DNA of 64,000 bases from assembly GCF_020991475.1 (NCBI RefSeq), contig NZ_JAJMPA010000001.1, positions 2,480,001 to 2,544,000 on the forward strand, in the 5' to 3' direction. A program made the position numbers and the translations under genes. The notes under the pieces were generated by a model. That model worked only from the letters and a program-made list of their open reading frames with translations. It did no database searches and was not told the DNA's origin. Positions 1 through 64,000 of the stretch are shown here, piece after piece (the stretch's first letter is position 1; each line of letters opens with the position of its first letter). Source of the DNA: Pedobacter sp. MC2016-14. GTDB lineage: Bacteria > Bacteroidota > Bacteroidia > Sphingobacteriales > Sphingobacteriaceae.

Positions 1-2
1 TA

Positions 3-1163
3 TCGATACGTGCTACCTACGGTATTGCCGGAAATTCACCCCAGGCTGCTGCGGGTTCAAATTTTAACATCTTAGGTGCAGATTATGGTACCAATCCGGG
101 AGGAACCAGTATCAGCGTGCAGTCGCCTTCAAATAATAAATTGATATGGGAGGCAACAAGGACCAAAAACCTTGGTCTGGATGTTTCGGTATTTAGAAAC
201 CGCCTTGGATTTAGCCTGGATATTTATGATAAACATACTACAGATCTTTTAGGTAGCTTGATTTTAAATCCTCTAAGCGGATATTCTGCGGTTGTTGGAA
301 ATATAGGGGAGTTGACCAATAAGGGGGTAGACCTTTCAATAAGATCGCTGAATGTACAATCACGCGATTTCAAATGGTCCTCAAACCTGGTTTTTAGTTA
401 TAACCGAAACAAACTGGTGGATTACGGTGTGCCAAGTCCTTATGCCAATCAGGCAGGGAGTAAAATCTATTCTTCCTATTTTGCCGGATATGGTTTGTTA
501 CCGCTGTTTGCCTACCAATATGCCGGGCTGGACAATACAGGAAGTCCTATGATCAGGCTGCAGGATGGTTCCGTTACCAAGAGCCTTTATGTTGCCCAGG
601 GCGATGATGTAGTCTATCAGGGAACTATTATGCCGGTCTTTAACGGGGGATTCTCAAATACATTCAGTTATAAAAATCTTTCCGTTACAGCCAACATGAT
701 CTACAATATGGGGCATGTGATGAGAAGGGATGTGAATCAATTTTATACCGGAAGGTTGAGCGGTTCTGCCACTTCATTTAACGGTAACATCAGCCCTGAA
801 TTTAACAACAGATGGAAGAAGCCGGGTGACGAGGCCTTCACGGATATTCCAGCTTACGTGGCCAATATGAACGATCACTATAACAACCGGGACATGAATT
901 ATTATTTAATGGGCGATGGAAATGTTGTAGATGCGTCATATATCAAATTGAGGGACATTACCTTAAATTACGTTTTACCAAAGGAAGTTTTGAAAGCGGT
1001 CAAAATTGCTTCGGCAAGTGTATTTGTACAGGCCACAAATTTCATGGTCTGGAAAGCAAATAAGTATAATATAGATCCTGAATTTCATAACCTGTCTACA
1101 GGTGCAAGGAGTATCCCTCCGTTTAAGCACTCCTACAGCATTGGTACTAATATTACATTCTAA
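3..1163 (+). CDS. SusC/RagA-type TonB-dependent receptor, C-terminal part (locus 1)
   Basis: This is the last ~386 codons of an outer-membrane TonB-linked transporter; the reading frame is open from base 3 and the start lies outside the window. It shows alternating beta-strand sequence typical of a SusC barrel, including strands like DLSIRSLNVQSRDFKWSS and FSYNRNKLVDY, and ends in an aromatic residue (GTNITF) as expected for outer-membrane insertion. The barrel is clearly related to the end of the locus 3 receptor (23049-26642), with matching LWxxNK, DPE and RSxPPFKHS segments. With the following SusD it should form a pair that imports an unknown ligand with TonB energy. STN, carboxypeptidase-like and plug domains cannot be checked here. 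Confidence 0.93.
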   Translation, partial: SIRATYGIAGNSPQAAAGSNFNILGADYGTNPGGTSISVQSPSNNKLIWEATRTKNLGLDVSVFRNRLGFSLDIYDKHTTDLLGSLILNPLSGYSAVVGNIGELTNKGVDLSIRSLNVQSRDFKWSSNLVFSYNRNKLVDYGVPSPYANQAGSKIYSSYFAGYGLLPLFAYQYAGLDNTGSPMIRLQDGSVTKSLYVAQGDDVVYQGTIMPVFNGGFSNTFSYKNLSVTANMIYNMGHVMRRDVNQFYTGRLSGSATSFNGNISPEFNNRWKKPGDEAFTDIPAYVANMNDHYNNRDMNYYLMGDGNVVDASYIKLRDITLNYVLPKEVLKAVKIASASVFVQATNFMVWKANKYNIDPEFHNLSTGARSIPPFKHSYSIGTNITF

Positions 1164-1177
1164 TCTTAAAACTAGAA

Positions 1178-2668
1178 ATGATGATTTTAAAAAACAAACT
1201 ATCCATATTCGTCCTTTTCACATCACTGATTTTGCTGAGTTCCTGCAAAAAGGATTTTTTGGAGGTGATCCCAAAAGGCAAGCAAATTGCAGAAACCACG
1301 GAAGATTATAATCTGCTGATGAACAGTCCTGCACTATACCAGTATTTACAAGGCGGCGGTTGGCAGGGCCCCGTATTAATGGGTGATGAAATTGGTGCAG
1401 AACAGAATTATTTTAATTCTTCCCAACCTCTTGTGCAGCGTTTCTTTAAATGGGATGCAATTTTATATGGTCAGGTAACGGATATTGCTTCTGATTTGAG
1501 GATTTTCTTGCAGAACGTATACGCCTGTAACCTGGTTATCAATGAAGTATTGCAGGCTAAAGGAGGGACTGCGCAACAAAACCTGGCACTTCAGGCCGAC
1601 GCAATGGCAACCAGGGCATGGATTTACTTTCAAATGGTTAACTTTTATACCAAACCTTATGCTGCCGCTACTGCGGGAAGTGATTTAGGTTTTCCTGTCA
1701 TTACTAAAGCCGATGTTGTGGAGACTTTTTACTCAAGGGGAACTGTTCAGGAAAACTATGATTTTATCATCAATGACCTGAAAACTGCAATACCCAACCT
1801 TCCGCTGAATGCTGCTGGAAAAACGCGTATGTCTAAAGCTGCTGCCGAAGGTATCCTGGCAAAAGTATATTTATTTATGGGTAAGCCAGATCTAGCGCTA
1901 CCATTGTTAAATGCCGCCTTTATCGATAATGCCAGTGCCAGTACACCAGCGATGTTGTATGATTACAACATTACATTTGCTCCCGGAGGTTCATTTTTGC
2001 CGGTCAGTGCACAAACTGGTCCGGCATCTCCGGGAAATAATTATACTGATTTTACCGAATCTGTATTGTCAAAAACTTTTTCAAACCCTTATGCCAATGG
2101 GAATAATGGTATTGTGATTACCCCGGAAACTGCCCAATTATATGGGGCAACTGATTTTAGGCTTAATTTTTACACCAACAAATATTTCGATGGTTCAATG
2201 ATCCCGGGAGGCAGGCTCCGTAAATATGGGGTTTCCTACAGCAGGTTTGGTGTAACTTTATCTGAACTTTACTTGCTTCGTGCGGAATGTAAAGCGAGGT
2301 TGAACGATCTAAGTGGTGCAAAGGATGATCTTGAATTTTTGCGGAAGAAGAGAATCCGGGTTAAAGACGAGTTGGGAAATGATGTGCCGGATGCATTGGT
2401 TCCAGCTGCAGCTATGGCAGATGGCCCCACTTTGTTACGCTTTGTGATGGAAGAACGGATCCGTGAATTTGCAGCCGAAGGCTATCGGTGGTTCGACATG
2501 AGAAGACTTTCTGTAGATCTGCAATTTGCAGGAGCGGTGTTTACACATAAAATATACCCGGCATCTGGCCAGGCACAAATCATTACCCTTAAACAACCGG
2601 AAAGATTGGTTTTACAACTGCCCCCGAATATTATGGCGGCTAACCCTTCATTTAATAATAACCCTTAA
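1178..2668 (+). CDS. SusD/RagB-family outer-membrane lipoprotein (locus 1)
   Basis: A 496-residue surface lipoprotein that acts as the lid or ligand-binding partner of the SusC upstream, 14 bases away. The signal peptide ends in a lipobox (LLSSC, Cys23) followed by KKDFLEV, the usual SusD start. Tetratricopeptide-like helices and the late motif EERIREFAAEGYRWFDMRR are classic for RagB/SusD. A second ATG lies three bases downstream and cannot be distinguished as the start. It is most similar to the locus 3 SusD (26661-28151): both carry the EHYDLLMNS/EDYNLLMNS segment and end in an ANPxxxNNP tail. Ligand unknown. Confidence 0.95.
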   Translation: MMILKNKLSIFVLFTSLILLSSCKKDFLEVIPKGKQIAETTEDYNLLMNSPALYQYLQGGGWQGPVLMGDEIGAEQNYFNSSQPLVQRFFKWDAILYGQVTDIASDLRIFLQNVYACNLVINEVLQAKGGTAQQNLALQADAMATRAWIYFQMVNFYTKPYAAATAGSDLGFPVITKADVVETFYSRGTVQENYDFIINDLKTAIPNLPLNAAGKTRMSKAAAEGILAKVYLFMGKPDLALPLLNAAFIDNASASTPAMLYDYNITFAPGGSFLPVSAQTGPASPGNNYTDFTESVLSKTFSNPYANGNNGIVITPETAQLYGATDFRLNFYTNKYFDGSMIPGGRLRKYGVSYSRFGVTLSELYLLRAECKARLNDLSGAKDDLEFLRKKRIRVKDELGNDVPDALVPAAAMADGPTLLRFVMEERIREFAAEGYRWFDMRRLSVDLQFAGAVFTHKIYPASGQAQIITLKQPERLVLQLPPNIMAANPSFNNNP

Positions 2669-2673
2669 AAACA

Positions 2674-3810
2674 ATGTTTAAAAATATTAATATAATGCTC
2701 ATGCTGCTGGTTTTCGGATCGGCAGCATCTGCACAGAAACAATTTATCGTCAGAGGCCAGATCAACAAAAGCCAAAGCGGATGGATAAGGCTGACTTATT
2801 TTAACATGGGAAAGAACGTGGTAGATTCTGTCCAATTTAAAAATGGTTCCTTTGAATTTAAAGGGCTAATTGAGGCCCCGGCTGATGCTACACTTGAAAT
2901 TAATCCCATTTATGGCAGGCCAACTTACGAAGAGCGGATGCGCCAGGACATGCGCGAATTTTATCTGGAAGGTAGAGAAACGCTGATTAAAAGTGATTCA
3001 GGATTAAAGGCAGCGACCATCACGGCAGGAAAACAACAAAAATATTTTGAAGAGTCAGAGGCAGCTGAACTTGCTGTGGCCCGGCAGATGTGGGCCCTTA
3101 ATGACCTGGGTGAAAAATACCGCACAGAAAACAACCAGACAGGTCTGGATTCTTTGAGAATAAGATCGGTAACCATCATTAAAGATAAGGAAAAGTTGGA
3201 CAGCGTTTTTATTGCGACTCATCCGGATAGCTTTGTGGCCTTTCATAAGTTAAGGTTTGCTGAGGTATTGTCTAAATACAGCGATGCCACCATAGCAACT
3301 TTATTTGGTCGTTTTAGCCCTGAAATCCGAAATTCTCAGCTAGGAAAGGTTTTTGCTGCAAAAATTGAGACCGCAAAAACCCTCAAAAAAGGAATGCCGG
3401 CTCCAGGGATCAATTTGCCGGACGCGACAGGAAAAATGGTCTCGTTAAGCACCTTAAAAGGAAAGTATGTATTGTTATGCTTTTCTCCAAGCCCGGATAC
3501 CAGGAATTTAGCAAGGATTTTCGGTCAGATGGTAGGGAAAAATTTTAGTATTTATAGCGTTACCATTACCAACAACATGGATTTATGGAACAGTATGCAG
3601 CATTCAGCATCTTCCCAATGGACCAGTGTGGTAGACTTTAACAAGATCGACAGTCCTACAGGTACGCTGATCAGCCCGACGGCTAAAGCATATAACCTGA
3701 CTTTTGCGCTGAACTATTGCTTTTTAATAGATCCAGCCGGGATGATTGTAATGGAAAGAACGGTAATGGATCCGGCGCTCTTCTCAAAAATTCAAGATGC
3801 TATTAAATAA
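2674..3810 (+). CDS. DUF4369-like / thioredoxin-fold protein lacking the CxxC motif (locus 1)
   Basis: A 378-residue secreted or periplasmic protein with a signal peptide ending near residue 21 (AASAQ). The N-terminal ~100 residues (FIVRGQINKSQSGWIRL, DSVQFKNGSFEFKGLIE) look like the DUF4369 beta domain common in Bacteroidota TlpA proteins. From about residue 240 the thioredoxin/AhpC-TSA layout follows (GMPAPGINLPDATGKMVSLSTL). Where the redox CxxC should be, the sequence reads VLLCFSPSPDTRN, so the canonical dithiol is missing and thiol-disulfide activity is unlikely. It starts 5 bases after SusD and overlaps no gene if the next one starts at 3821. It may be a binding or scaffold paralogue of the catalytic protein next door. 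Confidence 0.85.
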   Translation: MFKNINIMLMLLVFGSAASAQKQFIVRGQINKSQSGWIRLTYFNMGKNVVDSVQFKNGSFEFKGLIEAPADATLEINPIYGRPTYEERMRQDMREFYLEGRETLIKSDSGLKAATITAGKQQKYFEESEAAELAVARQMWALNDLGEKYRTENNQTGLDSLRIRSVTIIKDKEKLDSVFIATHPDSFVAFHKLRFAEVLSKYSDATIATLFGRFSPEIRNSQLGKVFAAKIETAKTLKKGMPAPGINLPDATGKMVSLSTLKGKYVLLCFSPSPDTRNLARIFGQMVGKNFSIYSVTITNNMDLWNSMQHSASSQWTSVVDFNKIDSPTGTLISPTAKAYNLTFALNYCFLIDPAGMIVMERTVMDPALFSKIQDAIK

Positions 3811-3820
3811 CTATAACCCC

Positions 3821-5248
3821 ATGAAAAAACTTTTTGTCCTACTGATTTCTCTTTTTCCGCTATGCTCTACTGCTCAAATTACGGTTAAAGTAAGTGGTAA
3901 ATCAACTGCCGCCAACAACAAAACGCTTTTATTTTTTTACGAAAAGGGCCCGGGCAGGCCGTCTATAATCGATTCTTGTAAACTGAAAAATGGAACTTAT
4001 AGTAAGGTGCTAACCGTAAATAAATCTGGAGTATACCTGGTTGGTTTTTCAGAAACAGATTTGAGTCCTTTTTGGGCAGATCAGAAAGCTGTAGAAATTA
4101 ATTTTTCTGCAGCAGCACTTCCGGTCATTAAGGGCGATGTAAACAATGAGCTGATGGATGTATTTAACCATACGATTTCCGAATATCATGTCAAACTATC
4201 ATCCAGAGACCCTAAGTTGGACAGAGCCAAAGCTGAGCAGGACTATAAAACCCAACTCTTGTCTATGGCAGAAAAATATGCCACGGTTCCTGCTGTTATC
4301 CATGTATTAAGTCAGTTTGATTTTGACAGGGATGCGAAATTTTTACAGGAAGCAGGAGCGAAGTTGCTACAGGCAAATCCTGATCATGTTGCCGTTAAAA
4401 ATTATGTTTTTGACATTACGCGTTTAAATGTGGGACAGCCTGCAACTGATGTAGCTTATCTGAACACGGCCGGCGGGAAAGAATCGTTAAAAAGTGTACT
4501 TGGAAAGGCTAAATATACACTCGTTGATTTTTGGGGCACCTATTGCGTGCCTTGTCGGGCGGGCATTCCCGGTATCAAGAAGTTGTATGCGCAATATCAT
4601 TCCAAAGGGCTAGAAGTGTTGGCTATCTCATTGGATACCAAGGATGATATGTGGAAGAAATCGCTAGCCGAGGAGGCCATGCCCTGGCCACAAGGCCGTA
4701 CTGAGGATGGCGGACGTAGGGCAATGCTGGATTATCGCTTTAATGGAATTCCGTATTTGGCATTATTTGACCAGAATGGCAATATTGTAGCGCTGAATTT
4801 ACAGCACGAAGCCCTGGAGCACAAATTAAAAGAACTCATGGGGGAGCCTGATAAGGTTAACATGGAGGTAGAGGATGAAGGTACGGCTTATCGCAGTCCG
4901 GAAGAGGAAGCAATGATCCAAAAAATTGTAACTGCCTATTCACTTCAGGACTATCAGCGTTTTTTTAAAGGACTTACTGCGGCAAATTATAAAACCACAT
5001 TTCTTAAAAACTTAAATGAGCAACTGACGCTTAAAGCCTATCAGTTGTCAAAATTAGGTTGGTCTTTAGAAACTTATTACAATAATTATATCGAGGTATT
5101 ACAATCCCGGAATTTATCCGAAAAGGAAAAGCTTTCGGGCATGCAATCAATTGACCGGAGGCAGATCAGCTTTTTAAGAGGGGTGTTAGGCAAAACCAGT
5201 TATCAAAAATACCTCTTGTTGAGAGATCAGAGAAAGTTATCCTATTAA
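3821..5248 (+). CDS. TlpA-family thioredoxin-like disulfide reductase with C-terminal extension (locus 1)
   Basis: A 475-residue periplasmic thiol-disulfide oxidoreductase. The start at 3821 gives a clean signal peptide (MKKLFVLLISLFPLCSTAQ); an in-frame ATG at 3797 would overlap the previous gene by 14 bases and put extra residues before it. An N-terminal DUF4369-like domain is followed by a thioredoxin domain with the active site WGTYCVPCR (Cys242, Cys245) and a downstream cis-Pro region GIPYLALFDQNG. About 140 residues beyond the thioredoxin fold (from roughly residue 340) form a charged, apparently helical extension that I do not recognise. It sits directly after the CxxC-less paralogue, suggesting the two work as a pair. 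Confidence 0.9.
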   Translation: MKKLFVLLISLFPLCSTAQITVKVSGKSTAANNKTLLFFYEKGPGRPSIIDSCKLKNGTYSKVLTVNKSGVYLVGFSETDLSPFWADQKAVEINFSAAALPVIKGDVNNELMDVFNHTISEYHVKLSSRDPKLDRAKAEQDYKTQLLSMAEKYATVPAVIHVLSQFDFDRDAKFLQEAGAKLLQANPDHVAVKNYVFDITRLNVGQPATDVAYLNTAGGKESLKSVLGKAKYTLVDFWGTYCVPCRAGIPGIKKLYAQYHSKGLEVLAISLDTKDDMWKKSLAEEAMPWPQGRTEDGGRRAMLDYRFNGIPYLALFDQNGNIVALNLQHEALEHKLKELMGEPDKVNMEVEDEGTAYRSPEEEAMIQKIVTAYSLQDYQRFFKGLTAANYKTTFLKNLNEQLTLKAYQLSKLGWSLETYYNNYIEVLQSRNLSEKEKLSGMQSIDRRQISFLRGVLGKTSYQKYLLLRDQRKLSY

Positions 5249-5275
5249 GTTCCTTTTGATATATTTATGCTGATT

Positions 5276-6115
5276 ATGAAAAGGATTTTAAGTTCAATAT
5301 TGCTGCTTTTAGCAGTTCAGGGGATTGCACAAAGTAAAAAACCAGGCCAGGCCCTGCTCTGGAGGATTAGCGGAAATGGCTTGGCTAAACCCTCTTATCT
5401 CTATGGTACGATCCACATGATTTGTGAAAATGATTTTTACCTGTCCGGATCGTTAAAAGCTGCGGTAGAAGAGGTAGACGGACTTGTCTTTGAACTAAAT
5501 TTAGCAGATTCGGTCTTAAATAAAAAAATACAGCGGCTGATGTATTCTCCCGTTTCTTTGCGCAAGAGGTTAAGTCCTGAAAATTACCACTTACTGGATT
5601 CACTTATGCAGGTTAAGGCTTCCGTTCCATTACAGCAGTTTGAGTATATGAACCTGATGGCCATCAGCAGTTTTCTGTCTTCCAGAATGATGGCCTGTGG
5701 GCAGCCTAAATCTTATGAAGCTTCGCTTTTGGCTCTGGCCAGGGCGAAGCATAAAACCATCGCTGGATTGGAGTCTCCAGAAGAGCAGTTGGTTTTTTTT
5801 AACAAGGCAATTACAGACAGTGTGTTGATAAGTCAAATGCTGGATACGGAGAAAAGTGAAATTTTGTTACAAAAGATGGTAGACCTGTATAAGCAGGAGG
5901 ACATAGAGGCTTTAAACTCAATTGTCGACGACCAGAATGCGAAAAAATGGATGCTGGATGTCCGTAATGCAAATTGGATAAAAGTGATGCCTGGATTAAT
6001 GAAAAAGGAAAGCACCTTGTTTGTAGTTGGCGCAGGACATCTTGGTGCTGAAATGGGTTTAATTAAAAGCCTGAGCAAGCTTGGATATTTGCTGGAGCCG
6101 GTTAAAAGAGATTAG
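5276..6115 (+). CDS. TraB/GumN-family protein
   Basis: A 279-residue exported protein of the TraB/GumN superfamily (Tiki/EreA-like fold), members of which are suspected metal-dependent proteases. The diagnostic N-terminal segment is present: LLWRISGNGLAKPSYLYGTIHM, with the first GxIH-type metal-site histidine. FELNL, GLESPEEQL and the late VVGAGHLGAEMGLI with its second histidine follow. The signal peptide is MKRILSSILLLLAVQGIAQ from 5276; an in-frame ATG at 5267 would add three residues. It lies 27 bases after the TlpA gene on the same strand and is probably the last gene of locus 1. Its substrate is unknown. Confidence 0.88.
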   Translation: MKRILSSILLLLAVQGIAQSKKPGQALLWRISGNGLAKPSYLYGTIHMICENDFYLSGSLKAAVEEVDGLVFELNLADSVLNKKIQRLMYSPVSLRKRLSPENYHLLDSLMQVKASVPLQQFEYMNLMAISSFLSSRMMACGQPKSYEASLLALARAKHKTIAGLESPEEQLVFFNKAITDSVLISQMLDTEKSEILLQKMVDLYKQEDIEALNSIVDDQNAKKWMLDVRNANWIKVMPGLMKKESTLFVVGAGHLGAEMGLIKSLSKLGYLLEPVKRD

Positions 6116-6120
6116 TTATC

Positions 6121-6136
6121 ATGGTAAATTTACCAT
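6121..6136. repeat. Perfect 16-bp palindrome after the TraB gene
   Basis: ATGGTAAATTTACCAT is a perfect 8+8 palindrome just after the TraB stop codon. There is no T-run after it, so an intrinsic terminator is doubtful. It may be an operator in the upstream region of the locus 2 fecI gene. Confidence 0.4.
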
Positions 6137-6160
6137 TGAGGCTGCTACGGCACTCAATAT

Positions 6161-6179
6161 ACGCTAATTTACTTAGCGT
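6161..6179. promoter_or_regulatory. Inverted repeat ACGCTAA-TTTAC-TTAGCGT upstream of fecI (locus 2)
   Basis: A perfect 7-bp inverted repeat with a 5-base spacer, 84 bases before the fecI start. It contains CGCTAA and its complement TTAGCG, the same hexamer that forms the loops of the susC leader hairpins at 8125 and 33396. A regulatory role is inferred only. Confidence 0.35.
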
Positions 6180-6262
6180 TCTAAGATCTTTACATCAAAA
6201 TTCTCCAAATTTTAACTAATATTGGCGTTTGATTTTGGTATATTTAGATTTCTCTAAGCAAA

Positions 6263-6832
6263 ATGGCCGCATATAGTACGTATACAGATGTAGAGTTAAC
6301 ATCCTTATTAAAGGTTGGTGACCAGGCCGCATTTAATGAAATCCATAAGCGTTATTATGCGCTTTTGTATAACCATGCCTTCAAAAGATTACCATATAGG
6401 GAAGAGGTAAAGGATATTCTTCAGGAATTATTTGCTTTTTTATGGAATAACAGAGCGTCTTTGATACTTACTTCAGGACTTGCGGCCTATTTATATTCCT
6501 CTGTTCGTAACCGGGTAATTAATGTTTTTACGAAGCAAAAAGTACGGACAGCTTATGCGGCCTCTTTACAAGATTATTTAGTTGCCGGCGAAAATGTAAC
6601 GGACTGGAGGCTGCGAGAAAAAGAGCTTGCTGCGTTAATAGAGCGGGAAATCACGGCTTTACCACCCCAAATGAGGCGTGTATTTGAGTTGAGCAGGAAT
6701 GAACATTTATCGCACAATGAAATAGCGACGTTGTTAAATACCAGTCCGCTAACGGTAAGAAAGCAGGTGCAAAATGCACTTAAAATCCTTCGCTCAAAAT
6801 TAGGGGCAAATTTATTTTTAACTTTTTTTTAG
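6263..6832 (+). CDS. FecI-type ECF RNA polymerase sigma factor (locus 2)
   Basis: A 189-residue extracytoplasmic-function sigma factor that should direct RNA polymerase to the locus 2 SusCD promoter when released by its FecR partner. Sigma region 2 is visible at residues ~18-85 (FNEIHKRYYALLYNHAFKR, EVKDILQELFAFLWNN, LYSSVRNRVIN). Sigma region 4 is at ~125-180 (LPPQMRRVFELSRNEHLSHNEIATLL, then the recognition helix NTSPLTVRKQVQNALKIL). The C-terminus ends in a short hydrophobic tail (LGANLFLTFF), a trait shared by the other two fecI genes here. fecR follows 67 bases downstream, the standard FecI-FecR-SusC order. Confidence 0.95.
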   Translation: MAAYSTYTDVELTSLLKVGDQAAFNEIHKRYYALLYNHAFKRLPYREEVKDILQELFAFLWNNRASLILTSGLAAYLYSSVRNRVINVFTKQKVRTAYAASLQDYLVAGENVTDWRLREKELAALIEREITALPPQMRRVFELSRNEHLSHNEIATLLNTSPLTVRKQVQNALKILRSKLGANLFLTFF

Positions 6833-6899
6833 TTTCCGATACTCCATCCCCGCCTGTGATTTGTCTATTGAGTAATAGGGGTTATTAAATCCTTTTATA

Positions 6900-8039
6900 A
6901 TGGAAAAACAAGAGGCAGAAAGACTATTAGAACGTTACATCGCAGGTACAGCAAGCCCAGAGGAAAATGCCTGGGTTGAAACCTGGTATGCTCGTTTTGA
7001 AGATAAAGTTAGCAATGTAGCTCAGGAGCAGATTGCTGCGGACGAATTGGAAAGCTGGGAGAAATTAGTACAGGATATTAAAAGAAAGCCAGTTATAAAA
7101 TTGTGGCCAGGACTGGTAGCTGCTGCGTCTGTTGTTTTGGTCATCGGAATAGGGTTATTTTTCCTAAACAGGCAGCCCGTAGAAAGTGTGGTCATTGCAC
7201 AGGGTAGTGATGTAAAACCCGGATTAAATGGTGCCTTTTTAAAGCTGGCCAATGGAAAAAGAATCAGTTTAAATTCTAGCGCGAATGGTAAGCTGGCTAT
7301 AGAGTCTGGCATCACCATCACCAAAACCAAAGATGGGGAACTTGTTTACACTTTAGCAGAAGATCAGCATACAGCAAATATTGGAGGATACAACACTATA
7401 GAGACTCCGGCTGGTGGACAATATCAGTTGAAACTTCCTGATGGCACCAACATTTGGTTGAATGCCTCTTCGTCTTTAAAATACCCTGTTAGTTTTGCTG
7501 CTTTAAAAGAAAGAAAAATAGAGTTGGTAGGTGAAGCTTTTTTTGAAGTTAAGCATAATGCCGCTCAGCCCTTTCGCGTAGTGAGTAAGGGGCAGCTTGT
7601 AGAAGATATTGGCACTACCTTTAATATCAACAGTTATGGAGATGAGCTAACTGTGAGCACAACGCTGATAGAAGGAGCGGCCAGAGTGTCCCTTTCAGGA
7701 AATACGGCGTATTCCAAATTACTAAAACCAGGACAGCAGTCTATTGCTACGCTTAATTCGTTATCTGTGAGGGAGGTAAATACAGATAACGTTATAGCCT
7801 GGAAAAATGGCATGTTTATGTTTTACGATGAACCACTTGTAAAAGCGATGCGAAAAATATCCAGATGGTACGGTGTTAAAGTGATTTTTGAAGATCCGGT
7901 CCTGGAACAGTTATCTACCTACGGAACCATAAGTAAATTTAATTCTTTAAGTAAAGTGCTTCAAATGATGGCAAAGGCCGGCTCAATACGATTTGAAGTC
8001 AAAGAAAAAACCATTACCATCATAAAATCAACCAATTAA
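6900..8039 (+). CDS. FecR-family anti-sigma factor (locus 2)
   Basis: A 379-residue single-pass inner-membrane regulator. The cytoplasmic N-terminus (residues ~1-65) should bind the upstream FecI. A transmembrane helix spans about 68-89 (LWPGLVAAASVVLVIGIGLFFL). The periplasmic FecR domain spans ~165-265 (ETPAGGQYQLKLPDGTNIWLNASSSL, ELVGEAFFEVKHN, DIGTTFNINSY). A C-terminal DUF4974/STN-like domain (~308-376, AMRKISRWYGVKVIF) probably contacts the STN domain of the locus 2 SusC. This follows the trans-envelope signalling model known for FecA-FecR-FecI. Confidence 0.95.
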   Translation: MEKQEAERLLERYIAGTASPEENAWVETWYARFEDKVSNVAQEQIAADELESWEKLVQDIKRKPVIKLWPGLVAAASVVLVIGIGLFFLNRQPVESVVIAQGSDVKPGLNGAFLKLANGKRISLNSSANGKLAIESGITITKTKDGELVYTLAEDQHTANIGGYNTIETPAGGQYQLKLPDGTNIWLNASSSLKYPVSFAALKERKIELVGEAFFEVKHNAAQPFRVVSKGQLVEDIGTTFNINSYGDELTVSTTLIEGAARVSLSGNTAYSKLLKPGQQSIATLNSLSVREVNTDNVIAWKNGMFMFYDEPLVKAMRKISRWYGVKVIFEDPVLEQLSTYGTISKFNSLSKVLQMMAKAGSIRFEVKEKTITIIKSTN

Positions 8040-8061
8040 TAATCAACTAAAACCAAACCAC

Positions 8062-8088
8062 ATGAAAATTCTCAAAGAAAAAACGTAG
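8062..8088 (+). other. Possible upstream mini-ORF MKILKEKT in the susC leader (locus 2)
   Basis: Between fecR and susC an ATG opens a nine-codon frame ending in TAG, followed 26 bases later by the leader hairpin. Comparable tiny ORFs stand in the same place in loci 3 (22943-22960) and 4 (33349-33378). The peptides differ but all are lysine-rich and short. Translation is unproven. Confidence 0.35.
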
Positions 8089-8114
8089 GCAAGCCCAAAG
8101 GTTTCTTGTATAAA

Positions 8115-8140
8115 AAAAGGAGTGCGCTAACACCCCTTTT
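8115..8140 (+). promoter_or_regulatory. susC leader hairpin with CGCTAA loop (locus 2)
   Basis: AAAAGGAGTG pairs with CACCCCTTTT around the loop CGCTAA (8125-8130), giving a 10-bp stem with one mismatch. It lies 80 bases before susC and is followed by only a weak U stretch, so it could be an attenuator, an RNA-stability element or a protein site. The locus 4 leader hairpin has the identical loop. Confidence 0.55.
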
Positions 8141-8160
8141 CTAAAATACCTGAAAATCTA

Positions 8161-8175
8161 TCCCATTGAATGGGA
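8161..8175 (+). promoter_or_regulatory. Second small hairpin in the susC leader (locus 2)
   Basis: TCCCAT-TGA-ATGGGA is a perfect 6-bp stem with a 3-base loop, 20 bases after the main leader hairpin and 45 bases before the susC start. It may act with the first hairpin. No counterpart is obvious in loci 3 and 4. Confidence 0.35.
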
Positions 8176-8219
8176 GAACGATTGAAGAAGACAATTATTC
8201 ACGATTTAAAGACACGTAA

Positions 8220-11200
8220 ATGTATAAAATTTATACCAAGATTTCGTGCAGCCTGCCGCGCTGCATGACAAAATTTCTATTGATTATGAAGTTAACCACT
8301 GTCATATTGATTGCTGCGATAATGCAGGTGAGTGCTGCCTCTTACGGACAGCGAATCACATTTTCAGAGAAAAATGTGACGCTGGATAAGGTGTTTTCTG
8401 AAATCAGAAAGCAAACAGGTTATAACGTGTTCCTGTTGGATGCCATTAAAAGCTCTGAAAAGATGGATGCTGATTTTAATAATCTGCTACTTAAGGATGT
8501 GCTTGATGATATTTTTAAGAATAGAGATATGAGTTACACGATCCAGGATCAGACCATTATTGCAAGAAAGAAAAAGACTTCTTTGCTGGAGGATGTAGTG
8601 AATTATTTTAATAAAATTAATGTCCGTGGACGTGTTATAGACGAAGAGGGTATTCCATTAGCCGGGGCTTCAGTTTTATGGGAGAAAGGCCATATGGTGA
8701 CCAATACAGATGGTGATGGAAGATTTTACTTGCCTGGCTTAGATGAAAAGGCTGTGTTAACAATTTCCTATGTAGGCTTTAAAACTAAAAGCCTTAAAGT
8801 TAAACCAGATATGGGCGAGATTAAAATGGAGCGTTTTGATGCCAATCTGGACGCTGTACAAGTTATTGCCTATGGTACCAATACCAGGCGCTTTAGCGTA
8901 GGCTCTGCGGTAACCATTACTGCTGAAGACATTGCCAGTCAACCTGTGACCAATGTTTTACAAGCCCTACAGGGACGCGTTCCAGGTCTTGAGTTAAGAC
9001 AAAGCAGTGGTGCACCCGGAAGTTCGGTTAAACTTCAGATCAGGGGACAAAATACTTTGAGATCTTCTTTTGCGTTTGGCAGTGATGATGAACTTTACAA
9101 CCAACCTCTGTTCATTATTGACGGCGTACCTTTTGCACCTCAAAACAGAGATATTAATCAATATTTTGCACTTGGTGCAGCCCGTACTGGTGACGGAATG
9201 GAACTGGGTGTAAGTCCATTCAATAACATTAATCCGGCCGATATTGAGTCAATAACTGTGCTTAAAGATGCTGACGCGACTTCAATTTATGGCACTCAGG
9301 GTTTAAATGGTGTAATATTGATTACGACCAAAAAAGGTAAAGGTGGTAAAACCAGTTTTACGGCAACTGTAGATAAAAGTATCAACAGGGTAGCACGGCC
9401 ATTGCAAATGCTGAATACCCAGCAATACCTGGAATTAAGAAAAGAAGCTGCTACCAACGATGGGATCGCACCAGACCAATATGATATGTATAGTTTCCCT
9501 GATTTGGTGGTCTTTGACCAGAATAAGTATACTAATTTCTACGACGAATTCTTTAACAATACAGCTAGTACAACACGCACGCACGGGAGTTTGACCGGAG
9601 GTTCTGAAAATACAAACTTTGTATTTAGTGGTGGATATTCAAAATCGGATTATAATTTCCCGGGTGATTACGCGGAGAAGACTTTTACCATGCACTCTGC
9701 CGTTCATCATGGCGTATGGAATAACAGGTTAACCTTTGATTTCGGGACTGATTATTCTTATAATAGAAATAATACTTCAGGGAATCCTAACATTACGTCA
9801 ATTTACCTTACTCCGCCAAACCTGCCGGATATGCTGGATGCATCGGGAAACCTGGTCTGGAATTACAAAGGGGTAGATATTACCCAGTTTCAACAGTACG
9901 CTTATATAAAAGAAACCAGTTTGGCACAATCTTATAATTTAAATACTTCTTTAAGGCTAGGCTGGAAAATCATGAACGGGCTTAAGTTTACCACGAATTT
10001 GGGATATAGCCGGTTTAATACTACACAGTATACCACACATCCTAAAAGTTCGGTAAACCCGGCTTATAATGCGATATCCAGGGTTGAGGTTGGAGATCAG
10101 AAGTTTGAAACCCTTAACATCGAGCCGCAACTGGATTTTGAACGCAATCTAGGCAGGGGTGTTTTAAATGTGCTTTTGGGTTCTACCTATAAGAAAAGCC
10201 TGGATTACAGTACCAATATTATGGCACAAGGGTATGGAAGTGAAGCATTGATGGGATCTTTAAGCGGGGCGACCAGTTTTCAAATTGGAGACAATAATAC
10301 CATTTATAAATATAGTGGAGGATTTGGAAGGCTCGGCTACATTTACAACCAGAAGTATATCCTGAGTTTAACTGCCAGGAGAGACATTTCAAGTAATTTT
10401 GGGTCTGGACGCCAGCTTGGCAATTTTGGTTCAGCAGCATTGGGTTGGATTTTTTCAGAAGAACAGGGCTTTAAAAACCTACTGCCTTTTGTAAGTTATG
10501 CCAAACTCTACGGAAGTTACGGTACCACAGGAGGTGATGGTGTAGAAGCATACCGTTACAAACCATACTGGATATCTGGCACCACTGCCCCCTTGTTTCA
10601 GGGTGTACGTTCGTATATTCCTTATAATTTATATAACCCCGATTACAGCTGGAGCACAAAGAAATCCCTGAACATCAGTATGGATCTTGGATTTTTAAAC
10701 AACAGACTGATCATTAACGGTACATGGTATAGAAATAGAACGGGAAACCAATTGATTGCGAGTGCCTTGCCAATTCAGGTTGGTTTTAACGATGTTACAG
10801 AAAATTTCCAGGCTGTATTGCAGGATAAAGGATGGGAATTTACACTGACTTCAACCAATTTGAAGTCGAAGGATTTTAACTGGAACTCTTCATTTAACAT
10901 TAGCTTTAACCGTAACAAGCTCATTGCTTTTCCCGGCTTAGAAAACTCTGCATATAATTATAGTTATTTTATTGGGCAGTCTACCAGTGCGGTGCTTGGC
11001 TTTAATTATAAGGGCGTTAACCCGGAAACAGGTTTGTTTGAATTTTATAAAGCCAATGGAGAAGTGACCAGCAACCCAGACTATAACCTGGCTTCTAAGG
11101 GTGGCGATCAAAGCATAATTGCTGATTTGCAACCTAAATTTTTCGGAGGTTTAGGCAATAATTTTACGTATAAAAATTTCAGTTTATCTGTATTTCTCCA

Positions 11201-11627
11201 ATTCAGTAAAACGCTGGGTATAAACTATATTGGAGGACTCTATTCACAGGGTAGAACTGGAATCGGCGGTTTGGGCAATATTCCTGTTATAGCGCTGGAT
11301 CATTGGAAAAAGCCTGGCGACATCAGTGATATTCAGAAAGCAACTTCCACGTATGGCGAGGTTTCTACTGCTGCAGGTGCCTTCCAGATATCTTCTGGTG
11401 CCATTAGTGATGCTTCTTATATCCGGTTAAAAACGGTGTCTTTAGGGTATACACTTCCTCAGGCTGTATTTAGAAAAGCTGGTATGCAGAACTTTAAGGT
11501 TTATGTGAATACGCAGAACTTATTTACGATAACCGGTTATAAAGTAGGTGATCCGGAAGCTGCAGGAAGTACTTACGGCATGCCGATTCAGCGCAACATT
11601 GCATTTGGTTTATCCTTTAACTATTAA
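8220..11627 (+). CDS. SusC/RagA-type TonB-dependent receptor with STN domain (locus 2)
   Basis: A 1135-residue outer-membrane transporter. An unusually long signal region (MYKIYTKISCSLPRCMTKFLLIMKL, then a hydrophobic core ending near QVSAASYGQ) precedes an STN signalling domain (~45-115, RITFSEKNVTLDKVFSEIRKQ). A carboxypeptidase-regulatory-like domain follows (~135-215, VRGRVIDEEGIPLAGASV), then the plug (~225-370: NVLQALQGRVPGLELRQS, LQIRGQNTL, LFIIDGVPF, VLKDADATSIYGTQGLNGVILITTKKG), then the barrel. The STN domain is what couples a receptor to FecR/FecI, and those genes lie just upstream. The barrel and plug resemble the locus 4 SusC, including an insertion between IDGVPF and SPFN. Confidence 0.96.
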   Translation: MYKIYTKISCSLPRCMTKFLLIMKLTTVILIAAIMQVSAASYGQRITFSEKNVTLDKVFSEIRKQTGYNVFLLDAIKSSEKMDADFNNLLLKDVLDDIFKNRDMSYTIQDQTIIARKKKTSLLEDVVNYFNKINVRGRVIDEEGIPLAGASVLWEKGHMVTNTDGDGRFYLPGLDEKAVLTISYVGFKTKSLKVKPDMGEIKMERFDANLDAVQVIAYGTNTRRFSVGSAVTITAEDIASQPVTNVLQALQGRVPGLELRQSSGAPGSSVKLQIRGQNTLRSSFAFGSDDELYNQPLFIIDGVPFAPQNRDINQYFALGAARTGDGMELGVSPFNNINPADIESITVLKDADATSIYGTQGLNGVILITTKKGKGGKTSFTATVDKSINRVARPLQMLNTQQYLELRKEAATNDGIAPDQYDMYSFPDLVVFDQNKYTNFYDEFFNNTASTTRTHGSLTGGSENTNFVFSGGYSKSDYNFPGDYAEKTFTMHSAVHHGVWNNRLTFDFGTDYSYNRNNTSGNPNITSIYLTPPNLPDMLDASGNLVWNYKGVDITQFQQYAYIKETSLAQSYNLNTSLRLGWKIMNGLKFTTNLGYSRFNTTQYTTHPKSSVNPAYNAISRVEVGDQKFETLNIEPQLDFERNLGRGVLNVLLGSTYKKSLDYSTNIMAQGYGSEALMGSLSGATSFQIGDNNTIYKYSGGFGRLGYIYNQKYILSLTARRDISSNFGSGRQLGNFGSAALGWIFSEEQGFKNLLPFVSYAKLYGSYGTTGGDGVEAYRYKPYWISGTTAPLFQGVRSYIPYNLYNPDYSWSTKKSLNISMDLGFLNNRLIINGTWYRNRTGNQLIASALPIQVGFNDVTENFQAVLQDKGWEFTLTSTNLKSKDFNWNSSFNISFNRNKLIAFPGLENSAYNYSYFIGQSTSAVLGFNYKGVNPETGLFEFYKANGEVTSNPDYNLASKGGDQSIIADLQPKFFGGLGNNFTYKNFSLSVFLQFSKTLGINYIGGLYSQGRTGIGGLGNIPVIALDHWKKPGDISDIQKATSTYGEVSTAAGAFQISSGAISDASYIRLKTVSLGYTLPQAVFRKAGMQNFKVYVNTQNLFTITGYKVGDPEAAGSTYGMPIQRNIAFGLSFNY

Positions 11628-11637
11628 AGCAACGAAA

Positions 11638-13080
11638 ATGAAATTTCATACATCATATTTAAAAATAACCACTCTTTTAATCATCATATGCTTGGTTAAC
11701 AATGCATGTAAAAAGTTGGTAGAGATTCCTGATAATCCTGCCAACAGGGTGGCAGATGCACTTGTTTTTACCGATAGTGCCAATGTAATGAGTGCTATGG
11801 CAGGCGTTTACAATGGTATTGGTGCCTCATCTGGAAATCCTTCTTTTTTAAGTGGGGCAATGACTGCGGCAACAGGCTTATCATCTGATGAGTTGAATAC
11901 GACACAAGGCTGGGACGAGGGCGCTGTGCAACTTCAGAACAATAATATCCTGGCAGATAATTATACGGTTAGTGACTTATGGAATGGTGCCTATGGTACA
12001 GAGAAGCTGTATATTGTAAATGCTTGTTTGCAAGGTATAAATGGCAGCACCGGAATAAGTGCTTCCTTAAAGAAACAACTGCTGGCTGAGTTAAAAATGG
12101 TAAGGGCATTGTATTATTTTACCCTCGTTAACTTATACGGTGGTGTGCCGTTGGTGACCAGCATTGATTATAAATTAACCAGAACCCTGCCAAGGGCATC
12201 GGTAGATCAGGTTTATGCTCAAATTTTTTCTGATCTTTTGGATGCGGAAAGGGACATCAGTATAGATTATCCGTCTTCTGGTCGTGCCAGACCAAACACT
12301 TATGTAGTAAAAGCTTTGCTTGCGAAGGTATATCTTTACAGGAAAGAATGGAGAAAGGCTGCTGATCTTGCGACTGAGGTGATTGGTTCTGGTCATTATT
12401 CGCTGGTGCCCATTGACAATATTTTTCTTACAGGAAGTAATGAAGCGATTTGGCAATTGCCCGCAATTAGCTTAATCACTTCACAAACTGCAGAAGCACG
12501 TGCTTTTCTTGCTTACCCCTACGCTCCCGGTCAGTTGCCAAGTTATCAGGTTACGGATGCACTGTTGAATGCTTTTGAAATTGGTGATCCGAGAAAGGAA
12601 AAATGGCTAAACCTTACCCGAATTCAGACTGGAGCAACAACTTTTGAAGATATTTATGCACCGTATAAATATAAAAACTGGGATACAAAGGCAAGCACGA
12701 TTGAGGATTATATGATGTTGCGCATGGGCGAGCAATACCTGATCCGTGCAGAAGCCCTGGCTCAACTTAACCTGGTAGGGGATGCGGTTGATGACATCAA
12801 CGAGCTGCGGGAACGTGCCCGAGGAACAACTACTGCACTGCCTGCTTATTCCAGGACAATTTCTAAAGCGGATTGCCTGGAAGCTGTGGCGAAGGAAAGA
12901 AGGATAGAACTGATGTGTGAATGGGGCAACCGATGGTTTGACCTGAAGAGAACAGGTGAGGCTGTGACTGTACTAACTACGCTTAAGCCTGACTTTGAAG
13001 ATAACGATCTGCTTTATCCCATTCCAAGGACCCAAATACAATTGAATCCTTTTCTGATCCAGAACCTGGGTTATAAATAA
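11638..13080 (+). CDS. SusD/RagB-family outer-membrane lipoprotein (locus 2)
   Basis: A 480-residue surface lipoprotein partnering the SusC that ends 10 bases upstream. The start at 11638 gives a signal peptide with lipobox LVNNAC (Cys24) and KKLVEIPDNP. An upstream in-frame ATG at 11548 lies inside susC and is rejected. SusD features include EKLYIVNACLQGI, LLAELKMVRALYYFTLVNLYGGVPLV, EQYLIRAEALAQLN and ERRIELMCEWGNRWFDLKRTG. The closest relative in the window is the locus 4 SusD (shared GVPLVTS/DVPLVLTS, RWFDLKRTG, and YPIP...QNLGY ending). The ligand cannot be told from sequence. Confidence 0.95.
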   Translation: MKFHTSYLKITTLLIIICLVNNACKKLVEIPDNPANRVADALVFTDSANVMSAMAGVYNGIGASSGNPSFLSGAMTAATGLSSDELNTTQGWDEGAVQLQNNNILADNYTVSDLWNGAYGTEKLYIVNACLQGINGSTGISASLKKQLLAELKMVRALYYFTLVNLYGGVPLVTSIDYKLTRTLPRASVDQVYAQIFSDLLDAERDISIDYPSSGRARPNTYVVKALLAKVYLYRKEWRKAADLATEVIGSGHYSLVPIDNIFLTGSNEAIWQLPAISLITSQTAEARAFLAYPYAPGQLPSYQVTDALLNAFEIGDPRKEKWLNLTRIQTGATTFEDIYAPYKYKNWDTKASTIEDYMMLRMGEQYLIRAEALAQLNLVGDAVDDINELRERARGTTTALPAYSRTISKADCLEAVAKERRIELMCEWGNRWFDLKRTGEAVTVLTTLKPDFEDNDLLYPIPRTQIQLNPFLIQNLGYK

Positions 13081-13103
13081 ATAACACCTATAGATTTCAT
13101 GAT

Positions 13104-13143
13104 GTACCTGTCTGCTTTTGCAGGCGGGCAGGTACTCTTTTTT
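13104..13143 (+). terminator. Hairpin with T-run after susD (locus 2)
   Basis: GTACCTGTCTGC (13104-13115) pairs with GCAGGCGGGCAGGTAC (13120-13135) across a TTTT loop, with a 4-base bulge on the right arm, followed by TCTTTTTT. This has the form of an intrinsic terminator. It would separate SusCD expression from the ABC/Gld genes or allow partial read-through. Confidence 0.65.
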
Positions 13144-13152
13144 AAAAAATAT

Positions 13153-14091
13153 ATGAAACATCCGATTTTAAAAATTGAAAATTTATCTCACAGGTACAGT
13201 ACTTCATGGGCTATCCGTGACATCAACCTGGAAATTAATGAGACTGGTATTGTAGGTCTGCTGGGTTCCAATGGTGCTGGTAAATCAACCACAATGAACA
13301 TCATGTGTGGCGTGTTAAACAATACGGAAGGGAAGGTTTACATTGATGGGATAGACATGAGTATGCATCCTGAGGAGGCAAAAAAACGCATTGGTTTTTT
13401 ACCCCAAAACCCGCCACTATACCTGGATTATACCGTAGATGAATACCTGGTTTATTGTGCCCAGCTCCGTTTAATTGCGAAGAATAAAATTAAGCAGGCG
13501 GTAGAAGAGGCTAAGGAGCGATGTGGAATTGCCCATTTTAGCAACAGGCTGCTTAAAAACCTGTCTGGGGGGTATAAACAGCGTGTGGGGATAGCGCAAG
13601 CCATTATTCATCGCCCTAAGCTGGTGGTATTGGACGAGCCTACAAATGGCCTTGACCCCAACCAAATTGTGGAAGTCCGTTTGCTGATTAAGGAGATTGC
13701 GGCCGACAGGGCAGTTATCCTGTCATCTCATGTGCTTTCTGAAATACAATTGCTGTGCAACGACATCACTATGATTGAGGGTGGAAAGATTGTTTTTGCT
13801 GACAGCATGGAAGCTTTTAACAATTATGTAGAGCCGCATAGTGTAGTGGTACAGTTGCACAATGCGCCTGCAGTAGCTGAATTGCTAAAAATACCAGGCG
13901 TTACGAGTGTGGATGTGTTGACCGAAAGACAGCTGCGTATCTTCTTTAACGGCGATCAGGAAGTAACGGAACGCATTGTAGAAACCAGCGTTCAAAACCG
14001 CTGGCAGTTGAGAGAAATTAGTCTCGACAAAAGTTCTGTAGATGAAATATTTGCACAGTTGTCTAATAAATCAAAAATTAAAACTACCTAA
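13153..14091 (+). CDS. GldA-like ABC transporter ATP-binding protein (locus 2)
   Basis: A 312-residue ABC ATPase that should energise the permease encoded next. It has Walker A GSNGAGKST (~38-46), the signature LSGGYKQR (~137-144), Walker B LVVLDEPTNGLD (~157-168) and the switch-region histidine in LSSHVLSEI. The C-terminal ~100 residues (GVTSVDVLTERQLRIFF, LREISLDKSSVDEIFAQL) match the tail seen in GldA-like ATPases. The start at 13153 is chosen because the frame upstream of it (from 13099) runs through the terminator hairpin. The locus 3 protein is a full-length paralogue of identical size. Linkage to SusCD rather than gliding genes is the notable point. Confidence 0.92.
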   Translation: MKHPILKIENLSHRYSTSWAIRDINLEINETGIVGLLGSNGAGKSTTMNIMCGVLNNTEGKVYIDGIDMSMHPEEAKKRIGFLPQNPPLYLDYTVDEYLVYCAQLRLIAKNKIKQAVEEAKERCGIAHFSNRLLKNLSGGYKQRVGIAQAIIHRPKLVVLDEPTNGLDPNQIVEVRLLIKEIAADRAVILSSHVLSEIQLLCNDITMIEGGKIVFADSMEAFNNYVEPHSVVVQLHNAPAVAELLKIPGVTSVDVLTERQLRIFFNGDQEVTERIVETSVQNRWQLREISLDKSSVDEIFAQLSNKSKIKTT

Positions 14092-14101
14092 TCATATTGT
14101 A

Positions 14102-16507
14102 ATGAACACTTCATTAAAAATTGCAATCGCTGAGCTGAAGACCTTATTTTACTCACCTATTGCCTGGTTTCTGACCATTATCTTTGTTTTTCAAAGTTCA
14201 TTAACGTATACCTCTATTGTAGAAGAATGGCTCACTAAACAGGAATTGGGCGGTGGCTATCTTCGGTCCGTTGGGTATTTGACCAATAATGTATTTGGGT
14301 TTTACGGGCTTTACGGAGCAATGGTCAAAAAAATCTTTTTATATCTTCCATTGATTACCATGGGCCTGATTAGCCGTGAGACCAACAGTGGCACCATCAA
14401 ATTACTGTATTCTTCTCCTGTTAAACTAAGAGAGATTGTGGGCGGTAAATATATTGCTATGGTTTTTTATAGCTTTTTGCTAACCCTGGTCCTTTCTATA
14501 TTTGTATTCACCAGTACATTTATCATTAAATCTGCCGATACATCTTCCATGCTGGTGGGCTTGTTTGGTATTTTTATGCTCCTGTGTACCTATTCTGCTA
14601 TCGGTTTGTTTATGTCGGCATTGACCACATATCAGGTAGTAGCGGCACTGAGTACGCTGGTGGTATTTGGTGTATTCAGTTACATTGGTACGGTTTGGCA
14701 GGATATTGATTTTATCAGAAGTCTGACTTACTTTCTTTCTATTACCTCAAGAACGGATCATATGACTGTTGGTTTGCTGAGTAGTAAAGATGTGATTTAC
14801 TTTGTTGTAATTATTGCCATGTTCCTGATGTTTACATTTTTCAGGTTACAATCTGACAGGAAAACGGTTTCTACTTTACATGCTGTTATAAAGTATTCAG
14901 CAACCTTTGCTCTGGCGCTTCTTATAGGTTACGTAAGCAGTATGCCTAGGTTTATCGCTTCTTACGATGGCACAGGTACAAAAGTATTTACACTCCATCC
15001 AAATGCCTTGAAAGGGGTAGAACAATTGGGCGATGAACCTTTAGAAATTACTTCGTACATCAACTTACTTGATCCATTTATATGGCAGGGTTTACCGAAT
15101 CAGCGCAATACGGACCTGGACCGTTGGGAGCCTTACCTGAGGGCTAAGCATAATGTGACTTTAAAGTACGTATATTATTATGACATGCCTGGAAAGGAAC
15201 AGCAGCTGATGGAGAATAATCCTGGGAAAACGTTGAAGCAAATTGCTGAAAATTCTGCCAAGTCTTTTCACATGAGTATGGATAAATTTAAAACTCCGGA
15301 AGAAATCAGAAAAGAGGTAGACCTGCGTACAGAAAATAACCGTTATGTTATTCAGCTAAAGTCCAAAGGAAAATCAACCTTTTTAAGATTGTATAATGAT
15401 ATGAAAACTTTTCCTTCAGAAACGGAGATTGCTGCAGCTTTACACAGGTTAACGGCAAAAAGCTTTCCGAAGATTGTTTTTGTAGAAAGTGAAATGGAGC
15501 GTGGCAGAAATCCTCAGGGAGATAGGGACTATGGAATTCTAAGCAATGGCATTGGTACCAGAGAGTCATTAATTAACCAGGGTTTTGATACCGAAAGCAT
15601 TTCTTTAACTGAACAGGAGATTCCTGCGGATGCTTCTGTTTTAGTGATTGCTGGTCCACGTAAGGATTTCAGTCCTGTGGGAATGGCCCAAATTCAGCGC
15701 TATATAGATGGTGGAGGCAATTTATTAATTACGGCTGAGCCTGGAAAACAAACTGTCATTAACCCCTTACTTAAGGGTTTGGGTGTCCAGTTAATGGATG
15801 GTCAGCTGGTGCAAGACGACAATCTATTGAATGTGGGTAAACCAAAGGGCAACCAGGGACCAAGCATGGGAAGCGTGGGCATTTCTATCAATGGACAGTC
15901 TATGGGTGCTAGCAATGATGGATTTACTTACGAGTTGATTAAGGCTAAACTAACTGATGCTGCTGCAAGCTATTCCTGGCATTTGCAGGAACCGGTAAAG
16001 AATGGTTCGGTGATTGGTATGATGGGGGCAACTGCTTTATCTTATGTAAAAACGGGACCTTTTACGATACAGCCACTTGTGGTAACAGACGAACGGGTAA
16101 GCTGGTTAAAAAAAGGCAAATTGGTTGCGGATTCTGGCACCGTTGCTTTTGTGCCGGCAGATGGGGATGTTAAAGGAAGTTTCCCTACGGTATTGGCTTT
16201 AAACCGTAAAGTTAATGGCCGGGAACAGCGTATCGTGATCTCAGGAAGTGTTGATTTGTTCAGTAATGGGGGCTTAATGAGACGAATGGAGACGGAACCG
16301 GCAAATATGGCATTGGGTATTGGTCTGTTTAGCTGGTTTGCGAACAATGAGTTTCCGGTAGATACCCGTCATGAGCCAATGAAAGACAATAGATTTAATT
16401 TGACTTCTGCGGGTTTAAAAACGATAAAAATAGTTTACATGGGCGTATTGCCAGGAATATTACTGGTAATTGGTTCTATATTTTTAATGAGGCGTAAAAG
16501 AAAATAG
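14102..16507 (+). CDS. GldF/GldG-like ABC permease fusion protein (locus 2)
   Basis: An 801-residue membrane protein. Residues ~1-240 are an ABC-2 type permease with about six helices (LFYSPIAWFLTIIFVFQSS, SRETNSGTIKLLYSSPVKL), the GldF-like part. Residues ~290-775 form a large extracytoplasmic GldG-like domain (LVIAGPRKDFSPVGMAQIQRYIDGGGNLLITAEPGK). A final helix with a basic tail (LPGILLVIGSIFLMRRKRK) follows. In gliding Flavobacteria GldF and GldG are separate proteins; here they form one chain. It begins 10 bases after the ATPase and ends 2 bases before the MutS-like gene. Direction of transport and substrate are unknown. Confidence 0.88.
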   Translation: MNTSLKIAIAELKTLFYSPIAWFLTIIFVFQSSLTYTSIVEEWLTKQELGGGYLRSVGYLTNNVFGFYGLYGAMVKKIFLYLPLITMGLISRETNSGTIKLLYSSPVKLREIVGGKYIAMVFYSFLLTLVLSIFVFTSTFIIKSADTSSMLVGLFGIFMLLCTYSAIGLFMSALTTYQVVAALSTLVVFGVFSYIGTVWQDIDFIRSLTYFLSITSRTDHMTVGLLSSKDVIYFVVIIAMFLMFTFFRLQSDRKTVSTLHAVIKYSATFALALLIGYVSSMPRFIASYDGTGTKVFTLHPNALKGVEQLGDEPLEITSYINLLDPFIWQGLPNQRNTDLDRWEPYLRAKHNVTLKYVYYYDMPGKEQQLMENNPGKTLKQIAENSAKSFHMSMDKFKTPEEIRKEVDLRTENNRYVIQLKSKGKSTFLRLYNDMKTFPSETEIAAALHRLTAKSFPKIVFVESEMERGRNPQGDRDYGILSNGIGTRESLINQGFDTESISLTEQEIPADASVLVIAGPRKDFSPVGMAQIQRYIDGGGNLLITAEPGKQTVINPLLKGLGVQLMDGQLVQDDNLLNVGKPKGNQGPSMGSVGISINGQSMGASNDGFTYELIKAKLTDAAASYSWHLQEPVKNGSVIGMMGATALSYVKTGPFTIQPLVVTDERVSWLKKGKLVADSGTVAFVPADGDVKGSFPTVLALNRKVNGREQRIVISGSVDLFSNGGLMRRMETEPANMALGIGLFSWFANNEFPVDTRHEPMKDNRFNLTSAGLKTIKIVYMGVLPGILLVIGSIFLMRRKRK

Positions 16508-16509
16508 CT

Positions 16510-19185
16510 ATGCAATTTGCAACAGACCGGCAAACGCTGGAGGACCTGAATATTTTTGGTAAACACGGAAATAATTCTGTGTTTGCCATTTTTAATAAAA
16601 CCGTAACACGAGGGGGTGCAGCTTTGTTAGAGGAGATGTTTAGGTATCCTTTAACTGACGAAAAGGTCATTAACCGCCGAAGTGGCATTATTCAATATTT
16701 TGCCGGGACCAATTTAGCCTTTCCTTTTGATACGGCTATTTTTGACGCAATTGAGCAGTATTTGCTGAATACTGATGAGCGAACTAAATTGCTGGGGCAG
16801 GAGCAGTCGGCTACTAAAAGGCTCAGCAATTTGATTGCTATGGATACAGAGACCTTAATTATCCATAAGGGAATTGATGCAGTAGTAGATTTGATTCGGG
16901 GGCTGCAAGGCTTCGTGACATCGTTTGAGTTGAAAGCCGGGCATCCTTACCAGGAGGAGATGGATGGAATAAGACATTTACTGTCTTCGGCAGTTTTTGA
17001 AAGTGTGGCTGTTGCACTTAGCAAAAGTAAACGATCTGCAATGGAAGATGCTGAACTTGATGTGCTTTTTCGCTTTCGGGAGCGTGACTTGCTGCAGAAA
17101 TTACTTCGGCAGATTTACTTTCTGGATGTTTATCTGTCGCTCGCCAAGGTTGCCAATTCAAAAGGATTTTGTTTTCCTAAAGCATTACCTGGAGATCATC
17201 ATTATGCTAAGTTAGAAGGCCTATATCACCCACAAATTATAAACGCGGTCACCAATTCCATTGAAATTACGCCAAACAGCAATGTGATTTTCCTTACAGG
17301 GGCAAATATGGCAGGTAAGTCTACCTTAATGAAGTCTTTGAGCGTGGCCTTGTACCTGGCGCACATGGGTTTCCCAATTGCCGCCGTAACGATGGAGTTT
17401 TCGGTATTAGATGGGATTTTTACCACCATAAACCTGCCTGACGATTTAGGGATGGGGGCCAGCCATTTCTATGCAGAGGTGTTGCGCGCAAAAAAAGTAG
17501 CAAACGAATTGAAAACTAAAAACTTGTTTGTCCTTTTTGACGAGTTGTTTCGTGGTACCAATGTAAAAGATGCAGCAGAAGCTACAATAGCTTTTACAGA
17601 AGCATTTGCAAAAAAGCGAGACAGTATGTTTATGATCTCTACACACATTATTGAAGCAGGGGAAATATTGAAGACGCGATGTGAAAACATTAATTTTGTG
17701 TATTTACCTACCAGAATGGAAGGGACAAAGCCGGTTTATACATATAAATTGGAGAAAGGGCTTACTGCAGACCGGCATGGAATGGTTATTATTAAAAATG
17801 AGGGCATTTTGGAATTGCTGGAACGTGGCACCCTTCCTTCGGTTTGGAATGAATTTATAGTTGATAAACAAACGCTAACGGACCTGAACCTTTTAGGGAA
17901 ATACAAACAGCATTCCATTTACAATATCTTTAATAAAGTACATACTAAGGGAGGAGAAAGATTGCTTCAGGAGATGTTTCAACATCCTTTGTTAGATGCA
18001 GATCTTATCAATGAGCGGAGTACGCTTTTTAAGTGTTTTGAGGAAATGGACCTCGAATTTCCTTTTGAACAGCATATGTTTGAACAAGCAGAAAGTTATC
18101 TTGGAATGGCTGCCGGAAATAATTATCTTGCAGTACTGGTTGATATGCTTGTTGCAAAAGGCAAAGCATCGTTTTTACACGATGGGCAATTTGATTTGAT
18201 TTATGGCGGTTTGCTGGCAACGGTTGAATTTTTAAATGTTTGTTATGATTTCGTGAAGCGGCTAAGTGCTGCACAGCAATTAACAAATCAAGTGGATCAT
18301 CCTTATAAAAAGGAAGTTGAGCTGCTGGAGCTGCTGTTTGCCGAGCCTGATTTGCAATGGATAAAATTGGAACACAGTAAGGCAAATCTTTCGATAGCTA
18401 AGGTGGCTAGATATGATTTCTTGCTGAAACACAAGCACCGGGAAAAGTTAGCCGCTTTATTAACCTCTGTTTATCGTCTGGATGTATTTATCTCGGTAGC
18501 TAATGTTGCAAAGGAAAGGGGCTTTGCTTACGCAAATGCTTTACCGAAGGAGTTAAATGTGATCCGAAGTACTGCTTTATGGCATCCGGCTTTATTAAAA
18601 GGAATAGCTAATCCGGTTTCATTTAACCAGCAGCGTAATATGATTTTCCTGACCGGCGCAAATATGGCAGGGAAGTCTACTTTTATGAAAGCTGCTGGAA
18701 TAGCTGTTTATCTTGCCCATTTAGGATTCCCTGTTGCAGCCAGGGATATGCAGTTTTCAGTTTTGGATGGCTTATATTCTTCTATTAATGTTCCTGATAA
18801 CTTAAACATGGGCTATAGTCATTTCTACGCTGAAGTATTGAGGGTAAAACATGTTGCAGAAGAAGTGGCCAGCGGAAAAAATATGTTGGTATTATTTGAC
18901 GAGTTGTTTAAAGGAACCAATGTAAAAGATGCTTACGATGGCACGTTAGAGGTAAGCAGATCTTTTGCTAAGTATAGGAACTGTTCCTTTATCATTTCTA
19001 CGCACATCATAGAAGTTGGAACAGCCTTAAAAGAAGAAGATAGTAATTTGCAGTTTTCTTATTTACCTACGGTAATGGAGGGAAACAAGCCTACATATAC
19101 TTATGTACTGCAGGAAGGTATAACCACTGATAGACAAGGTATGATGATTATTGAAAATGAGGGGATTTTGGAAGTTTTAAATTAG
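16510..19185 (+). CDS. Tandemly duplicated MutS-like ATPase
   Basis: An 891-residue cytoplasmic protein made of two MutS-related copies fused head to tail with a period of ~452 residues. Copy 1 has Walker A GANMAGKST (~264-272) and Walker B VLFDELFRGTNVKDA (Asp ~344). Copy 2 has the same motifs at ~716-724 and ~797. Both also share TLxDLN, a lever-like helical region, FSVLDG, SHFYAEVLR, STHIIE, and a C-terminal DRxGMxII..EGILE motif. Neither copy has the MutS mismatch-recognition domain (no FxE segment) nor a Smr domain, so this is not housekeeping MutS. Real MutS works as a dimer, and the fusion may be a built-in dimer. It is probably co-transcribed with the ABC/Gld genes (2-base gap). Confidence 0.88.
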   Translation: MQFATDRQTLEDLNIFGKHGNNSVFAIFNKTVTRGGAALLEEMFRYPLTDEKVINRRSGIIQYFAGTNLAFPFDTAIFDAIEQYLLNTDERTKLLGQEQSATKRLSNLIAMDTETLIIHKGIDAVVDLIRGLQGFVTSFELKAGHPYQEEMDGIRHLLSSAVFESVAVALSKSKRSAMEDAELDVLFRFRERDLLQKLLRQIYFLDVYLSLAKVANSKGFCFPKALPGDHHYAKLEGLYHPQIINAVTNSIEITPNSNVIFLTGANMAGKSTLMKSLSVALYLAHMGFPIAAVTMEFSVLDGIFTTINLPDDLGMGASHFYAEVLRAKKVANELKTKNLFVLFDELFRGTNVKDAAEATIAFTEAFAKKRDSMFMISTHIIEAGEILKTRCENINFVYLPTRMEGTKPVYTYKLEKGLTADRHGMVIIKNEGILELLERGTLPSVWNEFIVDKQTLTDLNLLGKYKQHSIYNIFNKVHTKGGERLLQEMFQHPLLDADLINERSTLFKCFEEMDLEFPFEQHMFEQAESYLGMAAGNNYLAVLVDMLVAKGKASFLHDGQFDLIYGGLLATVEFLNVCYDFVKRLSAAQQLTNQVDHPYKKEVELLELLFAEPDLQWIKLEHSKANLSIAKVARYDFLLKHKHREKLAALLTSVYRLDVFISVANVAKERGFAYANALPKELNVIRSTALWHPALLKGIANPVSFNQQRNMIFLTGANMAGKSTFMKAAGIAVYLAHLGFPVAARDMQFSVLDGLYSSINVPDNLNMGYSHFYAEVLRVKHVAEEVASGKNMLVLFDELFKGTNVKDAYDGTLEVSRSFAKYRNCSFIISTHIIEVGTALKEEDSNLQFSYLPTVMEGNKPTYTYVLQEGITTDRQGMMIIENEGILEVLN

Positions 19186-19227
19186 TACCTACCATAATCA
19201 ACAGAAAAAAACTACTTTTATGCCTAG

Positions 19228-19803
19228 ATGAATTGGTTAAGTAGCACTAAAAAATCAGATCCTGTAAACGAGGAGTTGCTGTTAAAGCGATATCAGGAGA
19301 CTGATGATTTGGTATTGCTTTCAGAATTGTTTCAAAATCATTCATCTATGGTATATTACGTTTGTTTACGCTATCTGCAGGATGCAGAGGCGAGTAAAGA
19401 TGCAGTGATGCAGATTTTTGAAGAACTGATTACCAAAGTTAAAAGGCAGGAAATTAAGCATTTCGGGAACTGGTTATATGGGTTGAGCCGCAACCATTGT
19501 TTGATGCAATTACGTGCCGGCAAAAAAATGCCCCAAGTTCCTTTTGAAGATTTTGTGGAATCTCCTGACTTTTCGCATCAAGAGGATCCAGAAGGGAAGG
19601 AAAGGAAACTGACTGCACTGGAACAATGTTTGGAAAAGCTTCCTGAGCGGCAAAAGCAAAGCATTCAATTGTTTTTTTTGCAGGAAAAATGCTATAAGGA
19701 TATTGTAGACCATACCGGATTTAGTTTAAATGACGTTAAAAGCTACATACAGAATGGTAAGAGGAATTTAAAAATTTGCATGGAAAAAAATCGTGAAGAG
19801 TAA
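19228..19803 (+). CDS. ECF-type RNA polymerase sigma factor
   Basis: A 191-residue sigma-70 family protein, distinct from the three FecI types. Region 2 is visible at ~25-95 (LSELFQNHSSMVYYVCLRYLQDAEASKDAVMQIFEELI, GNWLYGLSRNHCLMQLR). Region 4 is at ~130-185 (LEKLPERQKQSIQLFFLQEKCYKDIVDHTGFSLNDVKSYIQNGKRNLK). It lacks the hydrophobic tail of the neighbouring FecI proteins. Its end overlaps the next gene by 11 bases, so the two are translationally coupled and the next protein is very probably its anti-sigma partner. It lies 42 bases after the MutS-like gene. Confidence 0.88.
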   Translation: MNWLSSTKKSDPVNEELLLKRYQETDDLVLLSELFQNHSSMVYYVCLRYLQDAEASKDAVMQIFEELITKVKRQEIKHFGNWLYGLSRNHCLMQLRAGKKMPQVPFEDFVESPDFSHQEDPEGKERKLTALEQCLEKLPERQKQSIQLFFLQEKCYKDIVDHTGFSLNDVKSYIQNGKRNLKICMEKNREE

Positions 19804-21058
19804 TCATCCCGACATATCATTAATCAGGAAGTATCTTAACGGAGAGCTTGATGGACCTGCTATGTACCAGCTGGAAAGGCAGGCACAGGATGATCCTATG
19901 TTGATGGATGTGATTACGGGCATGGAAATGGGAGATAGAAATGGGGATGCAAAACAATTTGAGGAAATCAGCCAGCTAATTACAAACCGTATTGCTGAAA
20001 AACGTTCTGTAAAGTTGATTTCCTGGAAAACTTTTTCCATAGCGGCATCCTTGCTGATAGGTATTGGGTTTATTGCCTTTTTTATGCTGGATAAGCCAGC
20101 GGATGTGGCTTTGGTTACGCAGTCTAAAGAGGTAATTCAATCTAAAGAGGTAATTGAACAGGCAAAACCAGATACTTCTGTTGCTATCAAAGAAGTACCC
20201 TTGCCTGAAATGGAGGCGATTAAATCTAATCCAACTTTATTAGCAGTTAGAAAGAAAACAAGTAGAAAAGTTAAAGGCTCGCGTGTAGAACCAGGTATTG
20301 CCATGGCTGATTTGGCAAGAAAAGATTCTATAATTTACAACGCAGAGGCTTTGAACGAAGTAGTGGTTATAGGGTATGGCGTGCAAAAGAAAACATCAAT
20401 TACGGGTTCGGTTTCCACGATAGATACCTCTTTGAAGGCAAAGGCTACCTTGCAGGATGCGTTGGTTGGTCGTTTGGCTGGTATAAGTGTGTCAAAAAGT
20501 AAAAGAGAGAGGTCTGAGGCTAAGCCACTTAAAAAAGATGCTGAAAATAGCATAAGGATTAGGGGGATGAGTACCTTAACAGGTGATCAGAAACCATTGT
20601 TTATTGTGGATGGAATGCCTTACAATGGAGATATCAATGCGCTGGATCCGAAGGTGATTTCGTCCTTTGAGGTTTTAAAAGATGCTTCTGCAACTGCGTT
20701 GTATGGATCCAGGGCTGCAAATGGTGTGATTATTATAACTACTACGAATACCCTTAATGAGGTAGTTGTTGCTGCCCATGGAGCTGTAAAAAAGCAAAAA
20801 CCTGAACCTTTAGTGGGCTGGAAGGTTTATGAGCACTATTTAGAAAAAGAAGCTACACTTGGCGATAAAAGCAAAGGAAAAGTGACGCTTACCTTTACGC
20901 TCGGGCCTGAAGGAAAACCATTAAATTTGAAGGTTGTGAAAAGTGATGGCGATGCAATGAGTAAAAAGGCAATTGAATTGATTACCAATGGATCAAAATG
21001 GCATCCTGGCAAAGGGATGAACGATAAAGAAATTAAGCTTAAGGTTAAGTTTCATTAG
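19793..21058 (+). CDS. Chimeric anti-sigma-like / SusC-plug / TonB C-terminal protein
   Basis: A 421-residue single-pass membrane protein starting with GTG. Residues 1-75 are a cytoplasmic, zinc-finger-less anti-sigma-like region (ISLIRKYLNGELDGPAMYQLER). A membrane helix spans ~79-99, then a linker with an 18-bp duplication. Residues ~188-317 are a SusC-type plug (ALNEVVVIGYGVQKKTSITGSV, IRIRGMSTLTG, LFIVDGMPYNGDINAL, VLKDASATALYGSRAANGVIIITT). After a second LNEVVV motif, ~340-421 match a TonB C-terminal domain (GKVTLTFTLGPEGKPLNLKVV, GSKWHPGKG). A receptor plug in an inner-membrane protein with a TonB-like tail would not be a transporter. Sensing of receptor or TonB status is my inference. 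Confidence 0.8.
   Translation: MKSNHPDISLIRKYLNGELDGPAMYQLERQAQDDPMLMDVITGMEMGDRNGDAKQFEEISQLITNRIAEKRSVKLISWKTFSIAASLLIGIGFIAFFMLDKPADVALVTQSKEVIQSKEVIEQAKPDTSVAIKEVPLPEMEAIKSNPTLLAVRKKTSRKVKGSRVEPGIAMADLARKDSIIYNAEALNEVVVIGYGVQKKTSITGSVSTIDTSLKAKATLQDALVGRLAGISVSKSKRERSEAKPLKKDAENSIRIRGMSTLTGDQKPLFIVDGMPYNGDINALDPKVISSFEVLKDASATALYGSRAANGVIIITTTNTLNEVVVAAHGAVKKQKPEPLVGWKVYEHYLEKEATLGDKSKGKVTLTFTLGPEGKPLNLKVVKSDGDAMSKKAIELITNGSKWHPGKGMNDKEIKLKVKFH
20120..20155 (+). repeat. 18-bp tandem duplication inside the chimeric sigma-partner gene
   Basis: CAGTCTAAAGAGGTAATT is followed at once by CAATCTAAAGAGGTAATT (one difference), giving QSKEVI twice in the periplasmic linker. It is in frame and looks recent. 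Confidence 0.85.
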
Positions 21059-21634
21059 ATGGATGTTTACCGTAACTATACTGATGTAGAGTTAACGGAT
21101 CTTTTAAGGTCTGGTGATCACTTGGCATTTACTGAAATTTATAAACGGTATACCAATGTATTGCAGGGCCATGCGTATTCGAAATTACAAGACAGGGAGG
21201 AGGCCATTGACCTGGTACAGGAACTTTTTGTTTCATTATGGACGAAAAGAGAAAGCATCGTCATCCACACTACATTATCTGGCTATTTATATACAGCGGT
21301 TAGGAACAGGATTTTAAATGTTATACTCCATAAAAAGGTAGCTTCTGACTATATCACTTCTTTGCAGGATTTTATAGACCATGGAGAAGCGTTAACGGAT
21401 CATTTGGTGAGGGAGAAAGAGCTAAGGCTGATTATTGAAAAGGAAATTTCTGCATTGCCCGAAAAAATGCGTGCTGTTTTTGAATTGAGTAGAAAAGAAG
21501 GGCTTTCTCATAAGGAGATTGCTGAAAAATTAGGTTTGTCTGAAAAAACAGTCAAAAATCAAGTGAATAATAGTTTGAAAGCATTAAAAGGGAAGCTCGG
21601 CCCTTTGTTTGTGTTTCTTGTTTTGATGAATTAG
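21059..21634 (+). CDS. FecI-type ECF RNA polymerase sigma factor (locus 3)
   Basis: A 191-residue ECF sigma factor that begins on the base after the stop codon of the chimeric gene, so it has no promoter region of its own immediately upstream and may be co-transcribed with it. Region 2 (FTEIYKRYTNVLQGHAYSKLQDREEAIDLVQELFVSLW, LYTAVRNRILN) and region 4 (LPEKMRAVFELSRKEGLSHKEIAEKLGLSEKTVKNQVNNSLKAL) are intact. The hydrophobic tail LGPLFVFLVLMN matches the type seen in loci 2 and 4. fecR follows after a 108-base T-rich gap. It should activate the locus 3 SusCD. Confidence 0.95.
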   Translation: MDVYRNYTDVELTDLLRSGDHLAFTEIYKRYTNVLQGHAYSKLQDREEAIDLVQELFVSLWTKRESIVIHTTLSGYLYTAVRNRILNVILHKKVASDYITSLQDFIDHGEALTDHLVREKELRLIIEKEISALPEKMRAVFELSRKEGLSHKEIAEKLGLSEKTVKNQVNNSLKALKGKLGPLFVFLVLMN

Positions 21635-21742
21635 TTGTCTTTTTTTAATTTATTTCAATTATTTTCAATTTTGTCTGGGCCCTAAGGCCATCTTGCTTGT
21701 CTTTGTTTTAATTGGAGGCATAAAACCTTCCGTTTGCTGTAA

Positions 21743-22927
21743 ATGAAAACAACAAAAGCTAAAGAATTACTAGAGAAGTATCAGCAAGGCTTGTGTACAG
21801 AAGAAGAAAAATCTATTGTAGAGACCTGGTATCTGAAACATAGGGTTTTAAACCCGATAGCAGTTTCTGAAGAGGAACGCTTAACGGATATCTACAAAAT
21901 CTGGGATATTTTGGCGCAAAAAACCAGTATAGAAGCACCTCTAGAAGTTGTAGTAAAAGAAATTAAGGGAGCTTCATTAAAGCTTTGGTACCAGATTGCT
22001 GCTGCGGCATCTATACTATTAATCATAGGCTTAGCGATCATTTTGAACCGTCCTAAAGAAGATCGCTATCAACAACTTGATGCTAAAAGTGATATTCCTG
22101 CCGGAAACAACCGGGCAATATTAACATTGGCTAACGGTAAAAAAATAGACCTTTCTGGTGCAGGTAAGGGAGAGATTGCTAAAGAATCGGGTATTAGTAT
22201 TGTGAAATTAGCAGATGGACAGGTGGTTTATACTGTTGTTCAGCAAAACCTGAAAATTCAGGATGAGCGGAGTTACAATACGATTTCTACACCCAGAGGT
22301 GGCCAGTATCAGGTTAATTTACCGGATGGATCAAAGATTTGGTTGAATGCGGCCTCATCATTAAAATTTCCGGCAAGTTTTGCCAATTTAAAAGAGCGAA
22401 AGGTAATTTTAAGTGGTGAGGCATATTTTGACGTTTTTCATGATGCTAAACAGCCTTTCCGAGTTGAAACCGCAGGCCAGGTAGTAGAAGATATAGGTAC
22501 ACAATTTAATATTAACAGCTACAATGACGAACCAGTAGTGAAAACTACTTTGGTGGAAGGTTCCGCCCGTGTTATGCCGTCATCTCGACAGCACGAAGCA
22601 ACGAGAGATCTAATTTTAATGCCTGGTCAGCAGGCAATATTTGACCGCAGGGAAGCAATAAAAATGCAAAATGCAGATTTGCAGGAGGCCATTGCCTGGA
22701 AAAAAGGTGATTTCGTTTTCAGAAATGCAGACTTTAGAAATGTAATGCGTAAAATAGCCCGATGGTACGACGTAGAAATCATATATGATGCTTCCGCACC
22801 TTTAGACATCCCGTTAGGAGGACTGGTTTCAAGGTCTAAAAATATTTCTGTGCTGTTAAACCTTATGGAAGAAACAGGAGCTGTTCATTTTAAAGTAGAA
22901 GGGAGGAAGATAACAGTGAGTAAATAG
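21743..22927 (+). CDS. FecR-family anti-sigma factor (locus 3)
   Basis: A 394-residue anti-sigma factor. The N-terminal cytoplasmic region is ~1-80 (LLEKYQQGLCTEEEKSIVETWY, very like the locus 2 FecR). A transmembrane helix spans ~82-101 (LWYQIAAAASILLIIGLAII). The FecR domain contains ISTPRGGQYQVNLPDGSKIWLNAASSLKFP, GEAYFDVFHDAKQPFRVET and DIGTQFNINSY. A DUF4974 C-terminal domain (NVMRKIARWYDVEIIYD) should meet the STN domain of the following SusC. The gene lies directly between fecI and the susC leader. Confidence 0.95.
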   Translation: MKTTKAKELLEKYQQGLCTEEEKSIVETWYLKHRVLNPIAVSEEERLTDIYKIWDILAQKTSIEAPLEVVVKEIKGASLKLWYQIAAAASILLIIGLAIILNRPKEDRYQQLDAKSDIPAGNNRAILTLANGKKIDLSGAGKGEIAKESGISIVKLADGQVVYTVVQQNLKIQDERSYNTISTPRGGQYQVNLPDGSKIWLNAASSLKFPASFANLKERKVILSGEAYFDVFHDAKQPFRVETAGQVVEDIGTQFNINSYNDEPVVKTTLVEGSARVMPSSRQHEATRDLILMPGQQAIFDRREAIKMQNADLQEAIAWKKGDFVFRNADFRNVMRKIARWYDVEIIYDASAPLDIPLGGLVSRSKNISVLLNLMEETGAVHFKVEGRKITVSK

Positions 22928-22942
22928 TTACCAAAACCTGAA

Positions 22943-22960
22943 ATGACGAAGCTTAAATAA
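22943..22960 (+). other. Possible upstream mini-ORF MTKLK in the susC leader (locus 3)
   Basis: A six-codon ATG-to-TAA frame begins 15 bases after the fecR stop and ends 4 bases before the leader hairpin. It is the positional match of the mini-ORFs in loci 2 and 4. So short a frame is weak evidence on its own. Confidence 0.25.
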
Positions 22961-22964
22961 AAAA

Positions 22965-22991
22965 GCCAGAGGTGCTACGAACACTCCTGGC
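22965..22991 (+). promoter_or_regulatory. susC leader hairpin (locus 3)
   Basis: GCCAGAGGTG (22965-22974) pairs with CACTCCTGGC (22982-22991), with one A-C mismatch and one G-U pair, around the loop CTACGAA. It occupies the same place as the leader hairpins of loci 2 and 4, 57 bases before susC. Its loop lacks the exact CGCTAA found there. Confidence 0.5.
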
Positions 22992-23048
22992 GATGATCAG
23001 TTCCGTCAATAATATTTAGACAACAGTATCAACTTAGAACCAATACAA

Positions 23049-26000
23049 ATGTACAAAATTTACACAAGGAACTTGGGTATACCTTTGCGGTATGTCCGCA
23101 AAACTATGCTCATTATGCGACTAACCACCGTTTTATTAATAGCAACCATAATGCAGGTCAGCGCAGCCGGTTATGCGCAGAAGATCTCACTAAACGAAAA
23201 GAACGCAGCCTTAGAACAAATCTTTAATAAGATTCGTTTGCAGAGCGGGTATGATTTTCTGTTTAACAGAAACCTGCTCAAAAAGGCAAAAGCAGTAGAT
23301 ATTTACATTAAGGATGCAAGTTTACAGGAAGCTTTAGAGCGCTCCTTTTCTGGTCAGCCGTTTACATTCGTGATTCAGGAAAAGACAATTATTGTGAAAG
23401 AAAAGCAGCCCTCCATTCTGGAAAAAATCTCATCTGTATTTGCTAATATTGATGTTAAGGGGCTTTTGCTGGATGAAAATGGCATGCCTATGCCCGGTGC
23501 TACTTTAACCGTAAAAGGCAGCAGCCGTTTTGTAAAAACCAATGATAAAGGAGAGTTTAGCCTGAACAATGTTGATGAGGAAGCTATTCTGGTCATTACC
23601 TTTTTAGGTTATGAAAAACTGGAAGTTAAGGTAGAGCCCAACATGGCTGTAGCGATGAAATTGGCCAGCAGTAAACTTCAGGAAGTGAACATCACTTACA
23701 ATACCGGTTACCAGAAAATTTCTAAAGAACGGGCTACTGGATCTTTTGCCAAGCCAGATATGGAGATATTTAAAAAACGTACAGGATCAATGGACATTAT
23801 GAGTCGCCTGGACGGCTTGGTGCCGGGCTTAACCATTTTTAACGGCCCGAATAATTTAGATGGAAATGATGAGAAGGGTAGAACACAAAAAGCCTTAGTA
23901 AGAGGTAAAGGGAGCGTAAGGACAGATACAGAACCCTTGTATGTAGTTAATGGAATGAGGGTTGAAAACTTTTCCAATATCAATCCGGATGATGTTGAGG
24001 ATATTACCGTGCTTAAGGATGCCGCTGCGGCAGCCATATGGGGAATTAAATCTGCCAATGGGGTGATTGTAGTAACCACCAAATCTGGTGCAAAAGAAAA
24101 AAAGCTGAATATCAGTTATTCCGGATTTGTAAATATCCAGGGAAGACCAGACCGGGATTATATGCGACTGATGAATTCAGCGCAATACATTCAAACAGCA
24201 AGGGAATTATTTAGCCAGTCTAATTACCCCGCATACTCTCCATTCCGTTTTGTGGCGCCACACGAGCAGATCTTGTACGATGGACGAATTGGAAATACCA
24301 GGAGCATTACAAGTGCTGCCAGTGCCAAATTGGATAGTCTGGCGGCTATAGACAATACCAGTCAGCTGAATGAACTTTGGTCACAAAATGCCATCACTAG
24401 TAACCATACCCTGTCCATCGGTGGTGGTACGGAACTTTATTCTGCCTATACCTCGGTTTCTTATACCAACGATCGCAGCAACAGGCCGGGGCAAAAAGGC
24501 GAAACTTACAGGCTTAACCTGAACCAAACGTTTAACCCCACCAAATACTTAACTTTTACGCTGTTCACAGGATTGAACAATTCCATTAGCAAAGGAGATA
24601 ACGCACCAACAGTACCGGCTGATGTACTTCCTTACCAGTTATTTAAAGACAATCAGGGCAATAATTTAAACTTAAATTATATCCAGGCTATTGCTGCGGA
24701 AGATAAGGCAGATTGGGAAGCGCGTAGCCGCATTAATTTGGATTATAATCCATTGAATGAACGCGATTTCGGTTTTAACGATGCCAACAGAACGGCCATC
24801 AATGTCATTGGTGGAGTTGAGCTAAAGCTATTTAAAGGTTTAGTTTTTCAAGGGAATTATGGCATTCAGAAATCCCCGGGTACTACCCATAATTATAATG
24901 ACTACAGGAGTTACAGTTCAAGAAGGCAATTGTTAAATTTAACCGTGGCGCCAACTATAGATGATGTACCTGTTTATTATCTGCCTACTACAGGTGGTAC
25001 TTACAGTGTGGGTGAAAGTACTCAAAAAGACTGGACCGTACGTAACCAGTTAATTTACAACTCAAGAGTACGTGATGGAAAAGATTACTTATCGGTACAG
25101 TTGGGCCAGGAAGGCAACGAGCAGCACGGTTATAGTACAATATCCGTGCTTAGGGGTTACGATTTAGACAAGCAAACCTATGCACTCCTGGATTACGCAG
25201 CCTTAAAACGGGGGATTTTTCCAACTGTACCTGGCGGTCGTGGTGGATTGGCAGAAGCTCCATTTTCTACAACAGACCTGGTTAGCAGGTTTGCCTCCTA
25301 TTTTGCCTTATTAAGTTATACTTTCGACGGTAAATATACATTGGATGGAAGTTGGAGAGTAGACCGCAATACACAGGTGGGTGGTGATGCCGCAGTTCAG
25401 GACAAGCCTATCTGGAGCGTAGGTGGAAAATGGCAGATTATCAAAGAGCCATTTATGAAAAATTTAACCTGGTTAGATGATCTTGGTATCCGTGCAACCT
25501 ATGGGATGACCGGAAATGCACCTGCTTCTGGCGCAAACTCATCAAAAGATGTTTTAGCACTTGAAAATTACAATGCTATCGTTGGTGACGGGGCTTATAT
25601 CGATATCCCGGCAAACAGAGGTTTAAACTGGGAATCCACCCGCACCATTAATATTGGAATTAACTTTTCTACCCTTAAATCCCGACTAAATGGTAGTATT
25701 GACCTGTACGACAGGAACACCACCAATCTACTAGCCACCGTACTGCGCAACCCGTTTGTTGGGGTTAAAGATGCTACTGGTAACCTCGGTCAATTATCAA
25801 ACAAAGGAATAGAATTGAGTTTAACGAGCCAGAATATTCAGAGCAATGATTTTAACTGGAGTACAACATTCAACTTCAGTTACAATTACAATAAACTGGT
25901 TTCGTATGAAGTAGTACCTATCGAATTATTATCAGCATTGGGTAAAGTAGGCTCAAATTATTACGTTGGCCATAGCATGTCTTCTTTATTTGCATACCAA

Positions 26001-26642
26001 TATGCCGGACTAGATGCTGCAGGAGATCCTATGGTACGACTGAATGACGGAACAGTTACCAAAGACAGGAATGTTGCACAAGTAGATGATATTGTATACA
26101 TGGGCACTACCATACCGAAATTTAATGGCGGTTTGTCTAATACTTTTAGTTATAAAGATTTTAGCATCAGTGCAAATTTGTCTTATAACCTCGGGAACGT
26201 AATGCGTAAAGAAACCATCGACTTTTTTACCGGCCGTTTAAGCGGTACGGAAGGCTCTTTTTCTGGAAATCTTAGCACGTTGTTTTTAGAGCGCTGGAGA
26301 AACCCAGGTGATGAGCTGATCACGAATATTCCTCGTTATATAGCAAATAGCTCGCAGAGTTCGCAAAGGGAACTAGATTATTATTCAAGAGGTGACGCTA
26401 ATGTGGTAAGCGCTGCATATGTGAAGTTGCGCGATATTTCCTTGTCATACTCCTTGCCATCAAATATTACGAGAGCGTTGCACATCGGTTCTGCAAGGTT
26501 TTTTGTACAGGGTACTAACTTTTTGGTCTGGGCCAAAAATAAGGATGGGATAGATCCTGAATATGCCAGTTTATCTGGTGGTGGAAGAAGTTTGCCTCCT
26601 TTTAAGCATTCATTTAGTTTAGGTACAAACATCAGCTTTTAA
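23049..26642 (+). CDS. SusC/RagA-type TonB-dependent receptor with STN domain (locus 3)
   Basis: A 1197-residue outer-membrane transporter. The long signal region (MYKIYTRNLGIPLRYVRK then MLIMRLTTVLLIATIMQVSAAGYAQ) closely matches the locus 2 receptor. STN (~45-115, ISLNEKNAALEQIFNKIRLQSGYDFLFN), a carboxypeptidase-like domain (~137-205, VKGLLLDENGMPMPGATLTVKG) and a plug follow. The plug is of a distinct type (YNTGYQKISKERATGSFAKPD, LVRGKGSV, LYVVNGMRV, VLKDAAAAAIWGIKSANGVIVVTT). The barrel ends LPPFKHSFSLGTNISF, like the locus 1 receptor (PPFKHSYSIGTNITF). It is coupled to the FecI/FecR pair upstream. Confidence 0.96.
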   Translation: MYKIYTRNLGIPLRYVRKTMLIMRLTTVLLIATIMQVSAAGYAQKISLNEKNAALEQIFNKIRLQSGYDFLFNRNLLKKAKAVDIYIKDASLQEALERSFSGQPFTFVIQEKTIIVKEKQPSILEKISSVFANIDVKGLLLDENGMPMPGATLTVKGSSRFVKTNDKGEFSLNNVDEEAILVITFLGYEKLEVKVEPNMAVAMKLASSKLQEVNITYNTGYQKISKERATGSFAKPDMEIFKKRTGSMDIMSRLDGLVPGLTIFNGPNNLDGNDEKGRTQKALVRGKGSVRTDTEPLYVVNGMRVENFSNINPDDVEDITVLKDAAAAAIWGIKSANGVIVVTTKSGAKEKKLNISYSGFVNIQGRPDRDYMRLMNSAQYIQTARELFSQSNYPAYSPFRFVAPHEQILYDGRIGNTRSITSAASAKLDSLAAIDNTSQLNELWSQNAITSNHTLSIGGGTELYSAYTSVSYTNDRSNRPGQKGETYRLNLNQTFNPTKYLTFTLFTGLNNSISKGDNAPTVPADVLPYQLFKDNQGNNLNLNYIQAIAAEDKADWEARSRINLDYNPLNERDFGFNDANRTAINVIGGVELKLFKGLVFQGNYGIQKSPGTTHNYNDYRSYSSRRQLLNLTVAPTIDDVPVYYLPTTGGTYSVGESTQKDWTVRNQLIYNSRVRDGKDYLSVQLGQEGNEQHGYSTISVLRGYDLDKQTYALLDYAALKRGIFPTVPGGRGGLAEAPFSTTDLVSRFASYFALLSYTFDGKYTLDGSWRVDRNTQVGGDAAVQDKPIWSVGGKWQIIKEPFMKNLTWLDDLGIRATYGMTGNAPASGANSSKDVLALENYNAIVGDGAYIDIPANRGLNWESTRTINIGINFSTLKSRLNGSIDLYDRNTTNLLATVLRNPFVGVKDATGNLGQLSNKGIELSLTSQNIQSNDFNWSTTFNFSYNYNKLVSYEVVPIELLSALGKVGSNYYVGHSMSSLFAYQYAGLDAAGDPMVRLNDGTVTKDRNVAQVDDIVYMGTTIPKFNGGLSNTFSYKDFSISANLSYNLGNVMRKETIDFFTGRLSGTEGSFSGNLSTLFLERWRNPGDELITNIPRYIANSSQSSQRELDYYSRGDANVVSAAYVKLRDISLSYSLPSNITRALHIGSARFFVQGTNFLVWAKNKDGIDPEYASLSGGGRSLPPFKHSFSLGTNISF

Positions 26643-26660
26643 TCATCATAATCAAAAGAC

Positions 26661-28151
26661 ATGAAAAGATATTATTATACCCTGTTATTGGTGGGGATTT
26701 TAGTTTGCGCAGGCTTAAGCTCCTGTAAAAAAAGCTTTGTAGAAATAGACCAAAAGCAACGTATTGTAGCGACCAAACTGGAGCACTATGATTTGCTGAT
26801 GAACAGCAGAAAGTTTTATACCCTGGATGAGGGTGGTTTACAAGTAGCCATATTACTAGGAGACGAGGTGTCGGCAGCAGAAAACTTTTTGAGCGACAAT
26901 GGTACCATTGAAACGCAACGCTTGTTTAGATATGCGGATTTGGTATACGATGACGGAAAAGACTCTTATGATTTAAAATATTTTTTAAATAATTTATATA
27001 CCTGCAACAAGGTCATCATTGAAGTACCTACCACAGAAGATGGTACAGCACAGCAAAAGCGCAGCTTAATTGCTGAGGCAAAAGCAACCCGGGCATGGAT
27101 TTATCTGCAAATGATTAATTTGTATGCTAAACCTTACAATGCAATAAGTGCTGCAAACGACCTTGGATTTCCGATCATTGAAACTGCAGATATTGCACAC
27201 CAGTCTTTTACAAGGCGCACGGTACAGGAGGTTTATGATTTTATGTTAAAAGACCTTACTGAGGCGATCCCTGATTTGCCCCTAAACCAGAAATTTGCGA
27301 ACCGGATGAGCAAGCCTGCTGCTGAAGCAATTTTAGGTAAAACATACCTATTTATGAACAAATCCGCTGAAGCATTACCTTATTTGGATGCGGCGATAAC
27401 AGATTTAAGTAAGCAAACTAAACCTGCCAGACTTTACAATTATAACGATGAATTTGACGCCAATTCTACAGGCTCATTTCTGCCAATTGATGAATATGGC
27501 GGGCCAAATGGGCCAGGTAATAACCCCAACGACTATACAGAATCTTTGTATGCAGTAAATGTGTACGTGGGGGAATATCAGCCTATAGGCATCGATGGTT
27601 TGTTGTTGTCAGACCCAGCCTACAATTTGTACGGTGCTAACGACTTGCGTTTGTTTTTTTATACCGACCTGTTCAGCTCTGGAGATCCAATTCCTGTAAA
27701 CCCGGCGAACCAGCAAAAAAGGGTTCGTAAATATGGCTATAACAACATTAAGTTTGGTTTGCAGCTACCTGATTTGTACCTGATGCGGGCAGAAAGCAGG
27801 GTGCGTGAGGGTAATCTAAGCGGTGGGTTGCAGGATTTGATGACTTTACGAAATAACCGAATGCCAGCGGCAGATGCAACTGTGCCTTCAGCTACGGCAT
27901 CCAATAAGCTTGCTTTACTCCAATTTATAATTGATGAGCGTGTGCGTGAATTTGCTGCAGAAGGCTACCGCTGGTTTGATATGCGCAGGTTGCACAATGA
28001 CCCATTGTTGGGTTATACGTTAAAGTCGCATGTTGAATATGACAGCGAAGGAAATGTATCCGCAACACATCCCTTACGCGAAGCCAGGTTGACGCTGCGC
28101 TTGCCAAGTCCGTACATCACCGCCAACCCAGGAATGCCCAATAATCCATAA
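26661..28151 (+). CDS. SusD/RagB-family outer-membrane lipoprotein (locus 3)
   Basis: A 496-residue surface lipoprotein, the same length as the locus 1 SusD. The lipobox is GLSSC (Cys22) followed by KKSFVEID. Characteristic segments are LEHYDLLMNS, TRAWIYLQMINLYAKPYNA, SKPAAEAILGKTYLFM, PDLYLMRAESRVREGN and DERVREFAAEGYRWFDMRRL, with the ending ITANPGMPNNP. It follows susC by 18 bases and precedes the ABC ATPase by 29 bases with no hairpin between, unlike locus 2. Confidence 0.95.
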   Translation: MKRYYYTLLLVGILVCAGLSSCKKSFVEIDQKQRIVATKLEHYDLLMNSRKFYTLDEGGLQVAILLGDEVSAAENFLSDNGTIETQRLFRYADLVYDDGKDSYDLKYFLNNLYTCNKVIIEVPTTEDGTAQQKRSLIAEAKATRAWIYLQMINLYAKPYNAISAANDLGFPIIETADIAHQSFTRRTVQEVYDFMLKDLTEAIPDLPLNQKFANRMSKPAAEAILGKTYLFMNKSAEALPYLDAAITDLSKQTKPARLYNYNDEFDANSTGSFLPIDEYGGPNGPGNNPNDYTESLYAVNVYVGEYQPIGIDGLLLSDPAYNLYGANDLRLFFYTDLFSSGDPIPVNPANQQKRVRKYGYNNIKFGLQLPDLYLMRAESRVREGNLSGGLQDLMTLRNNRMPAADATVPSATASNKLALLQFIIDERVREFAAEGYRWFDMRRLHNDPLLGYTLKSHVEYDSEGNVSATHPLREARLTLRLPSPYITANPGMPNNP

Positions 28152-28180
28152 CAAACACGATAGAGCAGAATAGATATTAA

Positions 28181-29119
28181 ATGGACAGTATTGTTAAAAT
28201 AGAGAACCTATCACACCGATATGGCAGGGATTGGGCTGTAAAAGACATCAATTTCGAAATTAAGGAAAATGAAGGAATCCTTGGATTATTAGGTGCCAAT
28301 GGCGCCGGAAAATCTACCATCATGAACATCCTTTGTGGTGTACTTACGCAAACTACGGGAAACATTTTCATTGGTGGGATAAATCTGGCCAAAGAGCCTG
28401 AAAAAGCGAAAAAGTTATTGGGCTTTTTGCCTCAGAACCCACCGCTGTATTTTGATTTTACAGTAAAAGAGTACCTTACTTATTGCGCACACCTTAGACT
28501 CATTCCCGAAAAACAAATAGGTGAAGCTGTAGACAGGGCCATGGAAAAATGTGGCGTGGCGCACTTTCACAAACGATTAATCAGTAACCTCTCTGGCGGA
28601 TACCGCCAGAGGGCCGGTATTGCGCAGGCCATTTTGCACACACCCAGATTAGTGGTGCTGGATGAGCCTACCAACGGTTTAGATCCTAATCAGATCCTGG
28701 AAGTTAGGGCATTGATTACAGAGATTGCCGAAGAACGTTCCGTAATCTTCTCCTCACACATTCTTTCTGAGGTGCAGGCCACCTGTAAACATATCAGAAT
28801 GATAGAAGGTGGGAAAATGGTATTTGAAGACAGTATGGATGCTTTTAACAACTACATCCAGCCAGATAGTTTGCTGGTGAGCTGGCGCAGGCCACCAGCA
28901 CTTGCTGAAATGCTGGCCATCCCAGGCATTACAAAAGCAGAAGCTTTAATGAACGGGCAGTTTCGATTGCATTTCCTTGAAGACCCTGATATCACCGAAA
29001 TGGTAATTGATACAAGTGCTGCCCATGATTGGCGTCTTAGGGAAATTAGTCTGGAGAAAAGTTCCCTAGAAGCCATTTTTGCCCAACTATCCAATAAATC
29101 AAAGAAATCTGAATCTTAA
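28181..29119 (+). CDS. GldA-like ABC transporter ATP-binding protein (locus 3)
   Basis: A 312-residue ABC ATPase, paralogue of the locus 2 protein along its whole length. It has Walker A GANGAGKST, signature LSGGYRQR, Walker B LVVLDEPTNGLDPNQ, the switch histidine in FSSHILSEV and the same C-terminal domain ending IFAQLSNKSK. The matching LSNKSK ending and the equal length point to gene duplication rather than independent recruitment. It should pair with the permease fusion that starts 6 bases downstream. Confidence 0.93.
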   Translation: MDSIVKIENLSHRYGRDWAVKDINFEIKENEGILGLLGANGAGKSTIMNILCGVLTQTTGNIFIGGINLAKEPEKAKKLLGFLPQNPPLYFDFTVKEYLTYCAHLRLIPEKQIGEAVDRAMEKCGVAHFHKRLISNLSGGYRQRAGIAQAILHTPRLVVLDEPTNGLDPNQILEVRALITEIAEERSVIFSSHILSEVQATCKHIRMIEGGKMVFEDSMDAFNNYIQPDSLLVSWRRPPALAEMLAIPGITKAEALMNGQFRLHFLEDPDITEMVIDTSAAHDWRLREISLEKSSLEAIFAQLSNKSKKSES

Positions 29120-29125
29120 ATAACG

Positions 29126-31420
29126 ATGAAAGTAATTTTAAAAATAGCCAGGCAGGAGTTGGAGACACTGTTCTTCTCGCCTATAGCCTGGTTAATCCTC
29201 ATTATCTTTTCCCTGCAATGTGGGATTAGCTTTACTGATAAACTGGCCATATTTGAGTCTAGTCAATATAGTGGTACGCAATTGTCAGATTTGACCATTT
29301 ATATGTTTAGTAGCAGCAGTAGTTTTTTTGCGCAGCTTCAGAAATATTTATACCTCTATATTCCATTGGTTACCATGGGATTAATGAGCAGGGAAACAAG
29401 TAGTGGGACTATAAAACTGCTTTTCTCTTCGCCAGTTAAGCTAACTTCTATTATTCTTGGTAAGTATTTATCCATGATGATATATGGCCTGCTGCTGGTT
29501 ATCATTATGATGACGATTTGCGTTGGCGGGATTTACTCCATACAGAATATAGATTATGGAATACTGTTTTCGAGTCTGCTGGGTCTGTATTTATTGATCT
29601 GTGCTTACGCTGCAATAGGATTGTACATGTCTTGCCTTACTTCGTATCAGATGATTGCTGCACTAAGTACTTTGGTGGTACTGGGTGTGCTTAGCTATAT
29701 TGGTGGAGTATGGCAAAATGTGGCTTTTGTTAGAGACTTGACGTATTTTCTTTCTATTAATGGCCGGGCCGGGCGCTTGTTTTTTGGCTTAATATCCAGT
29801 AAAGATCTAGTGTATTTTATCTTGGTAATTGGCTTGTTCTTATTGCTTGCCATTATAAAATTGCAGGATGACAGAAGAGCCAGGGGAATGTTTTCTGCTG
29901 TGAGCCGTTATGTGGGGCTTATTGCAACTGTACTTATTTTAGGTTATGTCAGCTCCAGGCCTGCTTTTACAATTTATAGTGATGTAACTGCTCAAAAAAC
30001 TAATACACTCACCAAGACCAGCCGGGATTTGATTGAGCAGTTTGATAAGCCCTTAAAAATTACGGCATATGTGAACATTCTAGAGCCTACAGCATATTTA
30101 GGCTTGCCATCAAACCAGATCAGTGACATGGAGAATTTTGAAAAGTTTATCCGTTTTAAACCTGATATGGAGATGGAATATGTTTATTATTATGACCAGC
30201 CATTGGAAGATCCTCGTTCAACTGCAGATGCTGCCGAGTTACTGAAACAGGCAAAGCGGAAAGCAGAAGCAGAACGGATGAACTTTTCAAATATCCTGTC
30301 GCCGGTAGAGATCCGTAAAATCATTGATTTACGTTCCGAAAAAAACCGCTTTGTGCGTCAGTTAAACTACGAGGGCAAAACTACCTTTCTACGGATGTTT
30401 AATGATCCGCAGGCATACCCAGGTGAGCAGGAAATTTCTGTTGCCCTAAAGCAGTTGTTGGTTAAGGCGCCGAAAATAGGGTTTATTGCCGGACATGATG
30501 AACCAAATATAGATGGAATGGCCGAACAGGACTATCAGGATATTGTTTCTTATCTCGGTTCCCGCTCTTCATTAATCAATCTTGGTTATGGTGTATTTAC
30601 ACTTTCGCTGGCTAAAGACATTCCTGCTGATGTAGATGTGCTGGTAATTGCTGACCCATGGAAAGCCTTTACAGCTGCCGAACTAGATAAAATAAACGAT
30701 TTTATTGCTAAAGGAGGCTCTATGTTAATTGCAGGTGAACCGGGTAGACAGTCTTTTATTAATCCGGTAATTGCGCCATTGGGTGTTCAGTTGAAAAAAG
30801 GAATCATCATCCAAAATACAAAAGATATAGGTCTTACTTACGCTCTGGCTCAGTTTTCTGCCGAAGCCGGAGTGATTCCTGCATTTAGAGAGACGGTGAG
30901 CTATAGAATTCCGGTTGCCTTGCCTAATGCTGCGGCGCTTAGTTATAGCACTCCGACACCTCAAGCCGGTAAAGCCTTTAAGGTTGCGCCAATGCTGGTA
31001 ACAGATCCTGATAAAAACTGGAACAGGATTAGCCCTTTGCTGGGAGACTCGCTTAGGTTAAGTTACAATCCCAATGAAGGAGATCAGAAAGGGGTTATTC
31101 CTTTGGCTTATGCCCTAAACAGGGAAGTTAATGGGAAAAATCAGAACATACTGGTAATTGGTGATGCCTCTTTTTTCAGTAACGGAGAATTGAGTAAGCA
31201 AAATATTAACAAGGCAAATTATGTATTTACACACAATATATTTAGCTGGCTTACTGGCGGAAGTTTTCCTGTAGATGTAAGCAGACCGAGAACCATAGAC
31301 AACCTACTCACCGTAAGTAGGGGAGATATTTCTATTTTTCAAATCATTTACCTTGGCATCATCCCTGGTCTAATTGGGGTTTTTGGAGCCATTTTACTGA
31401 TCCGAAGGAAAAGGAATTAG
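29126..31420 (+). CDS. GldF/GldG-like ABC permease fusion protein (locus 3)
   Basis: A 764-residue membrane protein. The N-terminal ABC-2 permease part (~1-240) contains LFFSPIAWLILIIFSLQCG and SRETSSGTIKLLFSSPVKL. The large extracytoplasmic GldG-like part contains KAPKIGFIAGHDEPNIDGM, VLVIADPWKAFTAAELDKINDFIAKGGSML and VIGDASFFSNGELS. The final membrane helix with tail LLIRRKRN closes it. It is 37 residues shorter than the locus 2 paralogue but matches it throughout. A perfect hairpin lies just after its stop, marking the end of the locus 3 operon. Unlike locus 2, no MutS-like gene follows. Confidence 0.88.
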   Translation: MKVILKIARQELETLFFSPIAWLILIIFSLQCGISFTDKLAIFESSQYSGTQLSDLTIYMFSSSSSFFAQLQKYLYLYIPLVTMGLMSRETSSGTIKLLFSSPVKLTSIILGKYLSMMIYGLLLVIIMMTICVGGIYSIQNIDYGILFSSLLGLYLLICAYAAIGLYMSCLTSYQMIAALSTLVVLGVLSYIGGVWQNVAFVRDLTYFLSINGRAGRLFFGLISSKDLVYFILVIGLFLLLAIIKLQDDRRARGMFSAVSRYVGLIATVLILGYVSSRPAFTIYSDVTAQKTNTLTKTSRDLIEQFDKPLKITAYVNILEPTAYLGLPSNQISDMENFEKFIRFKPDMEMEYVYYYDQPLEDPRSTADAAELLKQAKRKAEAERMNFSNILSPVEIRKIIDLRSEKNRFVRQLNYEGKTTFLRMFNDPQAYPGEQEISVALKQLLVKAPKIGFIAGHDEPNIDGMAEQDYQDIVSYLGSRSSLINLGYGVFTLSLAKDIPADVDVLVIADPWKAFTAAELDKINDFIAKGGSMLIAGEPGRQSFINPVIAPLGVQLKKGIIIQNTKDIGLTYALAQFSAEAGVIPAFRETVSYRIPVALPNAAALSYSTPTPQAGKAFKVAPMLVTDPDKNWNRISPLLGDSLRLSYNPNEGDQKGVIPLAYALNREVNGKNQNILVIGDASFFSNGELSKQNINKANYVFTHNIFSWLTGGSFPVDVSRPRTIDNLLTVSRGDISIFQIIYLGIIPGLIGVFGAILLIRRKRN

Positions 31421-31436
31421 CATTATACCGCAACTA

Positions 31437-31480
31437 AATATAAAAGACCAGATCAGTTAACTGTCCTGGTCTTTTATATT
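31437..31480. terminator. Strong hairpin terminator after locus 3
   Basis: AATATAAAAGACCAG (31437-31451) and CTGGTCTTTTATATT (31466-31480) form a perfect 15-bp inverted repeat with a 14-base loop that itself contains CAGTTAACTG. A-rich and T-rich flanks fit termination in either direction. Confidence 0.75.
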
Positions 31481-31489
31481 AAATGTACC

Positions 31490-31496
31490 TTAGCGT
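31490..31496. promoter_or_regulatory. TTAGCGT motif upstream of fecI (locus 4)
   Basis: TTAGCGT lies 128 bases before the locus 4 fecI start. The same heptamer ends the inverted repeat upstream of the locus 2 fecI (6173-6179), and TTAGCG is the complement of the susC leader loop CGCTAA of both loci. Meaning unknown. Confidence 0.25.
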
Positions 31497-31623
31497 CAAC
31501 ATTTATCTCTTTAGCTAATTCATTTTGTTGCCACAGCAGAAAATATAGTTGAGGTCTTTACATGACTCTGCAGGATTGTGTAAGATTGAATGGCAAGTTC
31601 ACTTAATTTGATATATTAGCCAT

Positions 31624-32217
31624 ATGGAAAATAAGGAACTGAAAGATGAAAAGTTGATCCTGGCGCAAATCGCTACGGGTAATCAGCATGCTTTCAGTAT
31701 ACTATTTGATTTTTACAGAAACAAAGTTTATGCTTACGCCTTAAAACTGCTCCATTCAGAAGAACTATCTAAGGAGATTGTTCAGGAAATATTTATTAAA
31801 ATCTGGATAAAAAGAGAAGTACTGCCTAATGTTGACAATTTTGGCGGTTATTTGCGTGTCATTTCTAAAAACGAAACGTTAAATGAGCTAAAAAGGATTG
31901 CTATAGAACAAAAAAACTTTAGTTTGAGCCAAAAAGATTGGACAGAAGTCAATTCAGATACCCAAAATTCTATTGAATACAGGGATACCAAACAATTGGT
32001 TGATCAGGCGATTGCGAATTTGTCTCCGCAGCAAAAAATAGTCTATCAACTTTGCCAGATGCAGGGTATGAAACAAAAAGAAGTAGCTGAACAACTAAAC
32101 ATTTCTCCATTAACAGTAAAAGTACATTTGCGCGAAGCCGTAAAATACATCCGTAACTTTTTGCAACAGCACGGCGTACCTTTTATATTTTTTTTAATCT
32201 TCACTACTCCCTTTTAG
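31624..32217 (+). CDS. FecI-type ECF RNA polymerase sigma factor (locus 4)
   Basis: A 197-residue ECF sigma factor. Region 2 (FSILFDFYRNKVYAYALKLLHSEELSKEIVQEIFIKIWIKR, YLRVISKNETLNELKR) and region 4 (LSPQQKIVYQLCQMQGMKQKEVAEQLNISPLTVKVHLREAVKYIRN) are intact. It ends in a hydrophobic tail (VPFIFFLIFTTPF). It follows a ~200-base intergenic region with the locus 3 terminator and probably has its own promoter. fecR follows after 65 bases. Confidence 0.95.
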   Translation: MENKELKDEKLILAQIATGNQHAFSILFDFYRNKVYAYALKLLHSEELSKEIVQEIFIKIWIKREVLPNVDNFGGYLRVISKNETLNELKRIAIEQKNFSLSQKDWTEVNSDTQNSIEYRDTKQLVDQAIANLSPQQKIVYQLCQMQGMKQKEVAEQLNISPLTVKVHLREAVKYIRNFLQQHGVPFIFFLIFTTPF

Positions 32218-32282
32218 TTTTTGAGTTGTCATGTTAATAAAGGGGGTATCACAGGGGCTCAGCTTTTAATTACAATTGTATC

Positions 32283-33308
32283 ATGGAACAACAGCGATTT
32301 ACGTATTTATTTCAAGCCTATGTAAATAAAGAGGCTTCTTCTAAAGAACAAGCGGAATTAATGAGCCTGTTGAAGGAGGGCAAATATGCTGCTCCCCTGG
32401 ATCTCTTGATGGACGATCTTTGGAATACCGTTGGTCCTGTTCCTATGGCTAAGGCAGAAGCCGATGAAATTTTAAGAAAAGTTTTGTCCGCAGAACCGGA
32501 GATCAAAGAAAAACGTATTTCCTTATATAGGTTGTGGTTACCCTGGGCTGCTGCTGTTATCATCTTGCTTACTGCTGGGTTGTTTTTCTTTAACAATTTT
32601 TCAAGTAAACCTGCTGCACAGTTTATGGTTAAAAATCAAGTTAAGGAAAGTGGAGCAACGTTAGTAGCGGCATCGGCAAAAGAACATAAAAAGATAAAAC
32701 TACCGGATGGTAGTACAGTGATTTTAAACAATGAAAGTACATTAGAATATCCGGCCCAATTTACAAGTACCACAAGAGAGGTTACACTTAGAGGCGAAGG
32801 TTATTTTGATGTTATTCACGATAGTAGTAAATCCTTTATTGTGCATACCGGCAAAATTAAGACAGTAGTTTTAGGTACTGCTTTTAATGTAAAGGCTTAC
32901 ACCAAGAACAAAGATGTAGTGGTTACCGTAACCAGGGGAAAGGTGAGTGTTCAAAATGAGCAGCAATTGCTGGGTATCATTGTTCCTAACCAGCAAATCG
33001 TATTTAGTAAGGATGTTAAAAAGTCTAAACTTGTACCTGTAAAGGCGTTATCTGTGGTGCAATGGCAGGAAAAGGATTTATTCTTTGATGATGTTTCTAT
33101 GGAACAAGCGATGTCGATGCTGTCTACACGCTTTGGTACAAAGATTACTTTTGCGAATGAAAAAACAAAAAACTGCCGTTTTACGGCTACCTTTTTAAAC
33201 GGAGAATCACTTGATGAAATTCTAAGATTAATCTGTTCATATAACAATGCACAATACCGAACCATCGCTGGAGGAATAACCATCAAAGGCGAAGGATGTG
33301 AATCCTAA
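32283..33308 (+). CDS. FecR-family anti-sigma factor (locus 4)
   Basis: A 341-residue anti-sigma factor, shorter than the other two. The cytoplasmic part is ~1-80, a membrane helix spans ~83-104 (RLWLPWAAAVIILLTAGLFFF), and the FecR domain contains KIKLPDGSTVILNNESTLEYP, LRGEGYFDVIHDSSKSFIVHTG and VLGTAFNVKAY. The DUF4974 domain is SMEQAMSMLSTRFGTKITFANEKTKNCRFTATF. It should hold the upstream FecI inactive until the SusC of this locus signals. Confidence 0.94.
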   Translation: MEQQRFTYLFQAYVNKEASSKEQAELMSLLKEGKYAAPLDLLMDDLWNTVGPVPMAKAEADEILRKVLSAEPEIKEKRISLYRLWLPWAAAVIILLTAGLFFFNNFSSKPAAQFMVKNQVKESGATLVAASAKEHKKIKLPDGSTVILNNESTLEYPAQFTSTTREVTLRGEGYFDVIHDSSKSFIVHTGKIKTVVLGTAFNVKAYTKNKDVVVTVTRGKVSVQNEQQLLGIIVPNQQIVFSKDVKKSKLVPVKALSVVQWQEKDLFFDDVSMEQAMSMLSTRFGTKITFANEKTKNCRFTATFLNGESLDEILRLICSYNNAQYRTIAGGITIKGEGCES

Positions 33309-33348
33309 ATAATAATTAATTAATCAATCAACCAAAAACCCAATCAGA

Positions 33349-33378
33349 ATGAAAAAAAACTACCAACTACGTATTTAA
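33349..33378 (+). other. Possible upstream mini-ORF MKKNYQLRI in the susC leader (locus 4)
   Basis: A ten-codon ATG-to-TAA frame 40 bases after fecR and 9 bases before the leader hairpin. It matches in place the tiny ORFs of loci 2 and 3. Translation is unproven. Confidence 0.35.
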
Positions 33379-33387
33379 AAGAAAAGA

Positions 33388-33409
33388 CTCCTTGTCGCTA
33401 AACAAGGAG
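33388..33409 (+). promoter_or_regulatory. susC leader hairpin with CGCTAA loop (locus 4)
   Basis: CTCCTTGT (33388-33395) and ACAAGGAG (33402-33409) form a perfect 8-bp stem around the loop CGCTAA, identical to the locus 2 loop although the stems differ. It lies 81 bases before susC (80 in locus 2). No T-run follows. Confidence 0.6.
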
Positions 33410-33490
33410 CCTGATGCTGTTGCTTGCAGCTCTAACTGTAAGACAACCGTTTAAACAACTTTTCGATGATCATTTAAAACTTTTAAATTT

Positions 33491-36400
33491 ATGAAATTTT
33501 CTGCAATAACAGCAGAGGGTAGGGAGAATTGTATATTCTTTGCTGCTTCCACCAAGTCACGATTTTTAATTCGTCAGCTTATGCGCATTAGCTTAATCAC
33601 AGCAATTCTATGGTCAACCTCAATAAATTGCCTGTTTGCCCTGGATAGTAAAGCCCAGTCGCTGGGCAAGGTTCAGGTCACACTCGAATTTAAAAACGAG
33701 AGCGTATTGTCTGTGTTAAAAAAGATTGAACAATCTACGCCGTTCCGTTTCATGTACAGAAATACAGAACTGAAAGCATTAAAAAGCATCAGTTTATCTT
33801 CCGAAAGCCGTTCTGTAGAAGAACTTTTAAACCTTATCCTGGTTAAGGATGGTTTTAGTTACGAACAAGTTGGCAGTCAGATTTTAATCTCTAAATCAAA
33901 AACTCCTGCTGCCATGGCTAATGAGCTGCAACAAGTGCGGGTAACAGGTATGGTAACAGATGAAGATGGTGGACCTTTGCCGGGAGTAACCATTAGAGTT
34001 AAAGGAAACAATTCTATTAGTACAGCTACAGATTTAAATGGTCATTTTAACATTAATGTCGCTGATAAAAGTACAGTACTTATTTTTAGTTATGTTGGTT
34101 TCATCAGCAGGGAAGTAGTTATTGGAGATCAAACTTCCTTAAAAGTTGAGTTGAAGGCATCTGCAGGAAGCTTAAATGAAGTAGTTGTGATTGGATACGG
34201 CACCGCAGTTCGTAAAGATTTAACAGGTTCTGTTTCCAGCATATCTGCAGAGACTATAGCAAAACAACCCGTAGGTAATGTGCTAAATAGTATGCAAGGA
34301 AGAATGGCTGGTGTGCAAGTTGCGCAATCCAATGGCTTGCCAGGTTCTGGTGTATCTATTACGATTAGAGGTCGTAATTCCTTACTTAGCGGTAATTTAC
34401 CATTATATATCGTTGATGGGGTACCCTTTACTTTTTACAATTCCATTGTCTCTCCTCCATCAGATAACTTGAATGGAACGGGAATTTACGCTGCAAGCAG
34501 CGGTATAAGCCCTTTCAATAGCTTAAATCCAAACGATGTGGAAAGCATTAGTGTATTGAAAGATGCAGATGCTACAGCAATCTATGGTGCCAGAGGAGCC
34601 AATGGCGTAGTGCTAATAACGACTAAAAAAGGTAAGGCCGGAAAAACCAAACTTGATTTAAATGTGAGTTCCGGGATTGGAAAAGTTGGACATTATATTC
34701 CTATGCTTAGTGGAGAAGAATATCTGGCTTTAAGAAAAGAAGCTTTTGCCAATGATAATGTTGCACCGAATATCACCTCAGCACCCGACCTGCTTTCCTG
34801 GAGCCAAACTGAATTTACAAACTGGCAAAAAACTTTAATTGGTGGCACTGCGAAATATACAGACGCTCAGGCGACCCTGTCTGGTGGTAATGAAAATACG
34901 AATTTTACTTTTGGAACAGGTTATCATAAGGAGTCGACAGTATACCCCGGTGATAGTGGTCAGGATCGCTTTTCAGGTAGAATGAATGTACAGCATACTT
35001 CAACGAATAAAAAGTTTTATGCTTTATTTTCTACAACATATTCAAATGATGTAACCGATCTGCCATCTACAGATTTGGCGGGATTATATAACCTGCCACC
35101 AAATTATAATGCTTATAAACCTAATGGTGATTTAAATTATGTTCGTGGCATAACCAACCCATTTTCTTATTTACAGCAGCAATATAAAGGAACCACTGTT
35201 CATTTCAATACTAACGCAAATATGCGATATGAAATTTTGCAAGGATTAAATTTAAAGGCAAGTCTTGGTTATGCTACCATCACGTTAGATCAAAACTCAA
35301 GATTCCCGGCGTCATCCAAAAACAATGCTACTGCTGTTCAGGTAAGTTCTGCATCGTTTGCAAATAATTCTTCAAGGTCTTATATTATAGAGCCTCAATT
35401 AGAATATGACAGGCAAATTTTAAAGGGCAAATTAAATGCACTAATTGGTACTACTTTGCAGCAAAATGAGGCAAAGGGATATAGCAATACAGGCACAGGG
35501 TACAGTAATGATGGTTTATTGGGTGTATTATCAGCAGCTTCTACCACTAGTTTAGGTAATAGCTACGATTTTTATCGATACAATTCCATATTCGGTCGTT
35601 TGAATTATAATTGGGATGGTAAGTATATACTTAGTGGTACACTTCGTCGGGACGGCTCTTCAAAATTCGGAGAAAATTATAAATTTGGAACTTTTGGTGC
35701 AGTTGGTGCCGCCTATGTTTTTTCTGAAGAAGAACTGGTTAAAGAAAAACTTCCATTTTTGAGTTATGGAAAATTACGATCTAGTTACGGGGTAACTGGA
35801 AATGATCAAATAAGTAATTATCAGGGTATTAATACGTATTTAACGGCTGGAAATTCCTCTGCGTATCAGGGAACTTCAATTCAATATCCCGCAAGACTAG
35901 CAAATCCAGACATCAGGTGGGAGCGGACTAAAAAGTTTGAAGGTGCATTAGAGCTTGGCTTTTTTAAAGACAGAATTTTATTAACCGCAGCTTACTATAG
36001 AAACATTTCAGATAACCAGATCATTTATATCAATACTGCAGGTCAAGTTGGATTTTCTGAGTATTTGGGCAATTTTGATGCTAAAGTAGAAAATAAAGGG
36101 CTTGAATTTGAGTTTACCACCACCAATATAAAGTCTGATAATTTTACCTGGACCAGCTCATTCAATTACACGCAGTCTAGTACAAAACTATTATCTTTCC
36201 CTGATCTAGAGTCTTCAACAGCCTACAAAAATCAATTTGTTGTTGGAGAATCTCCATCTCTGCGCAGATTGTATGTTTATAACGGAATAGATCCTGCTAC
36301 AGGCAAAATTTTATATCAGACTTCCAATGCCAATGGTATACCGAGTTTTGTTACTGATCAGGTTGTGGCCAGAGTGGGGCATCCATACTATGGAGGCTTA

Positions 36401-36853
36401 ACCAATACATTCAACTATAAACAATTTGAATTAGGTTTTTTTCTTCAATTTAGCCATTCATATGGTAGCGTAAATAGTGTGACAGGAACTTTGGGTTCCT
36501 TAAGTAATCAAAACTCTTCAACATTAAACCATTGGAGAAATGATGGAAATCAGGCTGTATTCCCTGCACCGTCACAGACTGCTAATCCAGTTTACAATTC
36601 TTATGGATTTTATTATAACAGCTCCACGTTTTTCTATCAGGATGCATCCTGGTTAAAACTTAGAAACGTAAATGTAGCTTATCAATTTCCTTCAAGACTA
36701 ACTTCAAAAATCAAAGTTTCGAATTTAAGAGTTTACGGACAAGCACAGAACTTATGGACCATTACAAAAAATAAATATGTATATGATCCGGAAACAGGTA
36801 CATCCATGCCTGCCCTTAGAACAATGGTTATTGGTTTAAATGCATCATTTTAA
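33491..36853 (+). CDS. SusC/RagA-type TonB-dependent receptor with STN domain (locus 4)
   Basis: A 1120-residue outer-membrane transporter. The signal region is long (hydrophobic core at ~37-52, ending near LDSKAQS). STN is at ~57-130 (VQVTLEFKNESVLSVLKKIEQ), the carboxypeptidase-like domain at ~150-230 (VTGMVTDEDGGPLPGVTIRVKG), and the plug at ~240-380 (LNEVVVIGYGTAVRKDLTGSV, VLNSMQGRMAGVQVAQSNG, LYIVDGVPF, VLKDADATAIYGARGANGVVLITTKKG). The plug and barrel resemble locus 2 (SPFNSLNPNDVES, LSGGNENTNF, FNYTQSSTKLLSFPDLESS). It is regulated by the FecI/FecR pair upstream. Confidence 0.96.
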   Translation: MKFSAITAEGRENCIFFAASTKSRFLIRQLMRISLITAILWSTSINCLFALDSKAQSLGKVQVTLEFKNESVLSVLKKIEQSTPFRFMYRNTELKALKSISLSSESRSVEELLNLILVKDGFSYEQVGSQILISKSKTPAAMANELQQVRVTGMVTDEDGGPLPGVTIRVKGNNSISTATDLNGHFNINVADKSTVLIFSYVGFISREVVIGDQTSLKVELKASAGSLNEVVVIGYGTAVRKDLTGSVSSISAETIAKQPVGNVLNSMQGRMAGVQVAQSNGLPGSGVSITIRGRNSLLSGNLPLYIVDGVPFTFYNSIVSPPSDNLNGTGIYAASSGISPFNSLNPNDVESISVLKDADATAIYGARGANGVVLITTKKGKAGKTKLDLNVSSGIGKVGHYIPMLSGEEYLALRKEAFANDNVAPNITSAPDLLSWSQTEFTNWQKTLIGGTAKYTDAQATLSGGNENTNFTFGTGYHKESTVYPGDSGQDRFSGRMNVQHTSTNKKFYALFSTTYSNDVTDLPSTDLAGLYNLPPNYNAYKPNGDLNYVRGITNPFSYLQQQYKGTTVHFNTNANMRYEILQGLNLKASLGYATITLDQNSRFPASSKNNATAVQVSSASFANNSSRSYIIEPQLEYDRQILKGKLNALIGTTLQQNEAKGYSNTGTGYSNDGLLGVLSAASTTSLGNSYDFYRYNSIFGRLNYNWDGKYILSGTLRRDGSSKFGENYKFGTFGAVGAAYVFSEEELVKEKLPFLSYGKLRSSYGVTGNDQISNYQGINTYLTAGNSSAYQGTSIQYPARLANPDIRWERTKKFEGALELGFFKDRILLTAAYYRNISDNQIIYINTAGQVGFSEYLGNFDAKVENKGLEFEFTTTNIKSDNFTWTSSFNYTQSSTKLLSFPDLESSTAYKNQFVVGESPSLRRLYVYNGIDPATGKILYQTSNANGIPSFVTDQVVARVGHPYYGGLTNTFNYKQFELGFFLQFSHSYGSVNSVTGTLGSLSNQNSSTLNHWRNDGNQAVFPAPSQTANPVYNSYGFYYNSSTFFYQDASWLKLRNVNVAYQFPSRLTSKIKVSNLRVYGQAQNLWTITKNKYVYDPETGTSMPALRTMVIGLNASF

Positions 36854-36865
36854 TCTTAAAGCTTT

Positions 36866-38248
36866 ATGAAAATTTTTATAAAAGTCATTTTTGCAAGCTG
36901 TTTAATCAGCATCACTTTATTTTCTTCCTGTAAAAAATACTTGGAAGTTGGCGCGCCTATCAATCAGGTAGATAGTAAGGTTGCGTTTTCCACTGAGGTT
37001 GCGGCCTTAAGTTCTGTATCCGGTCTATATAATAACCCAAACTTTGTAGCTCATACCGGATACCCTGAGTATCCTCTTGTATCGGCAGTATCTTATCTCA
37101 CTGGAATGGCTGCTGACGAAGTATATGATGTTTATCCTTATTATGAATCATTCAGGACAAATACAATTCCCGCAGCAGATAACCTTAACAATAATATGTG
37201 GAATTCTGCCTATAAAGAGATTCATTTTATTAATGTGGCAATAGAAGGTTTGACAGCAAGTACCGGCATTAGTGAAGCTTCAAGAAAACAATTGCTGGGT
37301 GAATGTTATACATTGAGGGCATTGTGCTTTTTTTACCTGACCAATATGTATGGCGATGTGCCTTTAGTGCTAACTTCTTCAGTAGCTACAAATGCAACGA
37401 TGCCAAGAACCGCACAGACTGCTGTTTATGCACAGATGGTTGCAGATCTTACTACCGCCCAATCTTTGCTCACAGATGCGTATCCTACGGCTTTAAGGGT
37501 AAGGATTAATAAAACGGCTGCTACAGCATTGCTGGCAAGGGTATATCTTTATCAGCAAAACTGGGCTGCTGCAGAAAGCCAGGCTTCTTCTATCATCAAC
37601 AATACCAATTATGGTCTAGCAAATATAGATAACACCTTTATTAATACCAGTTCGGAAACGATCTGGCAGTTATTTACGCCCTTTGGATATAATATATATG
37701 GCAGGAATTATATTCCAGCTGGTACTGCTATTGAAAATGTAATCTATGTTTCTCTGGAAACAAGTTTCGAGGCAGGAGATCAGCGAAAGGTAAAATGGAT
37801 GAAAGCTGGAACCGCTTCTGGTATTCCGGCGTATTATCCATTTAAGTATAAACTTCCAGCATCCACTACAGCAGGAAACGAATATCTGGTAATGTTTAGG
37901 TTGTCTGAGCAATACCTGATTCGTGCGGAAGCCCGTGCACATCAGTCAAAATTAACGGGAATTGGCAGCGCTGCAGAAGATCTTCTGGCAGTCCGCGCAA
38001 GGGCAGGTTTAGGAAATGTTACAGCTACTGATGAGCCCGGAATGTTACTAGCTATTGAAAATGAGCGTTACCATGAACTCTTTACAGAAGGACACCGCTG
38101 GTTTGATTTGAAACGCACAGGCAGGGCTACTGCCGTACTAGGTCCCAAAAAGCCTGGCTGGAAATCTACGGCCGTGCTGTACCCAATACCCGCTCAGCAA
38201 AGATTAATTAATAAAACTTTGACTCAAAATCTAGGCTACGAAAATTAG
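36866..38248 (+). CDS. SusD/RagB-family outer-membrane lipoprotein (locus 4)
   Basis: A 460-residue surface lipoprotein with lipobox LFSSC (Cys22) and KKYLEVGAP. SusD features are KEIHFINVAIEGL, LLGECYTLRALCFFYLTNMYGDVPLV, LSEQYLIRAEARAHQS and NERYHELFTEGHRWFDLKRTG. It ends YPIPAQQRLINKTLTQNLGYEN, similar to the locus 2 SusD. It starts 12 bases after susC and is followed by a small GNRA-loop hairpin and then the TlpA gene. Confidence 0.95.
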   Translation: MKIFIKVIFASCLISITLFSSCKKYLEVGAPINQVDSKVAFSTEVAALSSVSGLYNNPNFVAHTGYPEYPLVSAVSYLTGMAADEVYDVYPYYESFRTNTIPAADNLNNNMWNSAYKEIHFINVAIEGLTASTGISEASRKQLLGECYTLRALCFFYLTNMYGDVPLVLTSSVATNATMPRTAQTAVYAQMVADLTTAQSLLTDAYPTALRVRINKTAATALLARVYLYQQNWAAAESQASSIINNTNYGLANIDNTFINTSSETIWQLFTPFGYNIYGRNYIPAGTAIENVIYVSLETSFEAGDQRKVKWMKAGTASGIPAYYPFKYKLPASTTAGNEYLVMFRLSEQYLIRAEARAHQSKLTGIGSAAEDLLAVRARAGLGNVTATDEPGMLLAIENERYHELFTEGHRWFDLKRTGRATAVLGPKKPGWKSTAVLYPIPAQQRLINKTLTQNLGYEN

Positions 38249-38254
38249 ATCTAC

Positions 38255-38276
38255 GGAGGGTCAGAAATGACTCTCC
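38255..38276 (+). terminator. Hairpin with GAAA tetraloop after susD (locus 4)
   Basis: GGAGGGTCA (38255-38263) and TGACTCTCC (38268-38276) form a 9-bp stem with one G-U pair and a GAAA (GNRA) loop. Only TTTC follows, so it may be an mRNA-processing or stabilising element, or a weak terminator before the TlpA gene. Confidence 0.45.
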
Positions 38277-38291
38277 TTTCACCCTACCTTC

Positions 38292-39710
38292 ATGAAAAAA
38301 CAAATTTTATACTTCATCTTATTGCTCTTTTTCTCAGTGTCAGTTGTGGCTCAGGAACAACAACCAGTTCCTGTTGAACTAAAAAAACTAATCGATGGTA
38401 AGGATGCCAGTCAAATCAATAAAATACTTGATTCACTTGTTTCAACGGATAAAGAGGCGAACCTTAACTTATTGATTTCTTTTTATACTACTAAACGAAA
38501 TCCAGCTAAGATAGATTCCATCCGTAAACTGGCCATTCAAAAATTCCCCAATGGTTTTGCTGCTTTCGATGCACTATCAGATAAAATATATTATGAAACA
38601 GATCCTGTAAAGAATGAAGCTAACTATAAACAACTCATCTCCCAGTTTGGTAAAGTTCCGGAACTTGCTGGTCACAAATATTTTGATTTTTCCAGGCACT
38701 TTGTAGCACTTACGTTTAGAAATAACCCGAAAAAGGTAATTTATTACCTTAACTTGGTTCAGGATAGCTTATACAAAACTCAATCTTACTCTTATGCAGC
38801 ACGGGAAACATACGCGCGTAAAGAATATGCTTTGGCAGAAACTTTGATCAGAAAAGCCATAACTGAGGAAAGTAATCGGAATTCAGAAAAGACCCCTGCC
38901 TACTATGCCTATGCCAAACAATTAGCAGCGGTATTATATGCAAACAGTAAGTTTAAAGAGGGCTTGAAGTATGCCCGGGAAGTAAAGGAGGCTGATAAAA
39001 AGGAAGATAAACCCTTTGATGATACATTCCTGAAGCTTTTAATCTCGAATAAGCAATATAAGGATGCATATCCATTAATTGTAGCTAGAATTAAAGAAGG
39101 CACCGCATCTGCGGAAATAAAAGGAGGTTTTAGAAATGCGTATGTTGCCGAAAAAGGTACTGATGATGGTTTTACGGAATTTGAAGCGGAACTTTACGCA
39201 TCATTGAAAGCTAAATTGCGAGCGGATTTGGAGAAAAAGATGGTTAGAGAACCTGCGACGAATTTCTCACTTAAGGACTTAAATGGGCAGCTAGTCTCGC
39301 TGGCTGATTTAAAAGGAAAAATTGTTATCCTTGATTTTTGGGCCACTTGGTGTGCGCCCTGTAAAGCTTCTTTTCCTGCCATGCAAATGGCGGTAAATAA
39401 ATATGAAAAGGATCCTAATGTGAAATTTCTGTTTATACATACTTGGGAGAAAACTCAGACGGCTGTTAAAGATGCAAGAGATTACATTAAAGCTAATAAC
39501 TATAACTTTCAGGTGCTGATGGATTTGAAAGATCCTGTTACAAAAATTAACAAAACGATAAGTGACTACAAGGTTAAGGGCATTCCTGCTAAGTTTGTGA
39601 TTGATGGTAATGGCGATATACGATTTCAGTTAATGGGTTTTGATGGTAGTAACGAAGCTGCTGTTGAAGAATTATCTATGATGATAGATATGATAAAAAG
39701 TGGTAAATAA
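38292..39710 (+). CDS. TlpA-family thioredoxin-like protein with helical N-terminal domain (locus 4)
   Basis: A 472-residue periplasmic protein with a signal peptide (MKKQILYFILLLFFSVSVVAQ). Residues ~25-310 are helical and TPR-like (TYARKEYALAETLIRKAI, QLAAVLYANSKFKEGLKYAREV). From ~320 a thioredoxin domain follows (TNFSLKDLNGQLVSLADLKGKIVILDFWATWCAPCK) with the active-site pair Cys354/Cys357 and the cis-Pro segment KGIPAKFVIDGNG. It lacks the DUF4369 domain of the locus 1 thioredoxins, so the accessory genes of loci 1 and 4 are of the same broad family but not recent copies. It is probably co-transcribed with SusCD, 43 bases upstream. Confidence 0.9.
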   Translation: MKKQILYFILLLFFSVSVVAQEQQPVPVELKKLIDGKDASQINKILDSLVSTDKEANLNLLISFYTTKRNPAKIDSIRKLAIQKFPNGFAAFDALSDKIYYETDPVKNEANYKQLISQFGKVPELAGHKYFDFSRHFVALTFRNNPKKVIYYLNLVQDSLYKTQSYSYAARETYARKEYALAETLIRKAITEESNRNSEKTPAYYAYAKQLAAVLYANSKFKEGLKYAREVKEADKKEDKPFDDTFLKLLISNKQYKDAYPLIVARIKEGTASAEIKGGFRNAYVAEKGTDDGFTEFEAELYASLKAKLRADLEKKMVREPATNFSLKDLNGQLVSLADLKGKIVILDFWATWCAPCKASFPAMQMAVNKYEKDPNVKFLFIHTWEKTQTAVKDARDYIKANNYNFQVLMDLKDPVTKINKTISDYKVKGIPAKFVIDGNGDIRFQLMGFDGSNEAAVEELSMMIDMIKSGK

Positions 39711-39721
39711 TTTTGCATTTG

Positions 39722-39729
39722 TATCTTTG
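39722..39729 (+). promoter_or_regulatory. TAnnTTTG-type -7 promoter element before the AraC-type gene
   Basis: TATCTTTG matches the Bacteroidota -7 consensus TAnnTTTG and lies 17 bases before the ATG at 39747. No convincing -33 box was seen at the usual distance. Confidence 0.45.
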
Positions 39730-39746
39730 GATTAAAATCCTGAGCC

Positions 39747-40139
39747 ATGCCGTTACCTAAAAAAATCGTATCCCGAAAAGATGAAATTACCAATGATTTC
39801 ATAAAGCTAGTGCATGACCATGTGGCTGATCTGAAAAATGGGCAGGTCAACCACATGTGTCATACCAGCGATTACGCAAAGCTCCTTTTTATACACCCGC
39901 GACACCTTACGAATACCATTAAACTGACTACAGGGAAATCACCTTGTGACTGGGGAGAGGAACTGGTGATCGCTGAAGTGCAGCAACTGTTAAGGGAAAC
40001 AGAACTCTCGATAGCTCAGATAGGCTACCGCTTTGCCTACACTGAACCCACTAACTTTGTGAAGTTCTATAAATCTATGACGGGAACCACTCCACTTAAA
40101 TACCGCAAAAGCATAAGGGAAGAAAAATTATCGACATAA
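39747..40139 (+). CDS. AraC-family DNA-binding domain protein
   Basis: A 130-residue protein consisting of little more than the AraC/XylS double helix-turn-helix (residues ~35-125). The first helix-turn-helix covers LLFIHPRHLTNTIKLTTGKSP. The second has the typical SIAQIGYRFAYTEPTNFVKFYKSMTGTTPLKYRKS. There is no N-terminal sensing domain, so effector binding must come from elsewhere or be absent. It sits 68 bases before an SDR oxidoreductase on the same strand, a common arrangement in which such regulators control the neighbouring enzyme; that link is inferred. Confidence 0.85.
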   Translation: MPLPKKIVSRKDEITNDFIKLVHDHVADLKNGQVNHMCHTSDYAKLLFIHPRHLTNTIKLTTGKSPCDWGEELVIAEVQQLLRETELSIAQIGYRFAYTEPTNFVKFYKSMTGTTPLKYRKSIREEKLST

Positions 40140-40207
40140 AATACTGAAGACTGCACCATTTTTGAGGGCTTTACATTGTGCAAATTTGTATCAACAAAAA
40201 ATAAGAC

Positions 40208-40972
40208 ATGGAAAGTTCAACTAAAATAGCATTGGTAACCGGCGGTAGTCGCGGTTTAGGTAAAAACATGGCATTGGCCATTGCAAATAAGGGTATTGAT
40301 GTTGTAATTACTTACAACAGTAAAAAAGAAGAAGCGGAGGAAGTGGTTGCTGAAATCAGGCAATTGGGTCGCAAAGCGGCAGCATTACAACTCAGTGTAG
40401 GAGAGGTAAAGACCTTTGATAGCTTCATTTCGGAGCTGAAAACAGTATTAGCAGATACTTTTTCTGCAAATCAAATCAATTTTCTGATCAACAATGCAGG
40501 TATCGGAATCAACGCAGCTTTTGCAGAAACAACCGAAGAACAGTTTGATGCTTTATTAAACATCCAATTTAAAGGGGTATTCTTTTTAACTCAAAAGGCA
40601 CTGGCCATTATAGCCGATGGAGGAAGGATTGTAAACATTTCTACAGGATTGGCCAGGTTTGCCACGCCGGGGTATGCCGCTTATGCATCGATGAAAGGTG
40701 CGATAGAAACTTTAACAAAATATCAGGCAAAAGAATTAGGTGCAAAGGGTATTGCGGTAAATGTTGTTGCACCAGGTGCAATTGAAACAGATTTTGGTGG
40801 TGGAATGGTACGCGATAATGAACACGTAAACAAACATCTTGCCTCTGTAACTTCTCTTGGTAGAGTTGGTTTGCCAGATGATATTGGAGGTGTAGTTGCC
40901 TTTTTGTGTACTGAAGAAGCCAGGTGGATCAATGCACAGCGCATAGAAGTTTCTGGCGGGATGTTTTTGTAG
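40208..40972 (+). CDS. SDR-family NAD(P)-dependent oxidoreductase
   Basis: A 254-residue classical short-chain dehydrogenase. The cofactor motif TGGSRGLGKN is at residues 11-20, the structural NNAG motif follows (INFLINNAGIGIN), and the catalytic triad region has the serine in NISTG and YASMK (Tyr159, Lys163). The C-terminal segment IEVSGGMFL matches the usual (D)GG ending. The length is normal. Substrate cannot be assigned; many such proteins are annotated as 3-ketoacyl-ACP reductase-like without proof. The regulator upstream is its likely transcription partner. Confidence 0.92.
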   Translation: MESSTKIALVTGGSRGLGKNMALAIANKGIDVVITYNSKKEEAEEVVAEIRQLGRKAAALQLSVGEVKTFDSFISELKTVLADTFSANQINFLINNAGIGINAAFAETTEEQFDALLNIQFKGVFFLTQKALAIIADGGRIVNISTGLARFATPGYAAYASMKGAIETLTKYQAKELGAKGIAVNVVAPGAIETDFGGGMVRDNEHVNKHLASVTSLGRVGLPDDIGGVVAFLCTEEARWINAQRIEVSGGMFL

Positions 40973-40992
40973 ATCCATCCTAAATTTATTTT

Positions 40993-41078
40993 AAAGGCAG
41001 TTTGGGTGAAAATCTAATTGAGTTTTTTGTCTGATTGGCAATTATAACATGATAAGCATTTTCACTTAACCTGCCTTT
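40993..41078. repeat. Imperfect 21-bp inverted repeat between SDR and antiporter genes
   Basis: AAAGGCAGTTTGGGTGAAAAT (first 20 bases at 40993-41012) pairs with a right arm at 41058-41078 across a 44-base loop. Only one position cannot pair, and two are G-U. It lies between converging genes and could be a bidirectional terminator or a remnant of a small mobile hairpin element. Confidence 0.55.
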
Positions 41079-41160
41079 ACTCTCTATTACATGTGCTGGA
41101 TAGTCAGATTTATTTGCCGACTTATACTAGCTTTGCTGTGCAGAATTGAACTTCTTTTCA

Positions 41161-42423
41161 TCAATCTGTTAGTTTATTTACCACTTTGTTAAGTGTTAAA
41201 CCCTGCACAATAATAGAAAATACAACGATAATGTAGCTTATGGATACAATCATCGGCTTAAATTCTGAATCAGGAAGTGATAAGGCTAAAGCAACGGAAA
41301 TGCCTCCTCTTAAACCTGCCCAGATGACTATAATGATGCGTTTGTTCGGCAAAGCCAGGCGACGACCTAACAGCATTGCAGGAGCAGTTATACTGACTGC
41401 TCTGGCTATTAAAACGAATACAATAGCTAGTAAACTGATTAGCCAATAGGCAGCGTAAAAGTGTATTACTGCAATTTGCAGGCCTATCATTACAAAAAGA
41501 ATGGTATTTAAAAGATCATCTATCAGACCCCAGATTTTGTTTAAAATTGTGTTTAATGGTACTGCATCATCTGTACTGGCCAGCTTAACATTGCTCAGCA
41601 TTAATCCAGCTGCAACAGCGGCAAGTGGAATGGATACATGAAGTAAGCCACCTAATACGGCTATACCCATTACCATGGCAATGGTGATCATGAGGATAGT
41701 TTGAAGATCTGCAATTCTTTTGATCAGGTAGCTGCAAATTAATGCCGAAGCCAAACCCAGCAACACACCACCAAATACTTCCTGGGTAAACAGCTGAAGG
41801 GTATGCGACCAGGTAAAAACTACGCTGGAATCTTCTGTAAGTTCGCGCAGGATTACAAATAGCAAAATTCCGGCACCATCGTTAAACAAAGATTCTCCGC
41901 CAATAATGGTTTCAAGAGATTTGGGGATTCTTGATTTCTTTAATACAGAAAGTACTGCCACAGGATCGGTAGGAGAGATGAGCGCCCCAAAAAGTAAACA
42001 ATATAGTATCGGGACATCTATTCCGAAAAATGGGAGTGTATAGTAAAATAGGAAGCCAAATATTGTTGTAGAACCTACAACACCAACTGTACTTAATATG
42101 AGTACCGGGAACTTTTGTTGTTTTAATTTTTCAAAATCGAAATGTAAGGCACTTGCAAAAAGAAGAAAGGCAAGCATAACATCGAGTAGCGTCCGGGTAA
42201 AGTCTACACTCGCATTTAGCTCTTTAATGAAATGAAAAGCTGTAGGGAGAGATTTACCCGCAATTAGGATGATGATGGACAGCACGATGGAGATGACCAT
42301 AATGCCAATAGTTCCGGGAAGTTTAACGTATCGTTGGTTGATGTAAGATATGAGGGAACTAACAGTAAAAAGTGCGGCAATAGTGGTAAAGGTATCCATA
42401 AATTGCACTTGCACATTAATCAT
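41161..42423 (-). CDS. CPA1-family Na+/H+ antiporter
   Basis: A 420-residue inner-membrane cation:proton antiporter of the NhaP/CPA1 type with about 12 helices. The signature pore region PTDPVAVLSVLKKSRIPKSLETIIGGESLFNDGAGILLF contains the ion-binding Asp and the conserved ESLFNDG. A later GLRGGISVALALSLP motif is also typical. It should exchange Na+ (or K+) for protons in pH and salt balance. An in-frame ATG at 42399 is an alternative start. No long cytoplasmic C-terminal domain is present. It is transcribed alone, divergent from apbE. Confidence 0.92.
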   Translation of the reverse strand: MINVQVQFMDTFTTIAALFTVSSLISYINQRYVKLPGTIGIMVISIVLSIIILIAGKSLPTAFHFIKELNASVDFTRTLLDVMLAFLLFASALHFDFEKLKQQKFPVLILSTVGVVGSTTIFGFLFYYTLPFFGIDVPILYCLLFGALISPTDPVAVLSVLKKSRIPKSLETIIGGESLFNDGAGILLFVILRELTEDSSVVFTWSHTLQLFTQEVFGGVLLGLASALICSYLIKRIADLQTILMITIAMVMGIAVLGGLLHVSIPLAAVAAGLMLSNVKLASTDDAVPLNTILNKIWGLIDDLLNTILFVMIGLQIAVIHFYAAYWLISLLAIVFVLIARAVSITAPAMLLGRRLALPNKRIIIVIWAGLRGGISVALALSLPDSEFKPMIVSISYIIVVFSIIVQGLTLNKVVNKLTD

Positions 42424-42483
42424 GCCTGCTATTGAGAAATGTACAAATTGATGGATTTATCGGGAATTTTATAATTTTATACC

Positions 42484-43470
42484 ATGAAATGTGCTTTACT
42501 TATACTAATGCTCCTGCTGGGTTTTAACGCAAACGCCCAGGTATTGAAAAAGAGAACCGTAAAGTTGATGGGGAGCAGGTGGGATATAACCATAGTGGCC
42601 AAAGATACTGCTGAAGCGGAGCACAATATTGATGTGGTAATTGCGGAAGTAAGTCGAATAGAAAACCTGATCTCCGACTGGAAGCCAGAATCGCAGGTAT
42701 CTCAGGTTAGCAGCAATTCCGGGATTCGTCCCGTTAAGGTAGACAGAGAGGTATTTGAACTGACTGAACGCGCACTAGAGCTATCGGAGATTAGCGATGG
42801 GGCGTTTGACATTAGTTTTGCGGCGATGGACAGGATTTGGAAATTTGATGGCTCCATGACGGAGATGCCATCTGCAGACAGGATTAAAAAATCAGTTGAG
42901 AAAGTAGGTTATAAGAATATTGTTCTTGATCGTGCCAACTCTACTATTTTTTTAAAGTTAGCCGGCATGAAAATAGGCTTTGGCGCATTAGGTGAGGGCT
43001 ATGCGGCAGACAAATGCCGCGAACTAATGCTGAGCCGGGGGATTAAGGCGGGAATTGTAAATGGCTCTGGAGATATGAGCACCTGGGGCAAACAACCTAA
43101 TGGTAAAGACTGGTCCATTGGCATTACTAACCCTATGAAGGAAGATACGATAATTGCGGTGATGCCGCTAAAAAAGGGTGCTGTTGTAACTTCCGGGAGT
43201 TATGAGAAATATGTAGTTTTTGATGGAAAGCGTTATTCGCATATCATTAATCCAGCTACCGGCTATCCGGCAACTGGCTTATGTAGTGTAACTATTTTTG
43301 GACCAAGTGCCGAAAAAGCAAATGGGTTAAGCACCACAATGATGGTGTTGGGAAAAGATGCTGGTCTGCACTTTATAAAAAAGTTTCCAGCTTATCATTA
43401 CATCATGATCACCGATGATGGAAAGCTGATTTCCTCGCCAGAGCTGAACTTTAAAAAGTATATCTTATAG
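42484..43470 (+). CDS. apbE: FAD:protein FMN transferase (ApbE)
   Basis: A 328-residue exported enzyme that attaches FMN covalently to a Thr/Ser of target proteins outside the cytoplasm, using FAD and Mg2+. A signal peptide (MKCALLILMLLLGFNANAQ) precedes the ApbE domain: MGSRWDITIV, EVSRIENLISDWKPESQVSQVS, SDGAFDISFAAM, LGALGEGYAADKCRELM-like segment, GIVNGSGDMSTWG, SGSYEKYVVFDGKRYSHIINPATGYP. It faces the tail of the reductase operon, 11 bases away on the other strand. That operon encodes a DUF2271 protein with a flavinylation-like motif, a probable substrate. Confidence 0.95.
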   Translation: MKCALLILMLLLGFNANAQVLKKRTVKLMGSRWDITIVAKDTAEAEHNIDVVIAEVSRIENLISDWKPESQVSQVSSNSGIRPVKVDREVFELTERALELSEISDGAFDISFAAMDRIWKFDGSMTEMPSADRIKKSVEKVGYKNIVLDRANSTIFLKLAGMKIGFGALGEGYAADKCRELMLSRGIKAGIVNGSGDMSTWGKQPNGKDWSIGITNPMKEDTIIAVMPLKKGAVVTSGSYEKYVVFDGKRYSHIINPATGYPATGLCSVTIFGPSAEKANGLSTTMMVLGKDAGLHFIKKFPAYHYIMITDDGKLISSPELNFKKYIL

Positions 43471-43481
43471 CAGTTATATAG

Positions 43482-45683
43482 CTAATAACAATCTGTTCTG
43501 ATTTGATTGCGTGACTGGTAAAAGCTAATCCCCCTATCCATTTTTGTTTGGCAGATAACTTCCAGTACATCCATAACGTCTTTTTCCATGGCAAGTGAGC
43601 CGCAAATCATAATCACCCCACCTTTTTGGAGTAAGGCTGCTACTTTATCCTGATCTTTTGAGAGCAGGTGGCTAACGTATAGTTTTTCGCCCTCGCGCGA
43701 GAAAGCTGTATGAATGCCTGTTAGGTTTCCTGTAGCAGCGTTGGTTTCCAGCAGGCTTTTGTACATGTTGTAAGAGGCTTGTTGACGGAAGCCACAATAG
43801 AGCCAGCATGGTATTTTTTTATTATTCTGACTGATCATGCCCAGGTATGGCGCTATCCCTGTACCGTTAGAAATGAGCAAAATTTCGGGTGCCTCAAGCG
43901 GGAAATGAAAATGTTCATTCTTAATTACCTTTGCAGTGATTTTTTCGCCTGGTTGTAGTCGGTGTAGAAATCCTGATCCAAGTCCCTCCGGCTGCAACCG
44001 TACACTTAAGCGGATTTGTTTATCTACAATTCCAATAGAATACAATCTTTCCCGATGATCATTTGCAGGATAAATTGCCAGTAAATCTCCTGAAGTTACG
44101 CGCAGCCTTTTCCTGAATTGCATACTTAAGGTAAAAGTACCTTCAATAAGTTCATTCGCAGGTGTATTAGCACTTACTTTTAGCGTTTCTAACTGCCTTT
44201 TGTCAATCGTATACAATTCAGCAGAAAGTTCCATTGCCGGCATATCTTCCTGCTGCGAAAGCGTTTCTATCCATAAATTAAAATCGGCGGGCGATTTGTC
44301 ATCAACTGTATGGATATCTGTAAGTGGGGTAGTCCAGTTTTGGTGAGACAGCAGGTTGTTTACCTCAAAAGCAAATTTGCAGAAGTCTGGATAAGCGTGC
44401 GAGCCAAATCCGAGTACAGCATAACGAATAAACTGTGACTGGGGGTATTTTTCAAGCAATGATTTGAATTTTGATGCATTTGTGGGTGCATCCCCTAAAC
44501 CGTAAGTAGCCGTCAGGATCAGCATGTATTCTGCTTTTGGAAATACAGTATAGTTGTTGAGTTCTGTGAGGTAAGATTTTTCACCTGCTTTAATCAGGGC
44601 TTGATGAATACCTTTTGCAAAAGCAAAAGAACTGCCGTTTTCGGATCCTACCAGGATAATAAACTTACTTTCTGCTGCTGTATACTTGTTTTTTGTTCTG
44701 CTTGCCCTTCTTTTTAGGGTCATAGCAAAACCAGAATAGATGAAAAACAGGATGTTAACCGATGCCCCTGCGAGGACAATTGCCCACAAAATGCTTGCTC
44801 TTCCGGTATGGAGGCTTAAACTCAGGTTGGTAAGTTTTATGGCGGCAGGGTATTTCACTTCGGCAATTATGTCGCCTGTGATTTGGTTTACCGCTATTTC
44901 AGCATCCTTCAGCTTCAGGGTATAGTAGTCTTCAACATCTTCAGAAAAAGGGAATTCTACGGATTCAACCTCTGAAAGTTTAGTGTTTTTAAAGATCTCA
45001 AAATCAGTTGCTTTTCTTTCCGGCTGATCTTTGATGGAATCAAAATCAATCTTTGGAGAGGTTTTTTCAATGTTTACAAAACCAAAGCGCGCAAGTGACA
45101 AGTAGGTACCGGTTATGGAAATGATCAGTATGGGGATGAGTGACCAACGACTAAGCACCACATGGTAGTATTGTGCAAAATTGTCCCTTACTATTTTTGT
45201 GAAAAACCGTTTAATTCCCCGTTGCCGTTGAATGATCAAAATAGTTCCGGAAACTGTGATTAATAACAGCAGAAAAGCAGTTAATCCTATGAAAAACCTC
45301 CCTGTTTCGTGTAAAAAAAGAGAACGGTGTAGTGCGGTTACCCATTGAAAAAATGGATTTTTTTTACCTGGAACACCAAGGATTTTACCAGTTTGTGGAT
45401 CAACATAAGCCAGTAACTTATTACCATCATTATCGCTGCCGGTAACCTGAACAAATTCATTGGCATCTACGCTAAGACCGCTGATGTCGGGGTAAGTTTT
45501 GCGCAATGCAGGAAGCGTTTCTGCAAGTGTTAACTGGTTGAATTGCGCAGCACGATAAGGCTGAAGCTTTTCGGAAATAGGTTCAAAGGAAAGTATGATT
45601 CCGGTTATGGAAGCCAGTATCAGCAATAAAAAAGAAGATACAGCCAAAGCTAAATGGCTGTATCTCCATATGGAAATGGTCAT
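43482..45683 (-). CDS. PepSY-membrane / flavodoxin / FAD-NAD(P) reductase fusion
   Basis: A 733-residue membrane oxidoreductase. Residues ~1-330 form a PepSY-associated membrane part with four helices and conserved histidines (H10, LHRSLFLHETGR with H119/H125, H174, H292) that may bind heme. Residues ~340-480 are a flavodoxin-like FMN domain (FIILVGSENGSSFAFAKGI, LTATYGLGDAP). Residues ~500-733 form a ferredoxin-NADP reductase-like FAD/NAD(P) module (RERLYSIG, ISNGTGIAPYLGMI, VIMICGSLAMEKDV). It should carry electrons from cytosolic NAD(P)H across the membrane, as in PepSY iron or flavin reductases. It is the third gene of an operon, 14 bases after the DUF2271 gene. Confidence 0.92.
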   Translation of the reverse strand: MTISIWRYSHLALAVSSFLLLILASITGIILSFEPISEKLQPYRAAQFNQLTLAETLPALRKTYPDISGLSVDANEFVQVTGSDNDGNKLLAYVDPQTGKILGVPGKKNPFFQWVTALHRSLFLHETGRFFIGLTAFLLLLITVSGTILIIQRQRGIKRFFTKIVRDNFAQYYHVVLSRWSLIPILIISITGTYLSLARFGFVNIEKTSPKIDFDSIKDQPERKATDFEIFKNTKLSEVESVEFPFSEDVEDYYTLKLKDAEIAVNQITGDIIAEVKYPAAIKLTNLSLSLHTGRASILWAIVLAGASVNILFFIYSGFAMTLKRRASRTKNKYTAAESKFIILVGSENGSSFAFAKGIHQALIKAGEKSYLTELNNYTVFPKAEYMLILTATYGLGDAPTNASKFKSLLEKYPQSQFIRYAVLGFGSHAYPDFCKFAFEVNNLLSHQNWTTPLTDIHTVDDKSPADFNLWIETLSQQEDMPAMELSAELYTIDKRQLETLKVSANTPANELIEGTFTLSMQFRKRLRVTSGDLLAIYPANDHRERLYSIGIVDKQIRLSVRLQPEGLGSGFLHRLQPGEKITAKVIKNEHFHFPLEAPEILLISNGTGIAPYLGMISQNNKKIPCWLYCGFRQQASYNMYKSLLETNAATGNLTGIHTAFSREGEKLYVSHLLSKDQDKVAALLQKGGVIMICGSLAMEKDVMDVLEVICQTKMDRGISFYQSRNQIRTDCY

Positions 45684-45697
45684 ATAAGTTTTAAGGT

Positions 45698-46189
45698 TTA
45701 GTTGGCGCTGAACCTTACATAACGGATGTAACCTGTGCCTTCATTTTTAGCAGAAAGTGCCTCTGTGGTTAGCGGAATTTCAAGGTCTTTTACATTGTAG
45801 TTTTTGTCTTCTACTGCACTTTCAAAGCGCAATTTATAGCCTGCATTGATCTTAGCGCTTTCAATTTCAATAACATTTACGCTGCGGTCGCCTCCCGTAA
45901 CTGAAGCACCCGTAATGGCACTGATATTTACAGGTTTTTTAGCATAAAATTTATTCCATTCTTTTAAAGATTTATACCATTTCTTATCAGATCCAAGTAC
46001 ATAAAGTGTTTTCTCGTAAGCTCCCTTGCTATCAATCAGGGAGATGACAACATAGGCGCCTTCGCCGATGTAATTGGTCATCTGGATCATACATTTGTAT
46101 TTGCTGGTGCTTTGTGCAGATGAGGAAGCAGGCCTGGCAAAAGTAAGTGCCAGTAAAAAAAAGGCAATTTTATATAAATTAGACATCAT
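45698..46189 (-). CDS. DUF2271-domain exported protein with flavinylation-like motif
   Basis: A 163-residue periplasmic protein with a signal peptide (cleavage near ASSSAQ). The body matches DUF2271 (MIQMTNYIGEGAYVVISLID, WYKSLKEWNKFYAKKPVNI). At residues 93-98 it reads TGASVT, which fits the ApbE target pattern [ST]-G-A-[ST]-x-[ST]; Thr98 would carry FMN. It lies between the ankyrin and reductase genes with gaps of 3 and 14 bases. An electron-carrier role between the membrane reductase and an external acceptor is inferred from context. Confidence 0.85.
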   Translation of the reverse strand: MMSNLYKIAFFLLALTFARPASSSAQSTSKYKCMIQMTNYIGEGAYVVISLIDSKGAYEKTLYVLGSDKKWYKSLKEWNKFYAKKPVNISAITGASVTGGDRSVNVIEIESAKINAGYKLRFESAVEDKNYNVKDLEIPLTTEALSAKNEGTGYIRYVRFSAN

Positions 46190-46192
46190 ATA

Positions 46193-47734
46193 TTATTTTA
46201 AGAAGTTTACAGGTACGTTGTTTTTAGAAAGAGATTCGTTTTCAGAAGCCAAATCAAAGGCGGTTTCTTTCATATCAGTTGCTATTTCTTTTTTTGCACC
46301 GATAGAAATCAGGTATTTTAGCATTACATCATCTTTCGCAATTAACGCAGCTTTGTGTAAAGCGGTCATCCCTTCTGCATTTTTTGCATTAACATCTATT
46401 GCCAAAGGCTTAAGATGTTTCAGTAAAGGCAGGCTATTTTTAGCTACAGCTAAATGATATAGTGTATTGCCATTTTTTTGTTGTGCAGCTATGTTAAGGC
46501 CTTTTTCTTTAAGGATGTTTAATTTGGTGTCAAAATCTTCTGCTTTAGGTCCGTTGGCAGCTCTTCCGCCTTGGGGTCCTGCAGCAGGACCCTGCCCGCC
46601 AAATCCCTGAGCATTCTGTGTACGATACGATTCCAGTACATAATAGGCCATACCATTGCCAGCTTTGTCAGAAACGTTAATAGCTGCACCTTTAGCAATA
46701 AGCAGGTTTACTACTTCGGGAGAGTTGTTTCGTAATGCAAAAGCCAGTGCAGTAATTCCTTTTTCATTAGCCTGGTTGATGTTTTTTACCTTTGGAAGTA
46801 GCATATTTATAACGTCAATGTCGCGGTTAGCGGCCGAAGCGTTCATAAATACAGTATTACCTTCCTCATCAGCCTGGTTAATATCTACTCCCTTAGCTAA
46901 AAAATAGGAAATGATTTCGTTTTGTTTCTGCTTACGTACAATTGAATGCAGCACGTTTTCTCCGTTTTTGCCTATTACTGTAGGTTTAAGGTTTAGGCTT
47001 TCCAGATATTGATACACCTCCAAAGTATTAGCGCTACGGCGTGAGCCCTGGGCAGCCATAAGCATTGCATTAGCATTTGGTTTTACGCCTTTTTGAATGA
47101 GTGCTTTTAGCATTTCAATGTTCCCTGATCTTGCAGCATAACTAAAAACATTATTGCCTTCGGCATCGGTATCACTCAACTTCAAACCTTTAGACACAAA
47201 ATAATTTGTTAAAGCAAAGTCTTTATCACCGGCAACTGACAAGAGCAATATATTTGCGCCGTCCTGGCCAAGTTCTTTTTTTAGATCTATGCCATTGGTA
47301 ATAAATACATCATAAACTTTAGTGTTTTGCTGACCGCTTCCAGCTGCAAAAAGCATCGGAGTTGTACCATGGCTGTCTTCTATATTTAGTTTGGCTCCTT
47401 TAGAAACCAGGTATTCCATCACCTCAACATTACCTCTGTTAGCAGCCCAGTGCAGATAGGTCCTGGCGTCATGTGTTAATTTTCCGATCTCATTTCCAGG
47501 CTGTGCCAAAAGATATTTGATGGATTCAGTAGGTGCCTCAGCATTTATAGCCATCACAACGGGATCAAAACTCATTCTGTTCAATTCAGATGGGCTGTTT
47601 CCTTTGTCGACTTCCGCTTTAATCTGAGCTACATCAGGCTTTGTTTGCCAAAAAGATTGTTCCAGAAGTGTGTTTTTCTGTGCCTGTGCAGAGAAAGAAA
47701 TGAATGCCGTTAGGGCAATAAATAGTTTTTTCAT
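46193..47734 (-). CDS. Exported ankyrin-repeat protein
   Basis: A 513-residue protein with signal peptide MKKLFIALTAFISFSAQAQ and about a dozen ankyrin repeats, for example DARTYLHWAANRGNVEVMEYLVSKGAKLN, EGNNVFSYAARSGNIEMLKALIQKGV, and ITALAFALRNNSPEVVNLLIAKGAAIN. A Gly/Pro/Gln-rich insert (near residues 375-395) interrupts the array. It is the first gene of the operon with the DUF2271 and PepSY reductase genes, so it likely serves as a periplasmic binding scaffold for that redox system. The partner is unknown. Confidence 0.92.
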   Translation of the reverse strand: MKKLFIALTAFISFSAQAQKNTLLEQSFWQTKPDVAQIKAEVDKGNSPSELNRMSFDPVVMAINAEAPTESIKYLLAQPGNEIGKLTHDARTYLHWAANRGNVEVMEYLVSKGAKLNIEDSHGTTPMLFAAGSGQQNTKVYDVFITNGIDLKKELGQDGANILLLSVAGDKDFALTNYFVSKGLKLSDTDAEGNNVFSYAARSGNIEMLKALIQKGVKPNANAMLMAAQGSRRSANTLEVYQYLESLNLKPTVIGKNGENVLHSIVRKQKQNEIISYFLAKGVDINQADEEGNTVFMNASAANRDIDVINMLLPKVKNINQANEKGITALAFALRNNSPEVVNLLIAKGAAINVSDKAGNGMAYYVLESYRTQNAQGFGGQGPAAGPQGGRAANGPKAEDFDTKLNILKEKGLNIAAQQKNGNTLYHLAVAKNSLPLLKHLKPLAIDVNAKNAEGMTALHKAALIAKDDVMLKYLISIGAKKEIATDMKETAFDLASENESLSKNNVPVNFLK

Positions 47735-47827
47735 TTAATGTTTGTTTTACCTGCTGTGATGCTATCCAGGAGTTTGTTTATTTGAGGGACGAATCTAGTA
47801 AGAATCATTCTAGATAAAGATTAAATC

Positions 47828-47835
47828 CAAAGATA
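47828..47835 (-). promoter_or_regulatory. -7 promoter element of the ankyrin/DUF2271/reductase operon
   Basis: On the minus strand TATCTTTG matches TAnnTTTG about 94 bases before the ankyrin start. A TTG lies 25 bases further upstream, wider than usual. Apart from this, the 268 bases between 47735 and 48002 show no gene. Confidence 0.4.
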
Positions 47836-48002
47836 TTATTGGACTATAATGTTATTTTTACAAAAGGTCATAGATTTATTACATCTATAATTTGTAATTG
47901 AGCGGCTTGGCATCACAACTAGCGGAAGAGGTATGGGGTTGAGAGGTAGCGAATTAAACAGATTTGTTGTATATTGCAATCAAATCTAATAAATCTAAAG
48001 AT

Positions 48003-48239
48003 ATGCTGCTAAAAAACAATTCTTCTGCTTCTAAAAATAGTTTTATGAGTTGGAAATACTTTGTCGGAGGGTGTATACTCTATATTATTCTGCTCCTTGC
48101 AACTAATACTGTGGACTATTTGTTTTTCGAAAAAGGTTTTTTCGCTAATGCGAGTTTAACGCTTTTCTCAGGATATGCTGGAATAATGATCTTGTTTGCC
48201 ATATCATACATGTTCATTTTAAAAAGAAGAAAGCAGTAG
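48003..48239 (+). CDS. Small two-helix membrane protein of unknown function
   Basis: A 78-residue protein from the ATG at 48003. Two hydrophobic helices are visible (YFVGGCILYIILLLATNTVDYLF and LFSGYAGIMILFAISYMFIL) with a basic C-terminus (KRRKQ). A frame from a TTG at 47964 or from an internal ATG (MSWKYF) is also possible. I do not recognise the family. It is a single + strand gene between two minus-strand operons. Confidence 0.6.
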   Translation: MLLKNNSSASKNSFMSWKYFVGGCILYIILLLATNTVDYLFFEKGFFANASLTLFSGYAGIMILFAISYMFILKRRKQ

Positions 48240-48272
48240 CATAATTTAACTTTCTGATGAGGGTTCTGGAAG

Positions 48273-48695
48273 TTATTTTACTTTACATTTATCGCAAATG
48301 CCATAGGCGGTTAGGCTTAAGGAATCTGAGCTGAAGCCCGCAGGCATTTTAATAGCAGGAACCATTACTTCCAGACAATAAATTTTGTGACAATTATTGC
48401 AGTTAAAATGTACATGCTCATCATGATGGTGCCCCGAGGTACAAGCGGAGGAGCAGATGGCGTAGTTGGCAGTTCCATTGCTGTCCATCACCCTATGAAG
48501 GATGCCTTTATCTTCATATATATTTAGAATTCTGTATAAAGTTACACGGTCAATCTCCTTACCAAGTTTTTTTTCAAGCTCTGGTTGAGAAATTGCAGCG
48601 GTATCCATTGCAATCTCTTCCAATACCCTTACTCTTTGCCTGGTATGCTTTAGCTCGTGGTCTTTTAAGATATGTACAGGATCTAAATGTCTCAT
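48273..48695 (-). CDS. Fur-family metal-responsive repressor, possibly Zur-like
   Basis: A 140-residue Fur-superfamily regulator. The winged-helix part contains HTRQRVRVLEEIAMDTAAISQPELEKKL and the DNA-contact segment DRVTLYRILNIYEDKGILHRV. The C-terminal part has a metal site cluster (SGHHHDEHVHFNC) and two CxxC pairs (CNNC and CDKC) for structural zinc. It is the last gene of an operon with an ABC transporter and a DUF3299-like protein, 1 base after the latter. The context fits a zinc-responsive (Zur) role more than iron, but sequence alone does not decide. Confidence 0.9.
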   Translation of the reverse strand: MRHLDPVHILKDHELKHTRQRVRVLEEIAMDTAAISQPELEKKLGKEIDRVTLYRILNIYEDKGILHRVMDSNGTANYAICSSACTSGHHHDEHVHFNCNNCHKIYCLEVMVPAIKMPAGFSSDSLSLTAYGICDKCKVK

Positions 48696-48696
48696 T

Positions 48697-49134
48697 TTAT
48701 ATTGATTTACCTTCAGTTAATGCAATAGCAGGATTATCTAAAGTATTGCCCGTATTTAGTTTAAGAATTCCTTTAATGGTTACCGGATTGTAAGAGAATT
48801 TTATCGGTGCTGCAAGTTCTACAAGGATCATGGCCGGTATTCCGTTTTGTCCGCAAAAGTAACACTGGTTAATAGGCAGGGTAGAAAGCATAAACTTGGT
48901 TTGTTTCATTCCGCTTTTTATAGGCACTATGTAGCCCTCCAGTTCAAATGGTTTATTGGCAAGTTTTTTAATTTCAGGCGTAAAGATTGCCAGCATAGAA
49001 TTATCATCTTTAAGCTGAAATTCTACTTTTCCAATTACGCTCCAGTTTGCAGATTTAATCTGATCGCTTCCATCGTGTTGTGCTTTCGCAGAAAATCCAG
49101 CAAATAAAAATAGGGCAATGATGATATGTTTCAT
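48697..49134 (-). CDS. DUF3299-like periplasmic protein
   Basis: A 145-residue secreted protein with signal peptide MKHIIIALFLFAGFSAKAQ and a probable metal-binding start (HDGSD). The body (FELEGYIVPIKSGMKQTKFMLSTLPINQCYFCGQNGIPAMILVEL) has the layout of DUF3299, with a CxxC pair at Cys91/Cys94. Similar proteins sit beside ABC ATPase and FtsX-like genes in Zur-regulated clusters of Proteobacteria, as I recall. It is placed between the permease and the Fur gene with 1-base gaps. The match to DUF3299 is by eye and moderate. Confidence 0.65.
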   Translation of the reverse strand: MKHIIIALFLFAGFSAKAQHDGSDQIKSANWSVIGKVEFQLKDDNSMLAIFTPEIKKLANKPFELEGYIVPIKSGMKQTKFMLSTLPINQCYFCGQNGIPAMILVELAAPIKFSYNPVTIKGILKLNTGNTLDNPAIALTEGKSI

Positions 49135-49135
49135 A

Positions 49136-50341
49136 TTAGTTACGGGCTAAAATTTTAGAGATGTTAGACTGGTAGGCTTGTAGGGCCGGCAGTACGGAAG
49201 CAAATATACCAATTGCTATTCCTGCGGGCAACAGGTATATTTCTTCTGTTACAAAGTTTATTCCAGTTAACCTGGCTTGGTTGCTTTCCTGTAAATGACC
49301 TATAAGCTGCAGAGACAAGTGTCCAAATACCATTCCAATTAAAGTACCGGTTAGTGTTACGAGCATACCCTCACAAATGACAATAAAGAACAACTTTGCT
49401 TTGGAAGCGCCAAGGGTACGCATAATAGCAAGGTCGTAACGCCTTTCTTTCAGTGAATTGTAAAGGTTAATGAAAACGCTAATCGCTGCAATGAGCATAA
49501 TAATGATGGCAAACCATTGTAATGTATCTACGCCAACGCCAATCAGGGAAAATAGCCTTGTACTTTCTGCGGCGGGCGATGCTGCCTGAAGGTTTGTCGC
49601 TTCATTTACCATTCTTGGGAAAAGTACTACAGACATGGGTGAGCGGTACTGGATTAACAGGGAAGTAATCTCTTTATTCTCTATTTCTGATGCTCCCTTT
49701 TCATGACGGTCATGACCTTCCTCTTCAGGGTCATGCATTTTCCAAACACTGGAAATATTGGTTAGGATTAGGTTATCCGTTACGTTGTGCTGTGGTTCCA
49801 ATATTCCGCTTACCTTATAGGCATGAGACTTGTGTACGTCAGAAGTACTGGCCAGGCCATGGGCACCGAAAAATTCATCTCCTACTTTTAAATGTTGACT
49901 TTCTGCAACGGAAGCACCTATGGTGGTTTCAAAATCTTCTTTCCAGAACTTGCCAGTATTGGTTTTTAGGGCATAAAGGCTTACAAAATTGCTATCCGTT
50001 CCTACTATTCTTAAACCATTATAATTATCGCCAAGGGCCAGCGGCACGGCTCGTTTTACCAGCGGATTGTGGGCAAGCTGTTGTGCATCTTCTAAAGGAA
50101 TATTTCCTGTAGGAAAATCTATGTAATAAATACTGCTTAGCACGAGTTGCAGCGGGCTGCCTTTTGCGCCCACAACAAGGTCAATATCTTTAGCATTGTT
50201 ATCCAGCTTTGCACTAATTTGCGCTGATGCCAGTACCAGAATGGTGAAAATGCCCGTTCCAAAGGCTACCAATAGTAGATTTAAGGCTGTAGAAAGCGGC
50301 TTAGCCCAAAGGCTTTTCCAGCTAATTTTTAATGGACTCAT
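49136..50341 (-). CDS. FtsX-like ABC transporter permease with His/Glu-rich loop
   Basis: A 401-residue permease of the MacB/FtsX/LolC type. One N-terminal helix (~15-40) is followed by a large periplasmic domain (~45-270) and three C-terminal helices (~275-390) with the FtsX motif LKERRYDLAIMRTLGASKAKLF. The periplasmic domain carries HDPEEEGHDRHEKGASEIE (residues 203-221) and other histidines, suggesting metal contact. Its start overlaps the ATPase stop by 4 bases (ATGA). With that ATPase it should act as a mechanotransmitter or lipoprotein/metal exporter rather than an importer; this is inferred from the family. Confidence 0.9.
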   Translation of the reverse strand: MSPLKISWKSLWAKPLSTALNLLLVAFGTGIFTILVLASAQISAKLDNNAKDIDLVVGAKGSPLQLVLSSIYYIDFPTGNIPLEDAQQLAHNPLVKRAVPLALGDNYNGLRIVGTDSNFVSLYALKTNTGKFWKEDFETTIGASVAESQHLKVGDEFFGAHGLASTSDVHKSHAYKVSGILEPQHNVTDNLILTNISSVWKMHDPEEEGHDRHEKGASEIENKEITSLLIQYRSPMSVVLFPRMVNEATNLQAASPAAESTRLFSLIGVGVDTLQWFAIIIMLIAAISVFINLYNSLKERRYDLAIMRTLGASKAKLFFIVICEGMLVTLTGTLIGMVFGHLSLQLIGHLQESNQARLTGINFVTEEIYLLPAGIAIGIFASVLPALQAYQSNISKILARN

Positions 50342-50967
50342 GTCAATTCGTACCTGTTGGTAAATGTATCTTTAACCCGCTGATCGTGGGTAGCCACAAG
50401 GAGGGTAGTTGTATTTAATTCTGATTGTTTTAAAAGCAAGTTAAGCACAGCCGTTGCATTTTTATCGTCTAAGCTAGACGTAGGCTCGTCTGCAATGAGT
50501 AAAGCGGGCTTATTGATCACTGCTCTCGCAATTGATATGCGTTGTAATTGACCCTGACTAAGCTGAGAGGGGTAGGCATTGCGTTTTTGTACCATGTCCA
50601 GTGATTCCAAAACTTCAGTAATCCGTTGCTGATCTTCTGGTAACTTTGCGAAACTTTGCGCAAGCAAAAGATTCTCTGCGATAGTAAGACTTTTGATTAA
50701 ATGTGGCTGTTGAAAAACAATACCAATCTTTTGACCCCGGAAATGGTCAAGCGCTTTTGGTTCTAAAGTATACAACGATGTTCCATCAACAATTACTTCT
50801 CCTTTTTTAGGCCTCAATAAGCCAGATAATATGTGTAACAAGGTGGTTTTTCCGCTTCCTGATGCACCCAATAACAACCATTTTTCACCGCTGTTTATTT
50901 CCCAATCTTTAAAGTCAATCGGATGTGCATCGGCATAACTATGAGCTACAGCTTTTAAATGAATCAT
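50338..50967 (-). CDS. LolD-like ABC transporter ATP-binding protein
   Basis: A 209-residue ABC ATPase of the LolD/MacB class. It has Walker A GASGSGKTT, a Q-loop (VFQQPHLI), signature LSQGQLQR, Walker B LLIADEPTSSLD and the switch histidine (VATHDQR). It lacks extra domains. It starts 1 base after the stop of a tiny lipoprotein gene and overlaps the permease start by 4 bases, so the three are translated together. Confidence 0.94.
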   Translation of the reverse strand: MIHLKAVAHSYADAHPIDFKDWEINSGEKWLLLGASGSGKTTLLHILSGLLRPKKGEVIVDGTSLYTLEPKALDHFRGQKIGIVFQQPHLIKSLTIAENLLLAQSFAKLPEDQQRITEVLESLDMVQKRNAYPSQLSQGQLQRISIARAVINKPALLIADEPTSSLDDKNATAVLNLLLKQSELNTTTLLVATHDQRVKDTFTNRYELT

Positions 50968-50968
50968 C

Positions 50969-51097
50969 TTATTTTTTAATATGGCCGTTTAGATATTTAA
51001 GATACAGCTTTGCCGCATCTGGCTGTTCATGTTTGCAAGCCGGACTCAGTACGGAAACACTTAAGAGTAAAAGACCAAATGTGATTTTCCTTTTCAT
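50969..51097 (-). CDS. 42-residue lipoprotein at the head of the metal-type operon
   Basis: A short frame encodes MKRKITFGLLLLSVSVLSPAC followed by KHEQPDAAKLYLKYLNGHIKK. The lipobox LSPAC puts the acylated Cys at 21, leaving a mature peptide of only 22 residues. It ends 1 base before the LolD-like ATPase gene and is the first gene after the operon promoter, which makes chance occurrence unlikely. The family is unrecognised. The mature part has two histidines, so it could be a minimal metal carrier or a partner of the permease. Confidence 0.7.
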   Translation of the reverse strand: MKRKITFGLLLLSVSVLSPACKHEQPDAAKLYLKYLNGHIKK

Positions 51098-51101
51098 GGT
51101 G

Positions 51102-51109
51102 TAAAGTTA
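51102..51109 (-). promoter_or_regulatory. -7-like element of the metal-type operon
   Basis: On the minus strand TAACTTTA resembles TAnnTTTG with the last base changed, 5 bases upstream of the lipoprotein start. Placement so close to the ATG implies a very short or leaderless transcript, so this is tentative. Confidence 0.25.
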
Positions 51110-51126
51110 TAAGATAAACGGAGTAA

Positions 51127-51143
51127 ATGCAATAACATTGCAT
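51127..51143. promoter_or_regulatory. Candidate Fur/Zur operator, 7-3-7 palindrome
   Basis: ATGCAAT-AAC-ATTGCAT is a perfect inverted repeat 30 bases upstream of the first gene of an operon that encodes its own Fur-family repressor. Position and symmetry suit an autoregulatory operator. The sequence is not the textbook Fur box. Confidence 0.5.
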
Positions 51144-51260
51144 AATGCCTGCGTAACGTTTTCATAGATTAAGAAGTGTAGGATACAATTGGTATACTAG
51201 AAAATTGGATTATGTACTTTCATTTTAATTAACGCTATTTGTAAAATTAGCAAGGAAGTA

Positions 51261-51809
51261 ATGAAGCATTTTAGAATACTACTGTTTGTATGGTCACTCG
51301 TCTTTAGTTTAGCTGCATTTGGTCAGCAAAAAATAGATTGTGCATCGCTGCTTGATCAAGAACCTTATTTTGTTACACATAAGCCCAAGCCACACGATTC
51401 TCTTTTTATGCGCGATATCAGGATTTTGAAGCAATGTGGAAATTTTGAAGGTGTAGATACGGTTTTACTAAAGGGAACCATTCTTGGTACTTTGATGCTG
51501 GATCAAGTTAGGGGCGGTAAGCCTGCTACCTACAGAACACTAATAGAATACATCAATAACTATAAAAAAACGGCGGCTTACAGAGATTTTATTGAGGGCT
51601 TAATGCTTTACAAAAGACTGGAAAATAAACAAGTGGACCTGAAAGACTGGGAGACAGATAAAGCATTTTTTGTAAAAATGGGCTTTACAGTAAACGATCT
51701 CGATGACTTGAAAATTTACATCTCTGACCCACTTCGTAAGGGATTGACCTATAAGGAAATTTACATAGGATATATGAACGAAATAGAAGCTTTGGGAAGT
51801 CATCAGTAA
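51261..51809 (+). CDS. Secreted protein of unknown function
   Basis: A 182-residue protein with a clear signal peptide (MKHFRILLFVWSLVFSLAAFGQ). The mature part has two cysteines (IDCASLLD and LKQCGNFEGVD) and is otherwise mostly helical and charged (YRTLIEYINNYKKTAAYRDFIEGLMLYKRLENK). I recognise no family or catalytic motif. It diverges from the metal-type operon and shares the 163-base promoter region that holds the palindrome at 51127, so shared regulation is possible. Confidence 0.75.
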   Translation: MKHFRILLFVWSLVFSLAAFGQQKIDCASLLDQEPYFVTHKPKPHDSLFMRDIRILKQCGNFEGVDTVLLKGTILGTLMLDQVRGGKPATYRTLIEYINNYKKTAAYRDFIEGLMLYKRLENKQVDLKDWETDKAFFVKMGFTVNDLDDLKIYISDPLRKGLTYKEIYIGYMNEIEALGSHQ

Positions 51810-51915
51810 ATAGAAATCTAACTTGAATGGGACAAACAAAATGTAACCCAAAACGTTAATGCTTTGCAATACCTTGGCAATTCTACAATCACTACTTAAC
51901 TTACTGAATTATTAT

Positions 51916-52344
51916 ATGTGGATTTTATGGGCAATTCTGGCTTCCTTAACAGCGGCCACTGTTATGATATTAACGAAAGTGGGTTTGAAGAATGTAGACT
52001 CCAGTCTGGCTTTTGCCATTCAATCGGTACTTATTTTAGCTATTACCTGGACTGTGGTGATTACACAGGGTAACAGTGGCAATGTAAAAAATATCGATCA
52101 AAAAACATGGATCATACTCATCTTAGCAGGAGTAGCAACTTCGTTGTCTACTTTATTCTCTTATAAGGCACTGTCTATGGGGCCATCATCTATGGTGGTG
52201 ACAATAGAGAGGACTTCACTCGTTTTTACATTAATATTATCCGTTGTATTTCTTAAAGAAAAATTAACCTGGCAATTGATTGCTGGTGCAGTGCTGATAT
52301 TATCCGGAGCAATTTTAATTGCCTTGTCAGCAGAAAATGAATAA
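51916..52344 (+). CDS. EamA-family small membrane protein, single four-helix repeat
   Basis: A 142-residue inner-membrane protein from the ATG at 51916 (MWILWAILASLTAATVMILTK). Upstream in-frame codons from 51859 would add a non-hydrophobic leader and are rejected. It contains one EamA (DMT) unit of four or five helices, with AGVATSLSTLFSYKALSMGPSSMVVTIERTSLVFTLILSVVFLKEKLTWQLIAGAVLILSGAILI. Most EamA transporters carry two such units; single-unit forms are thought to dimerise. Substrate unknown. A strong terminator follows 25 bases after the stop. Confidence 0.88.
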   Translation: MWILWAILASLTAATVMILTKVGLKNVDSSLAFAIQSVLILAITWTVVITQGNSGNVKNIDQKTWIILILAGVATSLSTLFSYKALSMGPSSMVVTIERTSLVFTLILSVVFLKEKLTWQLIAGAVLILSGAILIALSAENE

Positions 52345-52368
52345 TTTGGTTGGTCAGGTTGAGAAATG

Positions 52369-52404
52369 AAAAACCCTGAAAATCATCGATTTTCAGGGTT
52401 TTTT
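52369..52404 (+). terminator. Intrinsic terminator after the EamA gene
   Basis: AAAAACCCTGAAAATC (52369-52384) and GATTTTCAGGGTTTTT (52388-52403) form a perfect 16-bp stem with a 3-base loop and T-run. It can also serve the minus-strand tRNA, whose 3' end is 17 bases away. Confidence 0.88.
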
Positions 52405-52420
52405 GCTTAAAAACTTCGTG

Positions 52421-52504
52421 TGCCCGAAGAGAGACTCGAACTCTCAAGGATTGTACTCCAACGGCTTCTGAGACCGCAACGTTTACCAATTTCGCCATCC
52501 GGGC
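52421..52504 (-). tRNA. tRNA-Leu (anticodon CAG)
   Basis: On the minus strand an 84-base tRNA folds with acceptor GCCCGGA pairing TTCGGGC and discriminator A. The anticodon loop CTCAGAA gives CAG, with stem GCGGT/GCCGT. A long class II variable arm fits leucine, and the T arm is GAGAG-TTCGAGT-CTCTC. CCA is not encoded. Confidence 0.95.
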
Positions 52505-52540
52505 ATTGACAAATTTCGAAGGTTTTCCTTGTTTCGGTGG

Positions 52541-52548
52541 CAAAGATA
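52541..52548 (-). promoter_or_regulatory. -7 promoter element of tRNA-Leu
   Basis: On the minus strand TATCTTTG matches the Bacteroidota -7 consensus, 37 bases upstream of the tRNA 5' end. No clear -33 TTG was seen. Confidence 0.55.
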
Positions 52549-52619
52549 GTATTTTTTCGATCATTACCTATTGAAAAATCTCTGAGAATTTTTCTCGATT
52601 TGTTCGAATCAAGTTTCAT

Positions 52620-52734
52620 ATAATCACATATAAATCTCAGATCAAAGGCACATATATCGCACATCAATCACAGTCTTTGTGTGTGATTGATGTGCGATAT
52701 ATGTGCGATACATGTGTGATTTATGTGGGATTGA
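52620..52734. repeat. Palindromic array of ten 11-bp units (5 inverted + 5 direct)
   Basis: Five 11-bp units (52620-52674) face five opposite units (52680-52734) across CTTTG. Right-hand units are TGTGTGATTGA, TGTGCGATATA, TGTGCGATACA, TGTGTGATTTA and TGTGGGATTGA; left-hand units read as their complements. The inner 24 bp on each side (52649-52672 and 52682-52705) are perfectly complementary. The array lies between the tRNA promoter and pta. The rest of the 339 bases from 52505 to 52843 is AT-rich with no gene seen. Confidence 0.85.
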
Positions 52735-52843
52735 TTAAAAAAAGAATTGAGTTTGGCTATTTCTGTTTTTTTTAGCAAATTTTAATATTTAATAACTTAA
52801 TTTGGCAATGTGCGTTATAGTATCAATAAGCACGCCTGAATTC

Positions 52844-54937
52844 ATGACAAAAAATATCTTTATTGCCTCTGCAGAGCCCTATACCGGAAAATCAGTAATT
52901 GCATTCGGAATGGTCAATATGCTTTTGGGGAAAACTCAGAAAGTAGGTTATTTTAAGCCTATTATAGCTCAGGATGATCCGCTACAGAAAGAGCAACACA
53001 TTGAAGCGATACTGGATTATTTTGCCCTGCCCATCAACTATAACGATACATTTGCTTTCACCAGACAACAGGTTTTGCATCAGTTTGAATCTGAAAATAG
53101 TGGGGAGATGATTAATACCATCATCAGTAAATATAAAAAACTGGAAGATAACTATGATTTTACGGTGATTGAAGGGAGTGACTTTTTAGGAGAAGGAATT
53201 GCTTTTGAATTTGAGTCAAACGTGCTCATCGCAAAAAATCTGGGCGCACCTGTGATGGTAGTGGTTAGCGGAGAAAATAAAACGGTGGGTCAGTTGGTGA
53301 ATACAGCTGTAAACATTTACCGAAATTTTTTACTAAGGGATGTTCAGGTAATTGGTATCGTAGCCAACATGGTTAGTCAGGCAGATTTAGAGCAGGTGAA
53401 ATCAATGCTTAGTTCGCAGGTGCCACAAGATCTGATGGTAACTGCGATCCCAATGGAAAGCGGTCTTCAAAGTCCAACCATGAAAGAAATTGCGAGCACA
53501 TTGGATGCGAAAATTTTGTTTGGGCAGGATTTGATGGATAACCAGGTAGATAATTTTGTTACTGGTGCAATGATGCTACCCAATTTTTTAAGGCACATTA
53601 AGGACAATGTACTCATTGTGACGCCGGGCGACAGGGGAGACATCATCATTGGGTCTTTACAAGCAAACCTGTCTGCAAATTATCCTAAAGTTGCTGGGAT
53701 TGTGCTCACGGCAGGCAGTTTGCCAGATGAACCCATGATTCGTTTAATTGAGGGTTTGCAATCGGTAATTCCCATTATTTCTGTAGAAAAAGGAACTTTT
53801 GAAACGACCAGGGCAATAGGGGCAATACATTCCAGAATTACAGCAGAAAATAAAAAGAAGATAGCCCTTGCCATTGATCTTTTTGAAAAATATGTAGATA
53901 GTAAGGGGCTGGATGATAAAATTATTACCTTCCAATATCAGGGGATTACTCCGCATATGTTCCAGTATCAGTTGGTTAAATGGGCTAAAAGTCAGAAAAA
54001 ACATATTGTATTACCTGAGGGTAACGATGAAAGGATTTTAAAGGCAGCTGAAAAACTAATTAGCCAGGACGTGGTATCGCTAACCTTGCTGGGAGATCCA
54101 CAGGAAATTGGCAACAGCATCAAAAGGCTTGGGTTAAACCTGGACGTCAATGCCATCCATATCCATAATCCAGCTACCTCAGCCCAGTATTATGATTATG
54201 TAGATACCCTGTATGAACTGCGTAAAAATAAAAATGTAAATCAGGAAATGGCCAGAGATATGATGACTGATGTATCCTATTTCGGGACTATGATGGTGTA
54301 TAAAGGAGATGCAGATGGCATGGTATCGGGAGCGGTGCATACCACACAGCATACAATACGTCCTGCTTTGCAATTCATCAAAACCAGACCAGGAGTATCA
54401 GTGGTATCCTCTGTATTTTTTATGTGTCTGCCAGAGCGGGTAGCTATTTTTGGAGATTGTGCAGTAAACCCAAATCCTACAGCGCAACAGCTTGCAGAAA
54501 TTGCCATATCCTCTGCAGAAACAAGTCAGCGTTTTGGTATTGAACCGAGGATTGCTATGCTTTCTTATTCATCTGGAAGTTCTGGCGAAGGAGAAGATGT
54601 GGAACGGGTTAGGGAAGCTACAATGATCGTAAAAGAAAGAAGACCTGACTTAAAGATTGAAGGCCCAATACAATACGATGCGGCGGTAGATCCATTAGTA
54701 GGTAGGCAAAAGCTTCCGGGATCTGAAGTAGCTGGCAAAGCCAGTGTATTGATCTTTCCGGATTTAAATACAGGGAACAATACTTATAAAGCTGTACAGC
54801 GTGAAACTGGTGCTTTAGCCATTGGGCCAATGTTGCAAGGCCTCAACAAGCCAATTAATGATTTGAGTCGTGGTTGTACGGTTGATGATATTTTTAATAC
54901 GGTGGTCATTACAGCTATCCAGTGCCAGGACATTTAA
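52844..54937 (+). CDS. pta: Phosphate acetyltransferase, long form
   Basis: A 697-residue enzyme interconverting acetyl-CoA and acetyl phosphate. The start at 52844 (MTKNIFIASAEPYTGKSV) begins the dethiobiotin-synthetase-like P-loop domain directly; an in-frame ATG at 52802 would add 14 unsupported residues. A central DRTGG domain (~215-330: RHIKDNVLIVTPGDRGDIIIGSL) is followed by the catalytic PTA domain (~385-695: KKHIVLPEGNDERILKAAEKL, SYSSGSSGEGEDVERV, GPIQYDAAVDPLV, LIFPDLNTGNNTYKAVQR). ackA follows 32 bases downstream, the usual acetate pathway pair for ATP generation or acetate uptake. Confidence 0.97.
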   Translation: MTKNIFIASAEPYTGKSVIAFGMVNMLLGKTQKVGYFKPIIAQDDPLQKEQHIEAILDYFALPINYNDTFAFTRQQVLHQFESENSGEMINTIISKYKKLEDNYDFTVIEGSDFLGEGIAFEFESNVLIAKNLGAPVMVVVSGENKTVGQLVNTAVNIYRNFLLRDVQVIGIVANMVSQADLEQVKSMLSSQVPQDLMVTAIPMESGLQSPTMKEIASTLDAKILFGQDLMDNQVDNFVTGAMMLPNFLRHIKDNVLIVTPGDRGDIIIGSLQANLSANYPKVAGIVLTAGSLPDEPMIRLIEGLQSVIPIISVEKGTFETTRAIGAIHSRITAENKKKIALAIDLFEKYVDSKGLDDKIITFQYQGITPHMFQYQLVKWAKSQKKHIVLPEGNDERILKAAEKLISQDVVSLTLLGDPQEIGNSIKRLGLNLDVNAIHIHNPATSAQYYDYVDTLYELRKNKNVNQEMARDMMTDVSYFGTMMVYKGDADGMVSGAVHTTQHTIRPALQFIKTRPGVSVVSSVFFMCLPERVAIFGDCAVNPNPTAQQLAEIAISSAETSQRFGIEPRIAMLSYSSGSSGEGEDVERVREATMIVKERRPDLKIEGPIQYDAAVDPLVGRQKLPGSEVAGKASVLIFPDLNTGNNTYKAVQRETGALAIGPMLQGLNKPINDLSRGCTVDDIFNTVVITAIQCQDI

Positions 54938-54969
54938 TTCTTTTTTAATTCAATGCTTTCTTTTGAGAT

Positions 54970-56109
54970 ATGAATATTTTAGTGATCAATTCCGGGAGCA
55001 GCTCCCTCAAATATCAGCTGTTTAAAATGCCTTCAAAAAATCCTGTAAGTAGTGGATTAGTAGAACGAATAGGTCTTGAAGGATCACCTGTTGCCAACCA
55101 TAATGATGCTTTAAATCAGGTTTTGAGTTTACTTACTGAAGGAGAACAGGCGGTAATAGCGAGTCCTGATGAAATTGATGCTGTTGGACATAGAGTTGTA
55201 CACGGTGGTGAACATTTTTCAGGAGCGACGTTGATTACTGAAGCCGTAAAAGCGCAAATCAGGAAACTATTTTCATTAGCACCTTTGCATAACCCCGTAA
55301 ATTATACCTGTATAGAGGTGGCAGAGGATACTTTTAAAAAGGCAAAACAAATTGCTGTATTTGACACCGCATTTCATCAAAGTATTCCAGAAAAAGCCTA
55401 TCGTTTTGCAATTCCAGAACCCTATTATAAAGATCATGGTATCCGTGTGTATGGTTTTCATGGTACCAGCCATAAGTATGTTACTGAACAGGCTATGCAA
55501 TGGCTGAATAAGCCAGATGCAAAGATAATCAGTATACATTTAGGTAATGGTTGCAGTATATCGGCAGTAAACGCAGGTAAGTCTGTAGATACCAGTATGG
55601 GTTTTGGCCCTTTAAGCGGATTAATGATGGGGACCCGTTCAGGAGATATTGATCCTTCGGTAATTTTTCATTTGATGGAGCATTCTGGTTATACACTAGA
55701 ACAACTGAGTACGTTGCTTAATAAACAATCGGGCTTACTTGGTGTTGGCGGTTCCAGTGATATGCGCGACATTCGCCGTCGATTGGAGCAAGGCAGCGAG
55801 GAAGCTAAGCTTGCATTAGAACTGTATGCCTATCGCATCAAAAAGTTTATTGGTGCCTACAGCGCAGTACTAAATGGTGTTGATGCTATTTTATTTACTG
55901 CAGGAGTGGGTGAAAATGACAAGGCGATGCGGGATGCAGTTTGCGCAGAAATGGACTATCTGAATATTATACTGGATCAGGAGAAGAATCAAGAGTACAA
56001 AGGTGAAATCTCGGACATCAGTACTTCCGGATCCAGGGTTAAGATTTTGGTGGTGCCCACTAATGAGGAATACGAAATTGCGAGCCAGTGCTATGAGCAG
56101 CTGAAATAA
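54970..56109 (+). CDS. ackA: Acetate kinase
   Basis: A 379-residue kinase converting acetyl phosphate and ADP to acetate and ATP. ASKHA-fold motifs are intact: NSGSSSLKYQL at residues 6-16, GHRVVHGGE, FDTAFHQSIP, GFHGTSHKYV, HLGNGCSISAV, GPLSGLMMGTRSGDIDPS and FTAGVGEN. It is about 20 residues shorter than common AckA proteins, with no motif missing. It is co-directional with pta and probably in the same transcript. Confidence 0.97.
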   Translation: MNILVINSGSSSLKYQLFKMPSKNPVSSGLVERIGLEGSPVANHNDALNQVLSLLTEGEQAVIASPDEIDAVGHRVVHGGEHFSGATLITEAVKAQIRKLFSLAPLHNPVNYTCIEVAEDTFKKAKQIAVFDTAFHQSIPEKAYRFAIPEPYYKDHGIRVYGFHGTSHKYVTEQAMQWLNKPDAKIISIHLGNGCSISAVNAGKSVDTSMGFGPLSGLMMGTRSGDIDPSVIFHLMEHSGYTLEQLSTLLNKQSGLLGVGGSSDMRDIRRRLEQGSEEAKLALELYAYRIKKFIGAYSAVLNGVDAILFTAGVGENDKAMRDAVCAEMDYLNIILDQEKNQEYKGEISDISTSGSRVKILVVPTNEEYEIASQCYEQLK

Positions 56110-56189
56110 AATAAATTAAAGTGTAATTTTCAGAAACCAAGGGTTATTTTATTCCGTATATATGTCTGTAATGTTTAATTAACGCCATT

Positions 56190-57581
56190 ATGGAACATAT
56201 CTCAACACTATCCGAATTAAAAAACCTGATATTACACAAAGCTCAGATCCCGGCAATAACACCTGGCGATTGTAAAAGTATATCAAGGGAAATCAGTAAA
56301 AATTTAAATAAAAGCGTAAGTGAAACCACGCTAAAACGTCTGTTTGGATTTGCTTGCATGCAGCATCATTTTTCCAGTTATACGCTAACTGCATTATCTG
56401 AGTATGCTGGCAAAACCTTTGTTGGCTGTAATGGCTTGGATGGCTCTGCTGGTGTAGAAAATCTTCCGTTTAGTTGGAGAAATATACATGAAGCTGCAAC
56501 ACGACATACTGAGCTGGCTATAAAATGTATAAAAAACCGATCCGAAATTCCCTTTGAACATACGGTGAACAGGAATTTTGCTGAAAAAGACTTCGTAGAA
56601 TTCTTTAGCAGCGACTGCAGCTTTATGAGTTTTATCTCTCCTCCAGGTTTAGGCAGAACATTAATTATGGGGCGTCTGGCAAAAAAAATCCTGCAGGAAA
56701 AACTTAGTATTACTTCCAGGTCTACATTGCTCTTTCTTTCGGTAAGAAATATTGTCGATGAATTTGGGATCTGCGAAAGTTTTGAAGATCAGCTTAAAAG
56801 TCAGTTGGGGATTGCAAAGAAGGATAGCTTAATCAAGTATGCCAATGAGCATTATGAGGCCACTGGAGGTAAATTGATTGTTTTTATTGATGGCTTGGTT
56901 GAACTTGCACTAAAACAGGATAAAATTACGGCACTTTTTGATACAATCATCAATTTCATTGTTAAAATTGGTCAGCAAAAAAGTATCAAGCTGGTGATGA
57001 GCATGCGTTCAAATACCTGGACTAATTTTAAGTCCTGTATGCTAAAACAACATGGGCTTGAGCAAAAATGGTTTAAGGGCGCTCATTACAATGAAAACGA
57101 AATTAGTAACGTTCCATTGTTGACCGAAGACGAAATTGATCAGGTTTTGTCAGGTTTGGGCCTGGCTGCATTAGCGGATTTGCAACCTAAATTAAGGACA
57201 CAGTTAAGTTTTCCATTTTACATGCAACCATATATTGAGATGTTGAGTGATAATTCTGAATACGGCCATATAGAAAGTTCCGTGGCAGTGAGTTTGACGC
57301 CCTTTTTTATGTATAATAAGGTCTACAGCTCAAGTTATTCTACAGAAAAAATATATTTCATAAAGCGTTTAGTTGAACTTACCGGCTCCGGCCCTACAGT
57401 TCACCCGGTTTTAAAAGAAAATTTAATCAGTGGTTTAGAGATGTTTAAAAATGCTTACAAGGAGCTACTGTGCGATGGTATATTGATGGAGGAAAAAGGA
57501 AATGAACAGCAATTGTACAAAAGAGTAGTCCGGTTTGTTCACCCTCATTTTTTTGAATATTTCAATTCTGTTTCGCTTTAG
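56190..57581 (+). CDS. STAND-like P-loop protein with Bacteroidota helical N-terminus and altered Walker A
   Basis: A 463-residue protein. The N-terminal ~80 residues (CKSISREISKNLNKSVSETTLKRLFGF, FSSYTLTALSEYAG) match a helix-turn-helix-like domain I know from several Bacteroidota regulators and signalling proteins. Residues ~125-330 look like a STAND/NACHT-type NTPase: a Walker A-like SPPGLGRT (150-157) has Arg156 instead of Lys, and Walker B KLIVFIDGLVEL has Asp234. The C-terminal ~130 residues are helical and unassigned. No effector domain is visible. It is a single gene after ackA, and only 8 bases separate its stop from the converging MATE gene. Confidence 0.7.
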   Translation: MEHISTLSELKNLILHKAQIPAITPGDCKSISREISKNLNKSVSETTLKRLFGFACMQHHFSSYTLTALSEYAGKTFVGCNGLDGSAGVENLPFSWRNIHEAATRHTELAIKCIKNRSEIPFEHTVNRNFAEKDFVEFFSSDCSFMSFISPPGLGRTLIMGRLAKKILQEKLSITSRSTLLFLSVRNIVDEFGICESFEDQLKSQLGIAKKDSLIKYANEHYEATGGKLIVFIDGLVELALKQDKITALFDTIINFIVKIGQQKSIKLVMSMRSNTWTNFKSCMLKQHGLEQKWFKGAHYNENEISNVPLLTEDEIDQVLSGLGLAALADLQPKLRTQLSFPFYMQPYIEMLSDNSEYGHIESSVAVSLTPFFMYNKVYSSSYSTEKIYFIKRLVELTGSGPTVHPVLKENLISGLEMFKNAYKELLCDGILMEEKGNEQQLYKRVVRFVHPHFFEYFNSVSL

Positions 57582-57589
57582 CTATCCTG

Positions 57590-59017
57590 TTAAACTTTGA
57601 TCGTTTTCCATCTGCCTCTTTTAAATAAGATGATGCTGGCAATAGTAATTGCTGCCTCGGCAATGGGAATAGCCAGAAAAACGCCCGTTGGCCCGAGTTT
57701 AAAGTGTATAGACAAGGTGTAAGCAAGCGGAATTTGAAATAACCAGAAGCCAAAGAAGTTAACCCAGGTTGGTGTCTTTGTGTCACCAGCGCCGTTAAAT
57801 GCATTAATGAGTACCATTCCAATACCGTAAAATATATACCCGGCACTTAATATTCTGATTGCCCGTGTTGCAATGTCATGTACATGGTTGTTATTGGTAA
57901 AGAACCACATAATGGGTTCAGCTGCTAGGAGGCTGATGATCATGATTGTGGTCATGTACGTGACGCTGAATTTTGCAGTTGTAATAACCGAACGTTCGGC
58001 ACGTATAATTTCATTTGCGCCAAGGTTCTGTCCAACAAGTGTGGCCGCTGCACCACTTAATCCCCAGGCCGGAAGCATAAAAAACATCATGATGCGTAAT
58101 GCGCTTTGATAACCTGCAGATCCTTCATCTCCGCCGGTATGAGCTACCACCTGGGCCAGAAATATCCAGCTGCAGCTGGCAATCACAAATTGTAGTACTG
58201 CCGGTGCGGCAACTTTAATCAACGCTTTTATTTGTTCAGGATCTGGTATAAAATAGCTTGCAACGACTTTAAGGATGCCCTTTCCATTGAATAGATTATA
58301 GGTTTGGTACAATACACCGATTAATCTGCCTGTAGTAGTGGCCATAGCCGCACCGGTTAAACCAAAGGCAGGAATGGGACCAAATCCATTGATTAAAACA
58401 GGACATAAGATAATGTTGCAGATGTTGGCTATCCACAGACTTTTCATGGCTATGGCTGCGTTTCCAGCTCCACGAAAAATCCCGTTAAATAGAAACAACA
58501 GCATAATGATGAAACTTCCACCAAAAGTAATGCGCATAAATGGAGTGCCATAAATAGCTGATTCTGCAGAAGAACCCATCGTCATCAGAATCTCTTTTGC
58601 ATAAATACACCCTGGAACTGCAAGAATGAGGTTTAAGGATAATGCAATGAGAATAGCCTGCATACCGGATTTGGCAGCCGATACCGGGTCTTTTTCGCCG
58701 ATCCGACGGGCTACAATGGCGGTGGCCGCCATACTGATGCCCATGGCAATAGAGTAAAGGATGGTGAGCACAGATTCTGTAAGGCCTACGGTTTGTACCG
58801 CAAAACTGCTGTTCTCCAGATGACCAACAAAATACAAATCTACCAATGCAAATACAGACTCCATTGCCATTTCCAGCATCATGGGAATGGCCAGTAGCAA
58901 TACTGCCCTGCGAATGCTTCCCTGGGTAAAGTCCGCAGACTCGCCAGCAAGCGCTTGTTTTAGCAAGGTAAATATCCTGGATAATTTGCCTCGGGCTATG
59001 GGCGTGGAATTTGGCAT
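57590..59017 (-). CDS. MATE-family efflux transporter
   Basis: A 475-residue inner-membrane multidrug and toxin exporter with 12 predicted helices in two halves. The first half starts LLLAIPMMLEMAMESVFALVDLYFVGHL, the typical MATE opening, and the second half contains ALRIMMFFMLPAWGLSGAAATLVGQNLGA. It should export cationic compounds in exchange for Na+ or H+. A ~30-residue soluble leader precedes the first helix. It diverges from the DUF3606 gene and converges with the STAND-like gene. Confidence 0.95.
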   Translation of the reverse strand: MPNSTPIARGKLSRIFTLLKQALAGESADFTQGSIRRAVLLLAIPMMLEMAMESVFALVDLYFVGHLENSSFAVQTVGLTESVLTILYSIAMGISMAATAIVARRIGEKDPVSAAKSGMQAILIALSLNLILAVPGCIYAKEILMTMGSSAESAIYGTPFMRITFGGSFIIMLLFLFNGIFRGAGNAAIAMKSLWIANICNIILCPVLINGFGPIPAFGLTGAAMATTTGRLIGVLYQTYNLFNGKGILKVVASYFIPDPEQIKALIKVAAPAVLQFVIASCSWIFLAQVVAHTGGDEGSAGYQSALRIMMFFMLPAWGLSGAAATLVGQNLGANEIIRAERSVITTAKFSVTYMTTIMIISLLAAEPIMWFFTNNNHVHDIATRAIRILSAGYIFYGIGMVLINAFNGAGDTKTPTWVNFFGFWLFQIPLAYTLSIHFKLGPTGVFLAIPIAEAAITIASIILFKRGRWKTIKV

Positions 59018-59134
59018 ATTTGAAGAATAGAATTGGTAAACTTACAAATACTTTGCCGTACAAAGATTATTTTTATCCATACTTAAAACTTTTAGCGTTG
59101 AAGATTGTATTACAAATAACCAAAGTATTTTGCC

Positions 59135-59317
59135 ATGGAAAATTTAACCCATTTAAAAGACAATTCCAGCAATCTGATTGATGTATCTGAAAGTTTTGAA
59201 CTGGAATACTGGAGCGAAAAGTTCAGCGTTACGCCAGAACAATTAAAAAGCGCCATTAAAGCCATCTGTAACTGTGCAGCAGATAAAGTAAGGTCTTATC
59301 TTGACAACAACAGGTAG
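59135..59317 (+). CDS. DUF3606-domain small protein
   Basis: A 60-residue protein. The central segment FELEYWSEKFSVTPEQLKSAIKAICNCAADKVRSYL matches the DUF3606 pattern (aromatic-W, KF, L..A, V, YL). It is cytoplasmic by composition. Function is unknown for the family. Its stop codon abuts the end of the converging metallophosphoesterase gene. Confidence 0.85.
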   Translation: MENLTHLKDNSSNLIDVSESFELEYWSEKFSVTPEQLKSAIKAICNCAADKVRSYLDNNR

Positions 59318-60502
59318 CTATTTTCTTTTCAGTTCAATCAGCGTAATTTCCGGCCAGATGCCCACACGTCCTGAGAATCCCAAAAATCCAAAACCTCTGT
59401 TGATATTTAAGTATCTTCCATTTTCGGTTTTCAAACCAGCCCAATGGGCATAACGGTATTTCACCGGACTCCATTTGATGCCAAAAATTTCCAAACCAAA
59501 TTGCATTCCATGGGTATGACCAGCAAGAGTAAGTTGCACATTTACAGGGTCGGTTTTAACCTGTGCCTCCCAATGTGTAGGATCATGTGATAACAGTACT
59601 TTAAAATCCTCAGCACATACGTTTCTCATTGCCTTTTTAAGATCGCCGCGTTCTCCAAATCCAACTCCCCAGTTTTCTACACCAGCAAGTATAATTTTCT
59701 CTCCGTCCTTTTGAATCTCTACATGTTCATCCAATAGCAGCCTGTAGCCTAGTGCTGCATGGTTTCTTTTCAACTGTTCCAGATTTTCTTTCTTGGAGTG
59801 CTCATCTTTCCATTGTACATAATCTCCATAATCATGGTTTCCAAGAATTGAAAACTGTCCAAATGGTGCTTTCACCTGAGAGAAATGGCCAATCCATGGC
59901 TCAATCTCTTCTGCTTTGTTGTTAACCAGATCACCAGTAAATACAAAAAGATCAGCCTGTTGTGCTTTAATCAGGTCAATGCCTTTTTGCAGGGCTTTTG
60001 AATTGTTAAAGCTGCCTGCATGCACATCTGATATTTGCACAATGGTAAAACCATCGAAGCTTTTAGGTAGGTCATCGAAAAACAAGGTATGCTTAATCAC
60101 CCTATAGGCATATTTCCCTCTAACCATGCCATAAACAAAAACCAGAATGGTAAGCAAAAACATACAAAGCGCAAAAGATACCCAATACAGATTTCTGGGA
60201 TTTCCCGAAATTAATCTATAGGTATCTCCTAAGGCAAGAAATAAGGAGAATATAAGTTCAGAAACCAGCAGGATTAAAAAAGCATGTGTTGTAATTTTAA
60301 AGAGCATGCCCATGCCCAATCGTTGCATATTGCGTATACTGTATATCAATGTTCCTGCGCTCAGCAGTACTATTGCCCAAAATAATGGTGTAATTAAGGG
60401 GTTAGTACTTAGTGTGTGGAAACCCGATAATACATATTCATTGATCAGGAAAAATATAATGCTAAAAATTAGCACGGCTAATAATGGAATTTGTCTTTTC
60501 AT
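59318..60502 (-). CDS. Membrane-anchored metallophosphoesterase
   Basis: A 394-residue protein with four N-terminal membrane helices (~1-130) and a calcineurin-like phosphoesterase domain (~145-390). Metal-binding motifs are all present: VQISDVHAG (D-x-H), FTGDLVNN (GD), ILGNHDYGD (GNHD), LLSHDPTHW and LAGHTHGMQFG (GHTH). The YaeI-like members act on lipid pyrophosphates or similar membrane phosphodiesters, but the substrate cannot be fixed here. It converges with the DUF3606 gene and diverges from the HD/DUF5706 gene. Confidence 0.93.
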   Translation of the reverse strand: MKRQIPLLAVLIFSIIFFLINEYVLSGFHTLSTNPLITPLFWAIVLLSAGTLIYSIRNMQRLGMGMLFKITTHAFLILLVSELIFSLFLALGDTYRLISGNPRNLYWVSFALCMFLLTILVFVYGMVRGKYAYRVIKHTLFFDDLPKSFDGFTIVQISDVHAGSFNNSKALQKGIDLIKAQQADLFVFTGDLVNNKAEEIEPWIGHFSQVKAPFGQFSILGNHDYGDYVQWKDEHSKKENLEQLKRNHAALGYRLLLDEHVEIQKDGEKIILAGVENWGVGFGERGDLKKAMRNVCAEDFKVLLSHDPTHWEAQVKTDPVNVQLTLAGHTHGMQFGLEIFGIKWSPVKYRYAHWAGLKTENGRYLNINRGFGFLGFSGRVGIWPEITLIELKRK

Positions 60503-60516
60503 GTTGAAGTAAAGGA

Positions 60517-60524
60517 CAAAAATA
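60517..60524 (-). promoter_or_regulatory. -7 promoter element of the metallophosphoesterase gene
   Basis: On the minus strand TATTTTTG matches TAnnTTTG, 15 bases upstream of the start codon at 60502. The -33 box is unclear. Confidence 0.4.
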
Positions 60525-60579
60525 GAATTAAGCTGGCTTAAGTTTACCTGATTCTGATTTCATGACAGAAATTTATCAA

Positions 60580-60587
60580 TACATTTG
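60580..60587 (+). promoter_or_regulatory. -7 promoter element of the HD/DUF5706-ppk1 operon
   Basis: TACATTTG matches TAnnTTTG. It lies only 9 bases before an in-frame ATG at 60596 but 54 bases before the ATG at 60641, which supports the later start codon. Confidence 0.5.
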
Positions 60588-60640
60588 ATCTGTGCATGAT
60601 AACTATTGGATTAATGCACCTTATTATTCATATTTATAGC

Positions 60641-61864
60641 ATGAAATACCTGGAAGTATTAGACCGGATAAAAACTCACATTAGTGCTCAATTCCATGCC
60701 CATATGGATGATCGGCTAATTTATCATAACCTTTACCACACCGAACAGGTTGTTAAAAATACAGTGAAAATTGCGAACCATTACCAGCTGGGCGATGAGG
60801 ATTTTTTTGTGGTTACTGCCGCCGCATGGTTTCATGATTTAGGTTATTTGGTTGAGTGGAAGCACCATGAAGACAAAGGTGCAGAAGCCGCTGCTTCTTT
60901 TTTAAATCAGTTAGGTGTAGATTCGGTATTGATTGAAAAGGTGAATGCCTGCATCATCGCAACCAGAATGCCTCAGCAACCGCACAACCTGCTGGAACAA
61001 ATTGTTTGTGATGCCGACTTATATCATTTGGGCAGCGAGAGTTTTAAGGAGCGAAATAAAACCATGCGCAAAGAGGCTGAAGCCTTTTGTGGTAAAAATA
61101 TAGAAAAGGGCACTTGGCGTGATAAGACCATTTTATTATTTGAAGCGCATCATTACCACACAGATTTTGCACAGCAACAACTGAATGATGGAAAAGCCAG
61201 GAACCTTCAGCAGTTAAAAGATAAGGCTGCAGCCAAAGAAAAAGACGTTCAGACAGAGGCGGCTGTATCGCCAGCTGTAATTGAGAAAATCGAAATACCC
61301 GTGAAGAAAGAGAAAGAAAAAAAGAAAGACAATGATCGTCCTGAAAAAGGCATAGAAACTATGTTTCGCATTACTTCAGGAAATAACCAGCGGTTGAGTG
61401 ATATGGCCGATAATAAGGCGCATATTATGATTCAGACCAATTCGATCATTTTATCTGTTATTTTGAGCATCCTACTAAGGAAGCTGGAAGATAACCCGCA
61501 CCTGATAGCACCTACATTGTTGTTGCTGATCATTTGTGTTACCACAATGGTATTTTGTATTCTAGCCACACGCCCTTCAGTTCCTCCGGGAACTTTTAGC
61601 CAGGATGAGTTGCAGGCTAAAAAAGTGAACCTTTTATTTTTCGGTAATTTCTACAGAATGGATTTGGCCAGTTATGAAGCAGGTATGGGCGCATTAATGG
61701 AAGATAAGCCGTTTTTATACAGTACACTCATTAAAGATGTGTATGGGCAAGGTGTAGTTCTGGGGCGCAAATACAGGTTGCTTAGGGCTGGTTACAATGT
61801 ATTTATGTTTGGCATTGTTACGGCTGTTTTGGCATTTATTGTGGCTATGGCATTTGCAATGTAA
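60641..61864 (+). CDS. HD-domain hydrolase fused to a Pycsar-effector-like (DUF5706) membrane domain
   Basis: A 407-residue protein. Residues ~1-200 are an HD phosphohydrolase: His33 (YHTEQV), His65-Asp66 in AAWFHDLGY, HHED at 75-78, and Asp124 (CDADLYHL) are metal-ligand candidates. A charged KE-rich linker follows (~200-236). Residues ~237-407 match DUF5706, the Pycsar effector membrane domain (MFRITSGNNQRLSDMADNKAHIMIQTNSI, LATRPSVPPGTFS, LLFFGNFYRMDLASYEAGM), with three helices near 262-280, 290-310 and 383-405. No cyclic-nucleotide synthase gene is nearby. It ends 2 bases before ppk1. A role in nucleotide signalling or phosphate metabolism is inferred. Confidence 0.87.
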   Translation: MKYLEVLDRIKTHISAQFHAHMDDRLIYHNLYHTEQVVKNTVKIANHYQLGDEDFFVVTAAAWFHDLGYLVEWKHHEDKGAEAAASFLNQLGVDSVLIEKVNACIIATRMPQQPHNLLEQIVCDADLYHLGSESFKERNKTMRKEAEAFCGKNIEKGTWRDKTILLFEAHHYHTDFAQQQLNDGKARNLQQLKDKAAAKEKDVQTEAAVSPAVIEKIEIPVKKEKEKKKDNDRPEKGIETMFRITSGNNQRLSDMADNKAHIMIQTNSIILSVILSILLRKLEDNPHLIAPTLLLLIICVTTMVFCILATRPSVPPGTFSQDELQAKKVNLLFFGNFYRMDLASYEAGMGALMEDKPFLYSTLIKDVYGQGVVLGRKYRLLRAGYNVFMFGIVTAVLAFIVAMAFAM

Positions 61865-61866
61865 TC

Positions 61867-63843
61867 ATGACCGATCAGGTATTTTTTAACAGAGATTTAA
61901 GCTGGCTGGATTTTAATCACCGTGTGCTTTTGGAGGCCGCTAAAGACCATGTGCCATTGCTGGAGCGCATTAAATTTTTATCCATTTATTCTTCAAACCT
62001 GGATGAATTTTACAGGGTAAGAATGCCTGTTTTAATGGCATTAGATAATTTTAGCACTGGCAATGAGGATCGAAATGTTTTTGAAACGGCAAAGGAAAAA
62101 ATTGACGGACAATTAAACCAATTTGGCACGATCTTAAAAGAAGCAGTTATTCCAGCACTGGAAGCCAGGAAGGTGAACTGGATTTACAATAAGGTTCTGC
62201 CTGATGCGGTGCAGGAGGCAGTGGCTAAGCTGTTTTTTACAGACATACTTGCACACATTGCCCCGGTACACCTGGAGCTTGATGAAACATCTTTTTTTGC
62301 GGAAAATAACAAATTATACCAAGCCGTTATTTTAACCGATGCATCTGATAATGAAAGATTGAAATTTATCAATGTTCCCTCAGATGTATTACCAAGATTG
62401 TATTCGGTAAAAGCAGAAGGCCGGGAGTACATCATATTTCTAGATGACATCATCCGCCAGCATGTAAACCACCTCTTTCCCGATTGTACTTTAAGGGGCA
62501 TCTATAACCTTAAAATAACCAGAGATGCGGAATTAAATATTGAGGATGAACAGGATGAAAATATCATTGCTGCTGTTGAAAAGGAACTGGCGAGGCGTGA
62601 TTATGGCGTTGCTACCCGCTTTTTATGCGAACCGGGGATTCCATTGCGGCACTTGTACAGAATTGTGTATGCCTTAAATTTACATAAGGCCTCTATAGTT
62701 GAAGGCGGTGCATACCACAATTTAAAGGATTTAGCTGGTTTTTCTTTAAAAGATAAACAACTGGAATACCCAGAATGGCCGGCAAAAGACGCAGTAACCT
62801 TAGCTGCTGAAGAAAAATTACTAGAGACGATGTTGCGTCAGGATATTATGGTCCACACACCTTATCAAAATTATGACCTCGTATTGCGATTTTTTAATGA
62901 GGCCGCAGGTGATCCGGATGTGGAAGAGATTTACTGTACATTGTATCGTGTTGCTACGACTTCTAAAATAGTTACTGCGCTGATGACTGCAGCAAAAAGC
63001 GGTAAAAAGGTAACGGCAATGCTGGAACTTAAAGCAAGATTTGATGAGGCCAACAATATAAAATGGGCATCAAAGATGAAGGACGCCGGTGTAAAGATTA
63101 TTTACAGCAGAAATACCTTAAAGGTTCATGCAAAGGTAGCCTTAGTAAAAAGGAAATCCGACTCAGGTTCACAATACCTGGGCTTGTTGGCGACCGGGAA
63201 TTTCAATGAAGTTACTGCACGTTTTTATACAGATCATATCCTGTTTACTTCAAACCAGGATATCTTGAAAGAATTGGAAGCTTTGTTTGGCTTTTTGGCT
63301 AAGCGAAAGAAAAAGCCTTCGAAAGAAGATCATATTGATTTTGAACAGTTGCTGGTGGCGCAATTTAACCTGCAATCAAAGTTTTTGATGTTGATTGACC
63401 GGGAAATGGAGTTTGCAAAAGCAGGTAAACCAGCTGCAATCACCATTAAACTTAATAACCTGGAAGAAAAGATCCTGATCTCCAAATTGTATGAGGCTTC
63501 CAATGTTGGTGTAAAAATTAAGATGATTGTTCGCAGTATCTGCTGTCTGGCAGCAGGGCTACCTGGCCAGAGTGAAAACATTACAGTGCATCGAATTGTA
63601 GACCGCTATCTGGAACATGGGAGGGTATTTATTTTTAACAATGGAGGCAACGAAGAAATTTACATGGGCTCTGCGGATTGGATGAACAGGAATATTTACA
63701 GCCGAATTGAAGTGTGTTTTCCTGTTATCGATCCACAATTGAAACATACTGTTAGGGAAATGATTAACTTGCAACTAAATGAGATTGCTGGTGCAGAAGA
63801 ACAACAGCCACGTTCTCAGGAAGCTATTTATCAAATGTTATGA
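61867..63843 (+). CDS. ppk1: Polyphosphate kinase 1
   Basis: A 658-residue kinase that makes inorganic polyphosphate from ATP. The N-terminal domain opens with FFNRDLSWLDFNHRVLLEAA, then the PPK middle domain (FYRVRMPV). The two catalytic-domain halves contain LKVHAKVAL (His421, the expected phospho-histidine) and DRYLEHGRVFIF (His584, second conserved His). It is slightly shorter than the ~690 residues usual for the family, with no obvious gap. It lies between the HD/DUF5706 gene (2-base gap) and a lipoprotein gene (4-base ATGA overlap), so the three form one translational unit. Confidence 0.96.
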   Translation: MTDQVFFNRDLSWLDFNHRVLLEAAKDHVPLLERIKFLSIYSSNLDEFYRVRMPVLMALDNFSTGNEDRNVFETAKEKIDGQLNQFGTILKEAVIPALEARKVNWIYNKVLPDAVQEAVAKLFFTDILAHIAPVHLELDETSFFAENNKLYQAVILTDASDNERLKFINVPSDVLPRLYSVKAEGREYIIFLDDIIRQHVNHLFPDCTLRGIYNLKITRDAELNIEDEQDENIIAAVEKELARRDYGVATRFLCEPGIPLRHLYRIVYALNLHKASIVEGGAYHNLKDLAGFSLKDKQLEYPEWPAKDAVTLAAEEKLLETMLRQDIMVHTPYQNYDLVLRFFNEAAGDPDVEEIYCTLYRVATTSKIVTALMTAAKSGKKVTAMLELKARFDEANNIKWASKMKDAGVKIIYSRNTLKVHAKVALVKRKSDSGSQYLGLLATGNFNEVTARFYTDHILFTSNQDILKELEALFGFLAKRKKKPSKEDHIDFEQLLVAQFNLQSKFLMLIDREMEFAKAGKPAAITIKLNNLEEKILISKLYEASNVGVKIKMIVRSICCLAAGLPGQSENITVHRIVDRYLEHGRVFIFNNGGNEEIYMGSADWMNRNIYSRIEVCFPVIDPQLKHTVREMINLQLNEIAGAEEQQPRSQEAIYQML

Positions 63844-64000
63844 AAAGATTCTACAAACTATTTACATTATCGGTAATAGCCGCTTTACTTTCCGTTTTTT
63901 TCGCCTGCAAATTAGAAGAAAAGAAATACAGCAGTCCGGCAGGATATGACTTAAACAACCCTGAGAAATTTAACATGCCCGAAAGCCTTTTGGAGATTTC
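63840..64000 (+). CDS. Lipoprotein, N-terminal part; possibly SdiA-regulated-family beta-propeller
   Basis: The first 53 codons of a gene cut by the window end. A signal peptide MKRFYKLFTLSVIAALLSVFFAC has a lipobox ending at Cys23. The following SSPAGYDLNNPEKFNMPESLLEIS resembles the start of SdiA-regulated (phytase-like propeller) proteins, but so little sequence makes this a guess. The ATG overlaps the ppk1 stop (ATGA), indicating coupled translation with ppk1. Confidence 0.75.
   Translation, partial: MKRFYKLFTLSVIAALLSVFFACKLEEKKYSSPAGYDLNNPEKFNMPESLLEI

Follow-up and report, generated by a model that had tools for sequence, protein, structure and literature searches.

A paired MutS-core ATPase without a clamp domain in a SusCD-linked ABC transporter operon of Pedobacter

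RESULTS AND DISCUSSION

A paired MutS core in an envelope operon

The gene that follows an ABC permease gene in Pedobacter sp. MC2016-14 encodes two complete MutS-core ATPase halves, the members of an ancient N-type and C-type pairing. The protein lacks the mismatch-recognition and clamp domains of MutS, and the pair recurs as a fixed component of an envelope operon. MutS-type ATPases are DNA-mismatch clamps, and MutS2 is a ribosome-collision factor. Given its constant place in the envelope operon, the paired core is probably an ATPase co-opted for work with a membrane transporter and not for DNA repair. A stripped MutS core kept as an obligate N/C pair in a transport operon of about one-sixth of the genomes of the family, and repeatedly fused, would extend the known scope of MutS-type ATPases. 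The gene lies in a 64,000-nucleotide stretch of DNA (the window, meaning the whole of the stretch analysed). The operon and the features of the fused protein are summarized in Table 1.

Table 1. Operon genes and features of the fused MutS-core protein, in window coordinates
Feature	Position	Strand	Basis
ECF sigma factor (Sig70_bacteroi1), probable operon regulator	6263..6832	+	NCBIfam TIGR02985, 133 bits, above cut-off
FecR-type anti-sigma factor	6900..8039	+	Local FecR profile reference member; partly from position between sigma and SusC
SusC/RagA-type TonB-dependent outer-membrane transporter	8220..11627	+	ORF and local profile
SusD-type lipoprotein, probably starting at a later ATG	11548..13080	+	Pfam SusD_RagB 3.2e-23, SusD-like_3 3e-20
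GldA-like ABC ATPase, Walker A/B and LSGG intact	13099..14091	+	Pfam ABC_tran 7e-34; GldA_ABC_ATP 5.8e-77, below equivalog cut-off
ABC permease (NosY/ABC-2-like) fused to periplasmic GIFT-fold (GldG-like) domain	14102..16507	+	Pfam ABC2_membrane_2, ABC_transp_aux
Paired MutS-core ATPase, N-type and C-type fused	16510..19185	+	891 aa, ATG start
N-type half, MutS domains III and V	16510..17841	+	Pfam, motifs, tree
Walker A, N-type half, GANMAGKS	17299..17322	+	Motif search
Walker B Asp-Glu, N-type half, DELFRGTN	17539..17544	+	Motif inspection
Junction or linker between halves, approximate, limits uncertain	17842..17853	+	Split homologues compared
C-type half, MutS domains III and V	17854..19185	+	Pfam, motifs, tree
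Walker A, C-type half, GANMAGKS	18655..18678	+	Motif search
Walker B Asp-Glu, C-type half, DELFKGTN	18898..18903	+	Motif inspection

Architecture of the fused protein

The original prediction was of two full copies about 452 residues apart with intact Walker A and B motifs, lacking mismatch-recognition and nuclease domains, and all of this is confirmed. Taken alone, the N half matches Pfam MutS_V (5.7e-28) and MutS_III (6.7e-13), as does the C half (1.1e-26 and 4.4e-10 respectively). Aligned to each other over 440 aa, the two share 44% identity (E = 1e-131). The Walker A motif is at residue 264 in the N half and residue 716 in the C half, a spacing of exactly 452. The Walker B motif (DELF), the H-loop and an S-H-F-Y-x-E stretch that is the counterpart of the MutS trans signature are intact in both. 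At the DNA level the halves can be aligned in register only over short stretches of 114 and 56 nt, so the duplication behind the fused gene must be old. An AlphaFold2 model of the whole chain, calculated from a tested 18-row alignment, has a pLDDT of 87.4 and a pTM of 0.79. Its best structural matches are the cores of MutS, MSH and MutS2 proteins (Z about 28–37, rmsd about 3, ~390 residues).

None of MutS_I, MutS_II, MutS_IV or Smr gives a Pfam match to the fused protein. Aligned by profile with the genome's own MutS1, it starts at domain III, and that MutS1 has about 90 more residues at the position of the clamp. The clamp domain is the part that gives MutS its grip on DNA. The lever (residues about 91–235) is all-helical in the AlphaFold2 model and about neutral in charge. 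Just 5% of its columns are conserved at 90%, compared with 39–40% in the ATPase part, and each half has a single conserved basic lever position (R188 in N, R189 in C). With the clamp domain missing and almost no conserved basic residues in the lever, the sequence does not support a role as a clamp on nucleic acid. The idea of a pseudo-dimeric clamp therefore survives in part. The pseudo-dimer is upheld by the ancient N/C duplication, by split genes that overlap or abut, and by the confident model of the fused chain; the nucleic-acid clamp is not. Conservation of the ATPase combined with a weakly conserved lever says little about the identity of the client.

Relation to known MutS-type proteins

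The pair can be aligned with MutS1 and MSH proteins from the start of domain III to the end of domain V, and shares their Walker A and B motifs, signature and H-loop. It differs in lacking the mismatch-recognition, connector and clamp domains, and in consisting of two halves of an old duplication, often fused and linked to an envelope operon. Its scores fall far below the cut-offs of the MutS1 equivalog models (265 of 480 and 230 of 642 bits). MutS2 likewise has a core without domains I and II, but the pair has no Smr domain and scores 141 of 400 bits against the MutS2 equivalog, and MutS2 of the window's genome is a separate gene elsewhere. As the pair genes do match MutS models, automatic annotation is liable to label them as DNA repair proteins.

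The third-best NCBIfam match is KamC (NF052383; 211 bits, or 121 for a single half), a MutS-type ATPase described by NCBI as a reactivase of lysine 5,6-aminomutase, a role outside DNA repair. This raises the possibility of a chaperone- or reactivase-like ATPase that acts on an enzyme or an imported product and not on the ABC transporter. A single-type relative (L092) adjoins an amidohydrolase gene, and a gene of similar size and placement is found in several other Chitinophagaceae-like loci, which speaks for such a role. Yet the likeness to KamC is one of the ATPase core, with scores under the cut-off of 300 bits, and we saw no aminomutase genes in the operon. The constant partner is an ABC permease, and no cytoplasmic enzyme is constant there. 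We therefore regard a reactivase role as unlikely.

The genome of the window contains MutS1 (L001), MutS2 (L003), six paired loci and a 660-aa MutS-like protein (L002, 1444–3426, minus strand). The last shares with the pair a MutS core from which the clamp has been lost, but it has hydrophobic helices in the clamp's place, is single-copy and lies outside the operon. Proteins of this 660-aa class are the next-best matches in most of the Bacteroidota genomes searched. A role in anti-phage defence was rejected, since PADLOC matches the MutS protein only through weak P-loop hits. The open-licence literature yielded no description of such a pair, and no paper that links MutS in this way to KamC or to SusC/GldG; papers in which MutS and SusD co-occur concern other matters, judging by their titles.

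Phylogeny and distribution

In our trees the halves of the paired type form one clade (SH-aLRT support 99) that divides into N-type (91) and C-type (99) groups. Sister clades under one node indicate a single ancient duplication. In two Bacteroidales MAGs (L015, L016) the order is swapped, with the C-type first, and both types are retained. A search of 399 genomes of the family found the paired genes in 67, with E-values up to 1e-150. Outside it, whole-genome searches found them to be rare, in G531 and the Bacteroidales MAGs. Walker A was found in 155 of the 156 halves from 78 pair loci, and every half has Walker B. A candidate pair in G1085 was discarded, being a single-type gene amid arginine-type biosynthesis genes (neighbours judged by sequence start).

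The operon in the window

The permease gene ends at 16507 and the MutS ORF starts at 16510, confirming the predicted 2-base gap to the upstream operon. A scan for an internal promoter in the operon gave no excess over shuffled sequences. The permease ORF is listed from 14042, with the conserved start at residue 21 by alignment. Structure searches with the model of the permease (pLDDT 85, pTM 0.82) place its membrane part nearest to NosY of NosDFY (Z about 20). For the periplasmic part the nearest match is the GIFT fold of IFT52/OST48 (Z 20–22, with 22.5 for IFT52).

The operon had been described as ABC/Gld. The kind is right, with a GldA-like ATPase and a GldF-like permease carrying ABC_transp_aux, but the genes are SusCD-linked paralogues. 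The ATPase scores 259 of 402.6 bits against the GldA equivalog, and the neighbouring permease 70 of 288.5 against GldF, both below cut-off. The best ABC_transp_aux match of the genome, presumably its GldG, is located elsewhere.

The gene following the MutS ORF encodes a sigma factor, and there is no M16 gene in this operon itself. Behind an ECF sigma factor lies an odd fusion of 421 aa (19793–21058), in which a TonB-receptor Plug domain and a TonB C-terminal domain are joined to a membrane-like stretch; it may be a signalling anti-sigma/TonB hybrid. Upstream of the operon, a TraB/PrgY/gumN-family protein (5267–6115) adjoins thioredoxin-like genes.

Linkage of the pair to an ABC permease

We examined the context of 78 loci with the pair, drawn from about 65 genomes, and used 32 single-type loci as a control. 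Genes were called mechanically, and neighbours were labelled using locally built profiles plus Pfam on representatives. The pair lies within an ABC-permease operon in 77 of the 78 loci, so its homologues are not in random contexts. In 76 it is the permease gene that immediately precedes the pair, separated from it by a median of 2 bp. The ABC ATPase is found in 75 loci, SusC in 73 and SusD in 73; truncated contigs and swapped gene order account for some of the absences. In one locus (L011) the gene for a met-zincin peptidase lies between the permease and the pair. The linkage recurs in widely separated parts of the pair tree and extends to other families. By comparison, no single-type locus (0/32) has the permease within the surrounding 14–22 kb (Fisher p = 6e-27, a value that ignores shared ancestry). 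In Chitinophagaceae-like genomes (L090–L093 and L095) the single-type core adjoins a gene of ~446 aa. In a set of 61 genomes the accessory ABC system was present in 6/6 with the pair and 6/55 without it (p = 1.7e-5, again ignoring shared ancestry). An operon partnership of the MutS pair with the ABC permease is thus well supported.

The single pair locus without an adjoining ABC gene (L057) belongs to a genome (G019) in which it is the one free-standing pair. Five ABC operons of that genome lack a pair, and their permeases cluster with the pair-linked ones. This is the pattern expected if one pair serves several transporters in trans. Several accessory ABC loci in the window's genome have no pair, including a second SusCD-linked operon with an ABC ATPase and a GldFG-like permease (28181–31420), and in genome G006 a related permease is present and the pair was not found. 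Since pair-less operons of the same kind occur, this type of transporter, taken overall, can do without the pair. One locus also counts against an obligate, dedicated pair; in L060 only a decayed remnant of the N-type gene is left (9700–9980), and the C-type gene and the ABC operon are still open.

These contexts also bear on whether the pair might bind DNA or RNA at its loci, either suppressing or promoting recombination between SusCD paralogues, or controlling events on the operon transcript or its ribosomes. Membership of the MutS superfamily is in keeping with such a role. MutS2 acts on recombination and, as in structure 7qv3, which is among the matches of our model, on collided ribosomes, and in the genome of the window the loci are multicopy. 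However, domains I, II and IV and Smr are all absent, and the levers are near neutral with a single conserved basic position each. Ten other pair genomes examined in full have about one pair each, and so no paralogue problem to solve. Moreover the linkage is to one class of ABC permease and not to SusCD in general, since SusCD operons with permease-ATPase-permease order (12 permeases, one clade) never have the pair. A nucleic-acid role is accordingly improbable.

Peptidase neighbors and a possible function in uptake

A gene for a secreted peptidase usually lies downstream of the pair. This is of the M16 family in 42 of the 78 loci, and the M16 neighbors inspected have a signal-like N-terminus and HxxEH. 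Other loci have S41 (L200), trypsin-like (L165) or met-zincin (L011, L161) peptidases, and in L164 an S8 peptidase gene is upstream of the ATPase gene. Still others have alpha/beta hydrolase genes. From these neighbors the substrate may be a peptide, and the presence of SusCD upstream in 73 loci suggests uptake as the direction of transport.

In Fus-type import (PMC6793856, PMC6071955) a TonB-dependent transporter, a periplasmic M16 protease and an inner-membrane transporter are encoded in one cluster (FusA-FusC-FusD). TonB-dependent transporter and M16 genes are likewise clustered in 42 of the 78 related operons, and we consider protease-associated import of this type to be the nearest functional analogue. 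The pair operon differs in being of SusCD type and in having the MutS pair as well as a NosY-like ABC permease with a GIFT-fold domain. MutS, SusD and Bacteroidetes were looked for in the text of PMC6793856 and are not mentioned.

A different reading of the same neighbors makes the pair an accessory for regulation or immunity that is dispensable for uptake, with the ABC system a LanFEG-like exporter giving, for example, self-protection from membrane-active peptides. The ABC ATPase does score well against lantibiotic-protection ATPases, and peptidases with an ABC-2-like permease would fit peptide detoxification. Against this, the upstream SusCD genes point to import, and no biosynthetic or toxin gene was seen among the annotated neighbors. 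This is very unlikely in our view and, like the nucleic-acid and reactivase roles, is less favoured than service to the transporter.

We give about an even chance to the pair being an obligate (pseudo)heterodimeric, clamp-less cytoplasmic ATPase that is the dedicated partner of the GldA/GldFG-like ABC transporter in a SusCD uptake operon. More tentatively, this MutS-fold pair could have been recruited as a heterodimeric motor or regulator of the transporter in protein or peptide uptake, with the membrane transport complex as its client. In the first of these readings SusC and SusD would carry a protein or peptide across the outer membrane, and the secreted peptidase would cleave it. The ABC complex, with its NosY-like membrane part and GIFT-fold periplasmic part, would handle the product or power a periplasmic step. 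The MutS heterodimer, predicted to be cytoplasmic, would bind ATP in two composite sites, and its opening and closing might regulate, assemble or recycle the ABC complex or a protein client, in preference to nucleic acid. Membership of the operon would also agree with a shared but separate task.

Fusion of the two halves

The original prediction described the gene as a tandem duplicate in a single chain. The duplication is correct, but the commoner state is two adjacent genes (50/78 loci), and the single chain (28/78) is a repeated secondary fusion. The state changes at least six times on a tree of 72 pairs, from which six fused loci whose N-half Walker A reads ANMGGKS are omitted. The window's genome has both states, with five fused loci and one split with a 4-bp gene overlap (L013). 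Fusion confined to this genome was ruled out, as the 28 fused loci in the larger family sample are distributed over several genera. These natural split and fused versions provide a direct test of asymmetric ATPase sites. A lone 183-aa C-type ATPase fragment is found in L146 (9915–10466), with no ABC operon nearby. The linker of the fused copy in L010 (about 9900–10070) is made up of 21-bp tandem repeats encoding RSKDEG-like units, and that of L012 contains a 23-mer with four other near-copies. Both are suggestive of fusion by insertion of interspersed repeats, though not as a general route.
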